A stretch of DNA of 64,000 bases from Truepera sp. bin119. GTDB taxonomy: Bacteria; Deinococcota; Deinococci; Deinococcales; Trueperaceae. Every line of letters begins with the position of its first letter. Position 1 is the first letter of the stretch. The notes under the pieces were generated by a model. The model was not told the origin of the DNA. It saw only the letters and a list, made by a program, of their open reading frames with translations, and ran no database searches. Position numbers and translations under genes: made by a program. Positions 1 through 64,000 of this stretch are shown here, one piece after another. The stretch is from the NCBI GenBank assembly GCA_002239005.1, contig MPNL01000007.1, positions 1-64,000 on the forward strand. Reading direction: 5' to 3'.

Positions 1-94
1 CTGGGAGATAAGGCCTATATCGGTATAGGTGTATTGACACCGAAGCGATCAAATATGACCCGGAGCGAAAACAGCCAAAAACAGACTCTACGGG

Positions 95-113
95 TCTACG
101 GGCCCAACGAAGC
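95..113 (+). repeat. 19-nt dispersed repeat, copy 1
   Basis: TCTACGGGCCCAACGAAGC is present here and, without a mismatch, at 43874-43892, about 43.8 kb away, in another repeat-rich gap. Neither copy lies in a recognisable gene. Confidence 0.75.
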
Positions 114-117
114 CGAT

Positions 118-151
118 CTTGTACCCCTCAAGGGAGGACCCCGCCGTCCTT
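118..151 (+). repeat. C-run/G-run repeat, copy 1
   Basis: A 34-nt unit beginning CTTGTACCCC and ending CCCGCCGTCCTT. It is near identical to 235-268 and partly repeated at 386-410. The core is self-complementary (a C-run, AA, then a G-run), so each copy could fold into a small hairpin. Confidence 0.8.
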
Positions 152-206
152 GGGGTGGTGAGCTGTGGACGAACTCCCTTGCTCGAGCTCGGACCCGTAG
201 CTCCAG

Positions 207-224
207 TCCGAAGAACTCGTCCTT
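207..224 (-). repeat. Degenerate AAGGACG repeat
   Basis: Read on the minus strand this is AAGGACGAGTTCTTCGGA, a diverged form of the AAGGACGGACTCTTCGGG repeat seen at 43911-43930 and 53547-53566. Confidence 0.45.
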
Positions 225-234
225 CGAAGCCGCC

Positions 235-268
235 CTTGTACCCCCCAAGGGGGGACCCCGCCGTCCTT
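235..268 (+). repeat. C-run/G-run repeat, copy 2
   Basis: Second copy of the unit at 118-151, same orientation, differing mainly in the central C and G runs. The two copies are 83 nt apart. Confidence 0.8.
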
Positions 269-361
269 AGCGAGTCGAAGCGAGCTTCAGCACTTTGGTA
301 AGGTCACTGACCCTTCAGGCGGCGCAAGTAAAGACGTTTCTGTCGCTCACCCGTACCCGGG

Positions 362-379
362 TCCAGCGAACCCGTCCTT
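362..379 (-). repeat. AAGGACGGGTTCGCTGGA repeat, copy 1
   Basis: On the minus strand this is AAGGACGGGTTCGCTGGA, identical to the plus-strand copy at 3696-3713 and one base different from 44072-44089. With 3696-3713 it forms an inverted pair around the genes at 888-3451. Confidence 0.75.
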
Positions 380-385
380 GAGTCC

Positions 386-410
386 GTACCCCCAAGGGGG
401 GACCCCAGCC
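386..410 (+). repeat. C-run/G-run repeat, partial copy 3
   Basis: GTACCCCC-AA-GGGGGG-ACCCC core of the unit at 118-151 and 235-268, diverging after ACCCC. Confidence 0.6.
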
Positions 411-593
411 TTGGGTCCGACTTTGAACGCGGGTAAACCTCAAGATTGCTGCCTTCAACCTGCTCCACTCGGGGGTGCTATTCAGGTAGCAAACGGGGTG
501 ATTGACACAGGCTAGACTTGCTATTGGAGGTCGGTCTCTATTTCTCACATGGTGCAGGATGCACCAGAACTGGCCTCCCTCCTTTGGGGGGTA

Positions 594-615
594 GAGACAA
601 TCTCACACTACGACC
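594..615 (+). repeat. GAGANAATCTCAC element, copy 1
   Basis: The right 14 nt (CTCACACTACGACC, 602-615) recur exactly as the reverse complement at 3487-3500. The left part matches the palindrome core at 3498-3510 with one mismatch. A further copy lies at 3728-3749. Confidence 0.65.
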
Positions 616-857
616 AGACTGCCCACCCGTAGTTGTCTACTATAGGTTCGATACGTGCATGTTTGGCTGGAGTCACTAGCATCGCCCTAGCTTGGGTGGG
701 CGATGCTTGGGTAAACAACTATATAATTCCCGAAGGATTTCGGGAGAACTGTTGCCAATTCGGTAGCTTGGGTGAAGCTGGCCGTATGTCGGTTCCTGAT
801 GCGGCGGGTTGCCAAGAGTCTGAGCAGTGGAAAACACCCGGAAACCCTCTCAATATG

Positions 858-874
858 ATTTGTGGAACAGACTC
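858..874 (+). repeat. Solo copy of an inverted-repeat end
   Basis: ATTTGTGGAACAGACTC differs by one base from ATTTATGGAACAGACTC at 46067-46083, where it pairs with an inverted copy 146 bp away. Here it is a lone end, just past the 3' end of the gene at 888-1895. Likely a terminal repeat of a lost insertion element. Confidence 0.55.
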
Positions 875-887
875 TTAGGAGTTTCTA

Positions 888-1895
888 CTAGGCCTCTTCC
901 ACCTTCGCAGTGGACAGCTTGTCGAGCCCCTCCCGCGCGGCCTCCCGCGCCTCGCTAGGGGCGTATTCGAGGGCCAACACCCCGCGATAGGCCCGCTCCG
1001 CCTGTGCCCATCTACCTGCTAGGTCGCGCAGTAGTCCGAGGCGGGCTAGCAGATAGCCGGGGAGGAAGTAGGGCTGGCTGAAGTCACCTTGACTGGTATG
1101 CTCAAGGAGATCGAGGGCCTCCGCAAGGTGTCCGTTCGCGAACATCAGATTGGCCTCGTGGTAGTGCGCCTCGGCGCTGTCGAGTTCACGGAGTTGCTGG
1201 ATGACATTGCCGGGTTCGGAGATGGTGACCTGCATGGCTAAATCGAGGAGACTGCGTTCGTATGCCTGTTCACTGGTCTCGATCTCGGGCGGGTCGAGCC
1301 TCTCGATGTCTGGGTCGAGGGCGGCCTCGAGGGTGGGGAGGTGTTCGGCACTGGCCAAGAGTGTGACCCGCTCGGCACCGAGCCCGTGGATGCGTGCGAT
1401 CACCTCTTGGCTCCGCTCTCGCAGCCAGTCGGTGGCGGGACCGTCGCCGAAGGTCTCCTCGCACCGGTGCTGGTGTTCGGCGAAAAGCGGTAGCACCTCG
1501 GAACAGATGCGGGGGAGTGTGAGCGGAGCCTCAAGGAGATTGCGGAGGGGGGCGAGGATAGCATCGACCTCGTTCAGAACCTTCAGGATCCTAGGGTAGG
1601 CCTTGAGGTAGCGACGGAAGTCGTCTTTAGCGTCGGGATCGGGCGAGGGGACCGCGACCCCGTAGACAGGCACACCTGCGCGGGAGGCCCAGGGGACGAC
1701 AGCAAGTGGCAGGGCTAGTTCGGGCGTGTCCTGCCAAGCCGGGTCTTCAAAAGCGTCTGCATGGAGAACAGGAGTAACCACAATGTCGGGGTTGGTGGCT
1801 GCCACGAGGTCGCGGAGGCTCACAGCGTTGTAGAGGGGATAGTGCAGGTGGAACGCTCCCATGAGCGGAAGCGGTGTGAGCTTCATGGTTGTCAT
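888..1895 (-). CDS. Conserved-looking hypothetical protein with TPR-like C-terminus
   Basis: I do not recognise the family. The 335-residue product has no signal peptide or membrane span. Residues about 230-325 are alanine- and leucine-rich helical pairs (AEAHYHEANLMFANGHLAEALDL, then a second pair) resembling tetratricopeptide repeats, so a protein-protein contact role is likely. The N-terminal 220 residues have alternating beta/alpha character with several Asp and His but no motif I can name. An in-frame ATG four codons in (1886) also fits: TACCAT lies 7 nt before it, a possible leaderless -10 box. The gene diverges from 2012-3451 across 116 bp and codon use looks native. Confidence 0.75.
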   Translation of the reverse strand: MTTMKLTPLPLMGAFHLHYPLYNAVSLRDLVAATNPDIVVTPVLHADAFEDPAWQDTPELALPLAVVPWASRAGVPVYGVAVPSPDPDAKDDFRRYLKAYPRILKVLNEVDAILAPLRNLLEAPLTLPRICSEVLPLFAEHQHRCEETFGDGPATDWLRERSQEVIARIHGLGAERVTLLASAEHLPTLEAALDPDIERLDPPEIETSEQAYERSLLDLAMQVTISEPGNVIQQLRELDSAEAHYHEANLMFANGHLAEALDLLEHTSQGDFSQPYFLPGYLLARLGLLRDLAGRWAQAERAYRGVLALEYAPSEAREAAREGLDKLSTAKVEEA

Positions 1896-2011
1896 GGTAG
1901 CTTGGAGTTGTGGTCTCGAGGCGCTAATCCCGGTGCCTCTGACCCTTCCCGCTGCTCGTCGGTTGATATGGCTGCGTTAAAGTAATCGTGTGCAAGTAGG
2001 GATGATAGACG

Positions 2012-3451
2012 ATGTTTAACAACAATCGGAGTCCGGCGTGGTTTCGGGACAGCAAGTGGTTGAGCGGCATCCTTTTGGTGGTGGTCCTAGCGGCGAGCAT
2101 CCTCTCGTTCAGCCTGACCCAGTTCACTACGGAGAACCGGGCGAAGCTGGTGCTGGAGCGGGTGATCGAGTTGACTCTGCTTCCCGAAGGGGTAGGCCAG
2201 GGTCTCGCTGTCCGTCAGGGGATCGACTTCGAGCCGGGCGATAGGCTACAGCTACTTCCTGGGGTGGAAGTCTTTGCGGATCCTACAGAGATCGAAGGGT
2301 TGACAACGGAGGACGCACAGAGTCGGGTGGCGGCAGTCCTCGCGGAGCGGGTGGTGTCTGCAGGGACTGCAGCCGCCCTTGCTCTGGTCACCGACGGGGA
2401 CCTAACGGCTCAGCTCGAGCGTGCGTTTGTCGGGCCGGTTCCATTCTTGACGCGCTTGTGGCTCGGGGCGTCCATGATGCCATTGGGGCTTGAGGATGGG
2501 TCTCGCCTAGCCCAGTGGGAGGTACGGGCCGCGGAGCAACCGGGCCAACCCGTGCAGCCGGTGGTGGGCGTGTTTGTCCTGGTTGAACCGGAGAGGCTTC
2601 GACCGTTGAGCGAGCGGGAGATAGGGGAGTTGGTAGTTAGAGAGTTGGCTTCCACCGTTCTTGCCGAGGGGCTGCCCGCTGCGCAGGAGTTGGTGACCAA
2701 CTCGACTCTGCTACAACAGCTCAGTCTCACCATTCAGGGCGAGGTGCGCTCGAGTCTCCACGATCTGCTCATCACCCTTCTGCTAAGTCGGGGCGAAACG
2801 GTCTCCGTCCGCCTCAAGCAGGCCCGCACGGCTTTGGCTGAGGTCGACCCACCCGATGCAACCCCCGGTGTGTTGCCGGCGTCGAGGCTGGAAGGGCTCT
2901 CTCCAGAGGAGGCCGACCGGGTCGTGCTGTCAGTTCTGGCTGAGCAGGCCTTTGCAGAGGGCGTCGAAGTAGTTGCGGACCAGGTGATTGACGTGGAGCA
3001 GGCGTCGAGGCTGCAATCGGTAGCAGGTGTGGTGGACAGACTGACCCGGGCTGCGCACCGCCGTTACCTGCAGATCACTTGGTGGACAGGTACTCTTGCG
3101 CTTTTGTTTCTGGCTGGGTTGATGGTGTTCAGTCGTGGGCTCGGGCGACTGGTCAATCCCGGCCTGGCACTGATGCTTGCTGCGGGGCCGGGGGCAGTGC
3201 TTTTCACCTGGCTTAATGGTCTTCTGGAGAGCGCTGTTGGGATCCTCCCGGCGAGCATCAGAACAACTGGGGCGATCGCCTTCTTAGGTGATCTGCTCGG
3301 GTACATTGGGGCCCGTCTTCCGATCGAGGTGTTTGCTTCGCTGTCTCGGAACCACCTGATCGTTCTGCTGGTAGGTGCGGGGCTGGTGGCGCTAGCGCTC
3401 CTAGTGAGGCTTGGTCAGCTGCTGAGGCCGAGGCGGAGGACGCTTCTCTAG
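2012..3451 (+). CDS. Hypothetical membrane protein with large extracytoplasmic domain
   Basis: Unrecognised 479-residue protein. It has one hydrophobic segment near residues 18-35 (LSGILLVVVLAASILSFSL), a hydrophilic acidic domain of about 320 residues, then three hydrophobic segments at about 355-375, 385-405 and 450-470, ending in a basic tail (RPRRRTLL). That suggests four membrane spans with the middle domain outside the cytoplasm. The middle domain seems to contain a duplication: the stretch LxxVEGL-(S/T)-xE-(E/D)-A near residues 85-105 recurs near 290-305. A purine-rich AGTAGGGA lies about 11 nt before the ATG. It probably shares a control region with the divergent gene at 888-1895. Confidence 0.75.
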   Translation: MFNNNRSPAWFRDSKWLSGILLVVVLAASILSFSLTQFTTENRAKLVLERVIELTLLPEGVGQGLAVRQGIDFEPGDRLQLLPGVEVFADPTEIEGLTTEDAQSRVAAVLAERVVSAGTAAALALVTDGDLTAQLERAFVGPVPFLTRLWLGASMMPLGLEDGSRLAQWEVRAAEQPGQPVQPVVGVFVLVEPERLRPLSEREIGELVVRELASTVLAEGLPAAQELVTNSTLLQQLSLTIQGEVRSSLHDLLITLLLSRGETVSVRLKQARTALAEVDPPDATPGVLPASRLEGLSPEEADRVVLSVLAEQAFAEGVEVVADQVIDVEQASRLQSVAGVVDRLTRAAHRRYLQITWWTGTLALLFLAGLMVFSRGLGRLVNPGLALMLAAGPGAVLFTWLNGLLESAVGILPASIRTTGAIAFLGDLLGYIGARLPIEVFASLSRNHLIVLLVGAGLVALALLVRLGQLLRPRRRTLL

Positions 3452-3493
3452 TCCAGACATCGTTTATCGGAGACTCTGGAATCTTGGGTCGTA

Positions 3494-3512
3494 GTGTGAG
3501 ATAATCTCACAC
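3494..3512. repeat. 19-bp palindrome GTGTGAGAT-A-ATCTCACAC
   Basis: Perfect palindrome with 9-bp arms around one A, GTGTGAGATAATCTCACAC. The left flank GGTCGTA (3487-3493) continues the match to the inverted copy at 602-615. It could be an operator, a recombinase site or an element end; its recurrence in two gene-free gaps favours an element end. Confidence 0.6.
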
Positions 3513-3695
3513 CCCCCTTCAAACCGTTTTCCAAAATGAAGATATCCCCGTCTGGAAAGTAATTCCTCGATCTCCCAGTATGGGCAAAACTTGGTGAAGT
3601 CTCTTCGAGAACCGCCCCTTCACTCTTCATCATGACCCCCCTACCGGCACCAATTCCAAAACCGCAGGCGCTGCTAAGGTCTGGTACGCATCTCC

Positions 3696-3713
3696 AAGGA
3701 CGGGTTCGCTGGA
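3696..3713 (+). repeat. AAGGACGGGTTCGCTGGA repeat, copy 2
   Basis: Identical to the minus-strand copy at 362-379 and 17/18 to 44072-44089. It lies in a gene-free gap. Confidence 0.75.
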
Positions 3714-3727
3714 TCTGGTAGGGGGCA

Positions 3728-3749
3728 GAGATAATCTCACGTCACGACC
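3728..3749 (+). repeat. GAGATAATCTCAC element, copy 3
   Basis: GAGATAATCTCAC (3728-3740) is identical to 3498-3510. It is followed by GTCACGACC, close to the ACTACGACC that follows the copy at 594-606. Confidence 0.6.
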
Positions 3750-4078
3750 ACCGGCGTCAACGGCGAACTTAATGGCTCCAAGTCAGCATCGTTCTAAGCC
3801 ATCTCGGCTAACCGGTGAACGCGGAGTCCTGTCACCTTTGATTGCCGAGAGAGCGCAAGCACGCCCGCTAGTGAGCCAAGGGTTTCTCGCTATGGTGAGC
3901 GGCGAACTCCCTCCGACTCTCCTGGACGTTCTGCAAGATACTGGTATTTGGTAGCGTAGACCGCCAAGACGTTTCGAGCCAAAGCGTCGTACCACCTCGA
4001 CGGTTTAGCATCCGCGAAGCCAGTCGTGTCCCGAAGTCAGAGGGAGGCCACGACCTCCGTGAGCGGATTGGGTCTCAT

Positions 4079-5449
4079 CTATTTCACGGAGTTCATCAGT
4101 CCGAAGAAACCCTCGATTAGTGTCGGGTGGATGAATGTCTCTTGGTAGAAGGTGGTCCACGGGGCATCGGCCATCATCAGGGTCATGAGCGCCTGCACCA
4201 CCTCGCCACCACTGACTCCGAGCACAGTGGCACCCACAAGGCGATTAGTGTCTGCGTCGATGACCACCTTCATCAGGCCGTCAGTTCGCTGCATCTCTAT
4301 TGCGCGCGCCACGTAACCCATGGGAATCTTGCCAACCTTGACGTTCATCCCCTGTGCCCGCGCTTCACGTTCGGTTAATCCCACACGGCCCAACTCCGGA
4401 TCGGTGAACATGGCGTAGGGTACGATCCGGTCGGCGGTGCTCCTCTTCTCTGTGTCCGTGGTGAGGTTATGGAACAGGATTTGGTAGTCGTTGTAGGAGA
4501 TGTGGGTGAAGGCTGGCCCTCCGTTTACGTCCCCCACAGCGTAGATGCCAGGCACTTCTGTCTGGAGATACTCGTCGACGGGGATGAAACCTCGGTCACT
4601 CGTTATGCCGGCTGCTTTGAGGTTGAGCGCGTCAGTATTGGGCTTGCGGCCTACCGCGAGCAGCAGATGGCTTCCGCTGAGCGTACTGGAGCCACTGTCC
4701 TGCGCCTCGATTGTGAGGTGAATGTCACCCACATTGTCCTGGCAGACTTTCGTGACCTTGTGACCGAGTTGGAACGTGAGCCCCTCGGCTTCGAGCGCCT
4801 CGCGTAGCGCCTCACTCACGTCCTTGTCCTCACGCGGCACGATGTCGTCCATGAACTCGATTATGGTTACTCGGGATCCGAATCGGTGAAACATCTGTCC
4901 AAACTCGAGGCCGATGTAGCTGCCGCCCACCACCAGTAGGTGCTTGGGCACCTCCTCAAGGTCGAGGATAGAGCGGTTGGTGAGGTAAGGCACCCCTTCG
5001 ATCCCTTCAATCGGCAGGATCAGCGGGCTAGTGCCGGTGTTGATTACGATGACGTCGGATGAAAGTTCCGCGCCGTCTACCTCAACCGTGTTAGGACCGG
5101 TGAAATATCCCTCCCCGCGGAACAGGGTGATATTGGGGCGACTGCCGGTGTGGTGCTCCTGGCCCGATCGCCAACTCTTGACGACTTCATCCTTGAGCTC
5201 TCGGATCTTCCTCATGTCGACCCTGACATCGCTGACCGCAATGCCGTAGCGGGATGCGTTGCGTGCGCTGTGTGCCACTTGGGCGCTGGCCAGCATGCGC
5301 TTGGTCGGGGTGCATCCGTAGTTGACGCACGAGCCCCCGAGGTGTTCGCGCTCCAAGAGCGCAACCTTCCAGCCCCGATCCGCCAACCGATGCGACAGCG
5401 GACCTCCGGCCTGACCTGAGCCGATGATGATGGCGTCGAACGTTTGCAA
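4079..5449 (-). CDS. FAD-dependent pyridine nucleotide-disulfide oxidoreductase
   Basis: Class I flavin disulfide reductase of the dihydrolipoamide dehydrogenase / mercuric reductase family, 456 residues. The FAD-binding GSGQAGG is at residues 11-17. The redox pair is in GGSCVNYGCTPTK, Cys41 and Cys46, four residues apart as in the family. A second dinucleotide fold (VVGGSYIGLEFG) follows near 175, then the second FAD motif (GIYAVGDVNGG) and a C-terminal dimerisation domain with FIHPTLIEGF. It lacks the extra N-terminal HMA domain and C-terminal Cys pair of true MerA, so mercury reduction is unlikely; the substrate is unknown. TTG start at 5449 with AAGGAG eight bases upstream. No lipoyl-dependent complex genes are nearby. 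Confidence 0.92.
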   Translation of the reverse strand: MQTFDAIIIGSGQAGGPLSHRLADRGWKVALLEREHLGGSCVNYGCTPTKRMLASAQVAHSARNASRYGIAVSDVRVDMRKIRELKDEVVKSWRSGQEHHTGSRPNITLFRGEGYFTGPNTVEVDGAELSSDVIVINTGTSPLILPIEGIEGVPYLTNRSILDLEEVPKHLLVVGGSYIGLEFGQMFHRFGSRVTIIEFMDDIVPREDKDVSEALREALEAEGLTFQLGHKVTKVCQDNVGDIHLTIEAQDSGSSTLSGSHLLLAVGRKPNTDALNLKAAGITSDRGFIPVDEYLQTEVPGIYAVGDVNGGPAFTHISYNDYQILFHNLTTDTEKRSTADRIVPYAMFTDPELGRVGLTEREARAQGMNVKVGKIPMGYVARAIEMQRTDGLMKVVIDADTNRLVGATVLGVSGGEVVQALMTLMMADAPWTTFYQETFIHPTLIEGFFGLMNSVK

Positions 5450-6187
5450 GGTGATCTCTCCTTTGCAGTTCGGGTCGGATGTCAGGCTGTTCCCAGCGCA
5501 TGTCCATCACTTGATCAGGCAACCCAAGAGGCGCCAGATGCGGCCACTGATCGCCCCCTCCCTGTGCGGTGCTGCTTTACTAAGCACTTGGCGAACTGGT
5601 CCGGCGAGGTAGGGCCCCTTTGAGGGCGATGATACACCCGAGATGTCACCGAGTCCTGACGGTGGCGTTGACACAGTGGCGGGTGTCCGTCTACGGTGGC
5701 GCCCAGGTGGCCGATTTTGGGATGTTGTTCGGGAGCATCTAGGGCGCAGCCACTCTCCCACGATACGGGGTCCAGGCTTTAGCGTATAGGGTACGAGTCG
5801 GACCGACGAAGACGGGTGCCTCAGGCCCAACATGGTCGTCAACTTCGAATTCGGGGAGTAGCCTATCTTTACGGAGGTCTCGAGTGGTTTCGGATCGTCA
5901 GCGGCGGGGTGTTCGCCTCAATGTTCCGAGAGGAGGGGATACGGAGCGCCTTAATCGGGGCGCTATTGGGGGTGGTGGCAAGGATATCGGCGTGGCGGCT
6001 ATCTTCTGGAGGCACTTAGCCGACTCGGCATCGGCTTAGGCTGGCATTTCGTGAGTAGTGGAGTGACCTTCAAGCCGGAGACACGAGTATACGCGCTCCG
6101 CTAGTAGGGGTCACCAGACCCGATACAATGATGTCCATAGAGTGTCATCTTGGCCCTGATAGGATCTAGGCGCCGAGGAGGTCAATC
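5450..6187. other. Gap without a supported gene
   Basis: Short frames on both strands lack family signatures and ribosome sites. The only clear signal is the AGGAGG ribosome site that belongs to the next gene at 6188. It may be decayed coding DNA; I cannot name an ancestor. Confidence 0.5.
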
Positions 6188-6583
6188 GTGGTATCGAACG
6201 CAACACGCCGCCCTGACGAACCGAGGCCCAGCGCTCTGCTCCGGAACGCCACCCTGTCTATCTTCCTCTTAGGGGGGTTGCTGTTCATTACGGGGATCGC
6301 TCTACTCCTCACTGGATTCCCAGCTGGCGGGCTCAACTCGGCCATCGGTGGCGGCTCTGCGGTTCTGGCCGCCCTGGTCATCAGTAGCCGCCAGGGCTAC
6401 AGTTTCCTCGGTAGTCTGGTAATCCCTCTGGGTGTGGTCACAGCCCTCTCTTGGCTGGTGGTCGACTATTCCTGGCCGGGGATCTTTATCAACCTCTTTG
6501 CTGGCTTGTTGCTTGCCCCGATAGGTAGTTTCCTGATTGGCGAGGTTGCCGGATTGAGGATCCCACTCGAGACCTACGAATAG
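6188..6583 (+). CDS. Small multi-span membrane protein, unknown function
   Basis: A 131-residue hydrophobic protein with about four predicted membrane spans (residues about 24-44, 52-68, 73-92 and 97-120) after a charged N-terminus rich in Arg and Pro. No motif identifies a function. GTG start at 6188 preceded by GAGGAGG at a seven-base spacing, one of the stronger ribosome sites in the window, which supports it being a real gene. It converges on the hydantoinase gene, with an imperfect hairpin between. Confidence 0.65.
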   Translation: MVSNATRRPDEPRPSALLRNATLSIFLLGGLLFITGIALLLTGFPAGGLNSAIGGGSAVLAALVISSRQGYSFLGSLVIPLGVVTALSWLVVDYSWPGIFINLFAGLLLAPIGSFLIGEVAGLRIPLETYE

Positions 6584-6615
6584 CGATCCACAACGGGTCA
6601 TATAAAGTATGGCTA

Positions 6616-6660
6616 GGTAGCGGACTGGAGGACTCCGTTGACCGTCCTCTCCGAGCTACC
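6616..6660. terminator. Imperfect hairpin between convergent genes
   Basis: GGTAG/CTACC (6616-6620 with 6656-6660) and GAGGAC/GTCCTC (6628-6633 with 6644-6649) can pair around an internal loop. It lies between the plus-strand gene ending at 6583 and the minus-strand gene ending at 6681. The following sequence is only moderately T-rich, so this is a weak bidirectional terminator candidate. Confidence 0.35.
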
Positions 6661-6680
6661 CTATCTTTCCCCTCTCGTTC

Positions 6681-8363
6681 CTAGCTCTGTTCCCGATCAC
6701 CCCGCACTCCGTAATCCTTCAGTACCCGATTCGGCGAGACGTATCCCATCTCCAAATCATGTCTAATCTTTTTCGGGTCCCGCTCGCTCACGGGCCCGAA
6801 TCCACCCCCTCCAGCGATGTGGAGTTCTACTGTGTCGCCTGGGTGCAGATTGATGGCGGGAAAGAGGAACACCTTCTGGCCGTTGATGAGGACCTCGCCG
6901 ACGCAGCTATTCTCGCCTCCGGCTAGGCCCTGCGGGAGAGTGGTGATGCGATCTGGCGTGAGGCTGAAGATGATGGGGGCGTCACCCACGTGCCGGAAGG
7001 TGATCGTCTGGCCGAGGCCGCCCCGGTGTTGACCAGGGCCTCCGGTGTCGGGGCGCAGGGCCTTCTCACGGAACAGGATCGGCGAGCGCGTCTCGATTAC
7101 CTCGCAGGGGGTGATGGTGCTGTTGTTAGGATAGGAGACAGGCACCATACCGTCCATCGTAGGGAGCGCTCCACGGCCGCCGTGGGGCAACATGTCGACG
7201 ATGAAATTGCCATAGCCTGGCTCGGTTCCCTTCAGGACTAGCGGCCAGATACCCCCGTTGCTGGCCTGGACCTGGTTTCCGAAAATAGGCCACAGGGCCC
7301 CGAAGAGCACCTGGTTGAGGTTGTTGATAGTCTTTGCCCGTGCCTTCACTGCAGCCGGGAACCGTGCGTTGAGGATCGACCCCTCTGGTATGACGACGCG
7401 GATGGGCCGGAATAACGCCTCGTTGTTGGGAACATCGGTCGCTAGGGCACACTTGAATGGGTACATGCTTGATGCCAAGGTGCTGTTATAGGAGGAGTTG
7501 ATCGATCCCTTGCTCGACTGAGGTGAGGTGCCCGCGTAGTCCACCACAGCTTCGGAGCCCTTGATAGTGACGGTGACGGCGAGGTGGGCGGTGTCGATGT
7601 AGCCATCGATGTCCATACCGTAGCGGTAGACGCCGTCTGGCAGTTCGGCGATCCGGCTCCGCATGTGGCGCTCAGAGCGGGTCATGATCTCCTCGGCGAT
7701 GTCCTCAATGTCGCCGAGACCGTAGTCCTCGAGTAGTTCGCAGAGGCGGGTGCCGCCAACCTTGGCGGCACCCGCCATCGCCCTTAAGTCTCCCAGTAGC
7801 AAGTCCGGAGCCCGACAGTTGGCACCGATGAGATCGAACGCCGTTACATTTTCTCTTCCCGCTTCGTAGAGCTTGAACGGCGCCATCCTCAGCCCCTCAC
7901 CGAACACGTCATCACCTTCGATTTCGCCTGGGTGTCCGCCTACGTCAGACATGTGCGATACGGTGCCCATGCAGGCGACAATGCGCCCCTGGTAGAAGAT
8001 CGGCTTCAGTAGGATGTAGTCGGGGAGGTGACCGGTGCCGATCCAGGGGTCGTTGGTGGCGAGCACGTCACCATCTTGCAGAGTGTTGGCGGGGAAGTGC
8101 TTGAGCAGGCTTCGGGCGGTGCGTGGATAGACCGCCGAGAAGGTGGCAGTGCTCAGGACTGACTGGCAGAGCGATCGCCCCGTCGCGTCAGTGAGGATGC
8201 AAGCGAAGTCACGACCCTCGCTGAGGATGGTTGAGAAAGTGGTGCGGACGATGGCATTGTCCACCTCGTCCATAATGGCAATGAGTCGTTGCCAAAGGAT
8301 TTCGAGGGCAATGGTATCGGTTTGGAAAGCGCAGGTGTCGGGCCTGCGGTGACGGAGAGGCAT
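6681..8363 (-). CDS. Hydantoinase B / oxoprolinase family protein
   Basis: 560-residue member of the HyuB (N-methylhydantoinase B, acetone carboxylase alpha-like) family. The N-terminal ALEILWQRLIAIMDEVDNAIVRTTFSTILSEGRDF pattern, the ATNDPWIGTGHLPD stretch, CMGTVSHMSDVGGHPG, and the glycine-rich C-terminal RPDTGGPGQHRGGLGQ and AGGGGFG match this family closely. Family members usually work with an ATP-binding HyuA subunit to open hydantoins or 5-oxoproline. No hyuA gene is adjacent on either side, so the partner is elsewhere or lost. The ATG at 8363 follows TATCCT by eight bases, a possible leaderless promoter; a slightly later start is possible. Substrate unknown. Confidence 0.9.
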   Translation of the reverse strand: MPLRHRRPDTCAFQTDTIALEILWQRLIAIMDEVDNAIVRTTFSTILSEGRDFACILTDATGRSLCQSVLSTATFSAVYPRTARSLLKHFPANTLQDGDVLATNDPWIGTGHLPDYILLKPIFYQGRIVACMGTVSHMSDVGGHPGEIEGDDVFGEGLRMAPFKLYEAGRENVTAFDLIGANCRAPDLLLGDLRAMAGAAKVGGTRLCELLEDYGLGDIEDIAEEIMTRSERHMRSRIAELPDGVYRYGMDIDGYIDTAHLAVTVTIKGSEAVVDYAGTSPQSSKGSINSSYNSTLASSMYPFKCALATDVPNNEALFRPIRVVIPEGSILNARFPAAVKARAKTINNLNQVLFGALWPIFGNQVQASNGGIWPLVLKGTEPGYGNFIVDMLPHGGRGALPTMDGMVPVSYPNNSTITPCEVIETRSPILFREKALRPDTGGPGQHRGGLGQTITFRHVGDAPIIFSLTPDRITTLPQGLAGGENSCVGEVLINGQKVFLFPAINLHPGDTVELHIAGGGGFGPVSERDPKKIRHDLEMGYVSPNRVLKDYGVRGDREQS

Positions 8364-8459
8364 AGGACTTGAGGATACCAGTTGCGTCCAGCAGCGGGAC
8401 CGGCTTCCCTTGGGCGGGACCCCGCTTGAGGGGTCGCTAGTGGTCGGTTTTCAGAAAAC

Positions 8460-8879
8460 CTACACCAGTTTCGCGCTCAGCGTGATCTCGCCTACCCCCG
8501 CGAGAGCCTTGGATACAGGGCAACCATCCTTGGCTTGGTTCGCGAGATCCTGGAAGGTTGCCTCGTCGATACCAGGAGCTTCTACCTCCGTGTTCAGTTC
8601 GATCTTGGTGATCGCGGGGCCCGCGCCCATGATGACACTGGCACTCGTTGAGATCTTCGTGGGAGCGGTGCCGTTTCCGCTGAGAAGTGCTGAGAGGAAC
8701 ATCGAGTAGCAACCCGCGTGGGCCGCTCCGATAAGTTCCTCCGGATTGGTGCCCTCACCCTGCTCGAAGCGGCTGGCCTTGGTAAAGGGGCCCGTATAGC
8801 CGCCGTCGGGCAAGGTCATGGAGCCCGCTCCCTCGTCGAGAGTACCCTCCCAGATCGCATATGCTTTGGTAATTGCCAT
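8460..8879 (-). CDS. osmC: OsmC family thiol peroxidase
   Basis: 139 residues, the usual length for OsmC, a cytoplasmic dimer that reduces organic hydroperoxides with paired cysteines. The first catalytic Cys lies in EELIGAAHAGCYSMFLSALL (about residue 57) and the second in AKDGCPVSKAL (about residue 121), both in family-typical positions. GAGGAGACGAC precedes the ATG at 8879, a good ribosome site. It stands alone, so it is probably a monocistronic stress gene; it could also be the Ohr-like branch, but the motifs read as OsmC. Confidence 0.93.
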   Translation of the reverse strand: MAITKAYAIWEGTLDEGAGSMTLPDGGYTGPFTKASRFEQGEGTNPEELIGAAHAGCYSMFLSALLSGNGTAPTKISTSASVIMGAGPAITKIELNTEVEAPGIDEATFQDLANQAKDGCPVSKALAGVGEITLSAKLV

Positions 8880-9359
8880 CGTCGTCTCCTCTCAAACGTT
8901 CTTCACCGATGCCTGAATACTGTAGGGTTTCGGTTCATTCTAGCAAGTGAGGCGCAGAGTCGGTGGGGTCGCCGTGCTCGGTTTCCCCCTCCGCGATTAG
9001 AGCCTCGAGGCCGACCCATTCGTTGAATTCGTTTGAGGATGATGTCCTAAGGTCAGTAATCGAGCCCGCACCACCTCTGTTCTCGCGACGTAGGCACGCG
9101 AACTGGATGGATTGGCTTCGGGTCCTTGAGGTGAATCTGCCAGACACTATAGTCACGTTGCCCCACCTTCATGGAGATGTTGAAGGGGAGCGGACACAGG
9201 GTGTTCTCCTCCTCACACCGTTTTAAGGTGTGAGGGTCAGTGCGGTCCCCATAATAATTCGGCCACACCCAGTTATGAATATGAATGAGCCAGTTGCTTA
9301 ACGGCATCCACCGGTGAAGCGATACTCAGTGCTGCCACGATCACCGTTTCTAGGACCCC
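8880..9359. other. Gap, possibly decayed coding sequence
   Basis: On the minus strand two overlapping frames (about 9307-9053 and 9156-8935) have protein-like stretches but no recognisable family, start site or ribosome site. They could be one frameshifted ancestral gene. Nothing firmer can be said. Confidence 0.4.
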
Positions 9360-10379
9360 CTAACGTGGCCGGAATCGGGCGATGGCATCGTCTGCGAAGG
9401 CGTGGTTGGCAGCCATCGTACGTCCGGCGCTATGGGGTGTGTGCACCACGTTGTGCCGGCCCAGGAGAGGGGAGTCGAGGGGCACCGGTTCAGTGGGGAA
9501 CACGTCCGCTGCCAGGGCTAATTCGTCGTTCAGTACGCGGCGATATAGGGCGGCGGTATCGCACACTGCGGCGCGGGTCACCTGTACTACTAGGCTGCGT
9601 GGCGGTAGGGCGTCGATTAACTCGGCCGTGATCAGCCCGCGAGTGGAGGTAGTGAGGGGCACCATCGGGGCGAAGATGTCGGCATCCACTACCAGTTCCG
9701 CCAAGTGAAACCGGCGTTCGGCGTGGGCAGCAACGAAGGAGGCATCTGGTGCAAACGGGTCCCAGATCGCCACTTCTGCTCCCAGCGTCGCGCACCAGGA
9801 GGCGTAGCGGCTACCGATATTGCCGGCTCCCACCACGCGCACCTGCTTACCTGCTATGGTGCCATTGCAAAATCGAATGTCGTCTCCGAACTGACCGCCG
9901 CGCACCCCCGTCGGGTCGGTCGCTGGGGAGTAGTCCCACGGCGCGTGGCTGCTCTGCATGGCGGCGTAGTTCTGCGGGATGCGCCGCAGTGCACAGATGG
10001 TGAGTGCCAGGCCAAACTCGGCTACCGACTGTCCCCAGTACACATCTGCCCGGTGCGGGATGATGCTCACGCCACGGGCTTCCAGCGCCGCGACGCCAGC
10101 CTCCGCATTCCCCTCCGGCATGAGGTAGCACTCCTCGAGGGCGGTATAGGGTTCGAAGTCCTCGGCGGAGATGGGGAAGCCGAGTAACACCAGCCGCTGC
10201 ACCGAGGTGGGATTGGGCACCAGTTGCGACACCTGCGCGTCCGGCGCTGCAGTGCGGATTAGCTCACACCCGCCGTCCTGTTGCCAGCGCCGATGCCAGT
10301 GGTCGGCAACGAACGGCCAACTGTTCATAAACCGTTGGTGGACACAGATCACCGATCGGGCAACGCTGCGGGCGCTCAT
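9360..10379 (-). CDS. D-isomer-specific 2-hydroxyacid dehydrogenase
   Basis: NAD-dependent 2-ketoacid reductase family. The Rossmann signature GAGNIGSRYASW followed by Asp in AIWDPF shows NAD binding. The catalytic Arg is in VQVTRAAVCDTAAL, the Glu in DVFPTEPVPLDSPL, and the His in VVHTPHSAG, so the triad is present. I place the start at the ATG at 10379 (339 residues) because GGAGGG lies eight bases upstream; a longer frame to 10436 exists but has no such site. The substrate is not predictable. A second, only distantly similar paralogue lies about 400 bp upstream at 10786-11790. Confidence 0.88.
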   Translation of the reverse strand: MSARSVARSVICVHQRFMNSWPFVADHWHRRWQQDGGCELIRTAAPDAQVSQLVPNPTSVQRLVLLGFPISAEDFEPYTALEECYLMPEGNAEAGVAALEARGVSIIPHRADVYWGQSVAEFGLALTICALRRIPQNYAAMQSSHAPWDYSPATDPTGVRGGQFGDDIRFCNGTIAGKQVRVVGAGNIGSRYASWCATLGAEVAIWDPFAPDASFVAAHAERRFHLAELVVDADIFAPMVPLTTSTRGLITAELIDALPPRSLVVQVTRAAVCDTAALYRRVLNDELALAADVFPTEPVPLDSPLLGRHNVVHTPHSAGRTMAANHAFADDAIARFRPR

Positions 10380-10785
10380 ACGCACCACCCTCCGCGACAA
10401 CAGCCTTGGACTAAAGCCATGGTCGCGCCGGTGCACGGGGCCCGACCAAACAGTTGACGGTTTGGGAGGACAAGGGGAGTGGTAGACGTGGAAGCGAACA
10501 TGACTTATGAACTCCTTGCAGGTGACATGGAGTAGGGGGGCCGCGGCTGGCGTGTTCCGATGAATGGGATATGGGGTAGGTGCCGGAGGTGGTTACTCCC
10601 CCGGCCGTGGCTTCCGCTCAATACTATCCAACCATGGTTGCTGGTGCTGATTGATTTGCTAGATCGGGCGTGCCGGTCCGATACAGCACCGACTTCAAGC
10701 TACTGGGTGCACTGGAGTACCATGAAGCGCCAGTACTGGCTGTGCTGAATTGTTGCGGGGAGTCACCCACCTTAGCTTATCGGGG
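10380..10785. other. Gap with a possible decayed plus-strand gene
   Basis: Between about 10582 and 10790 the plus strand reads as protein-like in two frames separated by a stop and frameshift (EVVTPPAVASAQYYPTMV, then GVPVRYSTDFKLLGALEYH). The composition is that of a soluble enzyme but I cannot assign a family. No intact gene is present. Confidence 0.3.
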
Positions 10786-11790
10786 CTAGTACCCCTGCTC
10801 GAGATCAACCCGATTCGGGACCGACTTGCTCTCGGCGGCACGGTTTAGCATCTCGGCCAGGTACACCATCCGGGTGTCGTCCACCTGGCCTAGCCAGCCA
10901 GCTCGATGAGGGCTTAGGATTACGCGGTCTAGTTCGTGGAAGGGGAATCGGGACGGTGCGGTCGCGGTGCGTTCGGCCTCCGTCCGCGGGTAGCGGTACC
11001 ACACGTCGAGTCCGGCCGCTGCCAGCCTTCCGCTCTTCAGGGCTGTGTAGAGCGCCTCCTCATCGACTACGGTGCCGCGCCCCACGTTGACCAGGACGGA
11101 GCCCTCCGGCAGTAGCTTAAGTTCTGGAGCTCCGATGAGGCCACGGGTCTCCGGTGTGTCTGGCAGCGCGATAAGGAGGACATCAGCCCGAGGGAGGAGG
11201 TCGTGGAGTCGCTCATGCGCGTGGACCTCTGCAAAGGGATCCATTCTGTCCTCCGGGCGCAAGCTCCGGCACACGCCGAGCACCTCCATCCCCAGGGCCT
11301 TGCAGACGGGCGCCATGTGGCGCCCGATGCGGCCGTAGCCGAGGATGAGTGCAGTGCGGTGGTGCAGGAGGAGTTGTGGCCGGTCGCCGTAGCGTATCGT
11401 CCAGTCGTGGCGTCTCAGTGCGCGGTCTGCTTGGGCGAGGAACTTTGCACTCGCGAGCATTAGGGCGAGGGCTGTCTCTGCCGTGGCGATATAATTATAT
11501 GGAGCGTTGTGGAGTGTCAGATGCGGGTAGCGACGCAGCAGTTCCACCGTGTTCGTGGACGCCCCTGCGTAGGGGATGATCACCGCGCGGAGCCTGGGGC
11601 TCGCCTCGAGAAGCTCCGAAGTGGGGGAGGCGGCGATGAGAATTTCGTATTCTGCCGGCTCGGGAATGTCGTTGCCGTAGCGGTAACGGATATTGGCAGC
11701 TAGGCGTTGAGTCAGGGCGTCTGGGGACCCCTGCTTAACCTCTGGATAGTGGAAGACATCTAGGTGCATGCTTGAATCCTGGCCGGTCAC
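10786..11790 (-). CDS. D-isomer-specific 2-hydroxyacid dehydrogenase, DVWYRYP type
   Basis: 334 residues. NAD-binding GYGRIGRHMAPV, catalytic Arg in LVNVGRGTVVDEEAL and catalytic His in VILSPHRAGW are clear. The usual Glu-containing DVFExEP segment reads DVWYRYPRTEAER, so the Glu position is altered or shifted; related dehydrogenases with DVWY-YP exist, so this need not mean loss of activity. The GTG start at 11790 overlaps the GGT stop by four bases (GTGA), indicating translational coupling as the last gene of the MFS-GGT-dehydrogenase operon. An internal ATG at 11769 is an alternative start. A role in reducing a keto acid derived from peptide breakdown is inference. Confidence 0.87.
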   Translation of the reverse strand: MTGQDSSMHLDVFHYPEVKQGSPDALTQRLAANIRYRYGNDIPEPAEYEILIAASPTSELLEASPRLRAVIIPYAGASTNTVELLRRYPHLTLHNAPYNYIATAETALALMLASAKFLAQADRALRRHDWTIRYGDRPQLLLHHRTALILGYGRIGRHMAPVCKALGMEVLGVCRSLRPEDRMDPFAEVHAHERLHDLLPRADVLLIALPDTPETRGLIGAPELKLLPEGSVLVNVGRGTVVDEEALYTALKSGRLAAAGLDVWYRYPRTEAERTATAPSRFPFHELDRVILSPHRAGWLGQVDDTRMVYLAEMLNRAAESKSVPNRVDLEQGY

Positions 11791-13412
11791 AGTTCACCCA
11801 CCTCCCGGTCGTGATGGCCGTACCCTCGGAGTACGGTTCGGTCGCCGATCCGTAGGACGACTACGGAACCGCCTGGGCCCCGTGGGTCGACCCCAGCCTC
11901 CCAGATCCCGGAGCGCCTACGGATCGTCTGCGCGATGCCTAGGGACCTAGGGGTCCCCGGCTGGTATCCCGGCTCCTGCACCGACCCCGCTTTGCGGAGA
12001 GGCGGCTCCACGTCGGTCACCGGTCCGTGGCTGTGCACGCGCGGGAACGCTGCGGCTAACTGGGCGTTCATACCGAAGTCGATCTGGTTCATGATCACCT
12101 GTACGGTCGCGCTGACTATGCGGGGTCCGCCCGCCGCCCCAGCGGCGATGATGTCGCCCGTCTCCGGGTCCAGGGCGATAAGCGGACTCTGGCTGCTGGC
12201 GGGTTCCGCACCGGGTGCCACTAGGTTGTACGCGCCCTGGTAGCGGATCCCCTGGGTCGTGATTTCGCCAGGCTGGAGGCTAAAGTCGCCGACCGAATCG
12301 TTGAGCACGACTCCCGTCTCTGGATCGATCACCCCGGACCCGAAGTGAGCCCTCACCGTCTGCGTTTGTGAGATCACATTACCGTCGCCGTCAGCAATGC
12401 AGAAATGGCTCGTGCACGACTCGTCGGTCGATACCTCGCTGTCACCAGAGGAGGGGGACCAACCCCGGCGGACCCTCGTCGCGAGGTGTTCTGCTAGGGC
12501 GTCATCGGTCATCTCAGTCGCCGCTTCGGGGTGTTCGAGGCCGGCTCGGATGTCATATGTGGCTCTGACCGCCGCAGTGATGAGTTGGAGGTGCCGGGCC
12601 GAGCCAGGGACGATTGTCTCAGGCTCGAACCGACTTAAGATCTGCAGTGCGAGCAGCGTCTGCAGCGAGCCGACGGTGGGCAACCCCGGGGCTAGCACCC
12701 GCCAGCCCCGGTAGCGAATCTCGTATAGGGGCGTGTCCTTCGGGCGGTAGCTCGTCAGATCCTCTAGATCGAGGACGCCGCCAGCGCCGCGCGTGGCGGC
12801 GACGAGGTGTCGACCGATCTCTCCCTGGTATATAGCCCCCGAATCTCGTGCGATGGCTGCCAGGGTCTCCGCCATCCTTGGCTGGACGATGCGTTGCCCC
12901 TCAAGGATCGGCTCGGCAAAGGGGGTATCGCGGCCGTGGCGGGCCACCTTTGCCGCAGTGGCGGATTGGGTGTAGGCCCTGGCGAGCATGAAGTCGGCAA
13001 GAAACCCCTCTGCGGCCAGCTGTTGTGGCGCGAGGCATACCTCGGACCACGCGAGCCGCCCGCGGCCCCGGTGCAGGGCGGCGAGGCCAGCCACGAAGCT
13101 CGGCACGGTGATGGCCAGCCCGCCGAACTGGGCCAGTGTATAGTTTGGGGACCCATCCCTGTCCAGGAGCTGTTCGCGGGTGAGCTTCGCGGGGGCTGGA
13201 CCCCTGGCATTGATGTGCCCCGCCTCGCCTCCGGCCGTCAGGTAGGTAATGTTGCAGCCCCCGCCGATGCCGGAGTGGTAGGGCTGGGTCACGCCGATGG
13301 CCAACGCTACCCCGACAGCGGCGTCGAAGGCGTTGCCGCCTCTCTGTAGGAGGCCAGCGCCGATGTCGGCCGCGAGGTGGTGGGGTGCCGCGACCACCCC
13401 GAGCGTCGTCAT
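11787..13412 (-). CDS. ggt: Gamma-glutamyltransferase family protein
   Basis: 541 residues, N-terminal nucleophile hydrolase of the gamma-glutamyltranspeptidase family. AAPHHLAADIGAGLLQRGGNAFDAA opens the protein as in the family. The predicted self-cleavage site and nucleophile is Thr334 in SCTSHFCIADGDGN, followed by the usual GSGVIDPETGVVLND segment and GGPRIVSATVQVIMN. There is no signal peptide, so unlike classical periplasmic GGT this enzyme is probably cytoplasmic and acts on imported gamma-glutamyl compounds or related amides. Start and stop overlap both neighbours by four bases (ATGA with the MFS gene, GTGA with the dehydrogenase), so the three are one operon. Confidence 0.92.
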   Translation of the reverse strand: MTTLGVVAAPHHLAADIGAGLLQRGGNAFDAAVGVALAIGVTQPYHSGIGGGCNITYLTAGGEAGHINARGPAPAKLTREQLLDRDGSPNYTLAQFGGLAITVPSFVAGLAALHRGRGRLAWSEVCLAPQQLAAEGFLADFMLARAYTQSATAAKVARHGRDTPFAEPILEGQRIVQPRMAETLAAIARDSGAIYQGEIGRHLVAATRGAGGVLDLEDLTSYRPKDTPLYEIRYRGWRVLAPGLPTVGSLQTLLALQILSRFEPETIVPGSARHLQLITAAVRATYDIRAGLEHPEAATEMTDDALAEHLATRVRRGWSPSSGDSEVSTDESCTSHFCIADGDGNVISQTQTVRAHFGSGVIDPETGVVLNDSVGDFSLQPGEITTQGIRYQGAYNLVAPGAEPASSQSPLIALDPETGDIIAAGAAGGPRIVSATVQVIMNQIDFGMNAQLAAAFPRVHSHGPVTDVEPPLRKAGSVQEPGYQPGTPRSLGIAQTIRRRSGIWEAGVDPRGPGGSVVVLRIGDRTVLRGYGHHDREVGEL

Positions 13413-14728
13413 GGCGTAGACCTAAGGCCGCTGGGCCGTGAACGCTTGACCGGGGGCTGGGCCAACATAAAGAACACCGAACCCAGCAGCGCCAGTCCCG
13501 CCACCGCTGCGAACCCCGGCTTGAAGCTCCCCAGGCTATCTGCGAAGAAGCCCACGATGAGCGGCCCGGCGATCATGCCGATGGTGATCAGCGGGCTGGC
13601 GAACCCGAGGATCTGCGCAAACGAGCGGCGACCGAAGTAGTCGGCTCGCAAGGCCTGCAAGGTGGGTCCCCGCAAGCCCCAGGAGAGGCCGTGTACCACC
13701 GCGAAGGCGACCACCCAGGGCAGGGTCGCAGCGGTGGCGAGCATGAGCAGCGCTCCTGCGTGGCCAAACATCGCTAGGGCAATGATGGTGCGCTTGTCGA
13801 AGCTGTCGCCCAGGAGACCGCCCGCTAACTGTCCGGCTATGGTCGATGCCGTCACCACTACCACCATAGTAGCTGCCAGCGCAAGTGTGAAGTCCGCTTC
13901 CTCGCTTAGGTACAATACCAGGTGTGCTAAGACTGCCGATATTACGGTGAGCGATAACGCGTGCCCCAGAGAGAGGAGCCAGAAGGCGCGGGTGCGAAGT
14001 GCCTCGCGGGCGCCGAACTCCACCTCTACCGGCGCCTGAGTCGGTCGCTTCGCAGCGATGGGGGTGCCGTCTGGTACCAAGCCCAGGTCCTCTGGGCGGT
14101 CGCGGATCAGTATGGTCAGGGGGAGGCCGACCAGCAGTGCCAGCACGGCGCTGGCAAGCGCTGTGAATCGCCAGCCCTGGGTCGTCAGCGACCAGGCGAT
14201 CGCTGGCGCAATCAATCCGCCCACACTTATGCCGATCTGGATCATGGCTAGGGCCAGGGAGCGGTGGCGGATAAACCAGTTCACCACTGTGGCGTTGAGC
14301 GACAGGAAGCCGGCCAGGCTGCCACCGAAGGAGGTGATAAGGAGGGCGAGATAGAAGAGTGGGAGGTCACGGACCTGGCTGAGTAGCGCTAGTCCGAGGG
14401 CGAAGATGACGAGTCCGACGCGGATCATCCGCTGCGAGCCGAAGCGCAGCAGCAGCCACCCCTGGAAGGGTCCGAGGAAGCCACCGGCTATCTGCTGTGC
14501 AGAGAAGGCGGTGGCGAAGACGGTGATGCTCCAGCCGAACTCGAGCTGCATCACCACCGCGTAGGCGCTGTAGGAGTGCATCAGGAAGCTGGCGGGGAGG
14601 ACCTGCACCGCAACTGCGGCGCCCAGAACCCACCATCCCACGAACAGATTGCGGACCCACAGCCGCGCCCGCGCTGCCGCCGTCAGCTTCAAGACCCCCT
14701 CCAACCCGCCGACCAGCGGTCGACGCAC
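13409..14728 (-). CDS. MFS transporter
   Basis: Major facilitator permease of 439 residues with about 12 membrane spans, a loop after TM2 (GPFQGWLLLRFGSQRM) and a central loop near 200-225. It resembles the oxalate/monocarboxylate-type MFS group, but the substrate cannot be read from the sequence. It is the first gene of the operon with ggt and a 2-hydroxyacid dehydrogenase, so uptake of the compound that GGT hydrolyses is a reasonable inference. The GTG at 14728 has no clear ribosome site; a TTG at 14692, just after GGAGGGGG, is an alternative start and would remove twelve residues. Confidence 0.85.
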   Translation of the reverse strand: MRRPLVGGLEGVLKLTAAARARLWVRNLFVGWWVLGAAVAVQVLPASFLMHSYSAYAVVMQLEFGWSITVFATAFSAQQIAGGFLGPFQGWLLLRFGSQRMIRVGLVIFALGLALLSQVRDLPLFYLALLITSFGGSLAGFLSLNATVVNWFIRHRSLALAMIQIGISVGGLIAPAIAWSLTTQGWRFTALASAVLALLVGLPLTILIRDRPEDLGLVPDGTPIAAKRPTQAPVEVEFGAREALRTRAFWLLSLGHALSLTVISAVLAHLVLYLSEEADFTLALAATMVVVVTASTIAGQLAGGLLGDSFDKRTIIALAMFGHAGALLMLATAATLPWVVAFAVVHGLSWGLRGPTLQALRADYFGRRSFAQILGFASPLITIGMIAGPLIVGFFADSLGSFKPGFAAVAGLALLGSVFFMLAQPPVKRSRPSGLRSTP

Positions 14729-15286
14729 ACGCCCATTATTGTGAAGCTTTTTCTGCAGATTGCAAGCCCTGTTTGGATATAAGTGCTGGCGGTCAGCCCC
14801 TGTGTCATGCGCATGGCTGCCTATACCGGTCCGCTCTCGCTGCCGTGAAGGTTCACGCCTGTTAGGAGGGTGAGTCCTAGCGCGGCAGGCACTGCCCCAG
14901 CGCAGCTAATCCCGCCGCCGGAGGTGAGCCGGTCGATCCTGCCGGGGCCGGAGCACCTCGTGGGGCTTTGGGCGTTTCCGTCTTCCGTAGCCGGCGTCCC
15001 TCCCCGATAAGGCAGGTGACACTACCGGTCCCCGCATGGGCCAGTACTGCTGCCTCGATCCGAACGCGGCCTATCAGACAATCCACCTGTCGTTATATGC
15101 TCCGCGCATGGCCTGGGGGAAAGCCGAGGCGGTCTCCTGAAGGTCGCCCCTTGCCCATTGCTGGTCTTGAGATCAGTGGTTTCCGGCCATGACTGTGTCG
15201 AGCTGGCCCCGTTCACGCCCGTGGTTGAGCGGCAGCCAGGGTGAACTGGGGGTTCCAACATTGATGCCGAAACTACTCGCCCAGGG
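14729..15286. other. Gap without a supported gene
   Basis: No frame has both a start site and family resemblance. A minus-strand stretch near 14880-15090 reads like a fragment of a soluble protein but I cannot name it. Confidence 0.45.
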
Positions 15287-16477
15287 TTAGGCCTGGGCCT
15301 CCACCAGCTTTCTTCCGGCCACGTAGACCTCCCGGACCTTGAGCGCACCGTCGAGGACGATCAGGTCGGCACGTAGGCCCTCCTCTAATCGGCCACGGTC
15401 GTCCAAGCCGAGGTAGGTAGCGGGCACCTCAGATAGCAGGCGCGCAGCCCGCTCGAGGTCGACTCCGACCCCGACGGCATTGCGCAGCGCTTGGTCGAGC
15501 GTCAGCAGGCTTCCGGCGAGGGTGCCATCCTCATACTGTGCGACCCCGTTTGTGACTGTCACTCGCAGACCACCGAGTTCACTTTCCACATCGCTGGAGC
15601 CGCAGGCCCGGATTGCGTCCGTAATGAGGTGAAGCCGCCCTGCCTTGGCGGCGAGCGCAGCTAGGAAGCTGCCGGGGTGGACATGGTGAGTGTCGAGGAT
15701 CAGCTCCGCATAACTGTCGGCGTCGGCTAGTGCTGCGCCGACCACTCCAGGTTCGCGGCCCATCATTCCCCCCATGGCGTTGAACAGGTGGGTGAAACCG
15801 ACCGTCCCGCTGACCTCCCTCACCGCTGTGCAGAGCGCCTGGACTTGCTCGAAAGTTGCCACAGTGTGCCCGATACCTATGCGCCAGCCCGCTGCAGCGA
15901 GCGTCCTGGCAGCCCGCAGCGCACCGGGGACCTCTGGGGCAAGCGTAACCAGCCGGACCACGTCCAGATCCAGTAGAGCGTCGAGCTTTTCCGGGACAGG
16001 GGCCTGCGGATAGGGGGGCTGCGCACCGAGCCGGCTGCTGCTGATGAACGGACCCTCGAGGTGTGCACCGGGTATTTCGGGCAGTTCGGGATCGGCCTCC
16101 TCCCGGACCTGTGCAACCCCCTCGAGCGCCTGTACGATCTTTTCCCAGGGTGCCGTTACAGAGGTGGGCAATAGGGTGGTTGTGCCGTGCCGGAGGTGGA
16201 AACGGGCGAGCCGCCGCACTCCTTCGGGCCCATCCATGGTGTCGGCACCGGCACCGCCGTGGACATGGGTGTCGATGAAACCGGGTATGAGGTAGGGAGG
16301 GGCGGTCTCCCCAGCACCGACCTCCACGGACTCGATGAACTGATCGAATGTGATCCGTCCCGGTCTCAGCCCGGCGCCGGTGAGAACGCTTCCCTCAAGG
16401 ACCGTCACGCTGAAGATCAGTCTAGCGCGCCCGGTGGGCACGTCTCGCTGGGAGGGCAGTTCCTGGATCTCTAACAC
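15287..16477 (-). CDS. nagA: N-acetylglucosamine-6-phosphate deacetylase
   Basis: 396 residues, metal-dependent amidohydrolase that converts GlcNAc-6-phosphate to glucosamine-6-phosphate in amino-sugar and cell-wall recycling. PGFIDTHVHGGAGADTMDG carries the HxH metal pair. HLEGPFISSSRLGAQPP, the GIGHTVATFEQ and GFTHLFNAMGGMMGREPG stretches, LILDTHHVHPG and LITDAIRACG follow the NagA order; the last supplies the catalytic Asp. TLAGSLLTLDQALRNAV near the C-terminus is also typical. Start taken as the GTG at 16477. No nagB, kinase or sugar transporter is next to it, so it appears to be a stand-alone recycling gene. Confidence 0.93.
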   Translation of the reverse strand: MLEIQELPSQRDVPTGRARLIFSVTVLEGSVLTGAGLRPGRITFDQFIESVEVGAGETAPPYLIPGFIDTHVHGGAGADTMDGPEGVRRLARFHLRHGTTTLLPTSVTAPWEKIVQALEGVAQVREEADPELPEIPGAHLEGPFISSSRLGAQPPYPQAPVPEKLDALLDLDVVRLVTLAPEVPGALRAARTLAAAGWRIGIGHTVATFEQVQALCTAVREVSGTVGFTHLFNAMGGMMGREPGVVGAALADADSYAELILDTHHVHPGSFLAALAAKAGRLHLITDAIRACGSSDVESELGGLRVTVTNGVAQYEDGTLAGSLLTLDQALRNAVGVGVDLERAARLLSEVPATYLGLDDRGRLEEGLRADLIVLDGALKVREVYVAGRKLVEAQA

Positions 16478-16809
16478 CTGATCGAACCGTATCTCAGTCG
16501 ATCTCGTTGTCGGCCTCGTGAGCGCGCCTGACTATTGAGGTGGCCTGGGCTGATCGAGCTGACCGATCCAACGGGTCCCTGGTGTCTACTGAGTGAGGGT
16601 TTAGTGCCCTTGATTTCGCGGACAAATCTGAGGTCACGATCTGACTATCCCGCGATGCGTACGAAACGCTGTTATAAGGGAAGCTCTGCATCCGAAGTGA
16701 GGGAGTAAAGGTCAAGAGGCATCGTCACCGCTTTCACCGTTGTTTGAGAGGGTCGCTCGGGAGCGCAGACTGAGATTCTCGAACCGAGACTGCACGCTGG
16801 GGTTGTCGC
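16478..16809. other. Short gap, nothing recognised
   Basis: About 330 bp between nagA and the MFS gene. The minus-strand frame at 16494-16715 has no family features. I see no RNA gene or clear terminator. Confidence 0.5.
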
Positions 16810-18045
16810 TCAGCCCGTCACCATAGGCTCGGCTGAGGGCCGGTGTCGGAACAGTCGCACCAGCAGCAGTAGCGCGGCGAAGATCAGCACTGACCCCAGG
16901 TAAAAGGGGGCGCCCGGCAGGGTGACCGGGGCCATCCCAGAGGTGAAGTAGCTGAACAGGATAGTAGTAAAGAGTAGCGGCGCGCCGATACTGGTTAGGC
17001 TGATCAGGGAGGTGAGTGCGCCCTGGACCTTGCCCTGCTGGTCGGATGGGACCGACCCGACCACCAGTCCCTGGATAGCGGGTCCGGCGATCTGGCTTGG
17101 CGCTGCGGCGACAATGACGGCCAGGATCATCCAGGCTTGGAAAGCGAGCCCATAGAGGAGGAGCGAAATCGCGCTGATGGCGACTCCGATCAGGATTGCC
17201 CGGTGCTCACCAAGGCGAGCGATAGTGGGCTGGATCAGAAAGCCCTGTACCACCACAGCCATGACTCCCACCAACCCCAGGGTTAGCCCGTTGGCGAGTT
17301 CGGCCCAGCCGAAACGGAAGCCGGTGTAGAGTACCCAGACTGATTCGAGACCTCGGTAGGCTAGTGAGACCAGCACGAAGGAGGCAGCTAGGCCAGCCAC
17401 CAGTGGGAAGCCGCGCAGCGCGACGATGCTGCTCACTGGGTTAGCCTTCGCCCACGAGAACGAGTCGCGCCGTTCGGGCTTGAGCGACTCAGGCAAGATC
17501 AGTAGGCCGTAGAACAGGTTCAGCAACGCTAGGGTGGCCGCGACAAAGAACGGCAGCCGGATCCAGAGACCCCCAAGGACACCACCCAGTGCCGGCCCGA
17601 TGATGAAGCCGATACCGAAGGCGGCCCCTACTAAGCCAAAGTTCCGGCTCCGGTTCTCGGGGGTGGAGATGTCGGCGATGTAGGCGTGCGCTGTGGTGAT
17701 GCTGGCTCCCATCACCCCTGCCAGGATGCGCCCAACGAAGAGCCAGCCGATGGTGGGAGCGAAGCCCTGGATCAGGTAATCGACCCCCAGACCGAATAGG
17801 GCGATCAGGATAAGAGGCCGTCTCCCAAAACGGTCTGAGAGGGCGCCAAGGACCGGTGCGAAGAGAAACTGCATCAGGGCGTAGGCTGCGATCAGCGGGC
17901 CATAGTAGCTGGCTGCTAACGACGCATCGCCGCCTATGAACTCTTTAATCAGTTCCGGCAGAATGGGGATGACGATACCGATCCCCAGGACATCGAGGAA
18001 TAGGGTGATCAAGATGAAGGCCATGGCGGCCCGGCGGTTGTGCAT
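16810..18045 (-). CDS. TetA/TCR-type MFS transporter
   Basis: 411-residue drug:H+ antiporter-type MFS protein. TM1 holds [18 protein letters not shown], a hallmark of the TetA group. The conserved loop [14 protein letters not shown] follows TM2, and the TM5 region carries [10 protein letters not shown]. Twelve membrane spans are expected. The family exports tetracyclines and other compounds, but many members are of unknown specificity, so resistance cannot be claimed. The ATG at 18045 lacks a ribosome site but TAGGCT lies eight bases upstream, compatible with a leaderless transcript. Solitary gene with long gaps on both sides. Confidence 0.88.
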
Positions 18046-18680
18046 ACCGGCCCAGCCTATCCCTTGACCCCAGTTGCCAAGGTAGTCTTCCTCCAGAACA
18101 GAGCTAGATCAGGGGGCGTGGGTCAGCTCCCAATTGCATCCGGCCTTCGTAGCAGACCTCGAGAGTAGCCGACCTTGCCTGTTGGTCTAGTAGCTACCGT
18201 CGAAATGGCCCGCACTGGGCAGATCACGAGATTGAGAGGACCCGCTTGAGACCTTCGGGTCAGGGTTGATAGGGGGGTGCCAAGCTCTACCGAGCCCCAC
18301 TGCAAGGTACCGCTGCGTTTCCGCTAGGTCCCGGCCCTGGTGTCCGGCCAGTTCACCGGGGATCTCGAGACCGAGTTCTTCGGGATGCAATTCCTGTTGA
18401 AGCGTGCTGCTCAGCCCGACAAGCGGCCCAGAAGGGGATGAGAATGGCCTAACTTAATGGCGGAGACCGGGCGATAGTGCGGTTGCATGGACGCCACCTG
18501 GACCCTCTATCTGGCAACCCGAGTGCGGACTGGAGTGGCGCTTCCTGAGACCGACAACAACCGTTTTCGCTCGAGACGCTCCTCGGACCATGTCCTGTCA
18601 GTCGCGCGGAGCCACATAGCCTGGATGTGTGGGAAGCTCGAGCTGCCCGACCCACATATATAGAGGGGAGGTGGGCTGAG
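18046..18680. other. Gap with possible gene remnant
   Basis: On the minus strand around 18123-18390 two frames read as protein-like across a likely frameshift (HPEELGLEIPGELAGHQG, then ICPVRAISTVATRPTGKVG). I do not recognise the ancestor. The rest holds nothing identifiable. Confidence 0.35.
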
Positions 18681-19535
18681 TCAACGTGCCCGGGGGTCGA
18701 GCAGGTCGCGGAGCCAGTCGCCCAGCAGGTTGAAGCTTAGAATGCTCAGGAACAGAAACAGCCCGGGGATGACGACGTAGTGCGGAGCCAGTCGCACGTA
18801 GGTCTGTGAGTTCTTGAGCATCAGGCCCCAGGTGGCGGCCGGCGGCTGGATGCCGAGGCCCATGTAGCTCAGTCCTGCCTCGATCAGCATGGCAACCGCG
18901 ATGCCGAGAGTGGCCTGTACGATCAGCGGCGGCAGCGTGTTCGGCATGATGGTGCGCCACAGCACCCAACTGTCGGGCGCGCCGTTGGCGCGACTCGCTT
19001 CGACGAAGCTACGCTCCTTGATTGTCAGCACGCTGCCATATTGCAGTCGGGCGAAGCGCGGCATGAACAAGGCGGCGATGGTCACGATCAATATTAGTGC
19101 CGAGGGGCCGAAGGATCCCACCAGCAAGATAGCCAGGAGGATTCCCGGCACCGCCAGCACCGAATCCTGCAGGCGCATGATAACCGCTCCCAGCCAACCC
19201 TGGTAGTAGCCGGCGACAGTGCCGAGCGGCACCCCAATAAGCGCTGCTAGACCGATCGCGCTGAGGGCGATCAGCACTGTGAGGCGACCGCCGAAGACGA
19301 CCCGGCTCAGCAGGCTGCGGCCGTACTCGTCGGTGCCCAGAAGATAGGTGCCACTTGGCCCCTGTAGGCGGTCGAGGGCATTCATCTCGGTGGGGGAGAG
19401 GGGTGCCAGCAGCTGTGGCGTCACCACCACCAGTAATAACAGCATCAACCACACCGTCACCGGCACCATGACTGGTGTAGTCAGGGTGGCGAGTCGCCTC
19501 CAGGTGCGGCGGCGGGCCGGATCCGCAGTGCTCAC
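18681..19535 (-). CDS. dppC: Peptide/nickel-type ABC transporter permease, DppC-like
   Basis: Second membrane subunit of an oligopeptide/dipeptide importer. LLGTDEYGRSLLSRVVFGGRLTVLIAL near the N-terminus and the EAA loop (EASRANGAPDSWVLWRTIMPNTLPPLIVQ) are typical. I choose the GTG at 19535 (284 residues) rather than the longer frame to 19565: the GTGA overlap with the dppB stop and GGAG six bases upstream fit a coupled start. Six membrane spans. The family needs DppD/DppF ATPases, which are absent here. Confidence 0.9.
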   Translation of the reverse strand: MSTADPARRRTWRRLATLTTPVMVPVTVWLMLLLLVVVTPQLLAPLSPTEMNALDRLQGPSGTYLLGTDEYGRSLLSRVVFGGRLTVLIALSAIGLAALIGVPLGTVAGYYQGWLGAVIMRLQDSVLAVPGILLAILLVGSFGPSALILIVTIAALFMPRFARLQYGSVLTIKERSFVEASRANGAPDSWVLWRTIMPNTLPPLIVQATLGIAVAMLIEAGLSYMGLGIQPPAATWGLMLKNSQTYVRLAPHYVVIPGLFLFLSILSFNLLGDWLRDLLDPRAR

Positions 19536-20491
19536 GAGGTGCTCCGCAGGCGGGGGTCGAGCCAAGCGTAGCCGATGTCAGTTACCAGCGTGACCAGACC
19601 GAAGCCGGTCGCGACGAATAGCACCACCCCCTGCACCAGGGCGTAGTCGTTGTTGAGAACCGCCTGCACCGCCAGCCAGCCTACGCCCGACCAGCCGAAT
19701 ACCACCTCGACGATGATAGCTCCGCCAAGTAGCGTCCCGGCTTCGATCCCCACGACCGTCCACAGGGCCGGCAGGGCGTTCTTGAAAGCATGCCTCCACA
19801 GCACCGCTCTGCGTCTCAGCCCCTTGGCCGTGGCAGTGCGGATGTAGTCCTGCCTCAACACTTCGATCAGGTCGCCCCGGAGGAAGCGGGTGAAGGTTGC
19901 AATCAGGTAGACCGACAGGGTAGCGACCGGCATGGCGGCGCGCAGCAGGTTGTCTATCGGGTCCTTGAGAAACGGAGTGAACCCGGAGGGCGGCAGCCAA
20001 CCGAGCCGCACCGAGAAGAGGAGGATCAGGATCAGCCCTAGCCAGAAACCGGGGACGGCCACCCCACCGACCGACAGCAGCACCAGCGAGCGGTCGAGCC
20101 AACTCGAGGGCCTCAGCGCCGCTAGCACCGCCAGCGGGACGGAGATGGCCAGCGACGCCAGCACCGACAGCAGCAGCAGCTGCAGGGTGGCCGGAAGCCG
20201 CCCCAGGATCAACTGCGAAACCGCCCGCCCGCTGCGGAATGACACCCCTAGATCGCCCTGCACCACCTTGCCGAGCCAGCGGCTGTACTGGACGATGAAG
20301 GGCTTATCCAGGCCCATCTCGACTCTGAGCCGCTCCAGGGTTGGCTGATTCTCCGGCCGGGCAGCCGCTTGGCCCATGAGCATCATGGCCGGGTCGCCCG
20401 GGGCGGCCAGCAGCATGCCGAACACGAGGAAGCTGACCAGAAGGAGGCTGAGCAGCAGTTCGCCAGCGCGGCGAAGGATGAAGATTAGCAC
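19532..20491 (-). CDS. dppB: Peptide/nickel-type ABC transporter permease, DppB-like
   Basis: 319 residues. The N-terminal MLIFILRRAGELLLSLLLVSFLVFGML and the GDPA motif are typical of DppB/OppB. The EAA loop reads YIRTATAKGLRRRAVLWRHAFKNALPALWTVVG, and VVFGWSGVGWLAVQAV follows. About six membrane spans. GTG start at 20491. It forms a translationally coupled pair with dppC and lies 116 bp after the solute-binding protein gene, with a strong hairpin between. Confidence 0.92.
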   Translation of the reverse strand: MLIFILRRAGELLLSLLLVSFLVFGMLLAAPGDPAMMLMGQAAARPENQPTLERLRVEMGLDKPFIVQYSRWLGKVVQGDLGVSFRSGRAVSQLILGRLPATLQLLLLSVLASLAISVPLAVLAALRPSSWLDRSLVLLSVGGVAVPGFWLGLILILLFSVRLGWLPPSGFTPFLKDPIDNLLRAAMPVATLSVYLIATFTRFLRGDLIEVLRQDYIRTATAKGLRRRAVLWRHAFKNALPALWTVVGIEAGTLLGGAIIVEVVFGWSGVGWLAVQAVLNNDYALVQGVVLFVATGFGLVTLVTDIGYAWLDPRLRSTS

Positions 20492-20520
20492 TCTCGCCTC
20501 GCTTCGAGCCCCGTTATAAG

Positions 20521-20564
20521 ACGCCGACCCCGGGGGGCCCCGCGAGGAAGCCCGGGGTCGGCGT
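20521..20564 (-). terminator. Strong hairpin between dppA and dppB
   Basis: ACGCCGACCCCGGG (20521-20534) is perfectly complementary to CCCGGGGTCGGCGT (20551-20564): 14 bp, 16-nt loop, mostly G:C. On the minus strand it is followed only by CTTATAA, not a T-run. A partial terminator or a 3' stabiliser that gives excess binding protein over permease is more likely than full termination. This layout is common for binding-protein genes. Confidence 0.75.
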
Positions 20565-20607
20565 GGTGCGCGTCATGCCGAAGTCCGGCGCTGAACCGGT
20601 ATTTCCC

Positions 20608-22116
20608 CTACTCGACAGTGACGCCGTTGAACAGGATTGTATTTTGGCCGTTCATCTTCCAGCCGCCAACAGCGCTCGAGGTCAACGCCAGCAACGGTCT
20701 CGACTGCACTACGATGAGCGGCGCGACGGTGTCGACTGTATCGAGCTGCAGTTGCTGGTAGATCGCTGTGCGGGCGGCCTGATCGGTGATCGCCACAGCC
20801 TCGTTGATCTGGGCAAGCACATCGTCGTTGGGGTAGACCGTGGCCAGCAGCGGCCGGTAGATGATGTCGAACATCGAGTTGGGATCGCTCGACAGGTTGA
20901 ACCAGTTGGTGGTCATGTCGTAGGTCTTGCCCACATACCGGTCGAGCCAGATGCTCAGGGCGCTGCTGTTGACGTTCAGGGTCACGTCGATCTTGGCGAG
21001 GCTGGCCTGCCAGATGGTGGCGACGTCTTCCATCTCCTTGACCCCGCTGATGACTTCGATACTGAGCTCGAGGCCGTCACCGTAGCCGGCCTCCTCAAGT
21101 AGTGACTGTGCCAGCTCGAGGTCGAATGCCGGGCAGTCCTGTTCCGCATAAGCCCAGGAGAAGCGCGGTAGGGGGGAGCAGATTATCTCGCCCCTGCCGA
21201 AGTAGGCCACCTGTTGGATAGTCTCCTTGTCGAGCGAGTGTGCCAGGGCGCGACGCACGTTAAGGTCCTGAAGTGCCTCGGTGTTGCCGATTCCGAGTTC
21301 GATCAGAAACAGACTGCCGCTGGATGCGGGCTCCTGGAAGACGATGTTGGGGTCGCCGACCACCGACTGCGCCTCAGCGATGCTCACGTCGTAGATGGCG
21401 TCTACCTCACCGGCTTGCAGGTTCGACAGCCGGGTGGCGGAGTCAGGCAGCACCCGGATGGTGATGCCGTCGAGGATAGGAGCGTCTCCATCCCAGTAGT
21501 CGGGGTTGCGCTCTAGTACGGTCTCCTCATTAGGGGTCCAGCTAATGAAGCGAAACGCCCCGGTGCCGACCGGGTTCTGCTTGAGGTCGTCGTCGCTCAC
21601 GCCGCGCGGAGTGATGGCCACCAGCACCAGGTCGTCGAGCAGGGTAGCGACTGGACGTGAAAGAGCCAACCTCAAGGTGTGATCGTCTACCGCTAGGGCC
21701 TCTGTGACGGGTTCGACCTTGCTGGCGAAGATCATGCCCTGCTCGAGTGTCCGGTTAAAGGTGTGGATGACGTCGGCGGCGGTGAAGGGATCACCATTGT
21801 GGAAGGTGACCCCCTGTCTCAGGTTGAACACCCAAGTGGTCTCGTCAAGCTGCTCCCAAGACTCAGCCAGTCTGGGCACGATGTTCATGTTCTCGTCGAG
21901 GCTGACCAGCGAGTCGAAAACGGTGTTGCGGATGGTAGTCGCATACTGGATCAGCTGGTTCCAGCCGGGATCGAAGTTGTCGATGTCACCGCCTACGGCG
22001 AGGCGCAGGACCCCACCGCCACCCTGAGCCGTAGCCAGCCCACCGACGGCAAGTAGTAGCCAGGTACTAGCGATCAGTAGCTTCCTTGAGGCCCTCTTGA
22101 TGGCAGATGTATTCAC
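20608..22116 (-). CDS. dppA: Extracellular solute-binding protein, family 5 (peptide/nickel)
   Basis: 502 residues from the chosen GTG at 22116, which has AAGGAG nine bases upstream; the TTG three codons earlier sits right on the ribosome site and is unlikely. The N-terminus is a signal sequence (basic KRASRK, hydrophobic LLIASTWLLLAVGGLA, then TAQ) with no lipobox Cys, so the mature protein is periplasmic or secreted. ESWEQLDETTWVFNLRQGVTFHNGDPFTAADVIHTFNR is the family 5 hallmark. Substrates of the family are peptides, nickel or opines; the neighbouring D-aminoacylase and amidohydrolase suggest peptide or acyl-amino-acid uptake (inference). Confidence 0.93.
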   Translation of the reverse strand: MNTSAIKRASRKLLIASTWLLLAVGGLATAQGGGGVLRLAVGGDIDNFDPGWNQLIQYATTIRNTVFDSLVSLDENMNIVPRLAESWEQLDETTWVFNLRQGVTFHNGDPFTAADVIHTFNRTLEQGMIFASKVEPVTEALAVDDHTLRLALSRPVATLLDDLVLVAITPRGVSDDDLKQNPVGTGAFRFISWTPNEETVLERNPDYWDGDAPILDGITIRVLPDSATRLSNLQAGEVDAIYDVSIAEAQSVVGDPNIVFQEPASSGSLFLIELGIGNTEALQDLNVRRALAHSLDKETIQQVAYFGRGEIICSPLPRFSWAYAEQDCPAFDLELAQSLLEEAGYGDGLELSIEVISGVKEMEDVATIWQASLAKIDVTLNVNSSALSIWLDRYVGKTYDMTTNWFNLSSDPNSMFDIIYRPLLATVYPNDDVLAQINEAVAITDQAARTAIYQQLQLDTVDTVAPLIVVQSRPLLALTSSAVGGWKMNGQNTILFNGVTVE

Positions 22117-22334
22117 CGCTCTCAACTCCTTAATTCCTCAAACCTGCTATTGCCAACCTGTTCGGGATGGATGGCCGAATGAGAGTGACAGGATATCATG
22201 CCTGAGAGTCAGGTGGAGAGGGGGGTCTTGAGGATCGGCAGATCACTCCAGGTGTTCGCGTGGCGCCCCAGCAGGTCGGCCCTGAGGACCACGGTTCTCG
22301 CCCTCACGGCTTCATCCTCTTCCAGGGACCGGCC

Positions 22335-23168
22335 TCAGGCGAGGTTCAACTCCGCCAGCACGTTGTTGGCCAGCAACGCCTCGATATCCTTGTCAGTGAA
22401 GCCTGGGAACGGCATCCGGGAGGCGTAATCGACCATCTTGTAGAGCCCTGCCACCGCCTCGTCGAAGGTGGTGACAGGGTAGTCGGTGCCGAAGATGAGC
22501 TTATTCCAGACGCCGTACTCTTTGCAGAGCATAAGCGAGTTGTACAGCTGCCAGGGGCGGTAGAACAGTCCCGATACGTCGCTGTAGATATGGGGGTGCT
22601 TGCGGATCACGCTGATAGTCTCGACCTCCCAGGGATGCCCTAGGTGGGCGATGATGATGCGCAGTTCGGGGAATGCCAGGGCGACCTCCTCAAGCTGCTC
22701 GGGATGCGCCCACTTCAGCGGCGCCCGCCGAGGGAAGGTGGTCCCATGGTGGGTGAGGATCGGTACACCGCTGTTCTCGCAGAAGCGGTAGATCGGCAGC
22801 ATACGTTCGTCCATAGGCTCGTAGCCCTGGTAAATGGGGCTGGTCTTCAGGCCCCGCAGCCCCAGGTTGTGCACGCAATCCTTGAGCTCTCCTGGCGCGT
22901 CGTGATCGTGCGGGTCGACGCAGGCGAAGCCGATGAGCTTCTCCGGGTCCCGCTGGCAGTACTCGGCAACGTAGTCGTTGGGGACGTTGAAGCCCAGCAG
23001 GCGACTGCGAAAGGCCAGGACCACGGCGTGCGAAACTCGCTCCACGGCCCGGGAGTGCTGGTCGAGGGAGGTCTTGAGCGCTGGGGTTCCGCGCATCTTT
23101 AAGCCCTCCCGCAGGAACTCCTCGCTATAGTGATGCTGTTCGCCAATATGGGTGTGATAGTCGATCAC
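22335..23168 (-). CDS. Amidohydrolase family 2 protein (TIM-barrel metal hydrolase)
   Basis: 277 residues. MIDYHTHIGEQHHYSEEFL holds the first metal His pair, GVPILTHHGTTF the next His, LRIIIAHLGHPWEVE another, and KLIFGTDYPVTTFDEA the final Asp. This order is that of amidohydrolase_2 proteins (4-oxalomesaconate hydratase, ACMSD and uncharacterised hydrolases or decarboxylases). GTG start at 23168 after GAGGGAGGGG. It diverges from the D-threonine aldolase-like gene and lies just upstream of the peptide transporter, so a step in breakdown of imported acyl or amido compounds is plausible; the exact reaction is unknown. Confidence 0.85.
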   Translation of the reverse strand: MIDYHTHIGEQHHYSEEFLREGLKMRGTPALKTSLDQHSRAVERVSHAVVLAFRSRLLGFNVPNDYVAEYCQRDPEKLIGFACVDPHDHDAPGELKDCVHNLGLRGLKTSPIYQGYEPMDERMLPIYRFCENSGVPILTHHGTTFPRRAPLKWAHPEQLEEVALAFPELRIIIAHLGHPWEVETISVIRKHPHIYSDVSGLFYRPWQLYNSLMLCKEYGVWNKLIFGTDYPVTTFDEAVAGLYKMVDYASRMPFPGFTDKDIEALLANNVLAELNLA

Positions 23169-23321
23169 GCTACCCCTCCCTCACCTGCTGTTCGTCCGCA
23201 ACGTAACTGCCTGAGGTGCCCATTCTATCGCGGCCCCCCCCACGTCCGAGCCAGCGGGACCGGCGGTTCAGGGGGAGGTCTTGCACTAGGCTTCGGCACG
23301 GGTGTAGTAGAATCCCGCTAC

Positions 23322-24533
23322 ATGTCCGAACCCACCCATAGTCTTCCCCCGTCCTGGCGGGTCGGGAGACCTGTCGAGGAGCTTGAGACCCCCTGCCCGA
23401 TCGTCGATATCGCTGTGATGGAACGCAACCTTCAGGGGATGGCGGCGGCGGCGGCACGTCATGGGGTGAAGCTCAGGCCCCATATCAAGACCCACAAGAT
23501 TCCCGACCTCGCCAGGAGGCAGTTGGCCGCTGGTGCGGTGGGCATCGCCACCGCCAAGCTGAGCGAGGCCGAACTGATGGCGGAAGCGGGCCTTAACAAC
23601 ATCCTGGTGGCCTATCAGCCGGTGGGTGAGACCAAGGTGCGGCGCCTCGTCGCGCTGGCCCAAAAGGGGGTCCAGATCGCCTGCACAGTCGACGCCGCCT
23701 CGGCGGCCCGGGCCATCTCGAGAGCGGCCAAGCTCGCCGGAGTAGAGGTTGCGCTCTATATCGAGGTGAACGTCAACGATCCGAGCGGAAAGAGCGGACG
23801 CACGGGCATCGCCCCGGCCTCGGTGCCCCCCCTGGCACGGGAGTTGACTTCGCTTCCGAACGTTCGCTTCACAGGCATTCTCGGTTACCGAGGCGTGCCG
23901 TGGCTGTACAGCTCGGAGCCCCGAAGCTACGGGCCTGACGACCTCCAGGCGACAGCCGACGAAGAGGCTCGAATGCTGGTCGAGCTTGCTGAGGTTGTGC
24001 GCGCGTCGGGCCTGCCGGTACCAGAAGTGGTGGCTGGGTCGACGCCGACAGCGAAGCTGGTGCTCCGCACCCCCGGAATCACCGAGGTGCAGCCCGGCGA
24101 GTATATCTTCTACGGTGGGACCCACGTCGGTCCGGGGGTGTGCGGGCTGGCCGACTGTGCCCTGAGCATCCGCGCTACCATAGCCAGCCTTCCCACTCCG
24201 GGGAGGGCGGTGCTGGATGCGGGTTCAAAGGTCTTGTCAGGCGACATCAAACCGTCGTTGATGCCGAACCTTAGAATCGAGGGTATGGGCATCGTTCGGG
24301 ACGGAGACAGCCTCAGGCCGCTCGAGGGGGCGGTTCTCACCACGCTCTCCGAGGAGCACGGGGTGATCGAGTACGATCCCGGCTGCGGGCTTGAATTGAA
24401 CCTAGGTCAGGTCGTCGATGTGGTCCCGGTTCACGTATGCACTACCGTCAACCTAGCCACCGCTCTGGTGGCGGTCCGGGATGGCGTGGTCGCTGAGGTG
24501 TGGCCGGTCGCCGCGAGCGGCTGCGTCTGGTAG
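23322..24533 (+). CDS. D-threonine aldolase / D-serine dehydratase-like PLP enzyme
   Basis: 403 residues, fold type III (alanine racemase N-terminal-like) enzyme. KLRPHIKTHK carries the PLP lysine. The middle has YIEVNVNDPSGKSGRTGI, and the C-terminal VPVHVCTTVNLA holds the His and Cys that bind the metal in this family. Such enzymes cleave D-threonine and other D-beta-hydroxy amino acids or dehydrate D-serine. I use the ATG at 23322, as everything conserved follows it; TAGAAT eight bases upstream suggests a leaderless transcript. A longer frame to 23130 exists but has no homology-like content. It is followed after 25 bp by a D-aminoacylase gene, pointing to D-amino-acid catabolism. Confidence 0.9.
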   Translation: MSEPTHSLPPSWRVGRPVEELETPCPIVDIAVMERNLQGMAAAAARHGVKLRPHIKTHKIPDLARRQLAAGAVGIATAKLSEAELMAEAGLNNILVAYQPVGETKVRRLVALAQKGVQIACTVDAASAARAISRAAKLAGVEVALYIEVNVNDPSGKSGRTGIAPASVPPLARELTSLPNVRFTGILGYRGVPWLYSSEPRSYGPDDLQATADEEARMLVELAEVVRASGLPVPEVVAGSTPTAKLVLRTPGITEVQPGEYIFYGGTHVGPGVCGLADCALSIRATIASLPTPGRAVLDAGSKVLSGDIKPSLMPNLRIEGMGIVRDGDSLRPLEGAVLTTLSEEHGVIEYDPGCGLELNLGQVVDVVPVHVCTTVNLATALVAVRDGVVAEVWPVAASGCVW

Positions 24534-24558
24534 ACCGGATGAGAGGTGGAGAGACAGG

Positions 24559-26100
24559 GTGTTCGATCACCTCATTCGTGGCGGCCGCATCGTTGATGGT
24601 ACCGGGGCGCCCTGGTTCCGCGGCGACATCGCCCTTGAGGACGGGCGGATAGCGGCGGTCGGTGACCTCGGCAGTGCCAGTGCAAGCCGGGTCGTAGAGG
24701 CCAATGACAAGGTCGTCGCGCCCGGCTTCATCGACGCCCACGTCCACTCCGACCTGATCCTGCTCGAGCAGGGTGGTTGCGATCCGTCACTCCGCCAGGG
24801 AGTCACCACCCACATCATCGGCCAGGACGGTATCTCCTACGCGCCGCTGACGCTGGCGAGCAGGTCTTTTCTGCAGCGCTACTTCGCCGCCATCAACGGA
24901 GGTGTCGGGCTCGAGCTCAACTGGTCGACGGTGGCCGAGTTTCTGGACCGTTTCGAGCGGACCACCTCAATCAACGTCGCCTACCTGGTGCCGCATGGCA
25001 CGGTGCGGGCAGCGGTGATGGGTCTCGAGGCGCGCGAGCCCAGCACCGGAGAGATAAGGCGCATGCAGGCACTCGTCGAGCAGGGACTGGCCGACGGTGC
25101 CGTCGGCGTGTCGACCGGTCTCGACTACCTCCCTTGCCTTTACGCCTCCACTCGGGAGCTCGTCGAGATCGCCCGCCCTGCTGCAGGTGCTGGGGTGTTT
25201 GTCAGCCACATGCGTGATTACGTGCAGCGGGCGGAAGCCGCTATTGAGGAGACGCTTGAGGTCGGGCGGCAGGCGGGCCTGCCGGTCCATATCTCACACT
25301 TCAACTGCCGCGCCTCGGTGCTGCCCACACTCGAGCGCGGTCGCCGGCAGGGCGTCGACATTACCTTCGACGCCTACCCCTACCTGGCAGGCAGCACGGT
25401 CCTGATGCTGGCACTGCCGCGGGAGCTCCACCTCGGCACCACTGAGGAGATGGTGTCGAGGCTGCGTGAACCGAGCGGCGCCCGCTGGCTGAGAGGTTGG
25501 ATCGGACAGACTTCTGCCCCCCTCGAGGATATGGTCCTGGTACATTTGCAACGACCCGAGCACCAGGGCTTCCTGGGCATGAGCTTGGTGGAGGCGGCAG
25601 CAGCGGCCCAACGGCCACTAGCCGAATTCGTCCGGCAGCTGCTTATCGACGAGGAGATGCAGATCGGAGTGGTGATCTTCCAGCGGTGGAGGTCCGAAGA
25701 GGACCTGCTCGCCACCGCGCGCCACCCCGGGTTCATGGTCGGCAGTGACGGCATTTACGTTGGGCAGCGCCCCCACCCGCGGGGGTGGGGGGCGTTCGCC
25801 CGCTTCCTAGGGCACTACGTACGAGAGCGTGGCAGCTTCACCCTTGAGGAGATGGTTCACCATATGACCGCGGTACCAGCCAACCGCTTCAGGCTCTTCG
25901 ACCGGGGGCTGCTCCGCCCGGGCATGGCGGCCGATGTGGTGATCTTCGACGCCGACCGGATCGCTGATCGGGCCACCTTCGAGAACGGCCGACAGTATGC
26001 CGACGGCGTCACCCACGTGTGGGTCAACGGCGAACCGGTCCTTGAGAATGATCGGTCGACCGATGCCAGGCCCGGTCGGCCCCTCCGGCAGGGTAGTTGA
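24559..26100 (+). CDS. N-acyl-D-amino-acid deacylase (D-aminoacylase) family
   Basis: 513 residues, zinc amidohydrolase that removes N-acyl groups from D-amino acids. HLIRGGRIVDGTGAPWFRGDIALEDGRIAAVGDL is the family start, GFIDAHVHSD the HxH pair, GVSTGLDY and the SHMRDY stretch follow, and MVGSDGIYVGQRPHPRGWG with EEMVHHMTAVPANRFRLFDRG complete the signature. The GTG at 24559 is preceded by GGAGAGACAGG and places FDHLIRGG at residue 2, as in relatives; the longer frame to 24481 runs into the previous gene. Same operon as the D-threonine aldolase-like gene: deacylation would feed free D-amino acids to it (inference). Confidence 0.92.
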   Translation: MFDHLIRGGRIVDGTGAPWFRGDIALEDGRIAAVGDLGSASASRVVEANDKVVAPGFIDAHVHSDLILLEQGGCDPSLRQGVTTHIIGQDGISYAPLTLASRSFLQRYFAAINGGVGLELNWSTVAEFLDRFERTTSINVAYLVPHGTVRAAVMGLEAREPSTGEIRRMQALVEQGLADGAVGVSTGLDYLPCLYASTRELVEIARPAAGAGVFVSHMRDYVQRAEAAIEETLEVGRQAGLPVHISHFNCRASVLPTLERGRRQGVDITFDAYPYLAGSTVLMLALPRELHLGTTEEMVSRLREPSGARWLRGWIGQTSAPLEDMVLVHLQRPEHQGFLGMSLVEAAAAAQRPLAEFVRQLLIDEEMQIGVVIFQRWRSEEDLLATARHPGFMVGSDGIYVGQRPHPRGWGAFARFLGHYVRERGSFTLEEMVHHMTAVPANRFRLFDRGLLRPGMAADVVIFDADRIADRATFENGRQYADGVTHVWVNGEPVLENDRSTDARPGRPLRQGS

Positions 26101-26316
26101 TGAGATGAGCCGAGTCGTTGCAGCGGCCGCGAGCGAGGCACTGGAATGCACCCAACCCGCGATCATCGCTTTCACAACCGACCGTGGCGACCTCACCGGC
26201 AACCGCAACCTTGAGGAGAGGTGTCTCACCAGCTACGACCTGGAGGCGACTGCCACGGTGTGTGCGCCACCCCGGAGGGTGTGCCGGAGCCCGAGCGGGA
26301 GTCGGTGCAGCCGGTT

Positions 26317-26350
26317 GAGGCTGCTGCCCCCCTTGTGGTGTAGCAGCCTC
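26317..26350. terminator. Hairpin after the D-aminoacylase gene
   Basis: GAGGCTGCT (26317-26325) pairs with AGCAGCCTC (26342-26350) around a 16-nt loop. No T-run follows on either strand, so it is a weak terminator or processing-site candidate. The 285 bp from 26101 to 26385 hold no supported gene. Confidence 0.35.
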
Positions 26351-26370
26351 GCCGACCGAGGTCGGTGGTG

Positions 26371-26385
26371 GGAGACTAGGTCTCC
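26371..26385 (+). promoter_or_regulatory. Hairpin covering the ribosome site of the next gene
   Basis: GGAGAC-TAG-GTCTCC is a perfect 6-bp inverted repeat with a 3-nt loop ending at the base before the ATG at 26386. Its left arm is the only ribosome-site-like GGAG for that start, so folding would hide it. Confidence 0.4.
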
Positions 26386-27192
26386 ATGACCGAGGTGGTC
26401 GGCAGGGGGGTCTACCTAAGATCCCTTCCCGACAGACTCGTCCCGGTGCGCCATTCGGTCGGGGCACGCCAGCGCGCTGCCCAACTCCAGGCCTTCCTGA
26501 AGTCGCTTTGGGAGGTGTTGCCGAGGGAACTAGAGCCCGTCGGGCACCTCGAGCTGCTGGTGGTGGAGGCGGGAGACTGGCGCCGGATGTTCAGCCGACC
26601 GTACGGTCTCCCCTTCACCCGGACCTCGGGTCCCACAGTGAGTGTCGTCGGGGCGGCCCAGTATCGGCCGCGGTTGCTCCACCGCTTCGATAATCTGCTG
26701 CTGCGGGCGGGCAGAGTGGGAAAGGGTGCGCCGGGAGAGGTGCGGGAGCTACTCGACCTGATGATCGGATACGAATGGGCTCGCGCCGTGGCTAAGGGGA
26801 GTGGTCTCAGGACCCGGGTGCGCTTTGTCGATGAGTTTGTGGTCGGATATCTGTTCCTCCAGCTCCTTGAGGCCGCCGGCGCTGGTAGTCTCTGCGCACG
26901 CGTGCTCGCTTGGGCCGAGTTCGCAGTCGCGGCGTCTCCTACGCACGGGACAGATCCCAGCGACCCCCTCAGGTCTCAGGGTCCAGGGGAGTTTCTGGGG
27001 ATGAGGGGCCTCCTCCTCCGCGCGGCCGAATTGCGGTCGGTCCGCGGCTGGGCCTTTCCCCTCAAGCTTCATGCCGCCTTCACCCGACCAGATCGTGGCG
27101 GTGCGCTGGAGACCCTCTACCGGGTCGAGCCGACCCTCGAACTCTGGATTGACAGCCTGACTGAGGAGAGAGAAGTTTTAGCAGGACTGTAA
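26386..27192 (+). CDS. Hypothetical protein
   Basis: 268 residues, not recognised. It is soluble and Arg/Leu-rich with no signal peptide. The stretch ELLDLMIGYEWARAVAKGSGL followed by RFVDEFVVGYLFLQLLEA recalls the spacing of gluzincin metallopeptidases (HExxH, then a downstream Glu), but the histidines are missing, so at most it is a dead relative; this is speculative. Codon use is native. The start at 26386 sits against a hairpin; GTG at 26398 is an alternative. Fairly likely a real gene given its length and lack of a competing frame. Confidence 0.6.
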   Translation: MTEVVGRGVYLRSLPDRLVPVRHSVGARQRAAQLQAFLKSLWEVLPRELEPVGHLELLVVEAGDWRRMFSRPYGLPFTRTSGPTVSVVGAAQYRPRLLHRFDNLLLRAGRVGKGAPGEVRELLDLMIGYEWARAVAKGSGLRTRVRFVDEFVVGYLFLQLLEAAGAGSLCARVLAWAEFAVAASPTHGTDPSDPLRSQGPGEFLGMRGLLLRAAELRSVRGWAFPLKLHAAFTRPDRGGALETLYRVEPTLELWIDSLTEEREVLAGL

Positions 27193-27296
27193 CTCCCTTC
27201 ACACTTTTACCTTAATAAATTAGGTAGCATGATCTATGTATGAATTCGGGATGCTTAGCACATGGTCGTCCCTGGTTCTTAATTGAGGAGATTGTC

Positions 27297-27485
27297 ATGA
27301 GCCACCCCCTGATCGTGACCGCGCTTGCCTTTGCAACTGTTATCGGTGTGGCAGCCTTATCGGTCTACCTGTACGACCGGATCGAGATGTACCTCGGTGC
27401 CTGGGGCAGTCGGCGGGCCTCCTCAATAGGGGGTCGGGTGGGCGTCCGCGTAGCGCCCGGTCCCGGTGCTCCGCCTCCGCCCTAG
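27297..27485 (+). CDS. Small single-span membrane protein
   Basis: 62 residues: one hydrophobic segment (LIVTALAFATVIGVAALSVYLY, about residues 5-26), then a charged region and a proline-rich tail ending PGPGAPPPP. The ATG at 27297 has GAGGAG at an eight-base spacing, which is why I prefer it over the upstream start at 27240. Function unknown. Confidence 0.55.
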   Translation: MSHPLIVTALAFATVIGVAALSVYLYDRIEMYLGAWGSRRASSIGGRVGVRVAPGPGAPPPP

Positions 27486-27510
27486 GTGTATCTGAGCAGG
27501 GAGATGCGCC

Positions 27511-27636
27511 GTGTGCAACCGTTTCGCCCGCTGGCACCCCGACGGGGTCCGGCAGACCCTTTCGGTGTACCGACGGAGGGTTCAACCTCGCTTCGACATT
27601 GCGTCGGTCAGGGGGCGCTCAGCGCCCGTTAGCTGA
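27511..27636 (+). pseudogene. Truncated SRAP (YedK/HMCES) gene remnant
   Basis: GTG-TGC at 27511 opens a 41-codon frame, CNRFARWHPDGVRQTLSVYR followed by QPRFDIASVR. This matches the start of SRAP proteins, which begin MCGRFA and continue to PRYNIAPTQ; Cys2 is the residue that crosslinks to abasic sites. Gly3 is replaced by Asn and the Asn of NIAPTQ by Asp, and the frame ends at 27636 where about 180 further residues are expected. A decayed 5' fragment. Confidence 0.6.
27613..27627. terminator. GC hairpin downstream of the EnvC-like gene
   Basis: GGGCGC-TCA-GCGCCC, a perfect 6-bp stem, lies about 20 nt beyond the stop of the minus-strand gene ending at 27648. It has no T-run, so it is only a weak terminator candidate. 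Confidence 0.3.
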
Positions 27637-27647
27637 TGTCAGCCTGT

Positions 27648-28940
27648 CTAGGGGGAGGTCAGGCCGAGTTCTGCTACGGGATCGACAAAGGCGCCGCCTC
27701 GCTCACCTTCGATTCTCACGAGCAGTTTGAGGAGATCGTTCGGCTGTAGGGAGCTGCCTCCCAGGAAACCGAGCCGCTGTCCCTGCTCGATGCGCTGACC
27801 GACCCTCACCTCTGGCTCACGCAGGTTGGCGTAGACGGTAAAAAAGGTGGGAGAGTGGCGGATGATGACCATGTGGCCGTCGTTCACGCCGATGAAGCTC
27901 GCATCGGCGACCACTCCCGCCCCTGCACTCCAGACAGCGGCGTTGGGCGCTGGCGCCTGGAGTGCGACGAAGGAATTATTGTTCTCGCCGTAGGAGGCCA
28001 CGATCCGGCCTCCGCTGATGGGCATGACGAAGCCCAGGGTATTCGGGGATGGTGCGGTCAGGTTGTCGATGAGCCCCTGGATCCGGTCCGCCTCGCTCGT
28101 CAGTCGTTCTCGCTCGAGGTTGTCGAGCCTCGCCTGGGCAGCCTGCCGCCTTAGCTCATTCTCAAGCGTGACGAGGCGAGTGATCTCCTCTTGGAGTTGC
28201 TGGTTCAGGTCGGCCAGGCCCTCCTCGAGGTCATTCTGGGCCTCAAGCAGGGCTTGCCTCTGTGCCAGCTGCCCCTCCCGGGTCGTCTCCAGGGCAGCGA
28301 TAATGGTGTTTAAGTCCTCCTCCGTCGCAATGAGTTGTACCTCGGTCGTGGCGAGTTCTGCGCTCTTCCCCTCGAGGTCGAGGATCTGCCGGTCTAGCTC
28401 TACCTGGGCTTCGGTGAGTTGCCTAAGGGTGGCGTCCAGCTGATTCACCACCTCTACATCCTGTTCGGTGAGGAGTGAGAGGTAGTGGTTGCGGACCCGG
28501 AGTTCGTGCAAAGAACTCACCTGAGCGAGGATCTGGCCGAAGCGGCGAGCACGCTGCCTGTGGAGGTTCGCCAGCAGCGTCTGGATGCGCACCTTAAGGA
28601 TCTCGAGGTTGTGCTCGAGCCCGGCGATGCTTTCGAGGGTGAGGTCCCGCTCACCCTCGAGGTCGGCGATCTCCCGGCTCAGTCGGTCGCGGGCTATGCG
28701 GAGCTGCGCGAGTTCTTGGGCAATCCTGTCGCGCGCCGCAATACGGGCGTCTAGAAGGCCTGAGGTCTCACCCAGGGCGGCCTCGAGGTCGACCATCTCC
28801 TGCTGGCGTCGGCCCAGTCGGTCTTGGTTCTCCCGGATCGCCTGTTCGAGGGAGAGCTGGCGACTCCGGTCCAACTCGGGCTGAGCTACCGCCACCATCG
28901 TCAGAGGGGGGGCTAGGCAGACGAGGAGCCAGCGCCACAT
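27648..28940 (-). CDS. EnvC-like divisome factor: coiled coil plus degenerate M23 domain
   Basis: 430 residues. An N-terminal signal sequence (MWRWLLVCLAPPLTMVAVAQ) is followed by a coiled coil of about 260 residues rich in Glu, Leu, Arg and Gln, then an M23/LytM domain (about 300-430). The LytM fold is recognisable (MPISGGRIVASYGE, GHMVIIRHSPTFFTVYANL, VRVGQRIEQGQRLGFLGGSS), but the metal-binding HxH that normally sits in HLHFEIR reads LKLLVRIEG. It should therefore be catalytically dead, like E. coli EnvC, which activates amidases under control of FtsEX. It lies 58 bp after ftsX on the same strand. TAGACT six bases before the ATG suggests its own leaderless transcript. Confidence 0.88.
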   Translation of the reverse strand: MWRWLLVCLAPPLTMVAVAQPELDRSRQLSLEQAIRENQDRLGRRQQEMVDLEAALGETSGLLDARIAARDRIAQELAQLRIARDRLSREIADLEGERDLTLESIAGLEHNLEILKVRIQTLLANLHRQRARRFGQILAQVSSLHELRVRNHYLSLLTEQDVEVVNQLDATLRQLTEAQVELDRQILDLEGKSAELATTEVQLIATEEDLNTIIAALETTREGQLAQRQALLEAQNDLEEGLADLNQQLQEEITRLVTLENELRRQAAQARLDNLERERLTSEADRIQGLIDNLTAPSPNTLGFVMPISGGRIVASYGENNNSFVALQAPAPNAAVWSAGAGVVADASFIGVNDGHMVIIRHSPTFFTVYANLREPEVRVGQRIEQGQRLGFLGGSSLQPNDLLKLLVRIEGERGGAFVDPVAELGLTSP

Positions 28941-28946
28941 GGGACG

Positions 28947-28952
28947 AGTCTA
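28947..28952 (-). promoter_or_regulatory. Leaderless -10 box for the EnvC-like gene
   Basis: TAGACT on the minus strand, six bases before the ATG at 28940, with no ribosome site in between. Confidence 0.5.
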
Positions 28953-28998
28953 GCAGGGGAGGGGGATGAGGGATGGTGTGGAAGGGAGTGCTCGGGAT

Positions 28999-29859
28999 TC
29001 AGGTCTGCTCGCGCAGGTATTGCGAGACCGCGACAGTGCTCCCCACCAGCCCTACCAACAGTGCCAAGATGGTAAGGAGGCCCGCCACCTGCCCGAGTTG
29101 GGTGGTATCGCGCACCAGGGGGACGAAGGGGAAGCGGGCCGCCAGAAGTTCGACCATGAGCAGGTATCCGGGAACCATCAGCCCCAGTGTGGCCACCACG
29201 CTGAAGAGGCTGAGCAAGAAACCCTCGACTAGGAATGGTGCTCTGATGAATCGCCTTGTGGCACCGACCAACCGCATCACCTCGATCTCGTCCTGGCGAG
29301 CGGTGATGGCTGCACGGATGGAGTTGATGATGGCGAAGAACGCTCCCGAGAGGAGTATCACGACCAGGACCGAGCCGCCGACTTGCAGAGCGGAGTTTAT
29401 GGCGAGGAAGATCTCGACAGCCTCGGAGCCGTCTTCGACGGCGTCGACGCCGGGGAGTTGGCGCAGCCTCTGGCTCACCAGCAGTGTCTGGGTGGGATCG
29501 AGGAGTCTCAGCTCGAGGGTATCGGGTAACGGGTTGTCGACCAATGCCGCCCCCTGTTTCAGGGAGGGGAGGTCCTCAAGCATTTCCTGGAGAGCCACCT
29601 CCTTGCTGACGAGGTTGACCCGGGACACTTCAGGCCACTGTGTCACCTGCTCAAGCAGCAGGGCAGAGTCGACTCTGCTCGTCAGGTAGGCGGCCACCTC
29701 GAGTTCACTCTGAAGTGCAACCAAGGCGGAGTTTAAGTTGAGGCTGATCAGGCTGACTCCAGCGAGGATAGTGAGTGAGAGGGTTGTGGTGGTGATCGTG
29801 GACGCGCTGGCGCTCCAGTTGTGCAGGATGGCCCGCAGGGCTTGGATCAGGGCGTACAT
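28999..29859 (-). CDS. ftsX: Cell division protein FtsX
   Basis: 286 residues, the usual length. Four membrane spans: TM1 near residues 20-45, an extracytoplasmic domain of about 120 residues, then TM2-TM4. ITARQDEIEVMRLVGATRRFIRAPFLVEGF between TM2 and TM3 is the FtsX/MacB signature. With FtsE it forms an ABC-type complex that relays division signals to peptidoglycan hydrolase activators; the next gene is exactly such an activator. ftsE, normally directly upstream, is absent: upstream lies a homoisocitrate dehydrogenase pseudogene. TAAGGT seven bases before the ATG implies a leaderless transcript. Confidence 0.94.
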   Translation of the reverse strand: MYALIQALRAILHNWSASASTITTTTLSLTILAGVSLISLNLNSALVALQSELEVAAYLTSRVDSALLLEQVTQWPEVSRVNLVSKEVALQEMLEDLPSLKQGAALVDNPLPDTLELRLLDPTQTLLVSQRLRQLPGVDAVEDGSEAVEIFLAINSALQVGGSVLVVILLSGAFFAIINSIRAAITARQDEIEVMRLVGATRRFIRAPFLVEGFLLSLFSVVATLGLMVPGYLLMVELLAARFPFVPLVRDTTQLGQVAGLLTILALLVGLVGSTVAVSQYLREQT

Positions 29860-29866
29860 TGCGTCA

Positions 29867-29872
29867 ACCTTA
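29867..29872 (-). promoter_or_regulatory. Leaderless -10 box for ftsX
   Basis: TAAGGT on the minus strand seven bases before the ATG at 29859; no ribosome site intervenes. Confidence 0.45.
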
Positions 29873-29943
29873 CTCTCAGGGGATGGGGAGGGTATCGGGC
29901 GGAGCGGAATCGCAGCTCTCGCGGTGAGTGTTCGCCGGTGGGG

Positions 29944-30220
29944 TTATGACGCGAGTGCTTCGGTCACCGCGTCCGTGAAGGTGCAGCTGTCGGCTTGGTC
30001 GCCTGGGGCTGGTGAAGGCGTCGGCCAGGGTGGCGTTGCTGTCGGAAATCTTGTCGACAGTCTCCTGCGGGGGGCTGGTCCCCACGGTCTGGAACCTGAT
30101 CCACCCCACCTCGACATCGACGAAGTGTAGAGGGAGACCGGTGCCCTCGAGAGCCCAGCGGGTTGCGAGGATGCCCCCTTGGCCGATGTCGTCGCTTGGG
30201 GTAGGGCAGATCTGGTACAT
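29944..30220 (-). pseudogene. Homoisocitrate dehydrogenase remnant with internal deletion
   Basis: From the ATG at 30220 the minus strand encodes about 75 residues that track the N-terminus of Thermus-type homoisocitrate dehydrogenase: DDIGQGG for the GDGIG motif, EGTGLPLHFVDVEVGW, VGTSPPQETVDKI, ATLADAFTSP. The frame then shifts and the next frame reads ADSCTFTDAVTEALAS-stop, which resembles the family's last residues (DATTEAFTEAVVEAL). About 240 middle codons, with all catalytic residues, are gone. The enzyme belongs to the alpha-aminoadipate lysine pathway of Deinococcota. The rest of the 29860-30623 gap shows nothing else. Confidence 0.75.
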
Positions 30221-30623
30221 CTTCGCTCCTCAATCGGAGAGCCGGCTTGAGAGCCACCTGGGCCCCGAACATCTTCGCGGGCGACCGGTGTTGCCGGTAC
30301 CCTCTACGCTACCATGGCCTGCTGGGTTGGCCTCACCCCCCCCTCCTCAGTGGCATATCACCCAACGTAGGGGCTGCCCGATGTCGGGGTGCCCCCCTGA
30401 AGCGGCTGGTCGCACCTGTTTCTGCGCCACCTCCAGGGCATGCAGGGGAGGTGTACTTCGGGGACGAACAGGTCGTGCCAGCGCTGCTGACTGTCGTGTG
30501 GACAGCCGCCGACCTCGCCCACCTCCAGAGCTCCCACCGCTCAGCGCTGAGATCGGTGGGATAGCATTCTCCGCTCCTCAGATCCTGATTCGCTCTCTCC
30601 TCTTTATGCAGAGGCAGAGGTTG

Positions 30624-31877
30624 TTAGGGCATCGGATGGCTTCGGGCAAGGGCGATCACCTCGGCGCGGACTGCCTCGCTATCCTCCCCCCTGAGCCCCC
30701 TATCGGTCAGGTCGGCCACAGCCTCCATCTCCTCAGTTGTGAACCCCCGGGTGGTAATGGCAGGGGTGCCGATGCGGATCCCAGAGGTGATCCACGGTTT
30801 CTCTGAGTCGAAGGGGATCATGCTTTTGCTGATGGCGATGTGGACCGCGTCGAGGTGTGCGCTGGCGGTCTTGCCGGTCATCTTGTTCGGTCTCAGGTCG
30901 ACCAGGAACATGTGGTTGTCGGTGCCGCCCGAAACGATCCGGTAGCCACGCTTGGCCAGCGCCCCGGCCAATGCTTGGGCGTTGTCGATGGTGGTCCGGG
31001 CGTACTCCTTGAACTCAGGCTGCAGGGCCTCGAAGAAGGCTGCCGCCTTGGCGGCGATCACGTGCTCGAGCGGCCCCCCCTGAATACCGGGGAAGATCAT
31101 CCGGTCGATCTTCTTGCCGAGTTCCTCGTCGTTTCCCAAGATGATCCCGCCGCGCGGGCCTCGGAGCGTCTTGTGGGTGGTGCTGGTGACCACGTGGGCG
31201 TAGGGCAGCGGGTCGGGGTGGAGTCCGGCTACCACCAACCCGGCGATGTGGGCGATGTCGGCCACGAGGAAGGCCTCTACCTCATCGGCGATCTCGCGGA
31301 AGGTGGCGAAGTCGATGAGGCGGCTGTAGGCCGACGCGCCGGCGATGATCAGCTTGGGCCTGTGCTCGAGCGCCAGGGCTCGCACATGGGCGAAGTCGAT
31401 GCGCTCATCATCTTCGGAGACCTGATAGCCTACCACCCGGTAGTTGCGGCCCGAGAAGTTCACCGGCGACCCGTGCGTCAGGTGCCCACCGTGGGCGAGA
31501 TCCATGCCTAGAATGGTGTCGCCCGACTCGAGTAGCGCGTGGTAGACCGCCAGGTTGGCCGACGAGCCCGAGTGGGGTTGCACGTTGGCCCAGGCTGCCC
31601 CGAACAGCGCTTTGAGTCTCTGCAATGCGAGCCGTTCTATCTCGTCGATCACCCGGCAGCCACCGTAGTAGCGTCTGCCAGGGTAGCCCTCGGCATATTT
31701 GTTGGTCAGGACACTCCCGGTGGCCTCCATCACGGCGCGGGAGGTAAAGTTTTCCGACGCGATCAGCTCGAGGCCGCCGCGCTGGCGTTCAAATTCACTC
31801 CGGATCAGGGAGAAGAGGGCGTCGTCGCGCGATCCACCGTTCACTTTGCGGATCCCCTTTTCGGTCGGCAGGGTCAT
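30624..31877 (-). CDS. glyA: Serine hydroxymethyltransferase
   Basis: 417 residues from the ATG at 31877. PLP enzyme interconverting serine and glycine with transfer of a one-carbon unit to tetrahydrofolate. [53 protein letters not shown] and the PLP lysine in [15 protein letters not shown] are all canonical, and the length is normal. I reject the longer frame to 31934: TATACT lies exactly six bases before the ATG at 31877 with no ribosome site, a textbook leaderless layout. It is followed by the homoisocitrate dehydrogenase remnant. Confidence 0.97.
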
Positions 31878-31883
31878 GCCTGG

Positions 31884-31889
31884 AGTATA
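31884..31889 (-). promoter_or_regulatory. Leaderless -10 box for glyA
   Basis: TATACT on the minus strand six bases before the glyA ATG. It matches the TANNNT consensus expected when transcription begins at the start codon. Confidence 0.65.
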
Positions 31890-31920
31890 GCAGCGGGCGT
31901 CCCTCCCGCCCTTGCGGGCT

Positions 31921-32445
31921 TCAGCGGTGCGCACCTGTCTCTGTCCAGATGAGAGGTCCGAGGCGACCGTCGGTCCGGAACGGGGCGAGACCGAGCCTGA
32001 CCGGTTCGGTCCCGGTGCGATCGCGTGAGAGATCTGCCACCAACTCCGGAAGGACTAGAGCGGTGGTCTCGAGCAGGTCGAGGCCGGGGAATTCCGCCGG
32101 CACGCACCAGTGGAGGCTACCCTCGTCACTCTCCGGCTCGACGCGCTCGTGGAGTTCCCCGGTGTAGTAGAGGAGACCTGTCAGCGGCCCACCCGGTCGG
32201 TGATGATAGAGCACCCGGCGCAGGGCAAAGTGGCGCACCGCCCGCTCACCGATCCCAGTCTCCTCGCACAACTCCCGGAGGGCGGCGGCGCGGAGTCCAG
32301 AGAGTTCCCGAGGCTCCACCCTGCCCCCCACACCGGTCCAGCGGTCCGGTGCGAAGCCTCTGTCCGGTCCCCGCCGGAGGAGGAGCCAGGACCCTTCGTG
32401 GACGAGGAAGGCGACCGTGTAGAGGGCGAAGGCGTCGGGCGCCAC
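31921..32445 (-). CDS. NUDIX hydrolase
   Basis: 174 residues. The Nudix box is [26 protein letters not shown]; the REL-EE core is intact, and the loop between the first Glu and REL is two residues longer than the standard x7 spacing, as I recall from some Deinococcota relatives. It probably hydrolyses a nucleoside diphosphate derivative (housecleaning of oxidised or excess nucleotides), but substrate cannot be told from the sequence. GTG start at 32445 with TATGAT six bases upstream, a strong leaderless promoter. It lies directly upstream of glyA on the same strand with its own promoter. Confidence 0.87.
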
Positions 32446-32451
32446 GGCGAC

Positions 32452-32457
32452 ATCATA
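32452..32457 (-). promoter_or_regulatory. Leaderless -10 box for the NUDIX gene
   Basis: TATGAT on the minus strand, six bases before the GTG at 32445; a near-consensus -10 with no room for a ribosome site. Confidence 0.65.
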
Positions 32458-32617
32458 GCTTCCCCGTCTGGGAGCCCCGACCGTCGCGCCCGATCTGGTC
32501 CTGCCTCCCTTGCCTCTGATGCAGGTCAGATCTTCCGCTCACGGCTTGACCATGGCTGCCTAGTACGTTCCCTGGGTCGTGACATGCCGATAATGGGGCT
32601 ATGAGGAGGGGAGAGCC

Positions 32618-33514
32618 ATGAGGAGCAACCGGCTTGGCAGTTCCGACCTGTTGGTGAGCGAGATCGGTCTCGGCTGCATGTCGCTCGGGACCGACCCCAG
32701 GCGGGCTGCAGATATCGTCCACCGGGCGGTGGAGCTCGGTGTCACCTTTTTCGACACTGCCGATCTGTACAACAGGGGTGTAAATGAGGAGTTGGTCGGT
32801 CGGGCACTCAGAGGGGTTCGAGACCGGGTCGTCATCGCTTCAAAGGTCGGCAATCGGTGGCGTGGGGATGGCAGTGGGTGGGACTGGGATCCGAGCAAGG
32901 CCTACATTCGACAGGCGGTCGAGGGGAGCCTGAGGCGGCTCGGCGTCGAGGTGATCGATCTCTATCAGCTCCACGGGGGCACAATCGATGACCCGGTCGA
33001 CGAGACCATCGAAGCGTTTGAGGAGTTGAAAGCCGAAGGCTTGATCCGCTGCTACGGCCTCTCCTCGATCCGACCGAACGTGATCCGGGAATACGTCCGG
33101 CGCTCGAACATCGCCAGCGTGATGATGCAGCACAGTCTTCTCGACCGGCGCCCCGAGGAGGAGATCTTCGGTCTCCTCCTCGACCATGGAGTGAGCGTCA
33201 TCGTGCGGGGTCCGGTCGCTAAGGGCCTGCTGGCCGACAAGCCGCCGGCCCCCTATCTGGAGCACGGACCCGAGGTCGTAGCAGCCGCGCAGGAGGCCCT
33301 CGACCGGGCGGTGGGTCCGAGACGGAGTCGGGCGCAGGTTGCGCTGAGATATTCCCTCGCCCACCCGGTGGTGGCGACGCTGATCCCGGGTGCTAGCAGC
33401 CTGTTCCAGCTCGAGGAGAACCTGGCTGCAGCGGAGTCTCCCGCCCTCACAGAGGGGGAGTTGAGCCGACTCAGGGAGGTCGTACCTGCACTGCACTACC
33501 GGCAGCACCGCTAG
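32618..33514 (+). CDS. Aldo/keto reductase
   Basis: 298 residues, NADPH-dependent (alpha/beta)8 barrel oxidoreductase. FFDTADLYNRGVNEELVGRAL holds the catalytic Asp and Tyr, VVIASKVGNRW the Lys, and VIDLYQLHGG the His. The C-terminal VATLIPGASSLFQLEENLAA binds the cofactor phosphate region. Substrate unknown; closest in style to the YajO/IolS-like group. GAGGAGGGGAGAGCC gives a strong ribosome site before the ATG at 32618. It diverges from the NUDIX gene and converges on the glutamate dehydrogenase gene. Confidence 0.92.
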   Translation: MRSNRLGSSDLLVSEIGLGCMSLGTDPRRAADIVHRAVELGVTFFDTADLYNRGVNEELVGRALRGVRDRVVIASKVGNRWRGDGSGWDWDPSKAYIRQAVEGSLRRLGVEVIDLYQLHGGTIDDPVDETIEAFEELKAEGLIRCYGLSSIRPNVIREYVRRSNIASVMMQHSLLDRRPEEEIFGLLLDHGVSVIVRGPVAKGLLADKPPAPYLEHGPEVVAAAQEALDRAVGPRRSRAQVALRYSLAHPVVATLIPGASSLFQLEENLAAAESPALTEGELSRLREVVPALHYRQHR

Positions 33515-33548
33515 GCCCGATTTCGGACCTCTATGTCGGTTGGGCTGG

Positions 33549-33572
33549 GGTCCGGTTGAGCCACCTCGGACC
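33549..33572. terminator. Hairpin between convergent genes
   Basis: GGTCCG (33549-33554) pairs with CGGACC (33567-33572), 12-nt loop, midway between the aldo/keto reductase stop and the glutamate dehydrogenase stop. No T-run follows; weak candidate for a shared terminator. Confidence 0.3.
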
Positions 33573-33656
33573 AGGTCCGGGCAGCGTAGCGAGGAATAAG
33601 TCTGTAGCCTGATGGCGGTGGTCTTGGCGTCGGCCTCGCCCTGGAGGTGGCGACCC

Positions 33657-36600
33657 TCAATCCCGCGTCGCCTGTGCCAGTAGCCGCACCAGAACCCCTC
33701 CACTCGTCAGGTCCAGCAGGTCCTGCTCCCGCACCTCGGCGAGAGCCTGATCGTAGCGGTGGAGCAGGTTCTTGTAGCGGTCCAGAAAGGCGTTGACGCC
33801 GAGGCGCTTCCCATTCGAGGCGCGGACATAGGAGAGCGCCAGGTCACGCTGAGCCCTGCGCAGGTCCATCACCAGGCCCTCGAGCGAGGCGGTCTCCCAC
33901 TTGTTCTCAGTCTGGATCTCACCGAGGCCGTCACGGAGCCAGCCGAGAGAGAGTCGCTCGCCTAGTCGGAAGAAGTGATGGGCGGCCTCTACGAGGGGGA
34001 CGCCCGCGCCGCGACTCACCTCGACCACCCCGACGCACGTCGGCAGATAGTCGAAGCTGGTGATCTCAGCGGACAGCCTCTTGCTGAAGCCGAGCTTCTT
34101 GAAGTGGGCTAGTACCCGACCGAAGCGTCGCCGCTCGCTACCCGGAAGGAGGTCCTCGAGCCCCCTGCGCAGCCCCACTAGCGGCCTCCGGAAGGCGGCG
34201 ACGAACTCGGCCACATCCTGGCCGCTCAGGTCGTTGAGTAGCATCCACTTCACGACCCCCTCCACCGCCGTCACCAGCTCCCGAATCGCCTCGTACTGAG
34301 CCTCTGTGGCGATCTTGTGATCGAGCGCGAAGATCTCGGTGAGGAAGCCACGTACCTCGAGGATCTCGAGTGCCACCAGGGCGGCTCGGATGATCTCGAC
34401 CGGGGTGGCTCCGGTGTCGCGAATGGTCCGGTGCACGAAGGTGACGCCGAGGATATCGACCACCGTGTTGGTCAACTGGGTGGCGATGATCTCGCGCTGT
34501 AGGGGGTGGGCGAGGATGTCGGCGGCGAAGCGCTCCCGAAGCGCTTCGGGGAAGTAGGTGACGAGGTAGTGCAGGAATCGCGGCTCGTCGGGAAAGTCGG
34601 TCTCTAGGAGTCGCCGGTAGAGGCCCATCTTGACGTAGGCCATGAGGACGGCGAGTTCGGGTCGCGTCAACCCCTCACCGCTCCGGGAGCGCATGAGGAT
34701 CTGCCTCCGGGTGGGCAGGTCCTCTACCAGCGGGTTCAGCCCCCCCCGTTCGGCCAGATATTCGATCAGTGAATAGAAGAGCAGCGGATCCTCGCGACTC
34801 CTCTTCTCAGCAAGCGACAGCGCTAGCGACTGGTAGTAATTGTTGCGGAGCACCAGCATGCTCACCTCATCGGTCATCTCCTTGAGCAGCCGGTTACGCT
34901 GGGGCAGCGACAGCTCGCCGGAGCCGACTTGCGCCTGCAGGAGGATCTTGATATTGACCTCGTGGTCGGACAGATCCACGCCAGCGGAGTTGTCGATGGC
35001 GTCGGTGTTGATCCGCCCTCCCGCCCGGGCATACTCGATTCGGGCAGGCTGGGTCAGGCCGAGATTGCCCCCTTCGCCCACCACGCGGGCGCGGAGCCGG
35101 TTCGCGTCGACGCGGACGAGATCGTTGCTGGCGTCACCCACGTCGCCGTGGCGCTCGGTCGAGGCCTTGATATAGGTGCCGATCCCGCCGTTCCAGAGCA
35201 GATCGACCTCCATGGTGAGGATGGCGCGGATGAGATCCTGGCCGCTCAGGACCTCCTCCTCGACACCGAGCATGGAGCGGACCTGCGGCGACAGATCAAT
35301 CGCCTTGGCGCTGCGCTCGAAGACACCACCCCCGGCACTGATGACCGAGGGGTCGTAGTCGGACCAGCTCGAGCTCGGCAGGTCGAAAAGACGTCTGCGC
35401 TCAGCGTACCCGGCCTCCGGGTCGGGATCGGGGTCGAGGAAGATATGGAGGTGGTTGAAGGCCGCCTGCAACCGGATCCGGTCGCTACAGAGCATACCGT
35501 TCCCGAACACATCTCCAGACATGTCGCCGATGCCCACCACCGTGAACGGGGTCGTTAGTATGTTCAGACCCAGTTCGCGGAAGTGCCTGTTCACGCACTC
35601 CCAGGCCCCCCGGGAGGTGATCCCCTCCTCCTTATGGTCATAACCCTGCGAACCGCCGGAGGCGAAGGCGTCTCCGAGCCAGAATTCGTATTCGGCCGCA
35701 ATCTCGTTGCTCAGGTCGCTGAAGGTGGCGGTGCCCTTGTCGGCTGCGACGACCAGGTAGGGGTCCGGTCCGTCGTAGCGGACGAGCCCCTCGGGATGGA
35801 CGGGCCTGTCCGCAATCCGGTTGTCGGTCAGGTCGAGGAGACCGCGGATGAAGGTCTGGTACTGCTCCTGGACATAATCGCGCAGCGCCTCCCGGGCGGC
35901 GGGGGCACGTTTGAGGACGAAGCCGCCCTTCGAGCCCACCGGGACGACCACGGCGTTCTTGGTCGTTTGGGTCTTCATTAATCCTAAGATCTCAGTCCGG
36001 AAGTCGTCGGGTCGGTCGCTCCAACGGATGCCGCCGCGCGCGATGGGTCCAGCTCGCAGGTGGACTCCCTCTATCCCAGGTGCGATCACCCCGATCTCGA
36101 ACTGGGGTCTCGGCTCGGGCATGGCCGCGACCCGGGCAGAGGCGATTTTGAAGCTGATATAGTCGCGCCCGAGGAAGTAGTTGGTTCGGACCGAGGCCTC
36201 CAGCAGATCGAACAGGCCGCGCAGGGTCTGGTCCTCGGCGAGCGAGGAGACCTGGCTGAGGCTGTCGAGGAAGGCGTCGCGGGCCTCCTCCATCGCTGCC
36301 TCCCGGCCCCCTAAGTCGGGGTCGAAGCGGGTTGCAAAGAACCGGTACAGGAGGGCTGCCGATTGCGGATGCCTGAGCAGCGTCTCGGTGATGAAGCTGC
36401 GGCTGGTCACGGAACTTAGCTGGCAGAGGTACATCTGGTACCCGCGCAGCAGCGCAACCTGACGGACCGACAGGCCGGCGTAGAGCACCAGGCGGTTGAG
36501 GCGGTCGTTCTCGGCGACACCGTCGAGCAGATCCTTGAGGGCGTCTGTCAGTCGGGTCCCGTCGGCGGGCACGTCGATGGGGGTGTCGGAGGCGTCCTGA

Positions 36601-38444
36601 ACCCGAAACACATCTATTCCCCGGAGTCCGGTCGCCGGTCGGGCCACATATGAGATCTGTTCGAGGACCTTAAAACCCAGGTTCTCGAGGGTCGGAAGGA
36701 TCTCGGAGAGGACGAGGGTGTGGTTGCGGTGGTAGATCTTTAGCTGGGTGGCACCCTCTCCGCGGGGGTCCTCGGCCGGATTGAGGATATCTATAAGGTA
36801 GTTCTCGGCCCCCATGCGCTCGAGGAATTGGATATCCCTTAGGGCGGCGCCGGCCGAGATGTCGGCCTTATAGCGTTCGTCGAAGGCATGAAGGTAGACC
36901 TTGGCTAGCCGACGTCCCTCCCGCTCCCCGGCGCTGGCGGCGAGCCGCTCGGCTACATGGTCCTCCCAGGTGCGCGTCAGTTCGGTCACCTCGTGCTCGA
37001 GGGTACGAGCGTCCACCTGTTCGTGCTTGAGCTGGGTGATGAAGAAGAAGTGCAGGCGCACCTGGGCTTCGTCCTCACCCATGGCGAGCTGGTAGTCGGC
37101 GTGGTGGGCCTTGAGCTTCTCGCTCAGATGCTCCTGGATGGCACGCCGCACCCTGGTGTCGAAGCGGTCGCGCGGCATGATTACCATGACGGCGAGGCCC
37201 CGGTCGAGCGGGTCGTGGCGGAGACTGAGCCGCACCCCTCCCTCCTGGACGAGTCCGATGATGGTCCGGATATCCTTATAGATCTGGGTTGCGTCGGACC
37301 AGAACAGCTCCTCCCGCGGCATCGAGTTGAAAGCGGAATAGGTCTGCTTAAAGTCGTACGACCCGGGATTGGCCCCGTCGAGTTCGTGTACCTGCCTGAG
37401 CTTGCGTCTCAGGATCGGAATCTCCTCGGCCGGCGCGGAGAGCGCCTTGGAGGTAAAGAGACCTACGAACCGCTGCTCCCCCTGCACTTGCCAGCGGTCT
37501 GACAGCTTCTTGATCCCGATATAGTCCATTCTGGCGGGCCGGTGAACGGTCGACTCGGCGTTCGTCTTGGTGACCGTGAGTACCCGGCCGCCGACCACCC
37601 GCTCGCGAAGACCGGCCGGGAGCTCGTCGACCGGCACCGGCTCACGGTAGGCGCTCTCCCCACCTTTGCTGAGGAGGCCGAGACCGCTCCCCTCGGTCAG
37701 CCTCAGGTAGCGGGTCTTACCGCTCTCGACGATGTCGTACTCCCGGTAGCCTAAGTAGACGAAGTTGTCATTGTCGAGCCAGTCCATGAAGGCGGCGTAC
37801 TCCTCGAGTTCCTCGGCTCGGTCGTGGAGGTGACCCTGGGCACTGACCTCGCGCAGCTGCCGCAGGTAGTCGCTTAGTACCGGGACCCGCTCCCGCATCA
37901 GGGGGTAATCGCGGGTGGCCAGGACAACGTCGCTAAGGACCCTGCGGACGGCCTTCTCCAGGCGCTTGCACCCCTCAGGCTCCTCGAGGCGCTCGATAAA
38001 GTAGATCTCGAGCGCCTCTTTCACCCCCTCCTGGCGACGGTTGCCAAGTGCGACGATCTCCCCGTCGTCAGAGCGCACCACACTCAGGATGGGGTGGAGG
38101 AGGTGGTGGAGCCTGCGCTCCTGCCGACGCAGTTCGGCCTGGACCGAGTCGACGATGAAGGGACGGTCCTCGAGCAGGAGCGCGATGACGGTGTACGGCC
38201 CCTCCCAGCCGTTGACCTGATGGCTGGGGTTATAGACCTTGACCATGATGTCGTCGCCCTTGCGGTTGCCTAGGAACGAGAGTCCCTCGACCGCAATGGC
38301 GTGCAGACTCTCGCTACCGAAGGTTTCGAAGAGTCCCTGGTCGGTCTTGCTGAACAGGAGGTCGGCAAAGCGGAGGAGCCGCGCGGCGTCGGGTCCGCCT
38401 CTCTGGGTGATCCGCCTCCTGACCTGCTGGATCGTGGCCGGCAT
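33657..38444 (-). CDS. gdhB: NAD-dependent glutamate dehydrogenase, large (180 kDa) type
   Basis: 1595 residues, the usual length of the large bacterial NAD-GDH (L-GDH180) class that deaminates glutamate to 2-oxoglutarate for catabolism. The N-terminal third carries ACT-like regulatory segments. The catalytic domain starts near residue 700, with [41 protein letters not shown] (substrate lysines), [13 protein letters not shown] and [12 protein letters not shown] for NAD binding. The C-terminal helical domain is complete. AGGAGGGA lies six bases before the ATG. Such enzymes are allosterically controlled. Glutamate released by the peptide-scavenging genes nearby could feed it (inference). Confidence 0.96.
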   Translation of the reverse strand: [1595 protein letters not shown]

Positions 38445-38616
38445 GGTCGATCCCTCCTGGGCGCACGTGTGCGCGCTATCCCCTGGAGAGCCTACCCTCG
38501 GGGGGCTAGTGTCCAGGTCTCACCATCCTGGATCTCACTATAAAACGAGGGGGTTTCGGTCGAGCGGTATTGTTCACCGGCCTGAACCCCCGACCGAGGC
38601 CCGTACCGAAAGTCCT

Positions 38617-38622
38617 TATACT
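38617..38622 (+). promoter_or_regulatory. Leaderless -10 box for lspA
   Basis: TATACT seven bases before the ATG at 38630, which fixes the start of lspA. Confidence 0.6.
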
Positions 38623-38629
38623 GACCGGC

Positions 38630-39142
38630 ATGTACCTGTTCCTCGCTGCAGTCCTGATCGCTGCGGATCAACTGAGCAAGCTATGGGTGAAGAGCCGTCT
38701 TCCCCTCGGGGGGGAGGGGCTCGAGCTGGGCTTCGGTTTTTCGCTCACCTATATCCGCAATACGGGGGCGGCCTTCGGTACCCTGCGCGACCTCTCCCTC
38801 ACCCTGGGAGGGGTCACTCTGGATGGGACTCGGTTGCTGGGGCTCCTTTCGGCCTCGGTGACCCTGGTCCTGCTCATCTTCCTGCTGACCCGCGCCCACA
38901 GACTGGGTGCCCTGCAGGTGATTGCGCTCACCCTCATCCTTAGCGGCGCGGCGGGCAATATGATCGACCGGCTCCGACTCGGCTTCGTCGTCGACTTCGT
39001 CCACTTCCAGGTCGGGCGCTTCGACTTCCCGGTCTTCAACCTGGCCGACAGCTGCGTGGTAATCGGTGCGGCGCTATGGATACTCCACGGGTTGCTGCCG
39101 AAGCGCTTGGAGGTGGGGAGTGGACCGCCCTACCGGATCTGA
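38630..39142 (+). CDS. lspA: Lipoprotein signal peptidase
   Basis: 170 residues, inner-membrane aspartyl protease that removes signal peptides from diacylglyceryl prolipoproteins. Four membrane spans. IAADQLSKLWVKSRL near the N-terminus, the loop SLTYIRNTGAAFG, and the catalytic Asp pair in GAAGNMIDRLRLGFVVDF and FPVFNLADSCVVIG are canonical. The ATG at 38630 is preferred over the frame to 38570 because the protein then begins right at TM1 and a -10 box sits seven bases upstream. It diverges from the glutamate dehydrogenase gene and converges on prmC. Confidence 0.96.
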   Translation: MYLFLAAVLIAADQLSKLWVKSRLPLGGEGLELGFGFSLTYIRNTGAAFGTLRDLSLTLGGVTLDGTRLLGLLSASVTLVLLIFLLTRAHRLGALQVIALTLILSGAAGNMIDRLRLGFVVDFVHFQVGRFDFPVFNLADSCVVIGAALWILHGLLPKRLEVGSGPPYRI

Positions 39143-39239
39143 AGGGGCCGACCTGGACCCTCGAGTCCGATCCCAGGTGAGTAGGCTCCCAGGAGCCGTT
39201 CTCACTCAAGCCCCGGAGGTTCGTGGGCGCTGCCGGCGG

Positions 39240-40079
39240 TCACCGCGTCAGCATGAGGAACCGTTCCCGGCCGGTTAGGTCGCAGAACGTCTGCTGCCCG
39301 GACCAGCGTTCACCGAGCGCGAAGGCCAGCGGCAGCGTACGGGGGTCGAGTTCTAAGAGCAGGTCTGCCCCGGGCCGGAGGGTCCTTCGGGCTTGACCCT
39401 CGAGGCGCCGGACCAGGTCGAGGCCGTCGCGGCCGCCGAAGAGCGCCAGCTCGGGGTCGAAACGGACCTCCGGTGAGAGGACCTCCCGGTCGGAGTCCGG
39501 CAGATAGGGGGGGTTGCTCACCAGGAGGTGGGCTTGGGCGGCGAAGGTCGCAACCTCGGGGTGATCGAGCAGATCGGCTTCGATCAGGTCGACCTGGAGA
39601 GCTAGGGCAGCGGCGTTGCGGCTGGCCACGGTGAGGGCGGCTGCCGACAGGTCGGTGGCGAGCAGGGTGAGGTCGGGTCGCTCGTGCTTGAGGGCCAGGG
39701 CGACGGCCCCGCTACCGGTCCCCACCTCGAGCACCCGGGGCTGCACCACACCTGCGAGTCGTTCGAGCGCCAGCTCCACGAGCCGCTCCGTCTCGGGTCG
39801 GGGGATCAGCACCTCCGGGGTGACCGAGAGCTCGAGGCCGAAGAAGGGGGCCCGGCCCAGGATGTGCTGCAGCGGCTCTCGACGCCCGCGGCGCTCGAGC
39901 CAGTCGCCTATTCGGGCGACGGCGTCGTCCCCCAACAGCTCTTCCGGTCCGAGCAGCAGTCCTGAGCGAGCGAGCCCGGTGGCGGCTTCGAGCAGCCGAG
40001 CAGCCTCGGCGGAGGGGCTGGCGACCCCCGCTCTCGTCAGCCGCTCCACGGCGAGTTTCCGCGCCTCGGCGACGGTCAC
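39240..40079 (-). CDS. prmC: Release factor glutamine methyltransferase
   Basis: 279 residues from the GTG at 40079. SAM-dependent enzyme that methylates the Gln of the GGQ motif of RF1 and RF2. The N-terminal helical domain has EPLQHILGRAPFFGLELSVTPEVLIPRPETE, then motif I VLEVGTGSGAVALALK and the substrate-binding NPPY in HLLVSNPPYLPDSD, the PrmC hallmark. The frame continues upstream to 40403 but that stretch has no family content; the GTG gives the normal length, with AGGATGG a little upstream. No prfA is adjacent. Confidence 0.94.
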   Translation of the reverse strand: MTVAEARKLAVERLTRAGVASPSAEAARLLEAATGLARSGLLLGPEELLGDDAVARIGDWLERRGRREPLQHILGRAPFFGLELSVTPEVLIPRPETERLVELALERLAGVVQPRVLEVGTGSGAVALALKHERPDLTLLATDLSAAALTVASRNAAALALQVDLIEADLLDHPEVATFAAQAHLLVSNPPYLPDSDREVLSPEVRFDPELALFGGRDGLDLVRRLEGQARRTLRPGADLLLELDPRTLPLAFALGERWSGQQTFCDLTGRERFLMLTR

Positions 40080-40399
40080 GCACCGACCATCCTGCGGGGT
40101 CACCCCGTGCTTGCGGCCCGGGTCACCGCTGGAACTGCTGCCACCTTCGAGTGCCCGCTCTCCCCACCCGACCATCATACGGGGGGTGAGGCCGCCTCTG
40201 GACCCCGTTGCCACCTGAGGGCCCCTGCAGGTCCTTGTGTATTCGCCAGGGGAGACCTGCTCAGGTACGTTCCCGCCGCGCGGTGGCGGCGAGCGCGGAG
40301 CGGGACATGTCTGGTGGAGTGGGATCTGCTGCCGGCTGGAATTGCCCAACGCTGAGACCTCGCCTGGGTGCGGGAGGGGGCGCGCTGCTGCGCGAGATC

Positions 40400-41695
40400 T
40401 CACCAGTCTGGGCTGTCTAGGCTGGGGTGAACCCGGCGACCTGCTACGACCACCTCGGCTACAGACTCCTCCCGGGCCAGGGTGAAGACCGCTGCGAGGG
40501 CCGCCTCCGCCGACGGGCTGTGCTGAAGGACGACCTCGAGGGTTGAGCCTGCGGGGGGGCGCAGCAGGACGTAGTCGGCCGCCTTGCCGGCGCTAAAGTC
40601 TCCTATCTCATCTTCCAGGTCGAGCGCCTGAGCACCGGAGCGGGTAGCCAGATAGAGCAGGTGGGCCGGGGTGAGCGCGACGCCGTCTGCCAGCAGCATC
40701 TGCCCCTGATAGGCCATCAACCCCTCCTTGAACAGGCTGAAACCGGTCCCGCCACCCACGTCGGTGCCGAGGCAGACCCGAACCGCCTGATCGAGGTGAC
40801 GCCTTAGCGGGAACAGGCCGCTGCCGATGAACATGTTGCTCGAGGGGCAGTGGCAGATGCTGGCCCCGGCCCGGGCGAGGCTCTCCAGCTCCGCAGCGGT
40901 CGGATGGACGTTGTGGGCGAACACGGAGCGCCGGCGCACCAGGCCGTGCCGACCGTAGGTCTCGAGGTAGTTTGGGGAGTCGGGGAACAGCCCGGCTACG
41001 GTGGCGATCTCGTCCTCGCTCTCGTTCAGGTGGCTGGTAAAGAGCAGTTCCGGGTTCTCCGCCAGGAGTTCGCCGCAGGCCGCCAGCAGCGCCTCGGAGC
41101 AGGAGAGGGAGAAGCGTGGGCTGACGGCGTAGCGGAGGTGCCCCCGACCGTGCCAGTCCTGTGCCAGTTTGCGACTCTCCTTGAGGGCACGTTCCGGGGT
41201 GGTGCGGAGCGCCTCGGTGAGGTTGCGATCCCCTACCACCAGTCCCGCGCTCAGGCGTAGTCCGCTCGCCTCCGCCTCCTCGAAGAACACCTGCATGGCG
41301 GTCATGAAGTGCGCCCCGAACACCAGGGCGGTGGTGGTCCCGTTGCGCCCCAGCTGTCTCAGGAAGGTGCGCGCCTGCGCCCGGGCGTAGCCTGGGTCGG
41401 CGAGGCGCTCTTCCTCGGGCAGGGTCCGGTCCCGGAGCCATGCGAGTAGCCGCATGCCCATGGCCCCGATCACGGGCACCTGGGGGTAGTGGACGTGAGC
41501 GTCGACCAGCCCCGGCACCATCAGGCAGTCCCGGCGGTCGACCACCTCCGCCCCGGGGTACTCGGCCCGCACCCGTTCGAAGTCGCCTGCGGCCAGTATG
41601 CGCCCCGCTTCATAAGCGAGGCCGCCATCCTCGTAGACCTCGAGCCGCGGGCTTTGCGGCGTGTGGAAGAGCCTCGCGCGGACGAGGGTGGTCAC
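40400..41695 (-). CDS. guaD: Guanine deaminase
   Basis: 431 residues, zinc amidohydrolase converting guanine to xanthine. LMVPGLVDAHVHYPQVPVIGAMGMRLLAWLRDRTLPEEERLADP closely matches the GuaD signature, including the guanine-deaminase-specific HYPQ after the HxH. TSHLNESEDEI, SVFAHNVHPT, HCPSSNMFIGSG and CLGTDVGGGTGFSLF carry the remaining metal and substrate residues. The start overlaps the ade stop by four bases (ATGA), so it is the second gene of an ade-guaD purine-salvage operon. Confidence 0.95.
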   Translation of the reverse strand: MTTLVRARLFHTPQSPRLEVYEDGGLAYEAGRILAAGDFERVRAEYPGAEVVDRRDCLMVPGLVDAHVHYPQVPVIGAMGMRLLAWLRDRTLPEEERLADPGYARAQARTFLRQLGRNGTTTALVFGAHFMTAMQVFFEEAEASGLRLSAGLVVGDRNLTEALRTTPERALKESRKLAQDWHGRGHLRYAVSPRFSLSCSEALLAACGELLAENPELLFTSHLNESEDEIATVAGLFPDSPNYLETYGRHGLVRRRSVFAHNVHPTAAELESLARAGASICHCPSSNMFIGSGLFPLRRHLDQAVRVCLGTDVGGGTGFSLFKEGLMAYQGQMLLADGVALTPAHLLYLATRSGAQALDLEDEIGDFSAGKAADYVLLRPPAGSTLEVVLQHSPSAEAALAAVFTLAREESVAEVVVAGRRVHPSLDSPDW

Positions 41696-43437
41696 GGCCC
41701 GGTCGCGAGGGGCACCAGTTCGCCGCGCCGGACATCGACCAGCCCCCGGTCGGTGAGCCTCAGTTCGGGGATCACTGCCAGACCGAGGAAGCTCAGGGTC
41801 ATGTAGGGGGAGGGGAGCCGGTTGCCGAGCGAGGTGGCAGCCGCCTCGAGGGCGTCGAGCTTGGCCCGCACCGCCGGGAGCGGCTCAGCGGTCACCAATC
41901 CGGCGAGCGGGAGGGCGAGTTCGGCGAGCACCTCACCATCCGCAACCGCAACGACTCCACCGCCGAGCTCCTCGAGGCGGCGGCAGGCGACCAGCAGGTC
42001 CCGGTCGGACACCCCCACCGCCAGGAGGTTGTGGTGGTCGTGTCCTACCGTCCCCGCCAGCGCCCCGGCCCGGAGCCCGAAGCCGGTGACCAGACCGAGG
42101 CCCACGTTGCCCGTCTTGCCGTGGCGTTCGATGCAGGCGAGCTTGAGCAGGTCCCTTTCGGGGTCGGCTACGACGGCACCGTCGCGGACGGTGGGCTCGA
42201 CCCGCAACTCCTCGGTCAGCACCTGGTCGGGAAGAGCCCGGATGCAGCGGACCTCCCGGCCCACCGCGCCGATCCGGAACGAGGCCTCGGTGAGCGGAGG
42301 CAGGGTCACCGTGCCGGTGACGGCCGCCGGATCGGCCGGGCCGCGGGCTGGGGTCGCCTCGAGGCGACCCCCCTCGGCGACCCGTTTGCCCGCCTTGTAG
42401 ACAGTGGCGGCCCGGAAGGTGTCGAGATCGTCTAGTACCACCAGGTCGGCGAGGTAGCCCGGCGCAATCGCACCTCTGCGGGGGAGCCGGTAGTGTCTCG
42501 CGACGTTGAAGCTGGCGCAACGGACGGCGTAGACCGGATCGACCCCGCCGTGGATAGCCCTCCTCACCAGGAAGTCGACCCCGCCCTCGTCGAGCAGGTC
42601 GTGCGGCAAGCGGTCATCAGTCACGAACCCGATCCGGTCGCCGTGCCTGGGCTCGACCAGCGGCAGGAGCGCTTCGAGGTTGCGGGTCACCGACCCCTCT
42701 CGCACCATCAGGAACACCCCGCTCTGGAGCTTCTCCAGACCCTCAGCCAGCGTCGTGGATTCGTGGTCAGAGGCGATTCCGGTCGCCAGGTAGGTCTGCA
42801 GGTCGCGGCCCGAGAGGGAGGGCGCGTGGCCCTCGGGGCTTTTGCGATAGGCTTCGGCCAGCAGTGCCTTGCCCAGGTTCTCGCTGTCCCCCTCGATCAC
42901 GGCCGGGAAGCTCATGATCTCAGCCACCCCGACCACCCTGGGGTGAGCTAGCAGCGACTCGATCTCGGCGAGGCCGAGGGTCGCCCCCGTGGTCTCGAGT
43001 GGGGTCGAGGGAACACAACTCGGCACCGTGAGCCACACGTCGAGTGGCAGTCCCTCGCTCTGCTCGAGTACCCAGCGGATACCGGGGACCCCGGCGACGT
43101 TGCCGATCTCGTGCGGGTCCCACACCACGCCGGTCACGCCGCGAGGCAGGATCGCCGCTGCGTAGGTGTCCGGGGTCACCAGTGAGGACTCGATGTGGAG
43201 GTGGCCATCGATGAGGCCCGGTGCCAGGTGGGCGCCTCCGAGGTCGATCACCTCGGCAGCGTCGGCGTCGGCGACACTCTCGCCTACGGCGGCTATGAAC
43301 CGCCCTGCGACCAGAATGTGGGTGGGCTCGATGGTGCCTGTGAAGACGTTCAGCAGTTGGGCGTTGCGCAGGAGCAGCGACCCCGGGGAGCGGCCCGAGG
43401 CGACAGCTACGGCCAGGCGGGCTTCCTCGAGGGTCAT
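41692..43437 (-). CDS. ade: Adenine deaminase
   Basis: 581 residues from the ATG at 43437, normal for bacterial Ade, which converts adenine to hypoxanthine. APGLIDGHLHIESSLVTPDTYAAAILPRGVTGVVWDPHEIGNV is the family signature with the HxH and the ExS and DPHE residues. SGRDLQTYLATGIASDHEST and IGFVTDDRLPHDLLDEGGVD supply the rest. I reject the frame to 43614: AGGGG lies seven bases before 43437 and the family begins there. It is coupled to guaD downstream, so the pair funnels adenine and guanine into xanthine/hypoxanthine. Confidence 0.95.
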   Translation of the reverse strand: MTLEEARLAVAVASGRSPGSLLLRNAQLLNVFTGTIEPTHILVAGRFIAAVGESVADADAAEVIDLGGAHLAPGLIDGHLHIESSLVTPDTYAAAILPRGVTGVVWDPHEIGNVAGVPGIRWVLEQSEGLPLDVWLTVPSCVPSTPLETTGATLGLAEIESLLAHPRVVGVAEIMSFPAVIEGDSENLGKALLAEAYRKSPEGHAPSLSGRDLQTYLATGIASDHESTTLAEGLEKLQSGVFLMVREGSVTRNLEALLPLVEPRHGDRIGFVTDDRLPHDLLDEGGVDFLVRRAIHGGVDPVYAVRCASFNVARHYRLPRRGAIAPGYLADLVVLDDLDTFRAATVYKAGKRVAEGGRLEATPARGPADPAAVTGTVTLPPLTEASFRIGAVGREVRCIRALPDQVLTEELRVEPTVRDGAVVADPERDLLKLACIERHGKTGNVGLGLVTGFGLRAGALAGTVGHDHHNLLAVGVSDRDLLVACRRLEELGGGVVAVADGEVLAELALPLAGLVTAEPLPAVRAKLDALEAAATSLGNRLPSPYMTLSFLGLAVIPELRLTDRGLVDVRRGELVPLATGP

Positions 43438-43625
43438 GGATGACCCCTTGGCGTTCCTGCTCTGGCTCTGCTCACGTTGAAGCTCAGCATCTCTGAGTAT
43501 ACCGCGCTGGGTCGCTGAGCCTCGCGACATCCTTTGCGGGTCTCGGTGGGATAACGGCCCAGTTCCTTGTCGCAACTCACTCCTCTTCGCAAGCGTGTCG
43601 CTGGCGTTCCGCATTCTTTGGCAGG

Positions 43626-43871
43626 CTATCGGGCCCAGGAGGCTCCCGAAGGTGGGGGGAGTGGAAACAGTGCGGTTCTGAACTGACCAGCTCGGCCTCT
43701 CGGCAGCTTGAGGTCGACCTCGCCATGAGGCGTTTCAAGCCTTCTGGGGTAGCTGCCGTTCTTGCGGCCTCCATGTTCACGCAGGAAGATCGCTTGCTCA
43801 AGGTGGATCAAGACATCGAGCTCGTCCCGAACGGCAGCTTTGACGGCATCACGGACCCGAAGCGGAAACAA
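43626..43871 (-). pseudogene. IS256 (Mutator) transposase N-terminal fragment
   Basis: The minus strand encodes RVRDAVKAAVRDELDVLIHLEQ, GGRKNGSYPRR, then TPHGEVDLKLPRGRAGQFRTAL, which tracks the N-terminal region of IS256-family transposases (RNGYxxK..ET..GEVELKIPRDRxGxF). About 80 of the usual ~400 residues remain; the DDE catalytic domain is gone and the frame breaks at about 43626. Confidence 0.7.
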
Positions 43872-43873
43872 GC

Positions 43874-43892
43874 TCTACGGGCCCAACGAAGC
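43874..43892 (+). repeat. 19-nt dispersed repeat, copy 2
   Basis: TCTACGGGCCCAACGAAGC, identical to 95-113. It begins three bases beyond the IS256 fragment, so it may mark an element boundary. Confidence 0.75.
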
Positions 43893-43910
43893 TGTCCTTG
43901 TCCATCCTTT

Positions 43911-43930
43911 GACCCGAAGAGTCCGTCCTT
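43911..43930 (-). repeat. AAGGACGGACTCTTCGGGTC repeat
   Basis: The minus strand reads exactly the 20 bases found on the plus strand at 53547-53566 inside the methylase gene. Confidence 0.8.
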
Positions 43931-44071
43931 TGGAATTTCAGGCTATCCTGGTCCCTGGGGTACCTCCAGACCGAGGGGATTGGGTGTCCCCTTAGCAGCG
44001 ACTATAGTCCGTGTCACAGAAAAGCTTACGCTACCGGCTGACCGATCAGATTTGGAGTATTCGGGAGTTGC

Positions 44072-44089
44072 AAGGACGGATTCGCTGGA
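44072..44089 (+). repeat. AAGGACGGATTCGCTGGA repeat, copy 3
   Basis: One mismatch to the copies at 362-379 (minus) and 3696-3713 (plus). Confidence 0.7.
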
Positions 44090-44193
44090 TTCGCTCATCT
44101 ACGTATCCGGGTGGGGAGCGCCCTTCCTTCGACCATCGGGCACGCCCTCTCTTGAGCTGTTGTGGGCCATCACGGAGCGTCTGACATGCTTGA

Positions 44194-44817
44194 TCACCAA
44201 GACCTGGGCCTAGGTATCAGGCTGCCATCTCGGAGCGTGTACGGATCGGGGAATTGGTGGCGGCGATAGCGGTCTCCCTTCACCCTAAACGTTCGTGAGA
44301 CCAGTTTCGCCAACTCCTGGCTCTTCCTTCTGAACGGAAAGATGAAGATCACCTCTTTGTGTGGAAACATCCGTTTTGCCACCTTCACACCCGCTGCCAA
44401 GTCAGTGTCGCCTGTCACGAGAACGGCTGCAGCGCATGCGTCATCTGCTAGCTGCTCGATGAGGTGAGCAGCTATCGCAACATCTGTCTCTTTCTCCTCA
44501 TGGCTCTGCCACTGGTGCCCACAGTTACGGCACGACACCGTTTTGCTCTTGAACTGCCCTAGGACCACATCGACCCCTGAATCCTCCAGGCAGGAGATAT
44601 AGGTCCTGTGACGATTGACTGCATCAGGGTCACGGCTTTGCAGATGTGTGGCCAGAGCAGAGAAGTACAGCACCCTGTTAAGCGTGGCTGCACGGTCGAT
44701 ATGGGGTAGATAGCTCTTGCAGAAGCCGATGAGGTCGAGCCAGCGTACCCCTGTCCCTCCCAGATCTTTCAGAGAGTGGTAGAGGTTGAAGCCGTCGATC
44801 AGGAACGAAACTCTCAT
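44194..44817 (-). CDS. NYN domain protein (LabA/DUF88-like, PIN-fold nuclease)
   Basis: 207 residues. FLIDGFNLYHSL at the N-terminus supplies the first acidic residue of the NYN active site, EKETDVAIAAHLIEQL the second, and AAVLVTGDTDLAAGVKVAK the third and fourth Asp; this is the LabA-like NYN pattern of a metal-dependent RNase. Between them HRNCGHQW-type Cys residues (Cys-Arg-Asn-Cys) could bind zinc as half of a ribbon. Such proteins often sit in defence or RNA-decay loci. It lies 114 bp after the HTH protein gene on the same strand and is probably transcribed with it. Confidence 0.83.
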   Translation of the reverse strand: MRVSFLIDGFNLYHSLKDLGGTGVRWLDLIGFCKSYLPHIDRAATLNRVLYFSALATHLQSRDPDAVNRHRTYISCLEDSGVDVVLGQFKSKTVSCRNCGHQWQSHEEKETDVAIAAHLIEQLADDACAAAVLVTGDTDLAAGVKVAKRMFPHKEVIFIFPFRRKSQELAKLVSRTFRVKGDRYRRHQFPDPYTLRDGSLIPRPRSW

Positions 44818-44931
44818 AGCTCCTCGGCTCTAGGTAGGGTCCATACGAAGCCGACATCTGACCCTGGACGGCCAGGGTCAGGATTCGTGACGAGAGCACG
44901 GGTCACTGCAGCTGGAGCCGTTGCGCGCTTG

Positions 44932-45525
44932 TCACGCTATGTCCTCCGCAAGGTTTATGGCATCACCCCGCACCACTAGAGGATACGCATGCAAGACGCG
45001 GTAATCGTCGCCATCTACACTTACGCGGACACCATAGGCTCGCATCCGCTCAATCTCGCTGTCGAAGTCTCCGTACCCCGGGCCGCGTTCCCGTCCCCAA
45101 AAGGCCGTAGCTGATTTCAGGTCGATTAAGCGCACCACCTTAGCCGTGAAGCCTAGAGCGATGGGGGTAGCGACCTTCCCCTCACGCGACGCCTCCAGCA
45201 CCGCCGGAATTGGGGAGCCGAACAGTTGGGCAGCCGCGATCGGGGTTAGAACGTCCATCGGTTCTTCCACCCCAGTATCCTCTAGGCCGTCCGTCCAGAA
45301 CGTGTCCATCTCCTCGGTCAGGCCGTGCGGATCGAGGATCTGGTCGCACAGCGCCTGACTCCAGTTGTGATATTCCCTCACACTCTTAAAGGTGACTCCT
45401 CGATGGACGGTCCCATCAATGAGGATGTCGACCTGACTAAGTCGCCCGCGCCGTACAGCCATACTAATGGCGGGCTGCGTCATGCCGCAGAGTCGCGCGA
45501 CTTTCTTCCTGCTCAAGACCAGCAC
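44932..45525 (-). CDS. Helix-turn-helix protein, unknown function
   Basis: 197 residues from the GTG at 45525, chosen because GAGGT lies about ten bases upstream and a good promoter stands just beyond; an upstream TTG at 45591 lies inside that promoter. LSRKKVARLCGMTQPAISMAVRRGRL is a clear helix-turn-helix, followed by a short domain (VDILIDGTVHRGVTFKSVREYHNW) and a region that resembles a repeated, degenerate form of the same helical unit (DVLTPIAAAQLFGSPIPAVLEASREGK). A regulator of itself and the downstream NYN gene is plausible; it could also be a defence accessory factor. Confidence 0.7.
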   Translation of the reverse strand: MLVLSRKKVARLCGMTQPAISMAVRRGRLSQVDILIDGTVHRGVTFKSVREYHNWSQALCDQILDPHGLTEEMDTFWTDGLEDTGVEEPMDVLTPIAAAQLFGSPIPAVLEASREGKVATPIALGFTAKVVRLIDLKSATAFWGRERGPGYGDFDSEIERMRAYGVRVSVDGDDYRVLHAYPLVVRGDAINLAEDIA

Positions 45526-45559
45526 CTTCGTTACCTCCCGTGCATCAGCATCTAAGGAA

Positions 45560-45588
45560 ATTTTAACATAGGAAAATAACTTATGCAA
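45560..45588 (-). promoter_or_regulatory. Promoter of the HTH-NYN genes
   Basis: Minus strand: -35 TTGCAT (45583-45588), 17-bp spacer, -10 TAAAAT (45560-45565). It lies in an A+T-rich patch that stands out from the GC-rich surroundings. Just beyond it, TTGTT-GACTT-AACAA (45635-45649) is a small inverted repeat that could serve as an operator. Confidence 0.6.
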
Positions 45589-45712
45589 CAAACTAATAAG
45601 ATGCTACAAAAACATATATCAACCCAACAACCACTTGTTGACTTAACAACACGGCCACTGCTAGCATTCGCTTATCCCCACCGCGTATTCCCCTTCGTGG
45701 GTTTCGCGGCCC

Positions 45713-45742
45713 CCCTCGGGTTACGATCCGAGGGATTTTTTT
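45713..45742 (+). terminator. Rho-independent terminator without an obvious gene
   Basis: CCCTCGG-GTTACGAT-CCGAGGG followed by A and seven T residues on the plus strand. It is the best intrinsic terminator in the window, yet no plus-strand gene lies before it. It may have ended a gene that is now decayed or an antisense or small RNA. Confidence 0.75.
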
Positions 45743-45903
45743 GACGACGAACCTGGCAACGCCCCGAGCCGCCGATCCTCGACCGCGATGAGGACCGAGG
45801 GCAGAGAGTCAGTAAGAGAGGGTGTATCGGAGTTGGGCGGGAGGTGTGACATGGGAAGACCAGTATCGTTCGTTGTCATCTCCTTGATCGGGTTGTAGCG
45901 TGA

Positions 45904-46083
45904 GAGTCTGTTCCATAAATTGAGTAGCCGCCTCAGGTGCAGTACTTCACCTACCAGATTTGGGGCTCGGGGGGTCTCATTGACGCGCTGGAACTCTCGG
46001 AGGTGATATTCCAAGTGGTTTCACCCACCAGGGAGGGCCACATGTTTTGGAAAAGGACCACTTGCGATTTATGGAACAGACTC
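45904..46083. mobile_element. 180-bp element with 17-bp perfect inverted ends (MITE-like)
   Basis: GAGTCTGTTCCATAAAT at 45904-45920 is the exact reverse complement of ATTTATGGAACAGACTC at 46067-46083. The interior of 146 bp codes for nothing recognisable. One more end, with one mismatch, is at 858-874. The ends look like those of a transposon; the nearby IS256 scrap is a possible source, but I see no target-site duplication. Confidence 0.6.
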
Positions 46084-46249
46084 TGAAGATCTGCCCCCAC
46101 TGGATGAGGGGGAGATGGGTGTCCGATCGTTAGCGAGGTGCTGGGAGACTGCCCCTTTCATCAGGGTCGTTCCAGGCTGGCTCCGGTCGTATTCACCTGT
46201 GGCATCGATTTGCGGTCTGACCGCGTGGGTCTTTGGCTTTCGGTCCGAC

Positions 46250-49200
46250 CTACTCTTTCTCGAATCCCTGACTCGTGAACTTCAGTGTCCGGCTGTTCTC
46301 CGTAACCGTGCGAACGACCTGGTCCGGTGCACCTGAGGGTACCTCGGCTTCGATCTCGAGCGTCACCGTGACCTTGGCATCGATCAAGCCGGAAAGGTGT
46401 GAGATGACCTCGTCAGCAATCTGGCTCGCGTCGCGGCCTACGCGCGCTGAGTCGAGCGCGACGGTCCCATGAAATCGGGTAGGTTGCGTTACCGTCGGCG
46501 TGTCAGGTGCCTGCTCAGTGCCCGATCCTTCACCCGAAACCGGGCTGGTTCCTGCTACCGCAGGCTCGGTCGGCTTCGCACTCTCGGCATCGAGCTGTTG
46601 ACGCGCAACAGCTGGTTTGACGAGCAACCCCGGGGCGTCTACGTCCGGTAGTGAGACGATCTGTCCGCCACGCAAACCACGGTATCGCTTCGCCTCATCA
46701 TCAAAGCTGTCTGCGAACGCAAATGCTTCTTGCTCCCAGATTAGAAGCGCGACCCCGTCGCCGATCGCATTCAGCAGAACCGTCGGTTTGCTGATCCGGG
46801 GCAGATAGAGATACCGCGCGAAGTCCTCGACGATCTGTTTGATCGACACGTGGTCGCCGCGCCAGAGTGGCACGCGGTCTAGTTCGAGGCGCAGCCGGGT
46901 GGCAGCGAAGCCGGTAACCAGCAGTTCATCGCCTCTTAGCTTCTTGCTTGCTCTGCCAGCCAGTGAGTCCTGGCCCGACAGCCTCATGGTCTGCCACTCA
47001 ACCGAAGCGTCGGGACTGGCCTGAACCGGTACCAGGAGCCACTGGTAGGTCTCGGGGAGCCGGGCCGTAACCGCATTGGACGCCGCTTCCTTTTGGACCT
47101 CAGCCTGCCTGACCTGATGCGGCGAGAGGTCGAGTTGTTCGCGTTCGCCGAGTATCGATTCCCAGGCCAGGTAGCGTCGGATCGCCTCATCGAGGTCCTG
47201 CAGCCTCGTCTTGTCTGCAGCCAGAAACACGAGCGTGTTGCGATAGATCCTCGGCGCACTACCCCTCGATTCCAAGATGGCTTTCGCAGCGGTCTCGGCT
47301 GGGTTGCCCTGTTCTCTGCTGTAGGGTGTGTCGATCCCGAGTACCACGAGTCGCGCATCAAGATCGTCTGGAACATCCTGTCCAGACTGCGGTAGGGGGT
47401 GGACGCGACTAAAGTCACCTGCCTGACGAAGGTCGGATCGGAGCCGCAAGTCGAGTTCCTGCACCACCCTGTCGCGGTCCCGTTTCAACTGCTCGGCGCG
47501 GTCCTCCGCCAGCTTTGTGACGGTCGGCTGGGTAGAGTACCAGTAACGAGGACCATCCTGGTAAAGGTAGGTCGCCGCACCGGCTAAGCGCCTGAGTGCA
47601 TCGCCGAAGATCGCTGGAGACTCCCCCGGCATGGTACAGCCGAGCTTGACGCGGCGATCCTCGAGGCCTCGGTGGGCCGCCTCAGCAGTGGGTGCGGATC
47701 CGAGGTAGATCGTCCGCGCCACACGTCTGGAAGCGGTGAACTTACCGAGATTCGGGACCTCACCGTCGAGCCGCAGTGGGAGCGAGTTGGGTCCGTCTAC
47801 GTCCTTCTCAATAACCGGCACCCAGTTGTCGCTGAGATATCGGGTCAGTTCGAACTGTACGCGTCTATCGTCGATCGCAATGTTCGCGGGCAAGATCAGC
47901 GGGTTCCTGTCCCCTCTCTCCCACAGGCTGTGAATGACAGCTGCCATCAATCGCAGCACGCCCCGCGTTCGTTGGAACTTCACCAACGTCGACCAATCGG
48001 TGTAGAGCCGGTCAAAGATCTCAGGATGGATCGGATAGGCCGCCTTGATCCGCTTCTCGTAGTCAGCGTCCCGGCACTCCGGCGGAAACTCCAGATGCTG
48101 TGTCCGATAGAGTTCGGCGAAGGCCCGCGCAACCACATCCCGATCCTTGAATTGGCTAGGGTCTGAAAAAGGCTCGAAGAGCCGCCGCCGGACAATCTCG
48201 AAACCCTCCTCGGCGCTCGCCGGTCGCCAGGACGACTCGATACGCCCGATCACGTTCTGCAGCCGATCGAGTGCCTCGCGCCCGCGTTGCCCACCGACCT
48301 CGACATCATCGGCCTGGGTGTGAGGCGATCCGGCCGTATCCGAAGCTGGCAAGCTGATCACGAGCAGGCAGTTCTTGGCGAGCCTGGACGACTCCGTCAG
48401 CGCCTGGGCGAAACTGAACTGGGTCTCAAAACTTCCGGCGGGGAGGTCGCTCTGGTCATGTAGCTGGCGGGCGTAGGCGACCCACTCATCGATGAGGACC
48501 AGGCAGGGGCCATATTCATTAAAGAGCTCCCGCAGGGCGTCACCTGGATTCGTGGCCCTTTCGTCGTCGGCCGCGATCCGCGCGAACGCCCCCTTGCCAC
48601 CTAGTTGCCATGCCAGTTCGCCCCATAGCGTGCGAACGACCGTGCCATCCGGTTTGGTGACTGGGTTTCCCGGCGAGATCTTGTTTCCGACCAGCACTAC
48701 CCGGCGCGCTGTTGCGAGTTCCGTCGCTTCCGCCTCCTGCAGCACCGCATCGATACCGACCAGTTTTCCCGGTGCCGTCCCGGAGAAGAGATGGTATAGG
48801 GCAAGCATCGAGTGGGTCTTGCCGCCACCGAAGTTGGTCTGTAATTGAACGACGGGATCACCGCCTCTGTCTGCGAGGCGGCGGATTGCCCCGACCAACA
48901 GGCCCTTCAGGCTTTCTGTCAGGTAGGTGCGCCGAAAGAACTCGACCGGGTCCCGGTATTCGTCCGTTCCTTCACCCAAGTGCACCTGCCAGAGGTCAGC
49001 GGCGAACTCGGCCTGTTGGTAGCGCCCGCTCGCGACATCCTTGTGGGGTCTGACGATCTCCCGCCAGGGCTTCAGGCGGGTGGCCGCAGCGCTTTCTATC
49101 GTGGTGCCCGCCTGCTTGCGCCGCTCCCCGCGCACCTGTTCTTCGAAGCGCACCCGCAGCAACTCCATCTTGGACTTCTCCAGCTCTGCTGACTGCGGTG

Positions 49201-49573
49201 CCGATACGGCGGCGAGGAGCCGACCGACCGAGTCCAAGGCTCGATAGGCGTCATCGCTGGAGAAACTCTCCTGGTGCGCCCACTTGTTGCGGTGGCCGCG
49301 CAACTCGCTCACCAGACTCCGCTCGGCAGGTCCAAGAGTCTCGCGAAAGACCTCGTTCCAGGTCTCCCACATCAGCTTGAGCAGCCCGGCCGCGTCCCAT
49401 TCCAGGATAGGTTTGTTCGCTAACGCACGGTCTTCGGCGTAGTCACGCAACCTGTGGGCATCTAAGCGCCACGCTTCAACCGCACTCTTCACCTCTCGGG
49501 TTACGAACGGACCCAGGCCAGCTTTTAGTAGATCAAGGGCCTTGCCGACCCGTTCATGATTGCTAATCGCCAT
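46250..49573 (-). CDS. HEPN-DUF499 family AAA-type ATPase of a defence operon
   Basis: 1107 residues from the ATG at 49573; the frame runs on to 50170 but that part is the overlapping gene read out of frame. Residues 1-120 form a Swt1-like HEPN domain with RNKWAH at 95-100, the R-x4-H motif of HEPN ribonucleases. The ATPase follows: Walker A NFGGGKT (247-253), Walker B-like CLVLIDEWVAY, then the conserved DUF499 region with PIHPEIFDRLYTDWSTLVKFQRTRGVLRLMA. The C-terminal 150 residues hold a Pro/Ser/Thr-rich linker and a small domain (FHGTVALDSARVGRDASQIADEV). DUF499 (COG1483) ATPases recur beside DUF1156 methylases in predicted anti-phage loci. Last gene of the five-gene operon, 14 bp after the Schlafen-type gene. 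Confidence 0.88.
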   Translation of the reverse strand: MAISNHERVGKALDLLKAGLGPFVTREVKSAVEAWRLDAHRLRDYAEDRALANKPILEWDAAGLLKLMWETWNEVFRETLGPAERSLVSELRGHRNKWAHQESFSSDDAYRALDSVGRLLAAVSAPQSAELEKSKMELLRVRFEEQVRGERRKQAGTTIESAAATRLKPWREIVRPHKDVASGRYQQAEFAADLWQVHLGEGTDEYRDPVEFFRRTYLTESLKGLLVGAIRRLADRGGDPVVQLQTNFGGGKTHSMLALYHLFSGTAPGKLVGIDAVLQEAEATELATARRVVLVGNKISPGNPVTKPDGTVVRTLWGELAWQLGGKGAFARIAADDERATNPGDALRELFNEYGPCLVLIDEWVAYARQLHDQSDLPAGSFETQFSFAQALTESSRLAKNCLLVISLPASDTAGSPHTQADDVEVGGQRGREALDRLQNVIGRIESSWRPASAEEGFEIVRRRLFEPFSDPSQFKDRDVVARAFAELYRTQHLEFPPECRDADYEKRIKAAYPIHPEIFDRLYTDWSTLVKFQRTRGVLRLMAAVIHSLWERGDRNPLILPANIAIDDRRVQFELTRYLSDNWVPVIEKDVDGPNSLPLRLDGEVPNLGKFTASRRVARTIYLGSAPTAEAAHRGLEDRRVKLGCTMPGESPAIFGDALRRLAGAATYLYQDGPRYWYSTQPTVTKLAEDRAEQLKRDRDRVVQELDLRLRSDLRQAGDFSRVHPLPQSGQDVPDDLDARLVVLGIDTPYSREQGNPAETAAKAILESRGSAPRIYRNTLVFLAADKTRLQDLDEAIRRYLAWESILGEREQLDLSPHQVRQAEVQKEAASNAVTARLPETYQWLLVPVQASPDASVEWQTMRLSGQDSLAGRASKKLRGDELLVTGFAATRLRLELDRVPLWRGDHVSIKQIVEDFARYLYLPRISKPTVLLNAIGDGVALLIWEQEAFAFADSFDDEAKRYRGLRGGQIVSLPDVDAPGLLVKPAVARQQLDAESAKPTEPAVAGTSPVSGEGSGTEQAPDTPTVTQPTRFHGTVALDSARVGRDASQIADEVISHLSGLIDAKVTVTLEIEAEVPSGAPDQVVRTVTENSRTLKFTSQGFEKE

Positions 49574-49587
49574 CGGTCTGTGCTCTC

Positions 49588-50817
49588 TTACTTTGCTGCC
49601 CAGATCACGAGCCTCAGCTCGCTGTCGTCGATGAGACTGTACTCGGGCCATCGCCCTGACAGCTCGTGGCTCTCGTTCAGAATGATCGGTACTCCATCGC
49701 CTCTTCGGTCCATTATACGTGTCCGCCCGAGTTCCTCGCCCTCCCGAACCGGGAAACGCGCCAGCAGCGAAACGATCAGTTCGTTCCGACTGTACTGTCG
49801 CAGGTGCATGCTGTCCGGGGTGAGCGTATTCGCCAGGGCCCCGGGGACATAGAGCTCGAGGCGGTCCCGAAACATGTGGAAGCGAATCCTGGCGCCGGCC
49901 ATCGAGTAATCTCTGTGAGCGACCGCATTGACCAGTGCCTCGAACACCACCCGATCGCTGAATTGAGGACGCTCTGCCCGAGCCATCTTTTTCGTGGCTG
50001 CCACCCGCATGTTTCGGCGTGCGAAGTGCAGTGCCTCGAAGATCTGCTGGTCCAGCGGCCCGACTATATCTCGCGCATCGCTCTGGTAGTTGATGTCCTG
50101 CCGCTCGCCGACGTAGCTCACTGCCTGAATTTGCGCGTGGGGCAGCCAGCGTTCCTGCTCCTGGGTGCATAGCAGCATACCGGCGACCGTGATCCGAGCC
50201 GCGCCATCTTGGTCGTCGGCGACGATCCGAAGTTTGCGCAGTATGTCCTCGGTCAGTGCACCGTCCTCCCGCAAAAATTGGCGAGTCAACCCACTATCTA
50301 GGTCTTCCGGTGAGGTCCCAGGCACCGGCGACTCGTCGAAGCGAATTACACGGCTCTGGCTGCGCTCTTGGAACAGCCGGGCTAGGACTTCCGGCGACAG
50401 TTCGCGCTTCGAACTGCCGATCCTGCGGAAATAGCCGCCTGGACTCTTGTGGACGAACAGGCTGCGGACAATTTCGACGCAGAGCACCGCAACGAGGCTG
50501 CCGTCGGCGCTGGGCAGTTCGACCTTGCGGATCACCGCGTCGAGCGGGGGCTTCACGGAGTCGTTGCAGATTTCTCGCACCCACGCCTCGACCGCGTCCA
50601 GCCTATCGACCGGGATGCCCAAGACTTCATGGCTCTTGTCTTCGACCCCCAGTACGACCGTCCCACCCCAACCGTTGGCCATGCCGGCCAACTCGTCGGC
50701 AAATTCGTTGCGCCTGGGCGCCGTGACATTGGAACCCGTTAGCAATACCCGCTTGAGTTCCAGCGTCGAGTCCTCGCCGAGGCGGATGCGCCGCGCTAAC
50801 TCGTCGCGCCCCATCAT
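49588..50817 (-). CDS. AlbA_2/Schlafen-type ATP-binding protein
   Basis: 409 residues. The N-terminal AlbA_2 (Schlafen-fold) domain reads LGEDSTLELKRVLLTG, then EFADELAGMANGWGGTVVLGVEDKSHEVLGI, with the usual ExK nuclease-like residues. The C-terminal part has EALVNAVAHRDYSMAGARIRFHMFRDRLELYVPGAL, an HATPase_4 (GHKL) signature. Solitary members are annotated as transcriptional regulators or putative helicases; relatives with Schlafen domains act as RNases. The ATG at 50817 overlaps the stop of the PHP-ATPase gene by four bases, so the two are coupled. Its presence inside a DUF499/DUF1156 operon is unusual and suggests a nucleic-acid cleaving or sensing role (inference). Confidence 0.88.
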   Translation of the reverse strand: MMGRDELARRIRLGEDSTLELKRVLLTGSNVTAPRRNEFADELAGMANGWGGTVVLGVEDKSHEVLGIPVDRLDAVEAWVREICNDSVKPPLDAVIRKVELPSADGSLVAVLCVEIVRSLFVHKSPGGYFRRIGSSKRELSPEVLARLFQERSQSRVIRFDESPVPGTSPEDLDSGLTRQFLREDGALTEDILRKLRIVADDQDGAARITVAGMLLCTQEQERWLPHAQIQAVSYVGERQDINYQSDARDIVGPLDQQIFEALHFARRNMRVAATKKMARAERPQFSDRVVFEALVNAVAHRDYSMAGARIRFHMFRDRLELYVPGALANTLTPDSMHLRQYSRNELIVSLLARFPVREGEELGRTRIMDRRGDGVPIILNESHELSGRWPEYSLIDDSELRLVIWAAK

Positions 50818-53537
50818 GTTTCCGGTCTCTGCGGGGGCATAATTCGCTGGTAGCGGTTCTCGAACGCTTCACGGCCACCCTCCATCACGCGACAGATTTC
50901 GTCTCGAACCTTTCGTTCCTGAAGGCCGCCCTGGCAGGCGATGTGACTCTGACCCGCGCTGGCTTTGAGCGAGAGCACGAGTTCGGCGTCGCCGTGGACC
51001 ACGATGTTGGGATTGTGGGTGACGACGATCACTTGACGTTTGGTCTTCGTTTCCCGCAGCTGGCTGACCAGCAGTTCGTAGATGAGGGTGTTGTCCAGGT
51101 CGTCCTCGGGCTGGTCCAGGATGATCGGCTCGGAACCGTAGCCCAGAACGAAGGCCAGGAGCGCAGCGGTCTGTTGCCCCGGCGATCCTTGGGTGAGAGG
51201 CCTCCAGTTACTGGCTGGACGATCTTTGAAACTGACTTTAACAGCGTCTTCCGGAAGATACAGAGCGAGACGGTCGATTCTCTCGGGCGGGACTTTTTTC
51301 AGGGCTGTCGTAAAGCGCTGGTCTTTCGCTGGCCAGGAATCCGACGCTCCTGACAGGAACTGGCGCATCTTTGCAACCATATCGTCAAGTTTCCCCCAGT
51401 TCCATGGCTGACCCTGTTCGGGCTGAATCCTCTGGGTGAGTGCTTGGCGGTCGCTCTCGAAGCGCTCGATGCCGAGAATCTCGATCAGGTCTTCCGCGAG
51501 ATGTTCGCAGTTCGCGTATTCGTCTATTTCAACGAGGATGCTCTCGTTCGAGGTCTCCTTCACAAAGCGCTGGCGTCTGCAGCTCAGTTCACGGCGTTGC
51601 TCGCGGTATTCGGCAAGCGTCCTAGCGGCCTCTTTGTCTAGTTCCTCCGCCCGCTCTCGATCTTGCTCTAGGGCCTCAATTTCTCGCTCGATTCTAGCCG
51701 CCTGTTCCACCAGGTCGTCGTACTCATTTGGATCGGAAATGCCTTCTTCGGCGAGTTGGGCGGATGCTTCCTCGAATTCGTGCTTGCTGGTGGCTACTGC
51801 CTCACCCCATTGGCAGGCATCCGCGCCTGTGCGAATTCCCTCGACATCTAGCTGCGCTCGCTCGACCCTCTGGCGCACATCCTGCTGAAGATCTTCGACT
51901 GTCCGCCTCAGCGCTTCGTGCGCACGCCTGAGATTCTCCCAGGCTGCTTCGTCCTCGACTGTGGTGCCGAGGTCGAGGTCGGCGACCGAAAGCTCTTCCG
52001 CGCTGTGTCCCACCGACTCCACCGCTTGTAACGCCTCCTCCAGAATCACTTCCCAGGTGTCGTTCTGCCGACGCCGCTTCCGATACTCGTTCAAGACCAG
52101 CGCTTGTCCTTGCTCGAGAACTTTTAGCTTATGCCGACTGTCCACGAGTAACGCTTTGCGGGCTGGCAGCTCACCTGCCTGCTTGGACGCTGCGCGAGCC
52201 TGGGCGCATAGAGACAGGTAGCTGGACTCTAACTTCCTGATATTGTGATTCTGTTCTGCACCACGGACGGTCTCGCTATCGTCGATGACCGCGAGCAGAG
52301 CGTTCGGATCCTGAGCGAGAGCGAAGAGTTGTTTCTGGCTGTAGATGCGGACTGGGAAACGCTCGCGGATATCCCCCTCTTCGGGGATTTGTTCGTCTCC
52401 ATCGAGGTGGGCGATCGAGGGGGCCGTTGCGTTTTGACTCCAAGAGAGAACGAAGCGCTCACCGTCCTTGCGGTACACCACTTCGATGAGCGTCTCATTC
52501 GTCAGCAGTCCCTCCTCCTGGCGCGATGAGGGAACGCGCATGCGGCGATCGAAAAGACTTCGCAGCGAGCCTTCTTCGCTGCGGTCGCTGCCGTCGAGTT
52601 CCGCTTCCCGGCGGAGCGTCTTGCGGCAGAAGTCGATAAGCGTGGATTTACCGGTTCCCCGTCCGCCGATGATCGCATTCAGCCAGGGGTTGAACGCAAT
52701 CTTGGTCGGGGACGGTCGGCCGATGAATTTGCCCTTGTGAACGGTTATGCTCTCAAGAGCCAGGGCGGCGTGGGCATTCGGATTACCCGGCTCTTCCCGA
52801 ATGGTCGGTTTGAGGGAGGCGGTGCCATCCAGCAGCGCTAGGCGCAGACCCTCTAGGTTCGGGCGCGTCATCTTCACCCAAGTAAAACGCCGCCCTAACT
52901 CGTCGAAGTCGTGCCCGTCAGAGCACCATACCTGCGAGATTCTGCGGCCAATCTCGCGTCGGGATCCATCAAGCCAGCTTTCGTCGATTTCCCTGTCTGG
53001 ATTGACCTCGACCGCAGTCAGGTTCCGATGTCGCAACTCCGCGATTAGCTGCTGGCCGTCATGCTGGAGCAGTCCGTTGGGTCCGTTGACATGGGCACCA
53101 ACGATCAGTGCGTCGTCCCCGCACTCCTCCAGAATATGCTCGACACTAAGCGAGGACCGGGCAGCCTGCTGACCGCGTTGATTGACGGGAATATTCACTT
53201 TGGTGAGCAGCTCTTCAACGTGCTGCCGCGTGCAAGCCGGATCCATCAGTAAGAGCAGGTGAACGCTGTCGCTGGTAGTGAGTTCGACGCCGGGGAAGAG
53301 AACGAGGGGGTCCTTCATGCCTTGGGTGGCCCGCTGCAGTTCGGAGATACCTGCAGCCGTATCGTGATCAGTGACCGCCGTAGCATGGAGGCCCGAGGTA
53401 TGGGCAGCGCCAATCCACTTCTCCCATTTTTGAGCGTCCCGACCCTCCTGGGTCGCGAAGTCGGACGACGCTGGGGAGTGCGTGTGGAGGTCTACGCGCC
53501 ACCAGCGCGAGCCCGGCCATTCCCACTCTGCACTCAT
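50814..53537 (-). CDS. PHP domain plus SMC-like ATPase (TrlF family)
   Basis: 907 residues. PHP phosphoesterase domain at about 14-240: VDLHTHS (His18, His20), VTDHDT (57-60), GVELTT, GAHVNG and CSDGHDF (Asp207, His209), so the metal site appears complete. Then a P-loop, GGRGTGKST (291-299), a long coiled coil (about 430-710) and the SMC/RecN-like end with QTAALLAFVLG, the Walker B IILDQPEDDLDN and VVTHNPNIV. This is the TrlF-type architecture, related to OLD/RecF-like nuclease ATPases. Likely a DNA-end or DNA-structure sensor that drives the PHP nuclease; this is inference. It overlaps both neighbours by four bases. Confidence 0.88.
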   Translation of the reverse strand: MSAEWEWPGSRWWRVDLHTHSPASSDFATQEGRDAQKWEKWIGAAHTSGLHATAVTDHDTAAGISELQRATQGMKDPLVLFPGVELTTSDSVHLLLLMDPACTRQHVEELLTKVNIPVNQRGQQAARSSLSVEHILEECGDDALIVGAHVNGPNGLLQHDGQQLIAELRHRNLTAVEVNPDREIDESWLDGSRREIGRRISQVWCSDGHDFDELGRRFTWVKMTRPNLEGLRLALLDGTASLKPTIREEPGNPNAHAALALESITVHKGKFIGRPSPTKIAFNPWLNAIIGGRGTGKSTLIDFCRKTLRREAELDGSDRSEEGSLRSLFDRRMRVPSSRQEEGLLTNETLIEVVYRKDGERFVLSWSQNATAPSIAHLDGDEQIPEEGDIRERFPVRIYSQKQLFALAQDPNALLAVIDDSETVRGAEQNHNIRKLESSYLSLCAQARAASKQAGELPARKALLVDSRHKLKVLEQGQALVLNEYRKRRRQNDTWEVILEEALQAVESVGHSAEELSVADLDLGTTVEDEAAWENLRRAHEALRRTVEDLQQDVRQRVERAQLDVEGIRTGADACQWGEAVATSKHEFEEASAQLAEEGISDPNEYDDLVEQAARIEREIEALEQDRERAEELDKEAARTLAEYREQRRELSCRRQRFVKETSNESILVEIDEYANCEHLAEDLIEILGIERFESDRQALTQRIQPEQGQPWNWGKLDDMVAKMRQFLSGASDSWPAKDQRFTTALKKVPPERIDRLALYLPEDAVKVSFKDRPASNWRPLTQGSPGQQTAALLAFVLGYGSEPIILDQPEDDLDNTLIYELLVSQLRETKTKRQVIVVTHNPNIVVHGDAELVLSLKASAGQSHIACQGGLQERKVRDEICRVMEGGREAFENRYQRIMPPQRPET

Positions 53538-56500
53538 GAGCCACCTAAGGACGGACTCTTCGGGTCCGTATCGTCAGTCCCAAACAGCCCGGCCTGCCGT
53601 GTACGTGCACCTGCTTGTACCAAACGGGTTATCTCGGGCCAACTCTGCACCAGTCCGTTGTAGGAGAGCGCCTCCGCAGCACGTTTCTTGCGCTCGCACA
53701 GCGTGTACAGACGGTAACACAACTCACGAGCAACCTCGGCTTTGGCACCGAGTTGGGTAGCGAGTTCGGCTGCCGCACCTTCGCCGCCGGCCTCTAGCGC
53801 TCGGACCAGATGATGAACCATCTCCCAGGCGGTCAGCCTTGGGTCGGTAGTCGGGCCCCAATCCTCGGGCAGTTCACCGGGCTTCAGCAGTCTGACCTTG
53901 CCGCCCTTCGAGGCTAGAATCTCCGCCTCGACCAAACCGGCGACGCTGGTGTTCTTTGCCTTGGAGAGCGTCTCGGCGGTGCCGTACTCGCCCTCATCGA
54001 AACCAGACTGCTCAAACCAGGCGAGTGCCCAGCGACTGTCTGCATCGAAATCACCTTCCTGTTCAGCCAATGCCTCATCGAGAGTTTGGTTGATGAGGGC
54101 CAGCGCTTCGCGCACCGAGAGGGCGTTGCCCTCGGCGTTGAGCACCCTAGCGTAGCGAGTGTAGACCGCCATGCCCGGCCCGATGGCAGCCTGGGCTAGG
54201 TCGACCGGTGCAATGTTGCCGCGCTGCAAGTGAATAAGGGCCTGCGGCAACTCGGCCTTGAGGGCGGAGACGAACTCACGGCGGGTGGCGATGGGTGCTT
54301 CCGACGGGCGAGGGTAGCATACTAGAACGATGCTGGAGGCTAGTGCGTTTGAGGCTAGTGCATTTGATCGAGCCCCCCGTTCTGTTCGGATGGGCCAGGT
54401 ACCGCTGATGGTGAAGCCAGCGCGGATCAGGGCGTCTAGGAAGGTCTCCCAGCCGGTGGAAGTAGTACCCCCCGCGCCCCGACTTTCTGACTGCTTGAAG
54501 GCGTAGTAGATGGTGGTTGGGAAACCCGGATGCAACCGATAAATAAGGGACTCGAGAGCGTGAAACATACCGTCCACGAAGAACGCTTCTGCTTTCCCCT
54601 TGTTGCCGTGCCGGTGCGGTGCAGCGACGAGCTCCTCGGCCTTGGGTACAGCCATAGTGGCGAATAGGTCAGGAAAGACTTGCCGCAGCGACCGACGCAA
54701 CCAGACGTAGAAGAAGTCCGACAGGTCAGCATAGCCGACGTTGTCATAGTAGGGTGGGTCCATTGATGTGATGAAGCCCAGGCTTGGCGGTTGCGGGCAG
54801 CGGGTAGCCTGCAGACCCGAAGAGTCTGATTTTGAAGAAGCGGCGTCCGCTTGGAACGCCCGGCCATTATGACCATCGATGGGTAGGGTCTCGACTGCCT
54901 TAGCGATCCAGGCAATCTGAGCCATCCAGTTCTGGGTTGAGTTGGAGAAGATGTTGACCTCGGCGTAGTCCCATACCATAGGAATTGCTTGACGCGCGAA
55001 AGCGTGGGCGACAAAGTCGCCCACGCTTTGCCAAGTTGCAATGGTGCACCCGCTGTCGGCTGCTCGGTCTACAGCAAACGCCGAGTACACGGCTACGGCC
55101 TCAGCATAAGCCCTCGCGCCAGTGCCCCCCGACCCTAGAGGTGCATCGTCATTTGCTATGCCCGCAGCCACCGCATCCCGCTGTACGCGCTCCCGAACTT
55201 CCGCGACCAGATCGCTGAAGGTGTTTAGCGCCACAAGCTGGCGGTCGGTGAAGAGGTCTCCGAAGGTGGTGAGGCCGTACCGCACCGTCCAAAAATTGCG
55301 GGGGTCATCTGGTAGCGCCGAGTCCGGTTTCCATCCAGGTGTTGCCTCGGCAGCCCTCTCTTCGTGTACCTGCACCGGGGGAAGGTACACCCGTCCGCGC
55401 TCCCCCTCCGCTACGACCGCCATCAGCCTTGTCCCCATGCGCCCGGCCCTGCCCTCAGCCTTGATGTAATCGCCAACAATCGGCGCGCCCGACATCAAGC
55501 ATCTAAAATTCGCCCCACGCGACAGTTTAGTGCCCATCTTCGCCGTCCCTACATCCGGTGGTAGACCTACCCTGACTTCAAACCGGTACCCTCGCCCCTC
55601 GATTACCGGCTCAACGTACGCTTCCTTGCCCTTCTTCGACGACAGAATGAAGGTCGAAGCCAACGGCACCTCGACATCGTTAAACGCCGGGTTCGGACTC
55701 CTAACCGTCCGCGCCCAGAGCCAGGCGATCACGGTCAGCTTACGTCCCTGATACACCTTCAGATCGGGCCGCTTCCGCACCATCTCCGCAGTGACCTCGA
55801 CCTTCGGATACAGATGCCCGAGACGCTTCTCAGCCTCATCGCGCATCCACTTGCCGTAGCAACGCACATCCTCGGCCAAGCCTTGGGCCCCTTTCCAATC
55901 CCGCGCGAAGACCCGCTGAGCCTGTCCTCCTCTCTCGTCCTCACGGCTCCGCGGATTAACAGGCGGCTTCCCTGAGAACCTCGGCGGTATCTCGATCATT
56001 GCCTTATTGATCAGTACCGCCACCGGATTCAGGTCACTCGCGTAGCTCTCGAGCCCGAGACGCTGCGCCTCGAGCGGAAGCGCTCCACCCCCTGCAAACG
56101 GGTCATGGAAAGCGGGCAGCTTATTCCGATTAAACAGCTCTCTGGCCTGCGGGTGGCCAGCGTTCTCTGCACAGGCCCGCCGCCAACTCTGCCAGATCTC
56201 AGCCCGCGCCCGCTCGAGTACCTCTTCGTTCGTAGTGTTCTCCCAACGCACTAGGTCTTCGAGGATCGCAAATAGTCGCTCCCGCTCCTGCTCAGCGATT
56301 ACCTCTTCCAACGTCGGCTCTGGTGGCGCAGTGACGTTGTCAAAGGCAGGAGTGTTCGGGTACACCCGCGCTCGCTTCGCTTCATGCAAGGTTGGGCTCT
56401 TCGGGCCTGCCAGGCGCTTTCTTAGCTCGCGCTCAGCAGCCCGCTTCTTCCCAAGGTCCGAGAGCAGCACATCGACATAGCCAGCCGGGTCATCGACCAT

Positions 56501-56656
56501 CTGCGCAAAGATCACCGCCCGCGCCGCGGCTAACGGCCGACGGGCCCACCAGAGGTGTAACGTGCTCGGATGACCGTGGCGGATGGACTTCTCCCGGGCT
56601 GACGCCTTGTTGATGGCATCGAGCGGCAGCGCCACTTCAATGAGCTTCTTCTTCAT
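53534..56656 (-). CDS. DUF1156 adenine-specific DNA methylase (COG1743)
   Basis: 1040 residues. IEVALPLDAINKASAREKSIRHGHPSTLHLWWARRPLAAARAVIFA is the DUF1156 domain. Motif I is HDPFAGGGALPLEAQRLG (about 184-201); the catalytic motif IV is DPPYY (633-637), the [DN]PP[YF] type of N6-adenine or N4-cytosine enzymes. These proteins are the modification component of predicted defence loci. Oddities: three copies of the AAGGACGGACTCTTCGGG-type repeat lie inside the gene, one encoding the last residues (DPKSPSLGGS), one inserted before the DPPYY motif, one near residue 84, and a 15-bp tandem duplication encodes ASNALASNALAS. The stop overlaps the next gene by four bases. Confidence 0.9.
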   Translation of the reverse strand: MKKKLIEVALPLDAINKASAREKSIRHGHPSTLHLWWARRPLAAARAVIFAQMVDDPAGYVDVLLSDLGKKRAAERELRKRLAGPKSPTLHEAKRARVYPNTPAFDNVTAPPEPTLEEVIAEQERERLFAILEDLVRWENTTNEEVLERARAEIWQSWRRACAENAGHPQARELFNRNKLPAFHDPFAGGGALPLEAQRLGLESYASDLNPVAVLINKAMIEIPPRFSGKPPVNPRSREDERGGQAQRVFARDWKGAQGLAEDVRCYGKWMRDEAEKRLGHLYPKVEVTAEMVRKRPDLKVYQGRKLTVIAWLWARTVRSPNPAFNDVEVPLASTFILSSKKGKEAYVEPVIEGRGYRFEVRVGLPPDVGTAKMGTKLSRGANFRCLMSGAPIVGDYIKAEGRAGRMGTRLMAVVAEGERGRVYLPPVQVHEERAAEATPGWKPDSALPDDPRNFWTVRYGLTTFGDLFTDRQLVALNTFSDLVAEVRERVQRDAVAAGIANDDAPLGSGGTGARAYAEAVAVYSAFAVDRAADSGCTIATWQSVGDFVAHAFARQAIPMVWDYAEVNIFSNSTQNWMAQIAWIAKAVETLPIDGHNGRAFQADAASSKSDSSGLQATRCPQPPSLGFITSMDPPYYDNVGYADLSDFFYVWLRRSLRQVFPDLFATMAVPKAEELVAAPHRHGNKGKAEAFFVDGMFHALESLIYRLHPGFPTTIYYAFKQSESRGAGGTTSTGWETFLDALIRAGFTISGTWPIRTERGARSNALASNALASSIVLVCYPRPSEAPIATRREFVSALKAELPQALIHLQRGNIAPVDLAQAAIGPGMAVYTRYARVLNAEGNALSVREALALINQTLDEALAEQEGDFDADSRWALAWFEQSGFDEGEYGTAETLSKAKNTSVAGLVEAEILASKGGKVRLLKPGELPEDWGPTTDPRLTAWEMVHHLVRALEAGGEGAAAELATQLGAKAEVARELCYRLYTLCERKKRAAEALSYNGLVQSWPEITRLVQAGARTRQAGLFGTDDTDPKSPSLGGS
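53547..53566 (+). repeat. AAGGACGGACTCTTCGGGTC repeat at the methylase 3' end
   Basis: Identical over 20 bases to the minus strand of 43911-43930. It encodes the last residues (DPKSPSL) of the DUF1156 methylase. Confidence 0.8.
54336..54365. repeat. 15-bp in-frame tandem duplication
   Basis: GAGGCTAGTGCGTTT then GAGGCTAGTGCATTT, one base different. It adds five codons (the protein reads NALAS twice) to the methylase without shifting the frame. It could be slippage-prone. Confidence 0.7.
54815..54829 (-). repeat. Partial AAGGACGG-type repeat inside the methylase
   Basis: GACCCGAAGAGTCTG on the plus strand matches 14 of 15 bases of the repeat at 43911-43925. It encodes the segment SDSSGL, about 20 residues upstream of the DPPYY motif. 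Confidence 0.5.
56388..56407 (+). repeat. Diverged AAGGACGG-type repeat in the methylase 5' region
   Basis: AAGGTTGGGCTCTTCGGGCC shares about 15 of 20 bases with the repeat at 53547. It encodes GPKSPTL, near the DPKSPSL made by the 3' copy. Confidence 0.4.
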
Positions 56657-56671
56657 TCCACCCTGCCCTCC

Positions 56672-56690
56672 AAGAACGGACTCTTCGGGT
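56672..56690 (+). repeat. AAGGACGG-type repeat between helicase and methylase genes
   Basis: AAGAACGGACTCTTCGGGT, one mismatch to 53547-53565. It lies in the 43-bp space between the helicase stop and the methylase start. Confidence 0.65.
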
Positions 56691-56699
56691 TAGCCCCGT

Positions 56700-59600
56700 T
56701 TAGGAGGGCTCTCCCGCTCGGGCGAGCAGCTCCTCGAAATCGTAGTTGACACTATTCGCCCCAAAGTCCGGTTCACGCCGGAAGGGCTCCCGAAGGTAGT
56801 GAACCTGGTGCCCATCCCCGTCTAGGAACTCCACGATGCCAAGGATGTAATCCTCCGGTTTATTCAGCGAGTAGAGAATCTCGTTGCGGGTAACCGTGAT
56901 GGTTTCTGCCCCGCTAACCCGGCCTTTGACCTCGATAAACCGGAGCTTGCCTGTGTCCGGGACCCGGCTCTCGATATCGTAACCCAGCCTCTCGAACTCC
57001 TTGTCGGTCGGTTCATATCCGAGGCCCCGCTCAACCTCCATGATGATCTCGCGGGCATGGGCAGCAGCCTCCTGGGTATCAATAGCCGTTCTTGTCCCCT
57101 CAGGCTCACGCCCAGTCATGGCGTCGATGAGTCCCCTGGGCACGACCAATAGTCCCCCCAGCACCACCGGCGGCAGGGGAGAGATCTGCGCTTCGCGCTT
57201 GAGTTCCTCGAGCCGCCTTTGCAGCCGCCCCTGCAGGTCGTCGGCGCGCCTGCGGGCCTCACCAGAATTGAGCCGGGCACCGGCCTTGCCTGCCCGCTCC
57301 TTCAACTTGAGTTGTTCAGCTTGGTGATCCCAGTGGTTGATCTCCTTGGTGAGTCGGTCCTTCACGGCCACTTCGGTCTTGGTGATCAGGTCGAGCTTTG
57401 CCTCTCGGACCTCTGCCAGATGCTCCGGGACCACCTCCGCTACGGCGTAGCTCTCCACCCTCTCTTCCATGCCTCGGTCGATCCAGGCGCACTCCGGTCG
57501 CTCGAGGATCTGCTCCAGATCCGGCTCATCGTCGGCGAGGGGCCGATAGTCGAGATAGGGGGCATAGTGCAGATGCCGGGTCACGCCGTCGGTGCCTAGT
57601 TCCACATAGAGCATCCGTTTGGAGATCGTCCGGCGCTCTCCCGAACGCATCAGGCTGGCATCCCGGATGGCGTGCTCTAGATAGAAGAGCATCCGCGGCT
57701 TCGTCCCCTGGTCACGCTCGTCGACCAAGGCAGCGCCCCGCCGCAAGAGATCCCGGTTCCGTTCCAAGGTCAGATCGATAACCGCGTCGAGCAGCGGGTG
57801 TCCTGGGCAGATGAACGCCGCTCGGGGCTTCCCTTGGGGGGCGATGAGCGATTTCTCGAAGGCGATGCGTTCATAGCGGGGGAGTACCGGCTCCCTGAGG
57901 CCGATGAGTCGATCTCGATTCCGCACTGCGGCGGGGACGCGGGTGATCTCATAGCGACGGGCCTCACGCTGCCTGGTGACACCGCCGAGTCGTCGGAACG
58001 CCTCCCGAAAAAAGGACTCGATGTAGTGAGGTTGGAGTCTGCGGGCTTCGGCTCGCTCCATCTCCGCGCGGATGGAGTGAACCTGACTCAGATCCATAGT
58101 GTCGCGGGCGAGCGCACGCTCTTCGAGCAGATCCCGGAACTTACCGTGGTCGAGGGCATCATCGACAGCCGTGGTTAGGCGCGCCCGGACCTCCGGCTGT
58201 TCCCCGTAGCGTATCGCCTCGATCAGGAGTTCGCGGAGGGGACGCCCCTCGAAGTGGAGCTTGCCGAGTACGTCGAACACCTTCCCGCCGAGCGATTGGC
58301 GCGCCTGCTCCAACTTCTCGAGGAGCTTGTGGTAGACGTCGCCTTCACGGGTCTCAGTTGCCACCAAGTTCCAGAGGTGACAGACTTCGGTCTGACCGAT
58401 CCGGTGAATCCTGCCGAACCGCTGCTCCAATCGATTGGGGTTCCAGGGGAGGTCGTAGTTCACCATCAGGTGAGCCCGCTGCAAGTTGATCCCCTCCCCG
58501 GCGGCATCGGTAGCGACCAGCACCTGAACCAGCGGATCGTGCCGGAAGGCCTCCTGCGCTTTGAGCCGCTCCTCCCGGCCCATACCCCCGTGCAGCAGCG
58601 CTACGGCCTCCTCCCGGCCCAGGAGCGTGGTGATACGCCGTTGTAGGTAGTTGAGGGTGTCCCGGTGCTCGGTGAACAGGACCAGTTTCTGGTGGGGCGA
58701 TGAGGTCGGCCCCGGAGTCTCACCTTCGCCGGGCCGGGTCTCCGGTTCCGCACTCTGCACCGCAGCTCCGCTGGCGCTGAAGATCCTGTCGAGGAGGCCC
58801 GCCAACCCTCGCCACTTTGTGTCCGCACCGCTGCGCAGCACGCTGTGCGCTAGCCGCTCCAAGCCCGTTAGGGTTGCAATCTCCGCCTTGAGTTCGGCGA
58901 TCGACTTCGCCGCGGTCGCCTGGTCTAAGACCTCCTTCTCAGCCTCCTCGACCTCGTCCTCTGGTGCCTCGTCGAGGTCCTCGAGATCGTCGGGGTCGAG
59001 TTCCAGGGCGGAGACGAATCCGATGCCGGTCTGGCTACCACGCTGCAGCACCTCAAACTCACGCAAGCGGCTCTCCAGACGCTCCCGGCGGCGGCGTAAC
59101 GACCGGTAGATGGCCTCGGGCGAGGAGGCGAGTCTGCGCTGCAGGATCGTCAGGGCGAAGCCGACGGTGCCCGCTCGCTTGTCGTTCTCGAGCGCCTCCG
59201 CCCGATTGAACTCCTCACGCACGTAGTCGGTGACGGCTTTGTACAGTCGGGCTTCCGGCTCTGAGAGTTGGTAGGAGACCGTGTCGGCTCTGCGTTCCGG
59301 GAAGAGTGGCGTGCCGTCAAACCTGAGCAGCTTCTCCTTCACCATCCGGCGCATCAGGTCAGAGACATCGGCTTTGTGGACGCCGTCGCGAAAACGTCCC
59401 TCGAACCGGTCGCCGTCGATGAGCGCCATAAAGAGTTGAAAGTCTTCCTCTTTGCCGCTGTGTGGGGTGGCCGTCATTAAGAGGAAGTGGCGGGTCAGGG
59501 TCGACAGCAGCTGTCCGAGCCGGTAGCGCTTAGTGTAGCGGATCTCGCTACTGAAGAACGTCGCCGACATCTTGTGAGCCTCATCGCACACGACCAGGTC

Positions 59601-60275
59601 CCAGCGGCAGTCTGGTGCCTGCAACTTCTGCTGCACCTCGTCGTCGCGAGCGAGCTTGTCCAGACGAGCAATGGCGAGGTCGGTCTCGTAGAACCAGTTG
59701 CCGGTCCGAGCCGTTTCGAGCTTGTCGTTGGTCAGGATCTCGAAGGGTAGCTGGAAGCGGCGATAGAGCTCATCCTGCCACTGTTCGGCGAGGCTGCCGG
59801 GGCAGACAACCAAGCATCGCTGCAGATCTCCTCGGGCGATCAGTTCCTTGATGAGCAGCCCTGCCATGATCGTCTTGCCGGCGCCTGGGTCATCGGCGAG
59901 TAGGAAGCGAAGGGGTTGCCGGGGCAGCATCGCTTCGTAGACGGCGGTGATCTGATGCGGCAGCGGCTCGACATCTGAGGTGTGAACAGCGAGCACCGGG
60001 TCGAAGAGGTGGGCGAGGTGGATCCGCTGGGCCTCGGAGACGAGTCGGAAGAGCGCGCCATCGCCATCAAAGCTCCACGGCCGGCCGACCTCGACGAGCT
60101 CGAGTCGGGATTCGTCGTCACGGAAAAACAGGTCTTGGTCGAGCTTTCCGGTAGGCGTCTTGTAGGTGACCTCGAGCCCTTCGGTTCCCAGCCACTTCAC
60201 GCTGATAACCGTTACCAAGCTGTTCGGCAGAACTCCCTGCACTGTCGCATTGGGCTTGAGGTCTTCCAACTTCAT
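56700..60275 (-). CDS. SNF2-type helicase with DUF3883-like C-terminus
   Basis: 1191 residues, superfamily 2 DNA translocase. Walker A DPGAGKT (129-135) after FLLAD, Walker B DEAH (231-234), LLMTATPHSGKEEDF (motif III), and the second lobe with LVFTEHR-like LVLFTEHRDTLNYL, VLVATDAAGEGINLQ and NPNRLEQRFGRIHRIGQ (motifs V-VI). The C-terminal part is a helical region followed by a DUF3883-like domain (GYDIESRVPDTGKLRFIEVKGRVSG), whose FIEVKG resembles a restriction-endonuclease-fold ExK site. CAGGAGA precedes the ATG at 60275 by seven bases. First gene of the five-gene operon; similar helicases occur in DISARM-like and DUF1156 loci, but drmA, drmB and drmC are absent. Confidence 0.9.
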   Translation of the reverse strand: MKLEDLKPNATVQGVLPNSLVTVISVKWLGTEGLEVTYKTPTGKLDQDLFFRDDESRLELVEVGRPWSFDGDGALFRLVSEAQRIHLAHLFDPVLAVHTSDVEPLPHQITAVYEAMLPRQPLRFLLADDPGAGKTIMAGLLIKELIARGDLQRCLVVCPGSLAEQWQDELYRRFQLPFEILTNDKLETARTGNWFYETDLAIARLDKLARDDEVQQKLQAPDCRWDLVVCDEAHKMSATFFSSEIRYTKRYRLGQLLSTLTRHFLLMTATPHSGKEEDFQLFMALIDGDRFEGRFRDGVHKADVSDLMRRMVKEKLLRFDGTPLFPERRADTVSYQLSEPEARLYKAVTDYVREEFNRAEALENDKRAGTVGFALTILQRRLASSPEAIYRSLRRRRERLESRLREFEVLQRGSQTGIGFVSALELDPDDLEDLDEAPEDEVEEAEKEVLDQATAAKSIAELKAEIATLTGLERLAHSVLRSGADTKWRGLAGLLDRIFSASGAAVQSAEPETRPGEGETPGPTSSPHQKLVLFTEHRDTLNYLQRRITTLLGREEAVALLHGGMGREERLKAQEAFRHDPLVQVLVATDAAGEGINLQRAHLMVNYDLPWNPNRLEQRFGRIHRIGQTEVCHLWNLVATETREGDVYHKLLEKLEQARQSLGGKVFDVLGKLHFEGRPLRELLIEAIRYGEQPEVRARLTTAVDDALDHGKFRDLLEERALARDTMDLSQVHSIRAEMERAEARRLQPHYIESFFREAFRRLGGVTRQREARRYEITRVPAAVRNRDRLIGLREPVLPRYERIAFEKSLIAPQGKPRAAFICPGHPLLDAVIDLTLERNRDLLRRGAALVDERDQGTKPRMLFYLEHAIRDASLMRSGERRTISKRMLYVELGTDGVTRHLHYAPYLDYRPLADDEPDLEQILERPECAWIDRGMEERVESYAVAEVVPEHLAEVREAKLDLITKTEVAVKDRLTKEINHWDHQAEQLKLKERAGKAGARLNSGEARRRADDLQGRLQRRLEELKREAQISPLPPVVLGGLLVVPRGLIDAMTGREPEGTRTAIDTQEAAAHAREIIMEVERGLGYEPTDKEFERLGYDIESRVPDTGKLRFIEVKGRVSGAETITVTRNEILYSLNKPEDYILGIVEFLDGDGHQVHYLREPFRREPDFGANSVNYDFEELLARAGEPS

Positions 60276-60486
60276 CTACTGTTCTCCTGCCTTGGTCGCC
60301 GTATCGACCCGCTGGCCTAGGGTCACCTACTGACGCTGCGGGTATTCCGATTGCCACTGTATCTAACCGTACGGCAAGGTGGTGAAGCCCCTCGCGCTGG
60401 ACGCCATCGGTGAATAGCGATCAGACTTTCCCGTGGCATAGACGACGACCAAGCGTGCTCTGTGGTCGAAGAGGTAACCCCTTCTA

Positions 60487-60819
60487 TCACCGGTACAGGC
60501 TCTTCTCCAGTGCTTGCACGATCCAGCTATTCAGGCTCAGACCACTCTCTGCTGCTGAGCGCGCAACGCGTTGATGTAGGTCTGGCCCGAGACGAACGTT
60601 GAGCTTACCAGAGAAAGGCTTCCTGGGTTCGATACCATCTTCCTCGCAGGACTTCAGGTATTCGTCAATAGACCGGTGGAACTCGCGCCGAATCCCTTCG
60701 ACATCGGTTGCTTCAAAAGTGGCGATCGGATAGGCACCACTGTTGATGACCCGTCCATGAAGGCGTCCCACAGAATCGTCAAATTCGACTTCGGCGGCGT
60801 ATCCCTTGTATTCCATCAT
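60487..60819 (-). CDS. hicB: HicB family antitoxin
   Basis: 110 residues from the ATG at 60819. The N-terminal degenerate RNase H-like HicB domain (MEYKGYAAEVEFDDSVGRLHGRVINSGAYPIATFEATDVEGIRREFHRSIDEYL) is followed by a C-terminal ribbon-helix-helix (KLNVRLGPDLHQRVARSAAESGLSLNSWIVQALEKSL) for operator binding. It overlaps the hicA stop by four bases. It neutralises HicA and represses the pair. Confidence 0.93.
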   Translation of the reverse strand: MMEYKGYAAEVEFDDSVGRLHGRVINSGAYPIATFEATDVEGIRREFHRSIDEYLKSCEEDGIEPRKPFSGKLNVRLGPDLHQRVARSAAESGLSLNSWIVQALEKSLYR

Positions 60820-61037
60820 GGCTTTACTCCTACAGCTTTGAGGAACGCGGCGATGTCGCGCACCGTTGCCCTCCCAGTCTCTGTCTCTGGATGGGGCTGG
60901 TGAACCACCATCCGCTCCCTTCCCTTCTTCAGAAGCACACGCGACCCCGAGCGCTGAGAGACCTCCACACCTGCTGCCTTCAGCATGGCGACGATATCCG
61001 ACCATCGGATGCCTGTTGGCGTCGGCCTCTTAAACAT
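60816..61037 (-). CDS. hicA: HicA family toxin
   Basis: 73 residues, double-stranded-RNA-binding-fold mRNA interferase. IRWSDIVAMLKAAGVEVSQRSGSRVLLKKG fits the family, but the place of the catalytic His (GSH in most HicA) reads GSRV, with histidines later in VVHQPHPE. A GSRV subfamily with HRPHP-type motifs exists, so this may be an active variant. It precedes hicB with a four-base overlap. It has its own promoter and possible HicB operator at 61081-61109. Confidence 0.9.
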   Translation of the reverse strand: MFKRPTPTGIRWSDIVAMLKAAGVEVSQRSGSRVLLKKGRERMVVHQPHPETETGRATVRDIAAFLKAVGVKP

Positions 61038-61080
61038 ACTCTCCAGGGTGCGTCGGTGCTTCGATTGAATGGCAAGCTAT

Positions 61081-61109
61081 ATGGTACTAAATCAAGTACT
61101 ATTACACAA
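61081..61109 (-). promoter_or_regulatory. hicAB promoter with operator-like repeat
   Basis: Minus strand: -35 TTGTGT (61104-61109), 17-bp spacer, -10 TACCAT (61081-61086). Two GTAC tetramers (61084-61087 and 61096-61099) in TAGTAC direct repeats overlap the spacer and -10, a fitting place for HicB ribbon-helix-helix binding. The promoter is 44 bp before the hicA start. Confidence 0.55.
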
Positions 61110-61451
61110 GTGATCGTTACTCCTCATTTCTGACATGTCCTCTTAAACCTTCTTTCCGTGCCATTTTGCGTCAAGAGGGAGGAGTTCATGGCACGGACGG
61201 CAGCAAAGGTTGGAGGGGATCCGGAGCTCTGACGAAGTCACCCTCGTCCATCCTTGGGAACAGGGACCCAGCGCTGTCGTAGGTGTCGGGCTCGCTGGTG
61301 AGAGTTCGGCAGGTTTTGTGCTGCGAAACTGGTGTCGCGGTCGCTTGCGTCTTGGCCCAGCCTTTACCATATGCCGTTTATATCTTTTGTAACGTTCATT
61401 GTATTTGTAGCGCTTGTGTGTTATATGTTGTTTGTAGAAAGGAGAGCGGAC
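61110..61451. other. Divergent control region between hicAB and the plus-strand operon
   Basis: No gene supported. The last 120 bp are unusually A+T-rich, with TTTGTA occurring three times (about 61385-61437) and a TATATG -10-like box near 61424, ahead of the AAAGGAG ribosome site of the next gene. This is probably where the antitoxin/toxin/CBASS operon is promoted and controlled. Confidence 0.45.
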
Positions 61452-61916
61452 ATGGCGAGTGCAGTGATGCAATTTGCGACAGGTATCCCCGGACCGCGCG
61501 AGGCGAGCCTTGCTCAAGCTTCAGCGCAGGCGCTGGCACGCAAGCTCATAGGACACACCGACACGGTCTCGATCCGTTTTGCAGAGGATGCGCGTGAGAC
61601 TATCGAACTGCCGTTCGCAGCGGTGCGCCTGCTGATCGGCCTGCTCAATGAGATGGCTGAAGGCAATGCCGTTTCGCTCATCCCCACAAATGCTGAGTTG
61701 ACAACGCAGCAGGCCGCCGATCTCATCAATGTATCGCGCGGTTTCCTGGTGAAACTGCTCGATAGCAAGGAGATCCCCCACCGTAAAGTCGGCACGCATC
61801 GGAGAGTCTTGTTCAGTGATTTGAAGGCCTACGAAGAGCGGACTAAGCGGGCGCGTTCGGCCGCCCTGGACAAGCTTACAGAAGAGAGCCAATCGCTGGG
61901 GATTGGATACGAATAG
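61452..61916 (+). CDS. HTH (excisionase-type) antitoxin paired with a PIN toxin
   Basis: 154 residues from the ATG at 61452, chosen for AAAGGAG ten bases upstream. The C-terminal half has LTTQQAADLINVSRGFLVKLLDSKEIPHRKVGTHRRVLFSDLKAYEER, an excisionase/MerR-like helix-turn-helix. The N-terminal half is a helical domain (SIRFAEDARETIELPFAAVRLLIGLLNEMAEG). This arrangement is common for the DNA-binding antitoxin upstream of a PIN-domain toxin. The PIN gene follows after eight bases. It likely also represses the whole operon, including the CBASS genes (inference). Confidence 0.82.
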   Translation: MASAVMQFATGIPGPREASLAQASAQALARKLIGHTDTVSIRFAEDARETIELPFAAVRLLIGLLNEMAEGNAVSLIPTNAELTTQQAADLINVSRGFLVKLLDSKEIPHRKVGTHRRVLFSDLKAYEERTKRARSAALDKLTEESQSLGIGYE

Positions 61917-61924
61917 GATGATGG

Positions 61925-62491
61925 ATGGCGTTTACGGCGCTGTTTGATGCGAACGTGCTTTACCCGGCACCGTTGCGTGATCTACTTCTGCAGCTTGCAG
62001 TGACAAAGCTGTTTCGGGCGCGGTGGACGGACGCCATCCATGACGAGTGGACGCGCGCGGCAGTTCGGAACTGGCCTGATGTAGAACTTGCGAAATGGGC
62101 GAGCTTGCGCAAGCTTATGGATGCCCATGCAGAAGACTGCCTAGTGACGGGCTTCAAGCCGTTGATCGATATTCTGGACCTGCCTGATCCGAACGACCGA
62201 CATATCGTGGCGGCGGCGGTCAAGGGGCGTGCCGACGTTATCGTCACCTTCAATCTCAAACATTTCCCTGCTGATACCTTGAACGCCTACGACATTGATG
62301 TGCAACACCCGGACGTGTTCATTCGACATTTGATCGATCTGCATCCAGCTGCGGTCGTAGCTGCTGCCAGAACAGTTCGCGGGCGGCTTAGGAGACCGCC
62401 CAAGACGGTTGAGGAGTATCTGAAGACGCTCGAACGTCAGGGGCTCGTGGCCACCGTATCGGCGTTGCGCGCTTACGAGGAGGTGCTCTGA
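61925..62491 (+). CDS. PIN domain toxin
   Basis: 188 residues. FTALFDANVLYPAPLRDLLLQLA gives the first PIN Asp, DEWTRAAVRNWP an acidic residue of the site, and DILDLPDPNDRHIVAAAVKGRADVIVTFNLKHFP the remaining Asp residues; this is the longer PIN_3-like type with a C-terminal helical extension. The family cleaves RNA, often tRNA. Its stop (TGA) shares a base with the ATG of the CD-NTase gene, and GAGGAGGT lies in its last codons, so it is translationally coupled to CBASS. Confidence 0.87.
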   Translation: MAFTALFDANVLYPAPLRDLLLQLAVTKLFRARWTDAIHDEWTRAAVRNWPDVELAKWASLRKLMDAHAEDCLVTGFKPLIDILDLPDPNDRHIVAAAVKGRADVIVTFNLKHFPADTLNAYDIDVQHPDVFIRHLIDLHPAAVVAAARTVRGRLRRPPKTVEEYLKTLERQGLVATVSALRAYEEVL

Positions 62492-63441
62492 TGGGGCTTA
62501 CAAACAAGCAGCTTCGCTACTTCGACGTCAATGTGCTCCGTCTCGAGAAGGAAAAGCGCACGCAGTACCACGGGCAGGTCGATCGTCTCATCAAGACGCT
62601 AAATGCGGGCCTTAAGGAGAACGACGGCATCATCGTGAAGCGTGCGGTTAAAGCCGGCTCCTTCGCCAAACACACGATCCTTCGTAAGGCAGTGGATAGA
62701 AATATTGATGTCGACGTGGTGTTCTATATCTCCGGTCGTAGCGTTGATGACGCGTCGCTCAAAAGCCTGAGCGATGAAATCTTCGACATCCTGTCGGGAA
62801 TGTATCCGAACAAGTCGATCGAAGACTTCGAACTCGGGCGGAAGACCGCGACGGTCACCTTCGTCGGATCCGGCATTAGTGTCGATGTTGTCCCTGTGAT
62901 CGAGGACGAAGGTAAGCCCGGTTATGGATGGCAGTTCGATCCAGACGATGATTCTGTCACCGAGACTTGCGCGCCCTGTCAGATTCAGTTCGTGAGAGAC
63001 AGGAAGGCTGTCGATGCGGATTTCCGGACGCTTGTCCGGCTTGCCAAGCTATGGCGGACATTCAACGAAGTCGATGCACTGAAGTCGTTCATGATCGAGT
63101 TGATCATGGCACATGTGCTTGATGTTGAAGGCGTCGACGGCTCCATCCAATATCGTTTCTTGAGGTTCCTGCTCTACATCGCGCAGTCGCAGCTTCTGAA
63201 GATTATTAGCTTTCCAGAAAATACGCCGCCTTTGCCCGATTTCGCCGACCCGGTGGTGATCGTTGATCCAGTCTGTTCGGCGAACAATGTCGCCGCCCGC
63301 ATGTCCGAGTCGGAACGTGCCGGGGTCGTGGACGCTGCCCATACGTCCTGGGAGGCGGCTACGTTCGCATCAACTCAATCTGATCACAGCATCTGGAAGG
63401 AAGAGATATTCGGGCCGCGCTTCAGAGTGGAGGACGATTGA
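62491..63441 (+). CDS. CBASS oligonucleotide cyclase (CD-NTase, clade C/D type)
   Basis: 316 residues. The nucleotidyltransferase site is visible: Gly56-Ser57 in KAGSFAKHT, the Asp pair Asp73/Asp75 in NIDVDVVFY and a third Asp132 in ISVDVVPV. The C-terminal part (ADFRTLVRLAKLWRT and SFMIELIMAHVLD) matches the OAS1-like helical domain of CD-NTases. Such enzymes make cyclic di- or trinucleotides upon phage infection; HORMA-linked ones belong to clades C and D and make cyclic trinucleotides such as cAAA. Start at 62491, overlapping the toxin stop. The HORMA gene follows with a one-base overlap. The effector is not in the window. Confidence 0.9.
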   Translation: MGLTNKQLRYFDVNVLRLEKEKRTQYHGQVDRLIKTLNAGLKENDGIIVKRAVKAGSFAKHTILRKAVDRNIDVDVVFYISGRSVDDASLKSLSDEIFDILSGMYPNKSIEDFELGRKTATVTFVGSGISVDVVPVIEDEGKPGYGWQFDPDDDSVTETCAPCQIQFVRDRKAVDADFRTLVRLAKLWRTFNEVDALKSFMIELIMAHVLDVEGVDGSIQYRFLRFLLYIAQSQLLKIISFPENTPPLPDFADPVVIVDPVCSANNVAARMSESERAGVVDAAHTSWEAATFASTQSDHSIWKEEIFGPRFRVEDD

Positions 63442-63938
63442 TGGCGCTGACCGCAACAACCACAGAGACCTACAGCTGGACCGAAACGGATATCGAGCAC
63501 GTCATGAGTCGGTTCCATGCCGATCTCAAAATGATCGCACAGAGCACAGGCACCTGGTCCGAGAAGTTGACGGACGACGTTGCTCACGATGTCGAATATT
63601 TGGCGAAACGCGGATATCTGAAGGAGGCGCACGTCATGCTATTTAGTTACGGCGTAGAAAAGCGGGCGACCGTCTACAAGGTCAACGAGCAGGCCGAGGG
63701 TCTGACGTCCAATCGACCGGGCGGGGTGCTTTGGCCGCGGCTTCCTGACCCGACTTTGGAGATCGTGCTGTCTTATACATCGCGTTATGACACCGCCGCT
63801 CGAGAGCGCGTTGCCAGATATCTTAATTGCAATTGGGTTCCGACTAAGCTCAGCACCAGTCATGTGGCACTGACATTGAGCGCGGGGCGCTCGTACGCCC
63901 GAAACGGATGGGGATTGCAGCGAGAGGATTACAGCTGA
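63441..63938 (+). CDS. Bacterial HORMA protein (CBASS Cap7)
   Basis: 165 residues from the ATG at 63441 with GGAGGA upstream. YSWTETDIEHVMSRFHADLKMIAQSTG, DVAHDVEYLAKRGYLKEAHVMLFSYGVEKRATVYKVN, and SNRPGGVLWPRL followed by WVPT and the C-terminal GWGLQREDY match what I recall of the bacterial HORMA-1 family. In type III CBASS the HORMA protein senses a target peptide, closes, and activates the CD-NTase; a TRIP13-like ATPase resets it. Its place right after a CD-NTase gene supports this. Confidence 0.85.
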   Translation: MALTATTTETYSWTETDIEHVMSRFHADLKMIAQSTGTWSEKLTDDVAHDVEYLAKRGYLKEAHVMLFSYGVEKRATVYKVNEQAEGLTSNRPGGVLWPRLPDPTLEIVLSYTSRYDTAARERVARYLNCNWVPTKLSTSHVALTLSAGRSYARNGWGLQREDYS

Positions 63939-64000
63939 TAGACAATATTGAAGTCTTCGAGAGCGAGATATCGCTGCCTGATGCGGCCCTGACCGCTCGG
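63908..64000 (+). CDS. Start of a probable TRIP13-like AAA+ ATPase (CBASS Cap6), cut by the window end
   Basis: An open frame reads LIDNIEVFESEISLPDAALTAR and stays open to the last base. It begins at the latest near 63935 and could use the ATG at 63908, which would overlap the HORMA gene by 31 bases; GAGAGGA at 63921-63927 argues for a start close to 63935. Only about 22-31 residues are visible, with no ATPase motif yet. The call rests on gene order in type III CBASS (CD-NTase, HORMA, TRIP13). Confidence 0.5.
   Translation, partial: MGIAARGLQLIDNIEVFESEISLPDAALTAR

Follow-up and report, generated by a model that had tools for sequence, protein, structure and literature searches.

A TrlF–TrlG pair between the methylase and ATPase genes of an Hma defence operon

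Our analysis of the window (the whole stretch of 64,000 nucleotides studied here) found five consecutive open reading frames on the minus strand (Table 1), with intergenic gaps of 43, -4, -4 and 14 bp. The junction of hmaB and trlF is a 4-bp ATGA overlap, and trlF and trlG also overlap by 4 bp. We placed the start of hmaC at the ATG at 49573, because relatives align from residue 1 and this ATG lies 14 bp past the trlG stop; the mechanical open reading frame opens at 50170. Inspection of motifs showed that all five proteins keep intact catalytic motifs. The same gene order recurs in one Planctomycetota and one Dehalococcoidia genome, and is therefore neither a matter of chance nor an assembly artefact: finding the identical order in other phyla rules out misassembly. 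The genome assembly is a 91-contig draft. An earlier, sequence-only reading had given this spacing and had named the domains. Both descriptions were borne out, the domains being SNF2 with NOV_C/DUF3883, DUF1156, PHP with an SMC-like ATPase (TrlF), SLFN_AlbA_2 with HATPase_c_4, and HEPN_Swt1 with DUF499.

Table 1. Genes of the operon and the slot that holds the embedded pair
Feature	Coordinates	Strand	Description
hmaA	56700..60275	(-)	1191 aa; PADLOC HmaA 1677 bits; Pfam SNF2-rel, Helicase_C, NOV_C
hmaB	53534..56656	(-)	1040 aa; PADLOC HmaB 1512 bits; Pfam DUF1156
trlF (embedded)	50814..53537	(-)	907 aa; NF045780 TrlF 561 bits, cut-off 350
trlG-like (embedded)	49588..50817	(-)	409 aa; Pfam SLFN_AlbA_2 + HATPase_c_4
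hmaC	46250..49573	(-)	1107 aa; PADLOC HmaC 1163 bits; Pfam HEPN_Swt1 + DUF499
hmaB-hmaC cargo slot, holding trlF-trlG here	49574..53533	(-)	hmaB, hmaC adjacent in closest empty Hma

The outer genes (1, 2 and 5) belong, by homology, to an already known type of defence, Hma, as indicated by their PADLOC scores and by published descriptions of Type-1 BREX-related (BR) systems and HEPN-DUF499 proteins. Homologues of HmaA, HmaB and HmaC lie in one operon, on one strand and with small gaps except at the trlF-trlG insert. HmaA is a SNF2 helicase with a C-terminal DUF3883/NOV_C PD-(D/E)XK-like nuclease; it carries a Walker A motif (DDPGAGKT, 128), DEAH (231), YDIES (1099) and FIEVKGR (1113), the latter two giving the D...ExK of DUF3883. 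HmaB is a DUF1156 DNA-adenine methylase with motif I DPFAGGG at 185 and motif IV DPPY at 633. HmaC fuses an N-terminal Swt1-type HEPN RNase domain (HEPN_Swt1, 1.5e-34; RNKWAH at 95) to a DUF499 AAA+ ATPase (GGGKTH at 249), which places the operon in the subset of Hma, or Type-1 BR, that has the HEPN-DUF499 fusion. Operons of HEPN-DUF499 and SNF2-DUF3883 genes were noted as early as 2013 (PMC3710099). The 2021 definition of Hma described a putative helicase-methylase-ATPase system present in 26 phyla (Payne 2021, PADLOC, PMC8565338). A 2026 analysis gave it the name Type-1 BREX-related and reported it from 2446 taxa, with the HEPN-DUF499 fusion in 1370 of them and a helicase-nuclease fusion in 79% (PMC12839542). 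Direct tests of Hma are few, with one later study cited for the helicase.

The sequence-only reading had proposed one new five-gene system. Three of the five genes turned out to match a named one when a defence classifier (PADLOC) was applied, while trlF and trlG fell outside the match and are extra to Hma. Its description of a defence operon made together, with a predicted self-marking methylase, a helicase-nuclease, and effector activities that may number as many as three, agrees with our results, as does its statement that the locus is neither DISARM nor BREX. The operon and the neighbours searched contain no drmABC, and no pglZ, brxC or pglX; the DrmD model scores 368 bits where 610 are required. 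Type-2 BR (PLD-DUF1156-DUF499) was rejected as well, with 170, 92 and 157 bits for NF042962/3/4 against cut-offs of 1200, 1000 and 1100. The PADLOC HEC models gave no match to the trlF-trlG pair beyond weak ATPase similarity.

Genes 3 and 4 are, as judged from their sequences, a separate module, the "temperature restriction locus" (TRL) pair of Photorhabdus: a TrlF followed by an AlbA_2-HATPase_c_4 TrlG. In Photorhabdus, growth arrest at 36 C is abolished by trlG mutations or by deletion of the operon, and no trlF mutants arose (PMC7554251). The TRL homologue named in the same work, on plasmid pYR3 of Y. ruckeri, has adjacent and overlapping trlF and trlG genes; its TrlG is found from gene 4 of the window at E 6e-22, and its TrlF passes the NF045780 cut-off with 582 bits. 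TrlF combines a PHP nuclease domain (about 1-250) with an ABC/SMC-like ATPase split by a coiled coil (about 260-900). Among 34-38 relatives, the PHP residues H18, H20, D57, H58, E85, H149, D207 and H209 are invariant, and nearly all residues of the ATPase motifs (Walker A, signature, Walker B, H-loop) are too. The variable part is the coiled coil (about 420-750), with a mean identity of 33-51%, while the surroundings of the C-terminal ATPase motifs reach 69-91%. In its structure model (pLDDT 87), TrlF has a fold like that of SMC-type ATPases, among them JetABC, Lamassu, RecN and Rad50.

TrlG joins a Schlafen AlbA_2 RNase domain to a GHKL ATPase (NAVAHRDYS 297, RGDG 372). Its E15, E20 and D60, invariant in 20 alignment rows, form the Schlafen triad E-x4-E ... 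D and align with E205, E210 and D248 of SLFN13, whose mutation lowers RNase activity. A profile search of the PDB matched SLFN13, SLFN14, SLFN5 and SLFN11, and a fold search retrieved SLFN13/14/5 and the tRNase domain of SAMD9. From the triad and these matches we infer that TrlG is a putative ATPase-gated RNase. This activity may not be general, since the second Glu (E20) is replaced by Gln in the TrlG of Yersinia, Pseudomonas and E. coli plasmids. When the published TrlG suppressor positions were transferred through the Y. ruckeri protein by simple numbering, only S16 was mapped; motif spacing suggests that positions N335 and G354 match the conserved N345 and G375 of TrlG. The Schlafen tree is weakly resolved and its row for a Chloroflexi protein (L029) is out of frame, so we drew no history from it.

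The pairing of the two genes is recurrent. A Schlafen/GHKL gene lies directly downstream of trlF, on the same strand, in 28 of 40 assessable loci, a fraction that describes loci obtained from genome collections with patterns of close relatives and a handful of phylum-wide searches; this recurrence rules out chance adjacency. Most junctions overlap by a few bases, and the paired loci span Gemmatimonadota, Chloroflexota, Planctomycetota, Pseudomonadota, Cyanobacteriota, Myxococcota, Actinomycetota and one archaeon. TrlFs lacking a Schlafen partner include one tight clade (L012-L016, L030). Some pairs are inside other defence systems. Apart from the window, the pair is found between hmaB and hmaC in a Planctomycetota locus (L006), in a Dehalococcoidia locus spanning the end of the chromosome record (L026 and L120), and in Chloroflexi (L029), where the Schlafen protein is longer (570 aa). 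The arrangement beside DUF1156 and DUF499 genes is thus not restricted to this genome, a possibility that the sequence-only reading had raised. In another locus (L019) the pair lies between hmaA and hmaB and is read from the other strand, and yet another (L011) has TrlF alone between hmaB and hmaC. BREX-borne pairs have the order BrxC-PglX-TrlF-TrlG-PglZ-BrxL (L109 and L017), with two further loci seen in part (L008, L021). On the E. coli plasmid pNDM102337 the pair is in a type I R-M system (hsdR-TrlF-TrlG-hsdS-AAA-hsdM), and of 5426 complete E. coli genomes, 38 carry this TrlFG DNA flanked by hsdR and hsdS. Outside Hma, BREX and type I R-M the pair stands alone, and the majority of the pairs found are not visibly within another system. 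Hence, guarding another system is not obligatory.

TrlF and the Schlafen protein are not core parts of Hma: they are rare among Hma genomes, HmaB and HmaC often touch, and the pair is mostly found without Hma. HmaC is present in 31 of 111 genomes of the window genome's phylum (that of Thermus and Meiothermus), and TrlF is absent from 30 of these 31, the window genome being the sole carrier. A sample of 400 Chloroflexota genomes contained Hma in 56 and TrlF in two, and never both together (0/56). These counts speak against the one-system view of the sequence-only reading. An empty slot is seen in a Meiothermus taiwanensis plasmid (L065), where HmaB ends 6 bp before HmaC, and HmaB touches HmaC in five further Hma loci (L034, L036, L038, L039, L040). 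In other Hma loci of the phylum, the hmaA|hmaB and hmaB|hmaC gaps hold Fic, HepT-like, AAA_14-DUF4143, HTH and NYN genes, all but the HTH genes being toxin-like; with such varied contents, these gaps behave as cargo slots. In the TrlF tree the window protein has as its sister a Gemmatimonadota TrlF that stands alone (98/95), and a single clade of Hma-borne TrlFs is rejected by the AU test (p 5e-77 for five, 0.003 for six). The polyphyly of these TrlFs and the many Hma loci with HmaB touching HmaC point to repeated insertion into a cargo slot. As for Hma itself, the HmaC proteins of genomes in the window genome's order are identical or nearly identical to proteins of Meiothermus and Thermus plasmids.

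Taken together, we think it probable that the locus is an Hma system with a separately mobile trlF-trlG pair in its hmaB|hmaC slot, where Hma restricts and TrlFG backs it up. The manner of its insertion would let the pair be translated along with the hma genes. Hma would be the first line of defence: HmaB would mark self DNA, unmarked DNA would be restricted by HmaC (AAA+) together with HmaA (SNF2 translocase-nuclease), and the HEPN domain of HmaC might serve as a reserve RNase. TrlFG would be the back-up line, in which TrlF, a relative of Ppl, may sense the state of infection, most likely through DNA ends, a change in the nucleotide pool or a blocked restriction complex. It would then release TrlG, a Schlafen-type RNase gated by its GHKL ATPase, which would arrest growth by cleaving RNA, probably tRNA. 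The tRNA target, the gating by TrlF and the trigger are proposed by analogy with Ppl, PARIS and PrrC. Ppl is reported to act as a 3'-5' exonuclease that nucleotide depletion and 3' ends set free (PMC12904381). PrrC resides within a type I R-M locus and is released once T4 Stp blocks the R-M; by analogy, it offers the closest working precedent for an embedded TrlFG guard. Some observations stand against the favoured explanation: the many pairs that are not visibly inside another system, the clade of solitary TrlFs and the TrlF alone inside Hma, the Gln in place of E20 in some TrlG proteins, and the lack of trlF mutants in Photorhabdus, which left the need for TrlF in the arrest undemonstrated there.

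The other explanations differ in the role they give to the pair. The integration of all five genes into one defence system is very improbable. The shared operon with its ATGA overlaps and an order conserved in three phyla would fit it, but it is disfavoured by distribution: TrlF accompanies Hma in one genome out of 31 in the phylum and in none out of 56 in Chloroflexota, Hma-borne TrlFs are polyphyletic, and the pair is found elsewhere. TrlFG could also be a stress or temperature growth-arrest module, or an addiction module stabilising the island, and have no anti-phage role. The arrest at 36 C is the sole published phenotype of the pair, and decayed copies exist, with TrlF broken (L025) or largely deleted (L113), or trlG frameshifted (L001). 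Yet, such a role seems unlikely given the presence of the pair inside defence operons of unrelated phyla, its kinship with Ppl, its PHP nuclease and SMC-like sensor parts, and a window devoid of any antitoxin-like small partner.

A more serious contender, whose chances we put somewhat short of even, is that TrlFG is an independent anti-phage system, a Ppl-like DNA exonuclease with an RNase, for which the slots serve co-expression and co-transfer only, without any functional link to the host system. It shares all identities with the favoured explanation and differs only on this link. The majority of pairs stand alone, the slots carry unrelated cargo, and independent action has been reported for the Hma-embedded HEC-05/06 proteins (PMC11411939), all of which fit independence. 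However, the pair has repeatedly settled beside methylase or specificity genes, and in modification systems that are unrelated; this exceeds general clustering, even if siting does not prove contact. Extending the back-up function to all hosts is more speculative. TrlF-TrlG might be a general "restriction guard", inserted time and again beside genes for methylation or specificity in marking systems as unrelated as Hma, BREX and type I R-M, that would sense the failure of these systems or the attack on them and stop growth through its Schlafen RNase; the heat arrest of Photorhabdus would then be the autoimmunity of a phage-defence module. We hold this broader proposal as tentative and rather doubtful.

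Part of this picture was known. A 2024 preprint by Payne is said to include candidates embedded in Hma. The embedding of defences in Hma is not new; as far as could be found, the presence of TRL as cargo of restriction systems is. Earlier work had placed Schlafen proteins near BREX/BR in no fewer than 1017 taxa, so only the pairing with TrlF and the recurrence across types of systems look new. In the literature searched, which covers few preprints, we found no defence paper on TrlF or TrlG other than PMC7554251. Our results join three lines of work, on TRL growth arrest, on anti-phage Ppl, and on second-line effectors embedded in modification-based defences. A Schlafen protein from bacteria that has the catalytic triad of its vertebrate counterparts, and is accompanied by an SMC-like ATPase inside restriction systems, provides a directly testable model for the back-up of restriction, and the same model bears on the function of bacterial Schlafens.

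The locus has in common with Hma/Type-1 BR the full set of core genes, arranged as helicase, methylase and ATPase, with the HEPN fusion and the DUF3883 nuclease on the helicase, but it has two additional genes between methylase and ATPase. With TRL it shares a gene for a TrlF family ATPase and, after it, one of the AlbA_2-HATPase_c_4 type; its TrlG, however, has the full E-E-D triad, whereas that of pYR3 has Gln at the second position, and its pair sits inside Hma with no trlR-like small gene beside it. Ppl, a single-gene anti-phage PHP exonuclease-ATPase, shares its architecture with the window TrlF over the whole length, but the latter has a Schlafen partner and scores 494 bits with NF042955, under the Ppl cut-off of 1000. 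Finally, PrrC in R-M and PARIS in BREX are precedents of embedded guards, and the window shares with them a second effector module within the genes of a modification-based system, the difference being that here the module is a pair of PHP-SMC and Schlafen proteins.

The neighbouring CBASS operon, after which comes a type IIG restriction-methylase, makes a defence island together with the Hma genes. The SMODS cyclase of the CBASS operon matches profile NF041116 with 310 bits.

Features flanking or lying between the Hma genes (window or contig positions)
Feature	Position	Strand	Remarks
NYN-domain protein	window 44194-44817	-	PADLOC HEC-09, 169 bits
20-bp interspersed repeat GACCCGAAGAGTCCGTCCTT, copy	window 43911-43933	+	
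20-bp interspersed repeat GACCCGAAGAGTCCGTCCTT, copy	window 53544-53566	-	
20-bp interspersed repeat GACCCGAAGAGTCCGTCCTT, copy	window 56665-56690	-	
CBASS operon with HORMA and TRIP13	window 61925-63938, on to ~65883 of the contig		PIN protein, SMODS cyclase, HORMA, TRIP13, Cap17-like effector
Type IIG restriction-methylase	contig ~66765-69992		after the CBASS operon

Two junctions of the Hma operon carry an interspersed repeat that has 106 copies in the 3.2-Mb source genome, allowing at most two mismatches, part of them apparently within transposase-like coding DNA. Searching 38 genomes from the family to which the source belongs turned up no copy, and the reversed control sequence gave none. 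One copy encodes an extra C-terminal tail of HmaB, directly at the junction with TrlF, and another fills the gap between hmaA and hmaB.

The TrlF-TrlG pair is decayed at three other loci: only the last 110 residues of TrlF are left in L113, the rest having been deleted, trlG carries a frameshift in L001, and TrlF is in broken pieces in L025. These decayed copies may reflect a cost of keeping the module. At locus L010 (2337-10639), a type ISP restriction-modification gene is immediately followed by TrlF, and after TrlF comes a 345-aa protein in place of the Schlafen gene. In the TrlG alignment, the Schlafen triad varies at its second catalytic Glu, E20: the TrlG proteins from Yersinia, Pseudomonas and E. 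coli plasmids (L064, L068, L069) have Gln there, and the branch of the window's protein retains the Glu.

Other genes occupy the gaps of Hma operons in the same phylum. In four such loci (L078, L084, L088, L092), HepT-like, AAA_14-DUF4143, Fic, HTH, NYN and HicB genes lie between hmaA and hmaB and between hmaB and hmaC. HEC-09, which the window's NYN protein matches, is a known candidate of Hma loci; a relative (150 bits) is found within Hma of L092, and an NYN gene also lies within Hma of a Thermus oshimai plasmid (L066).
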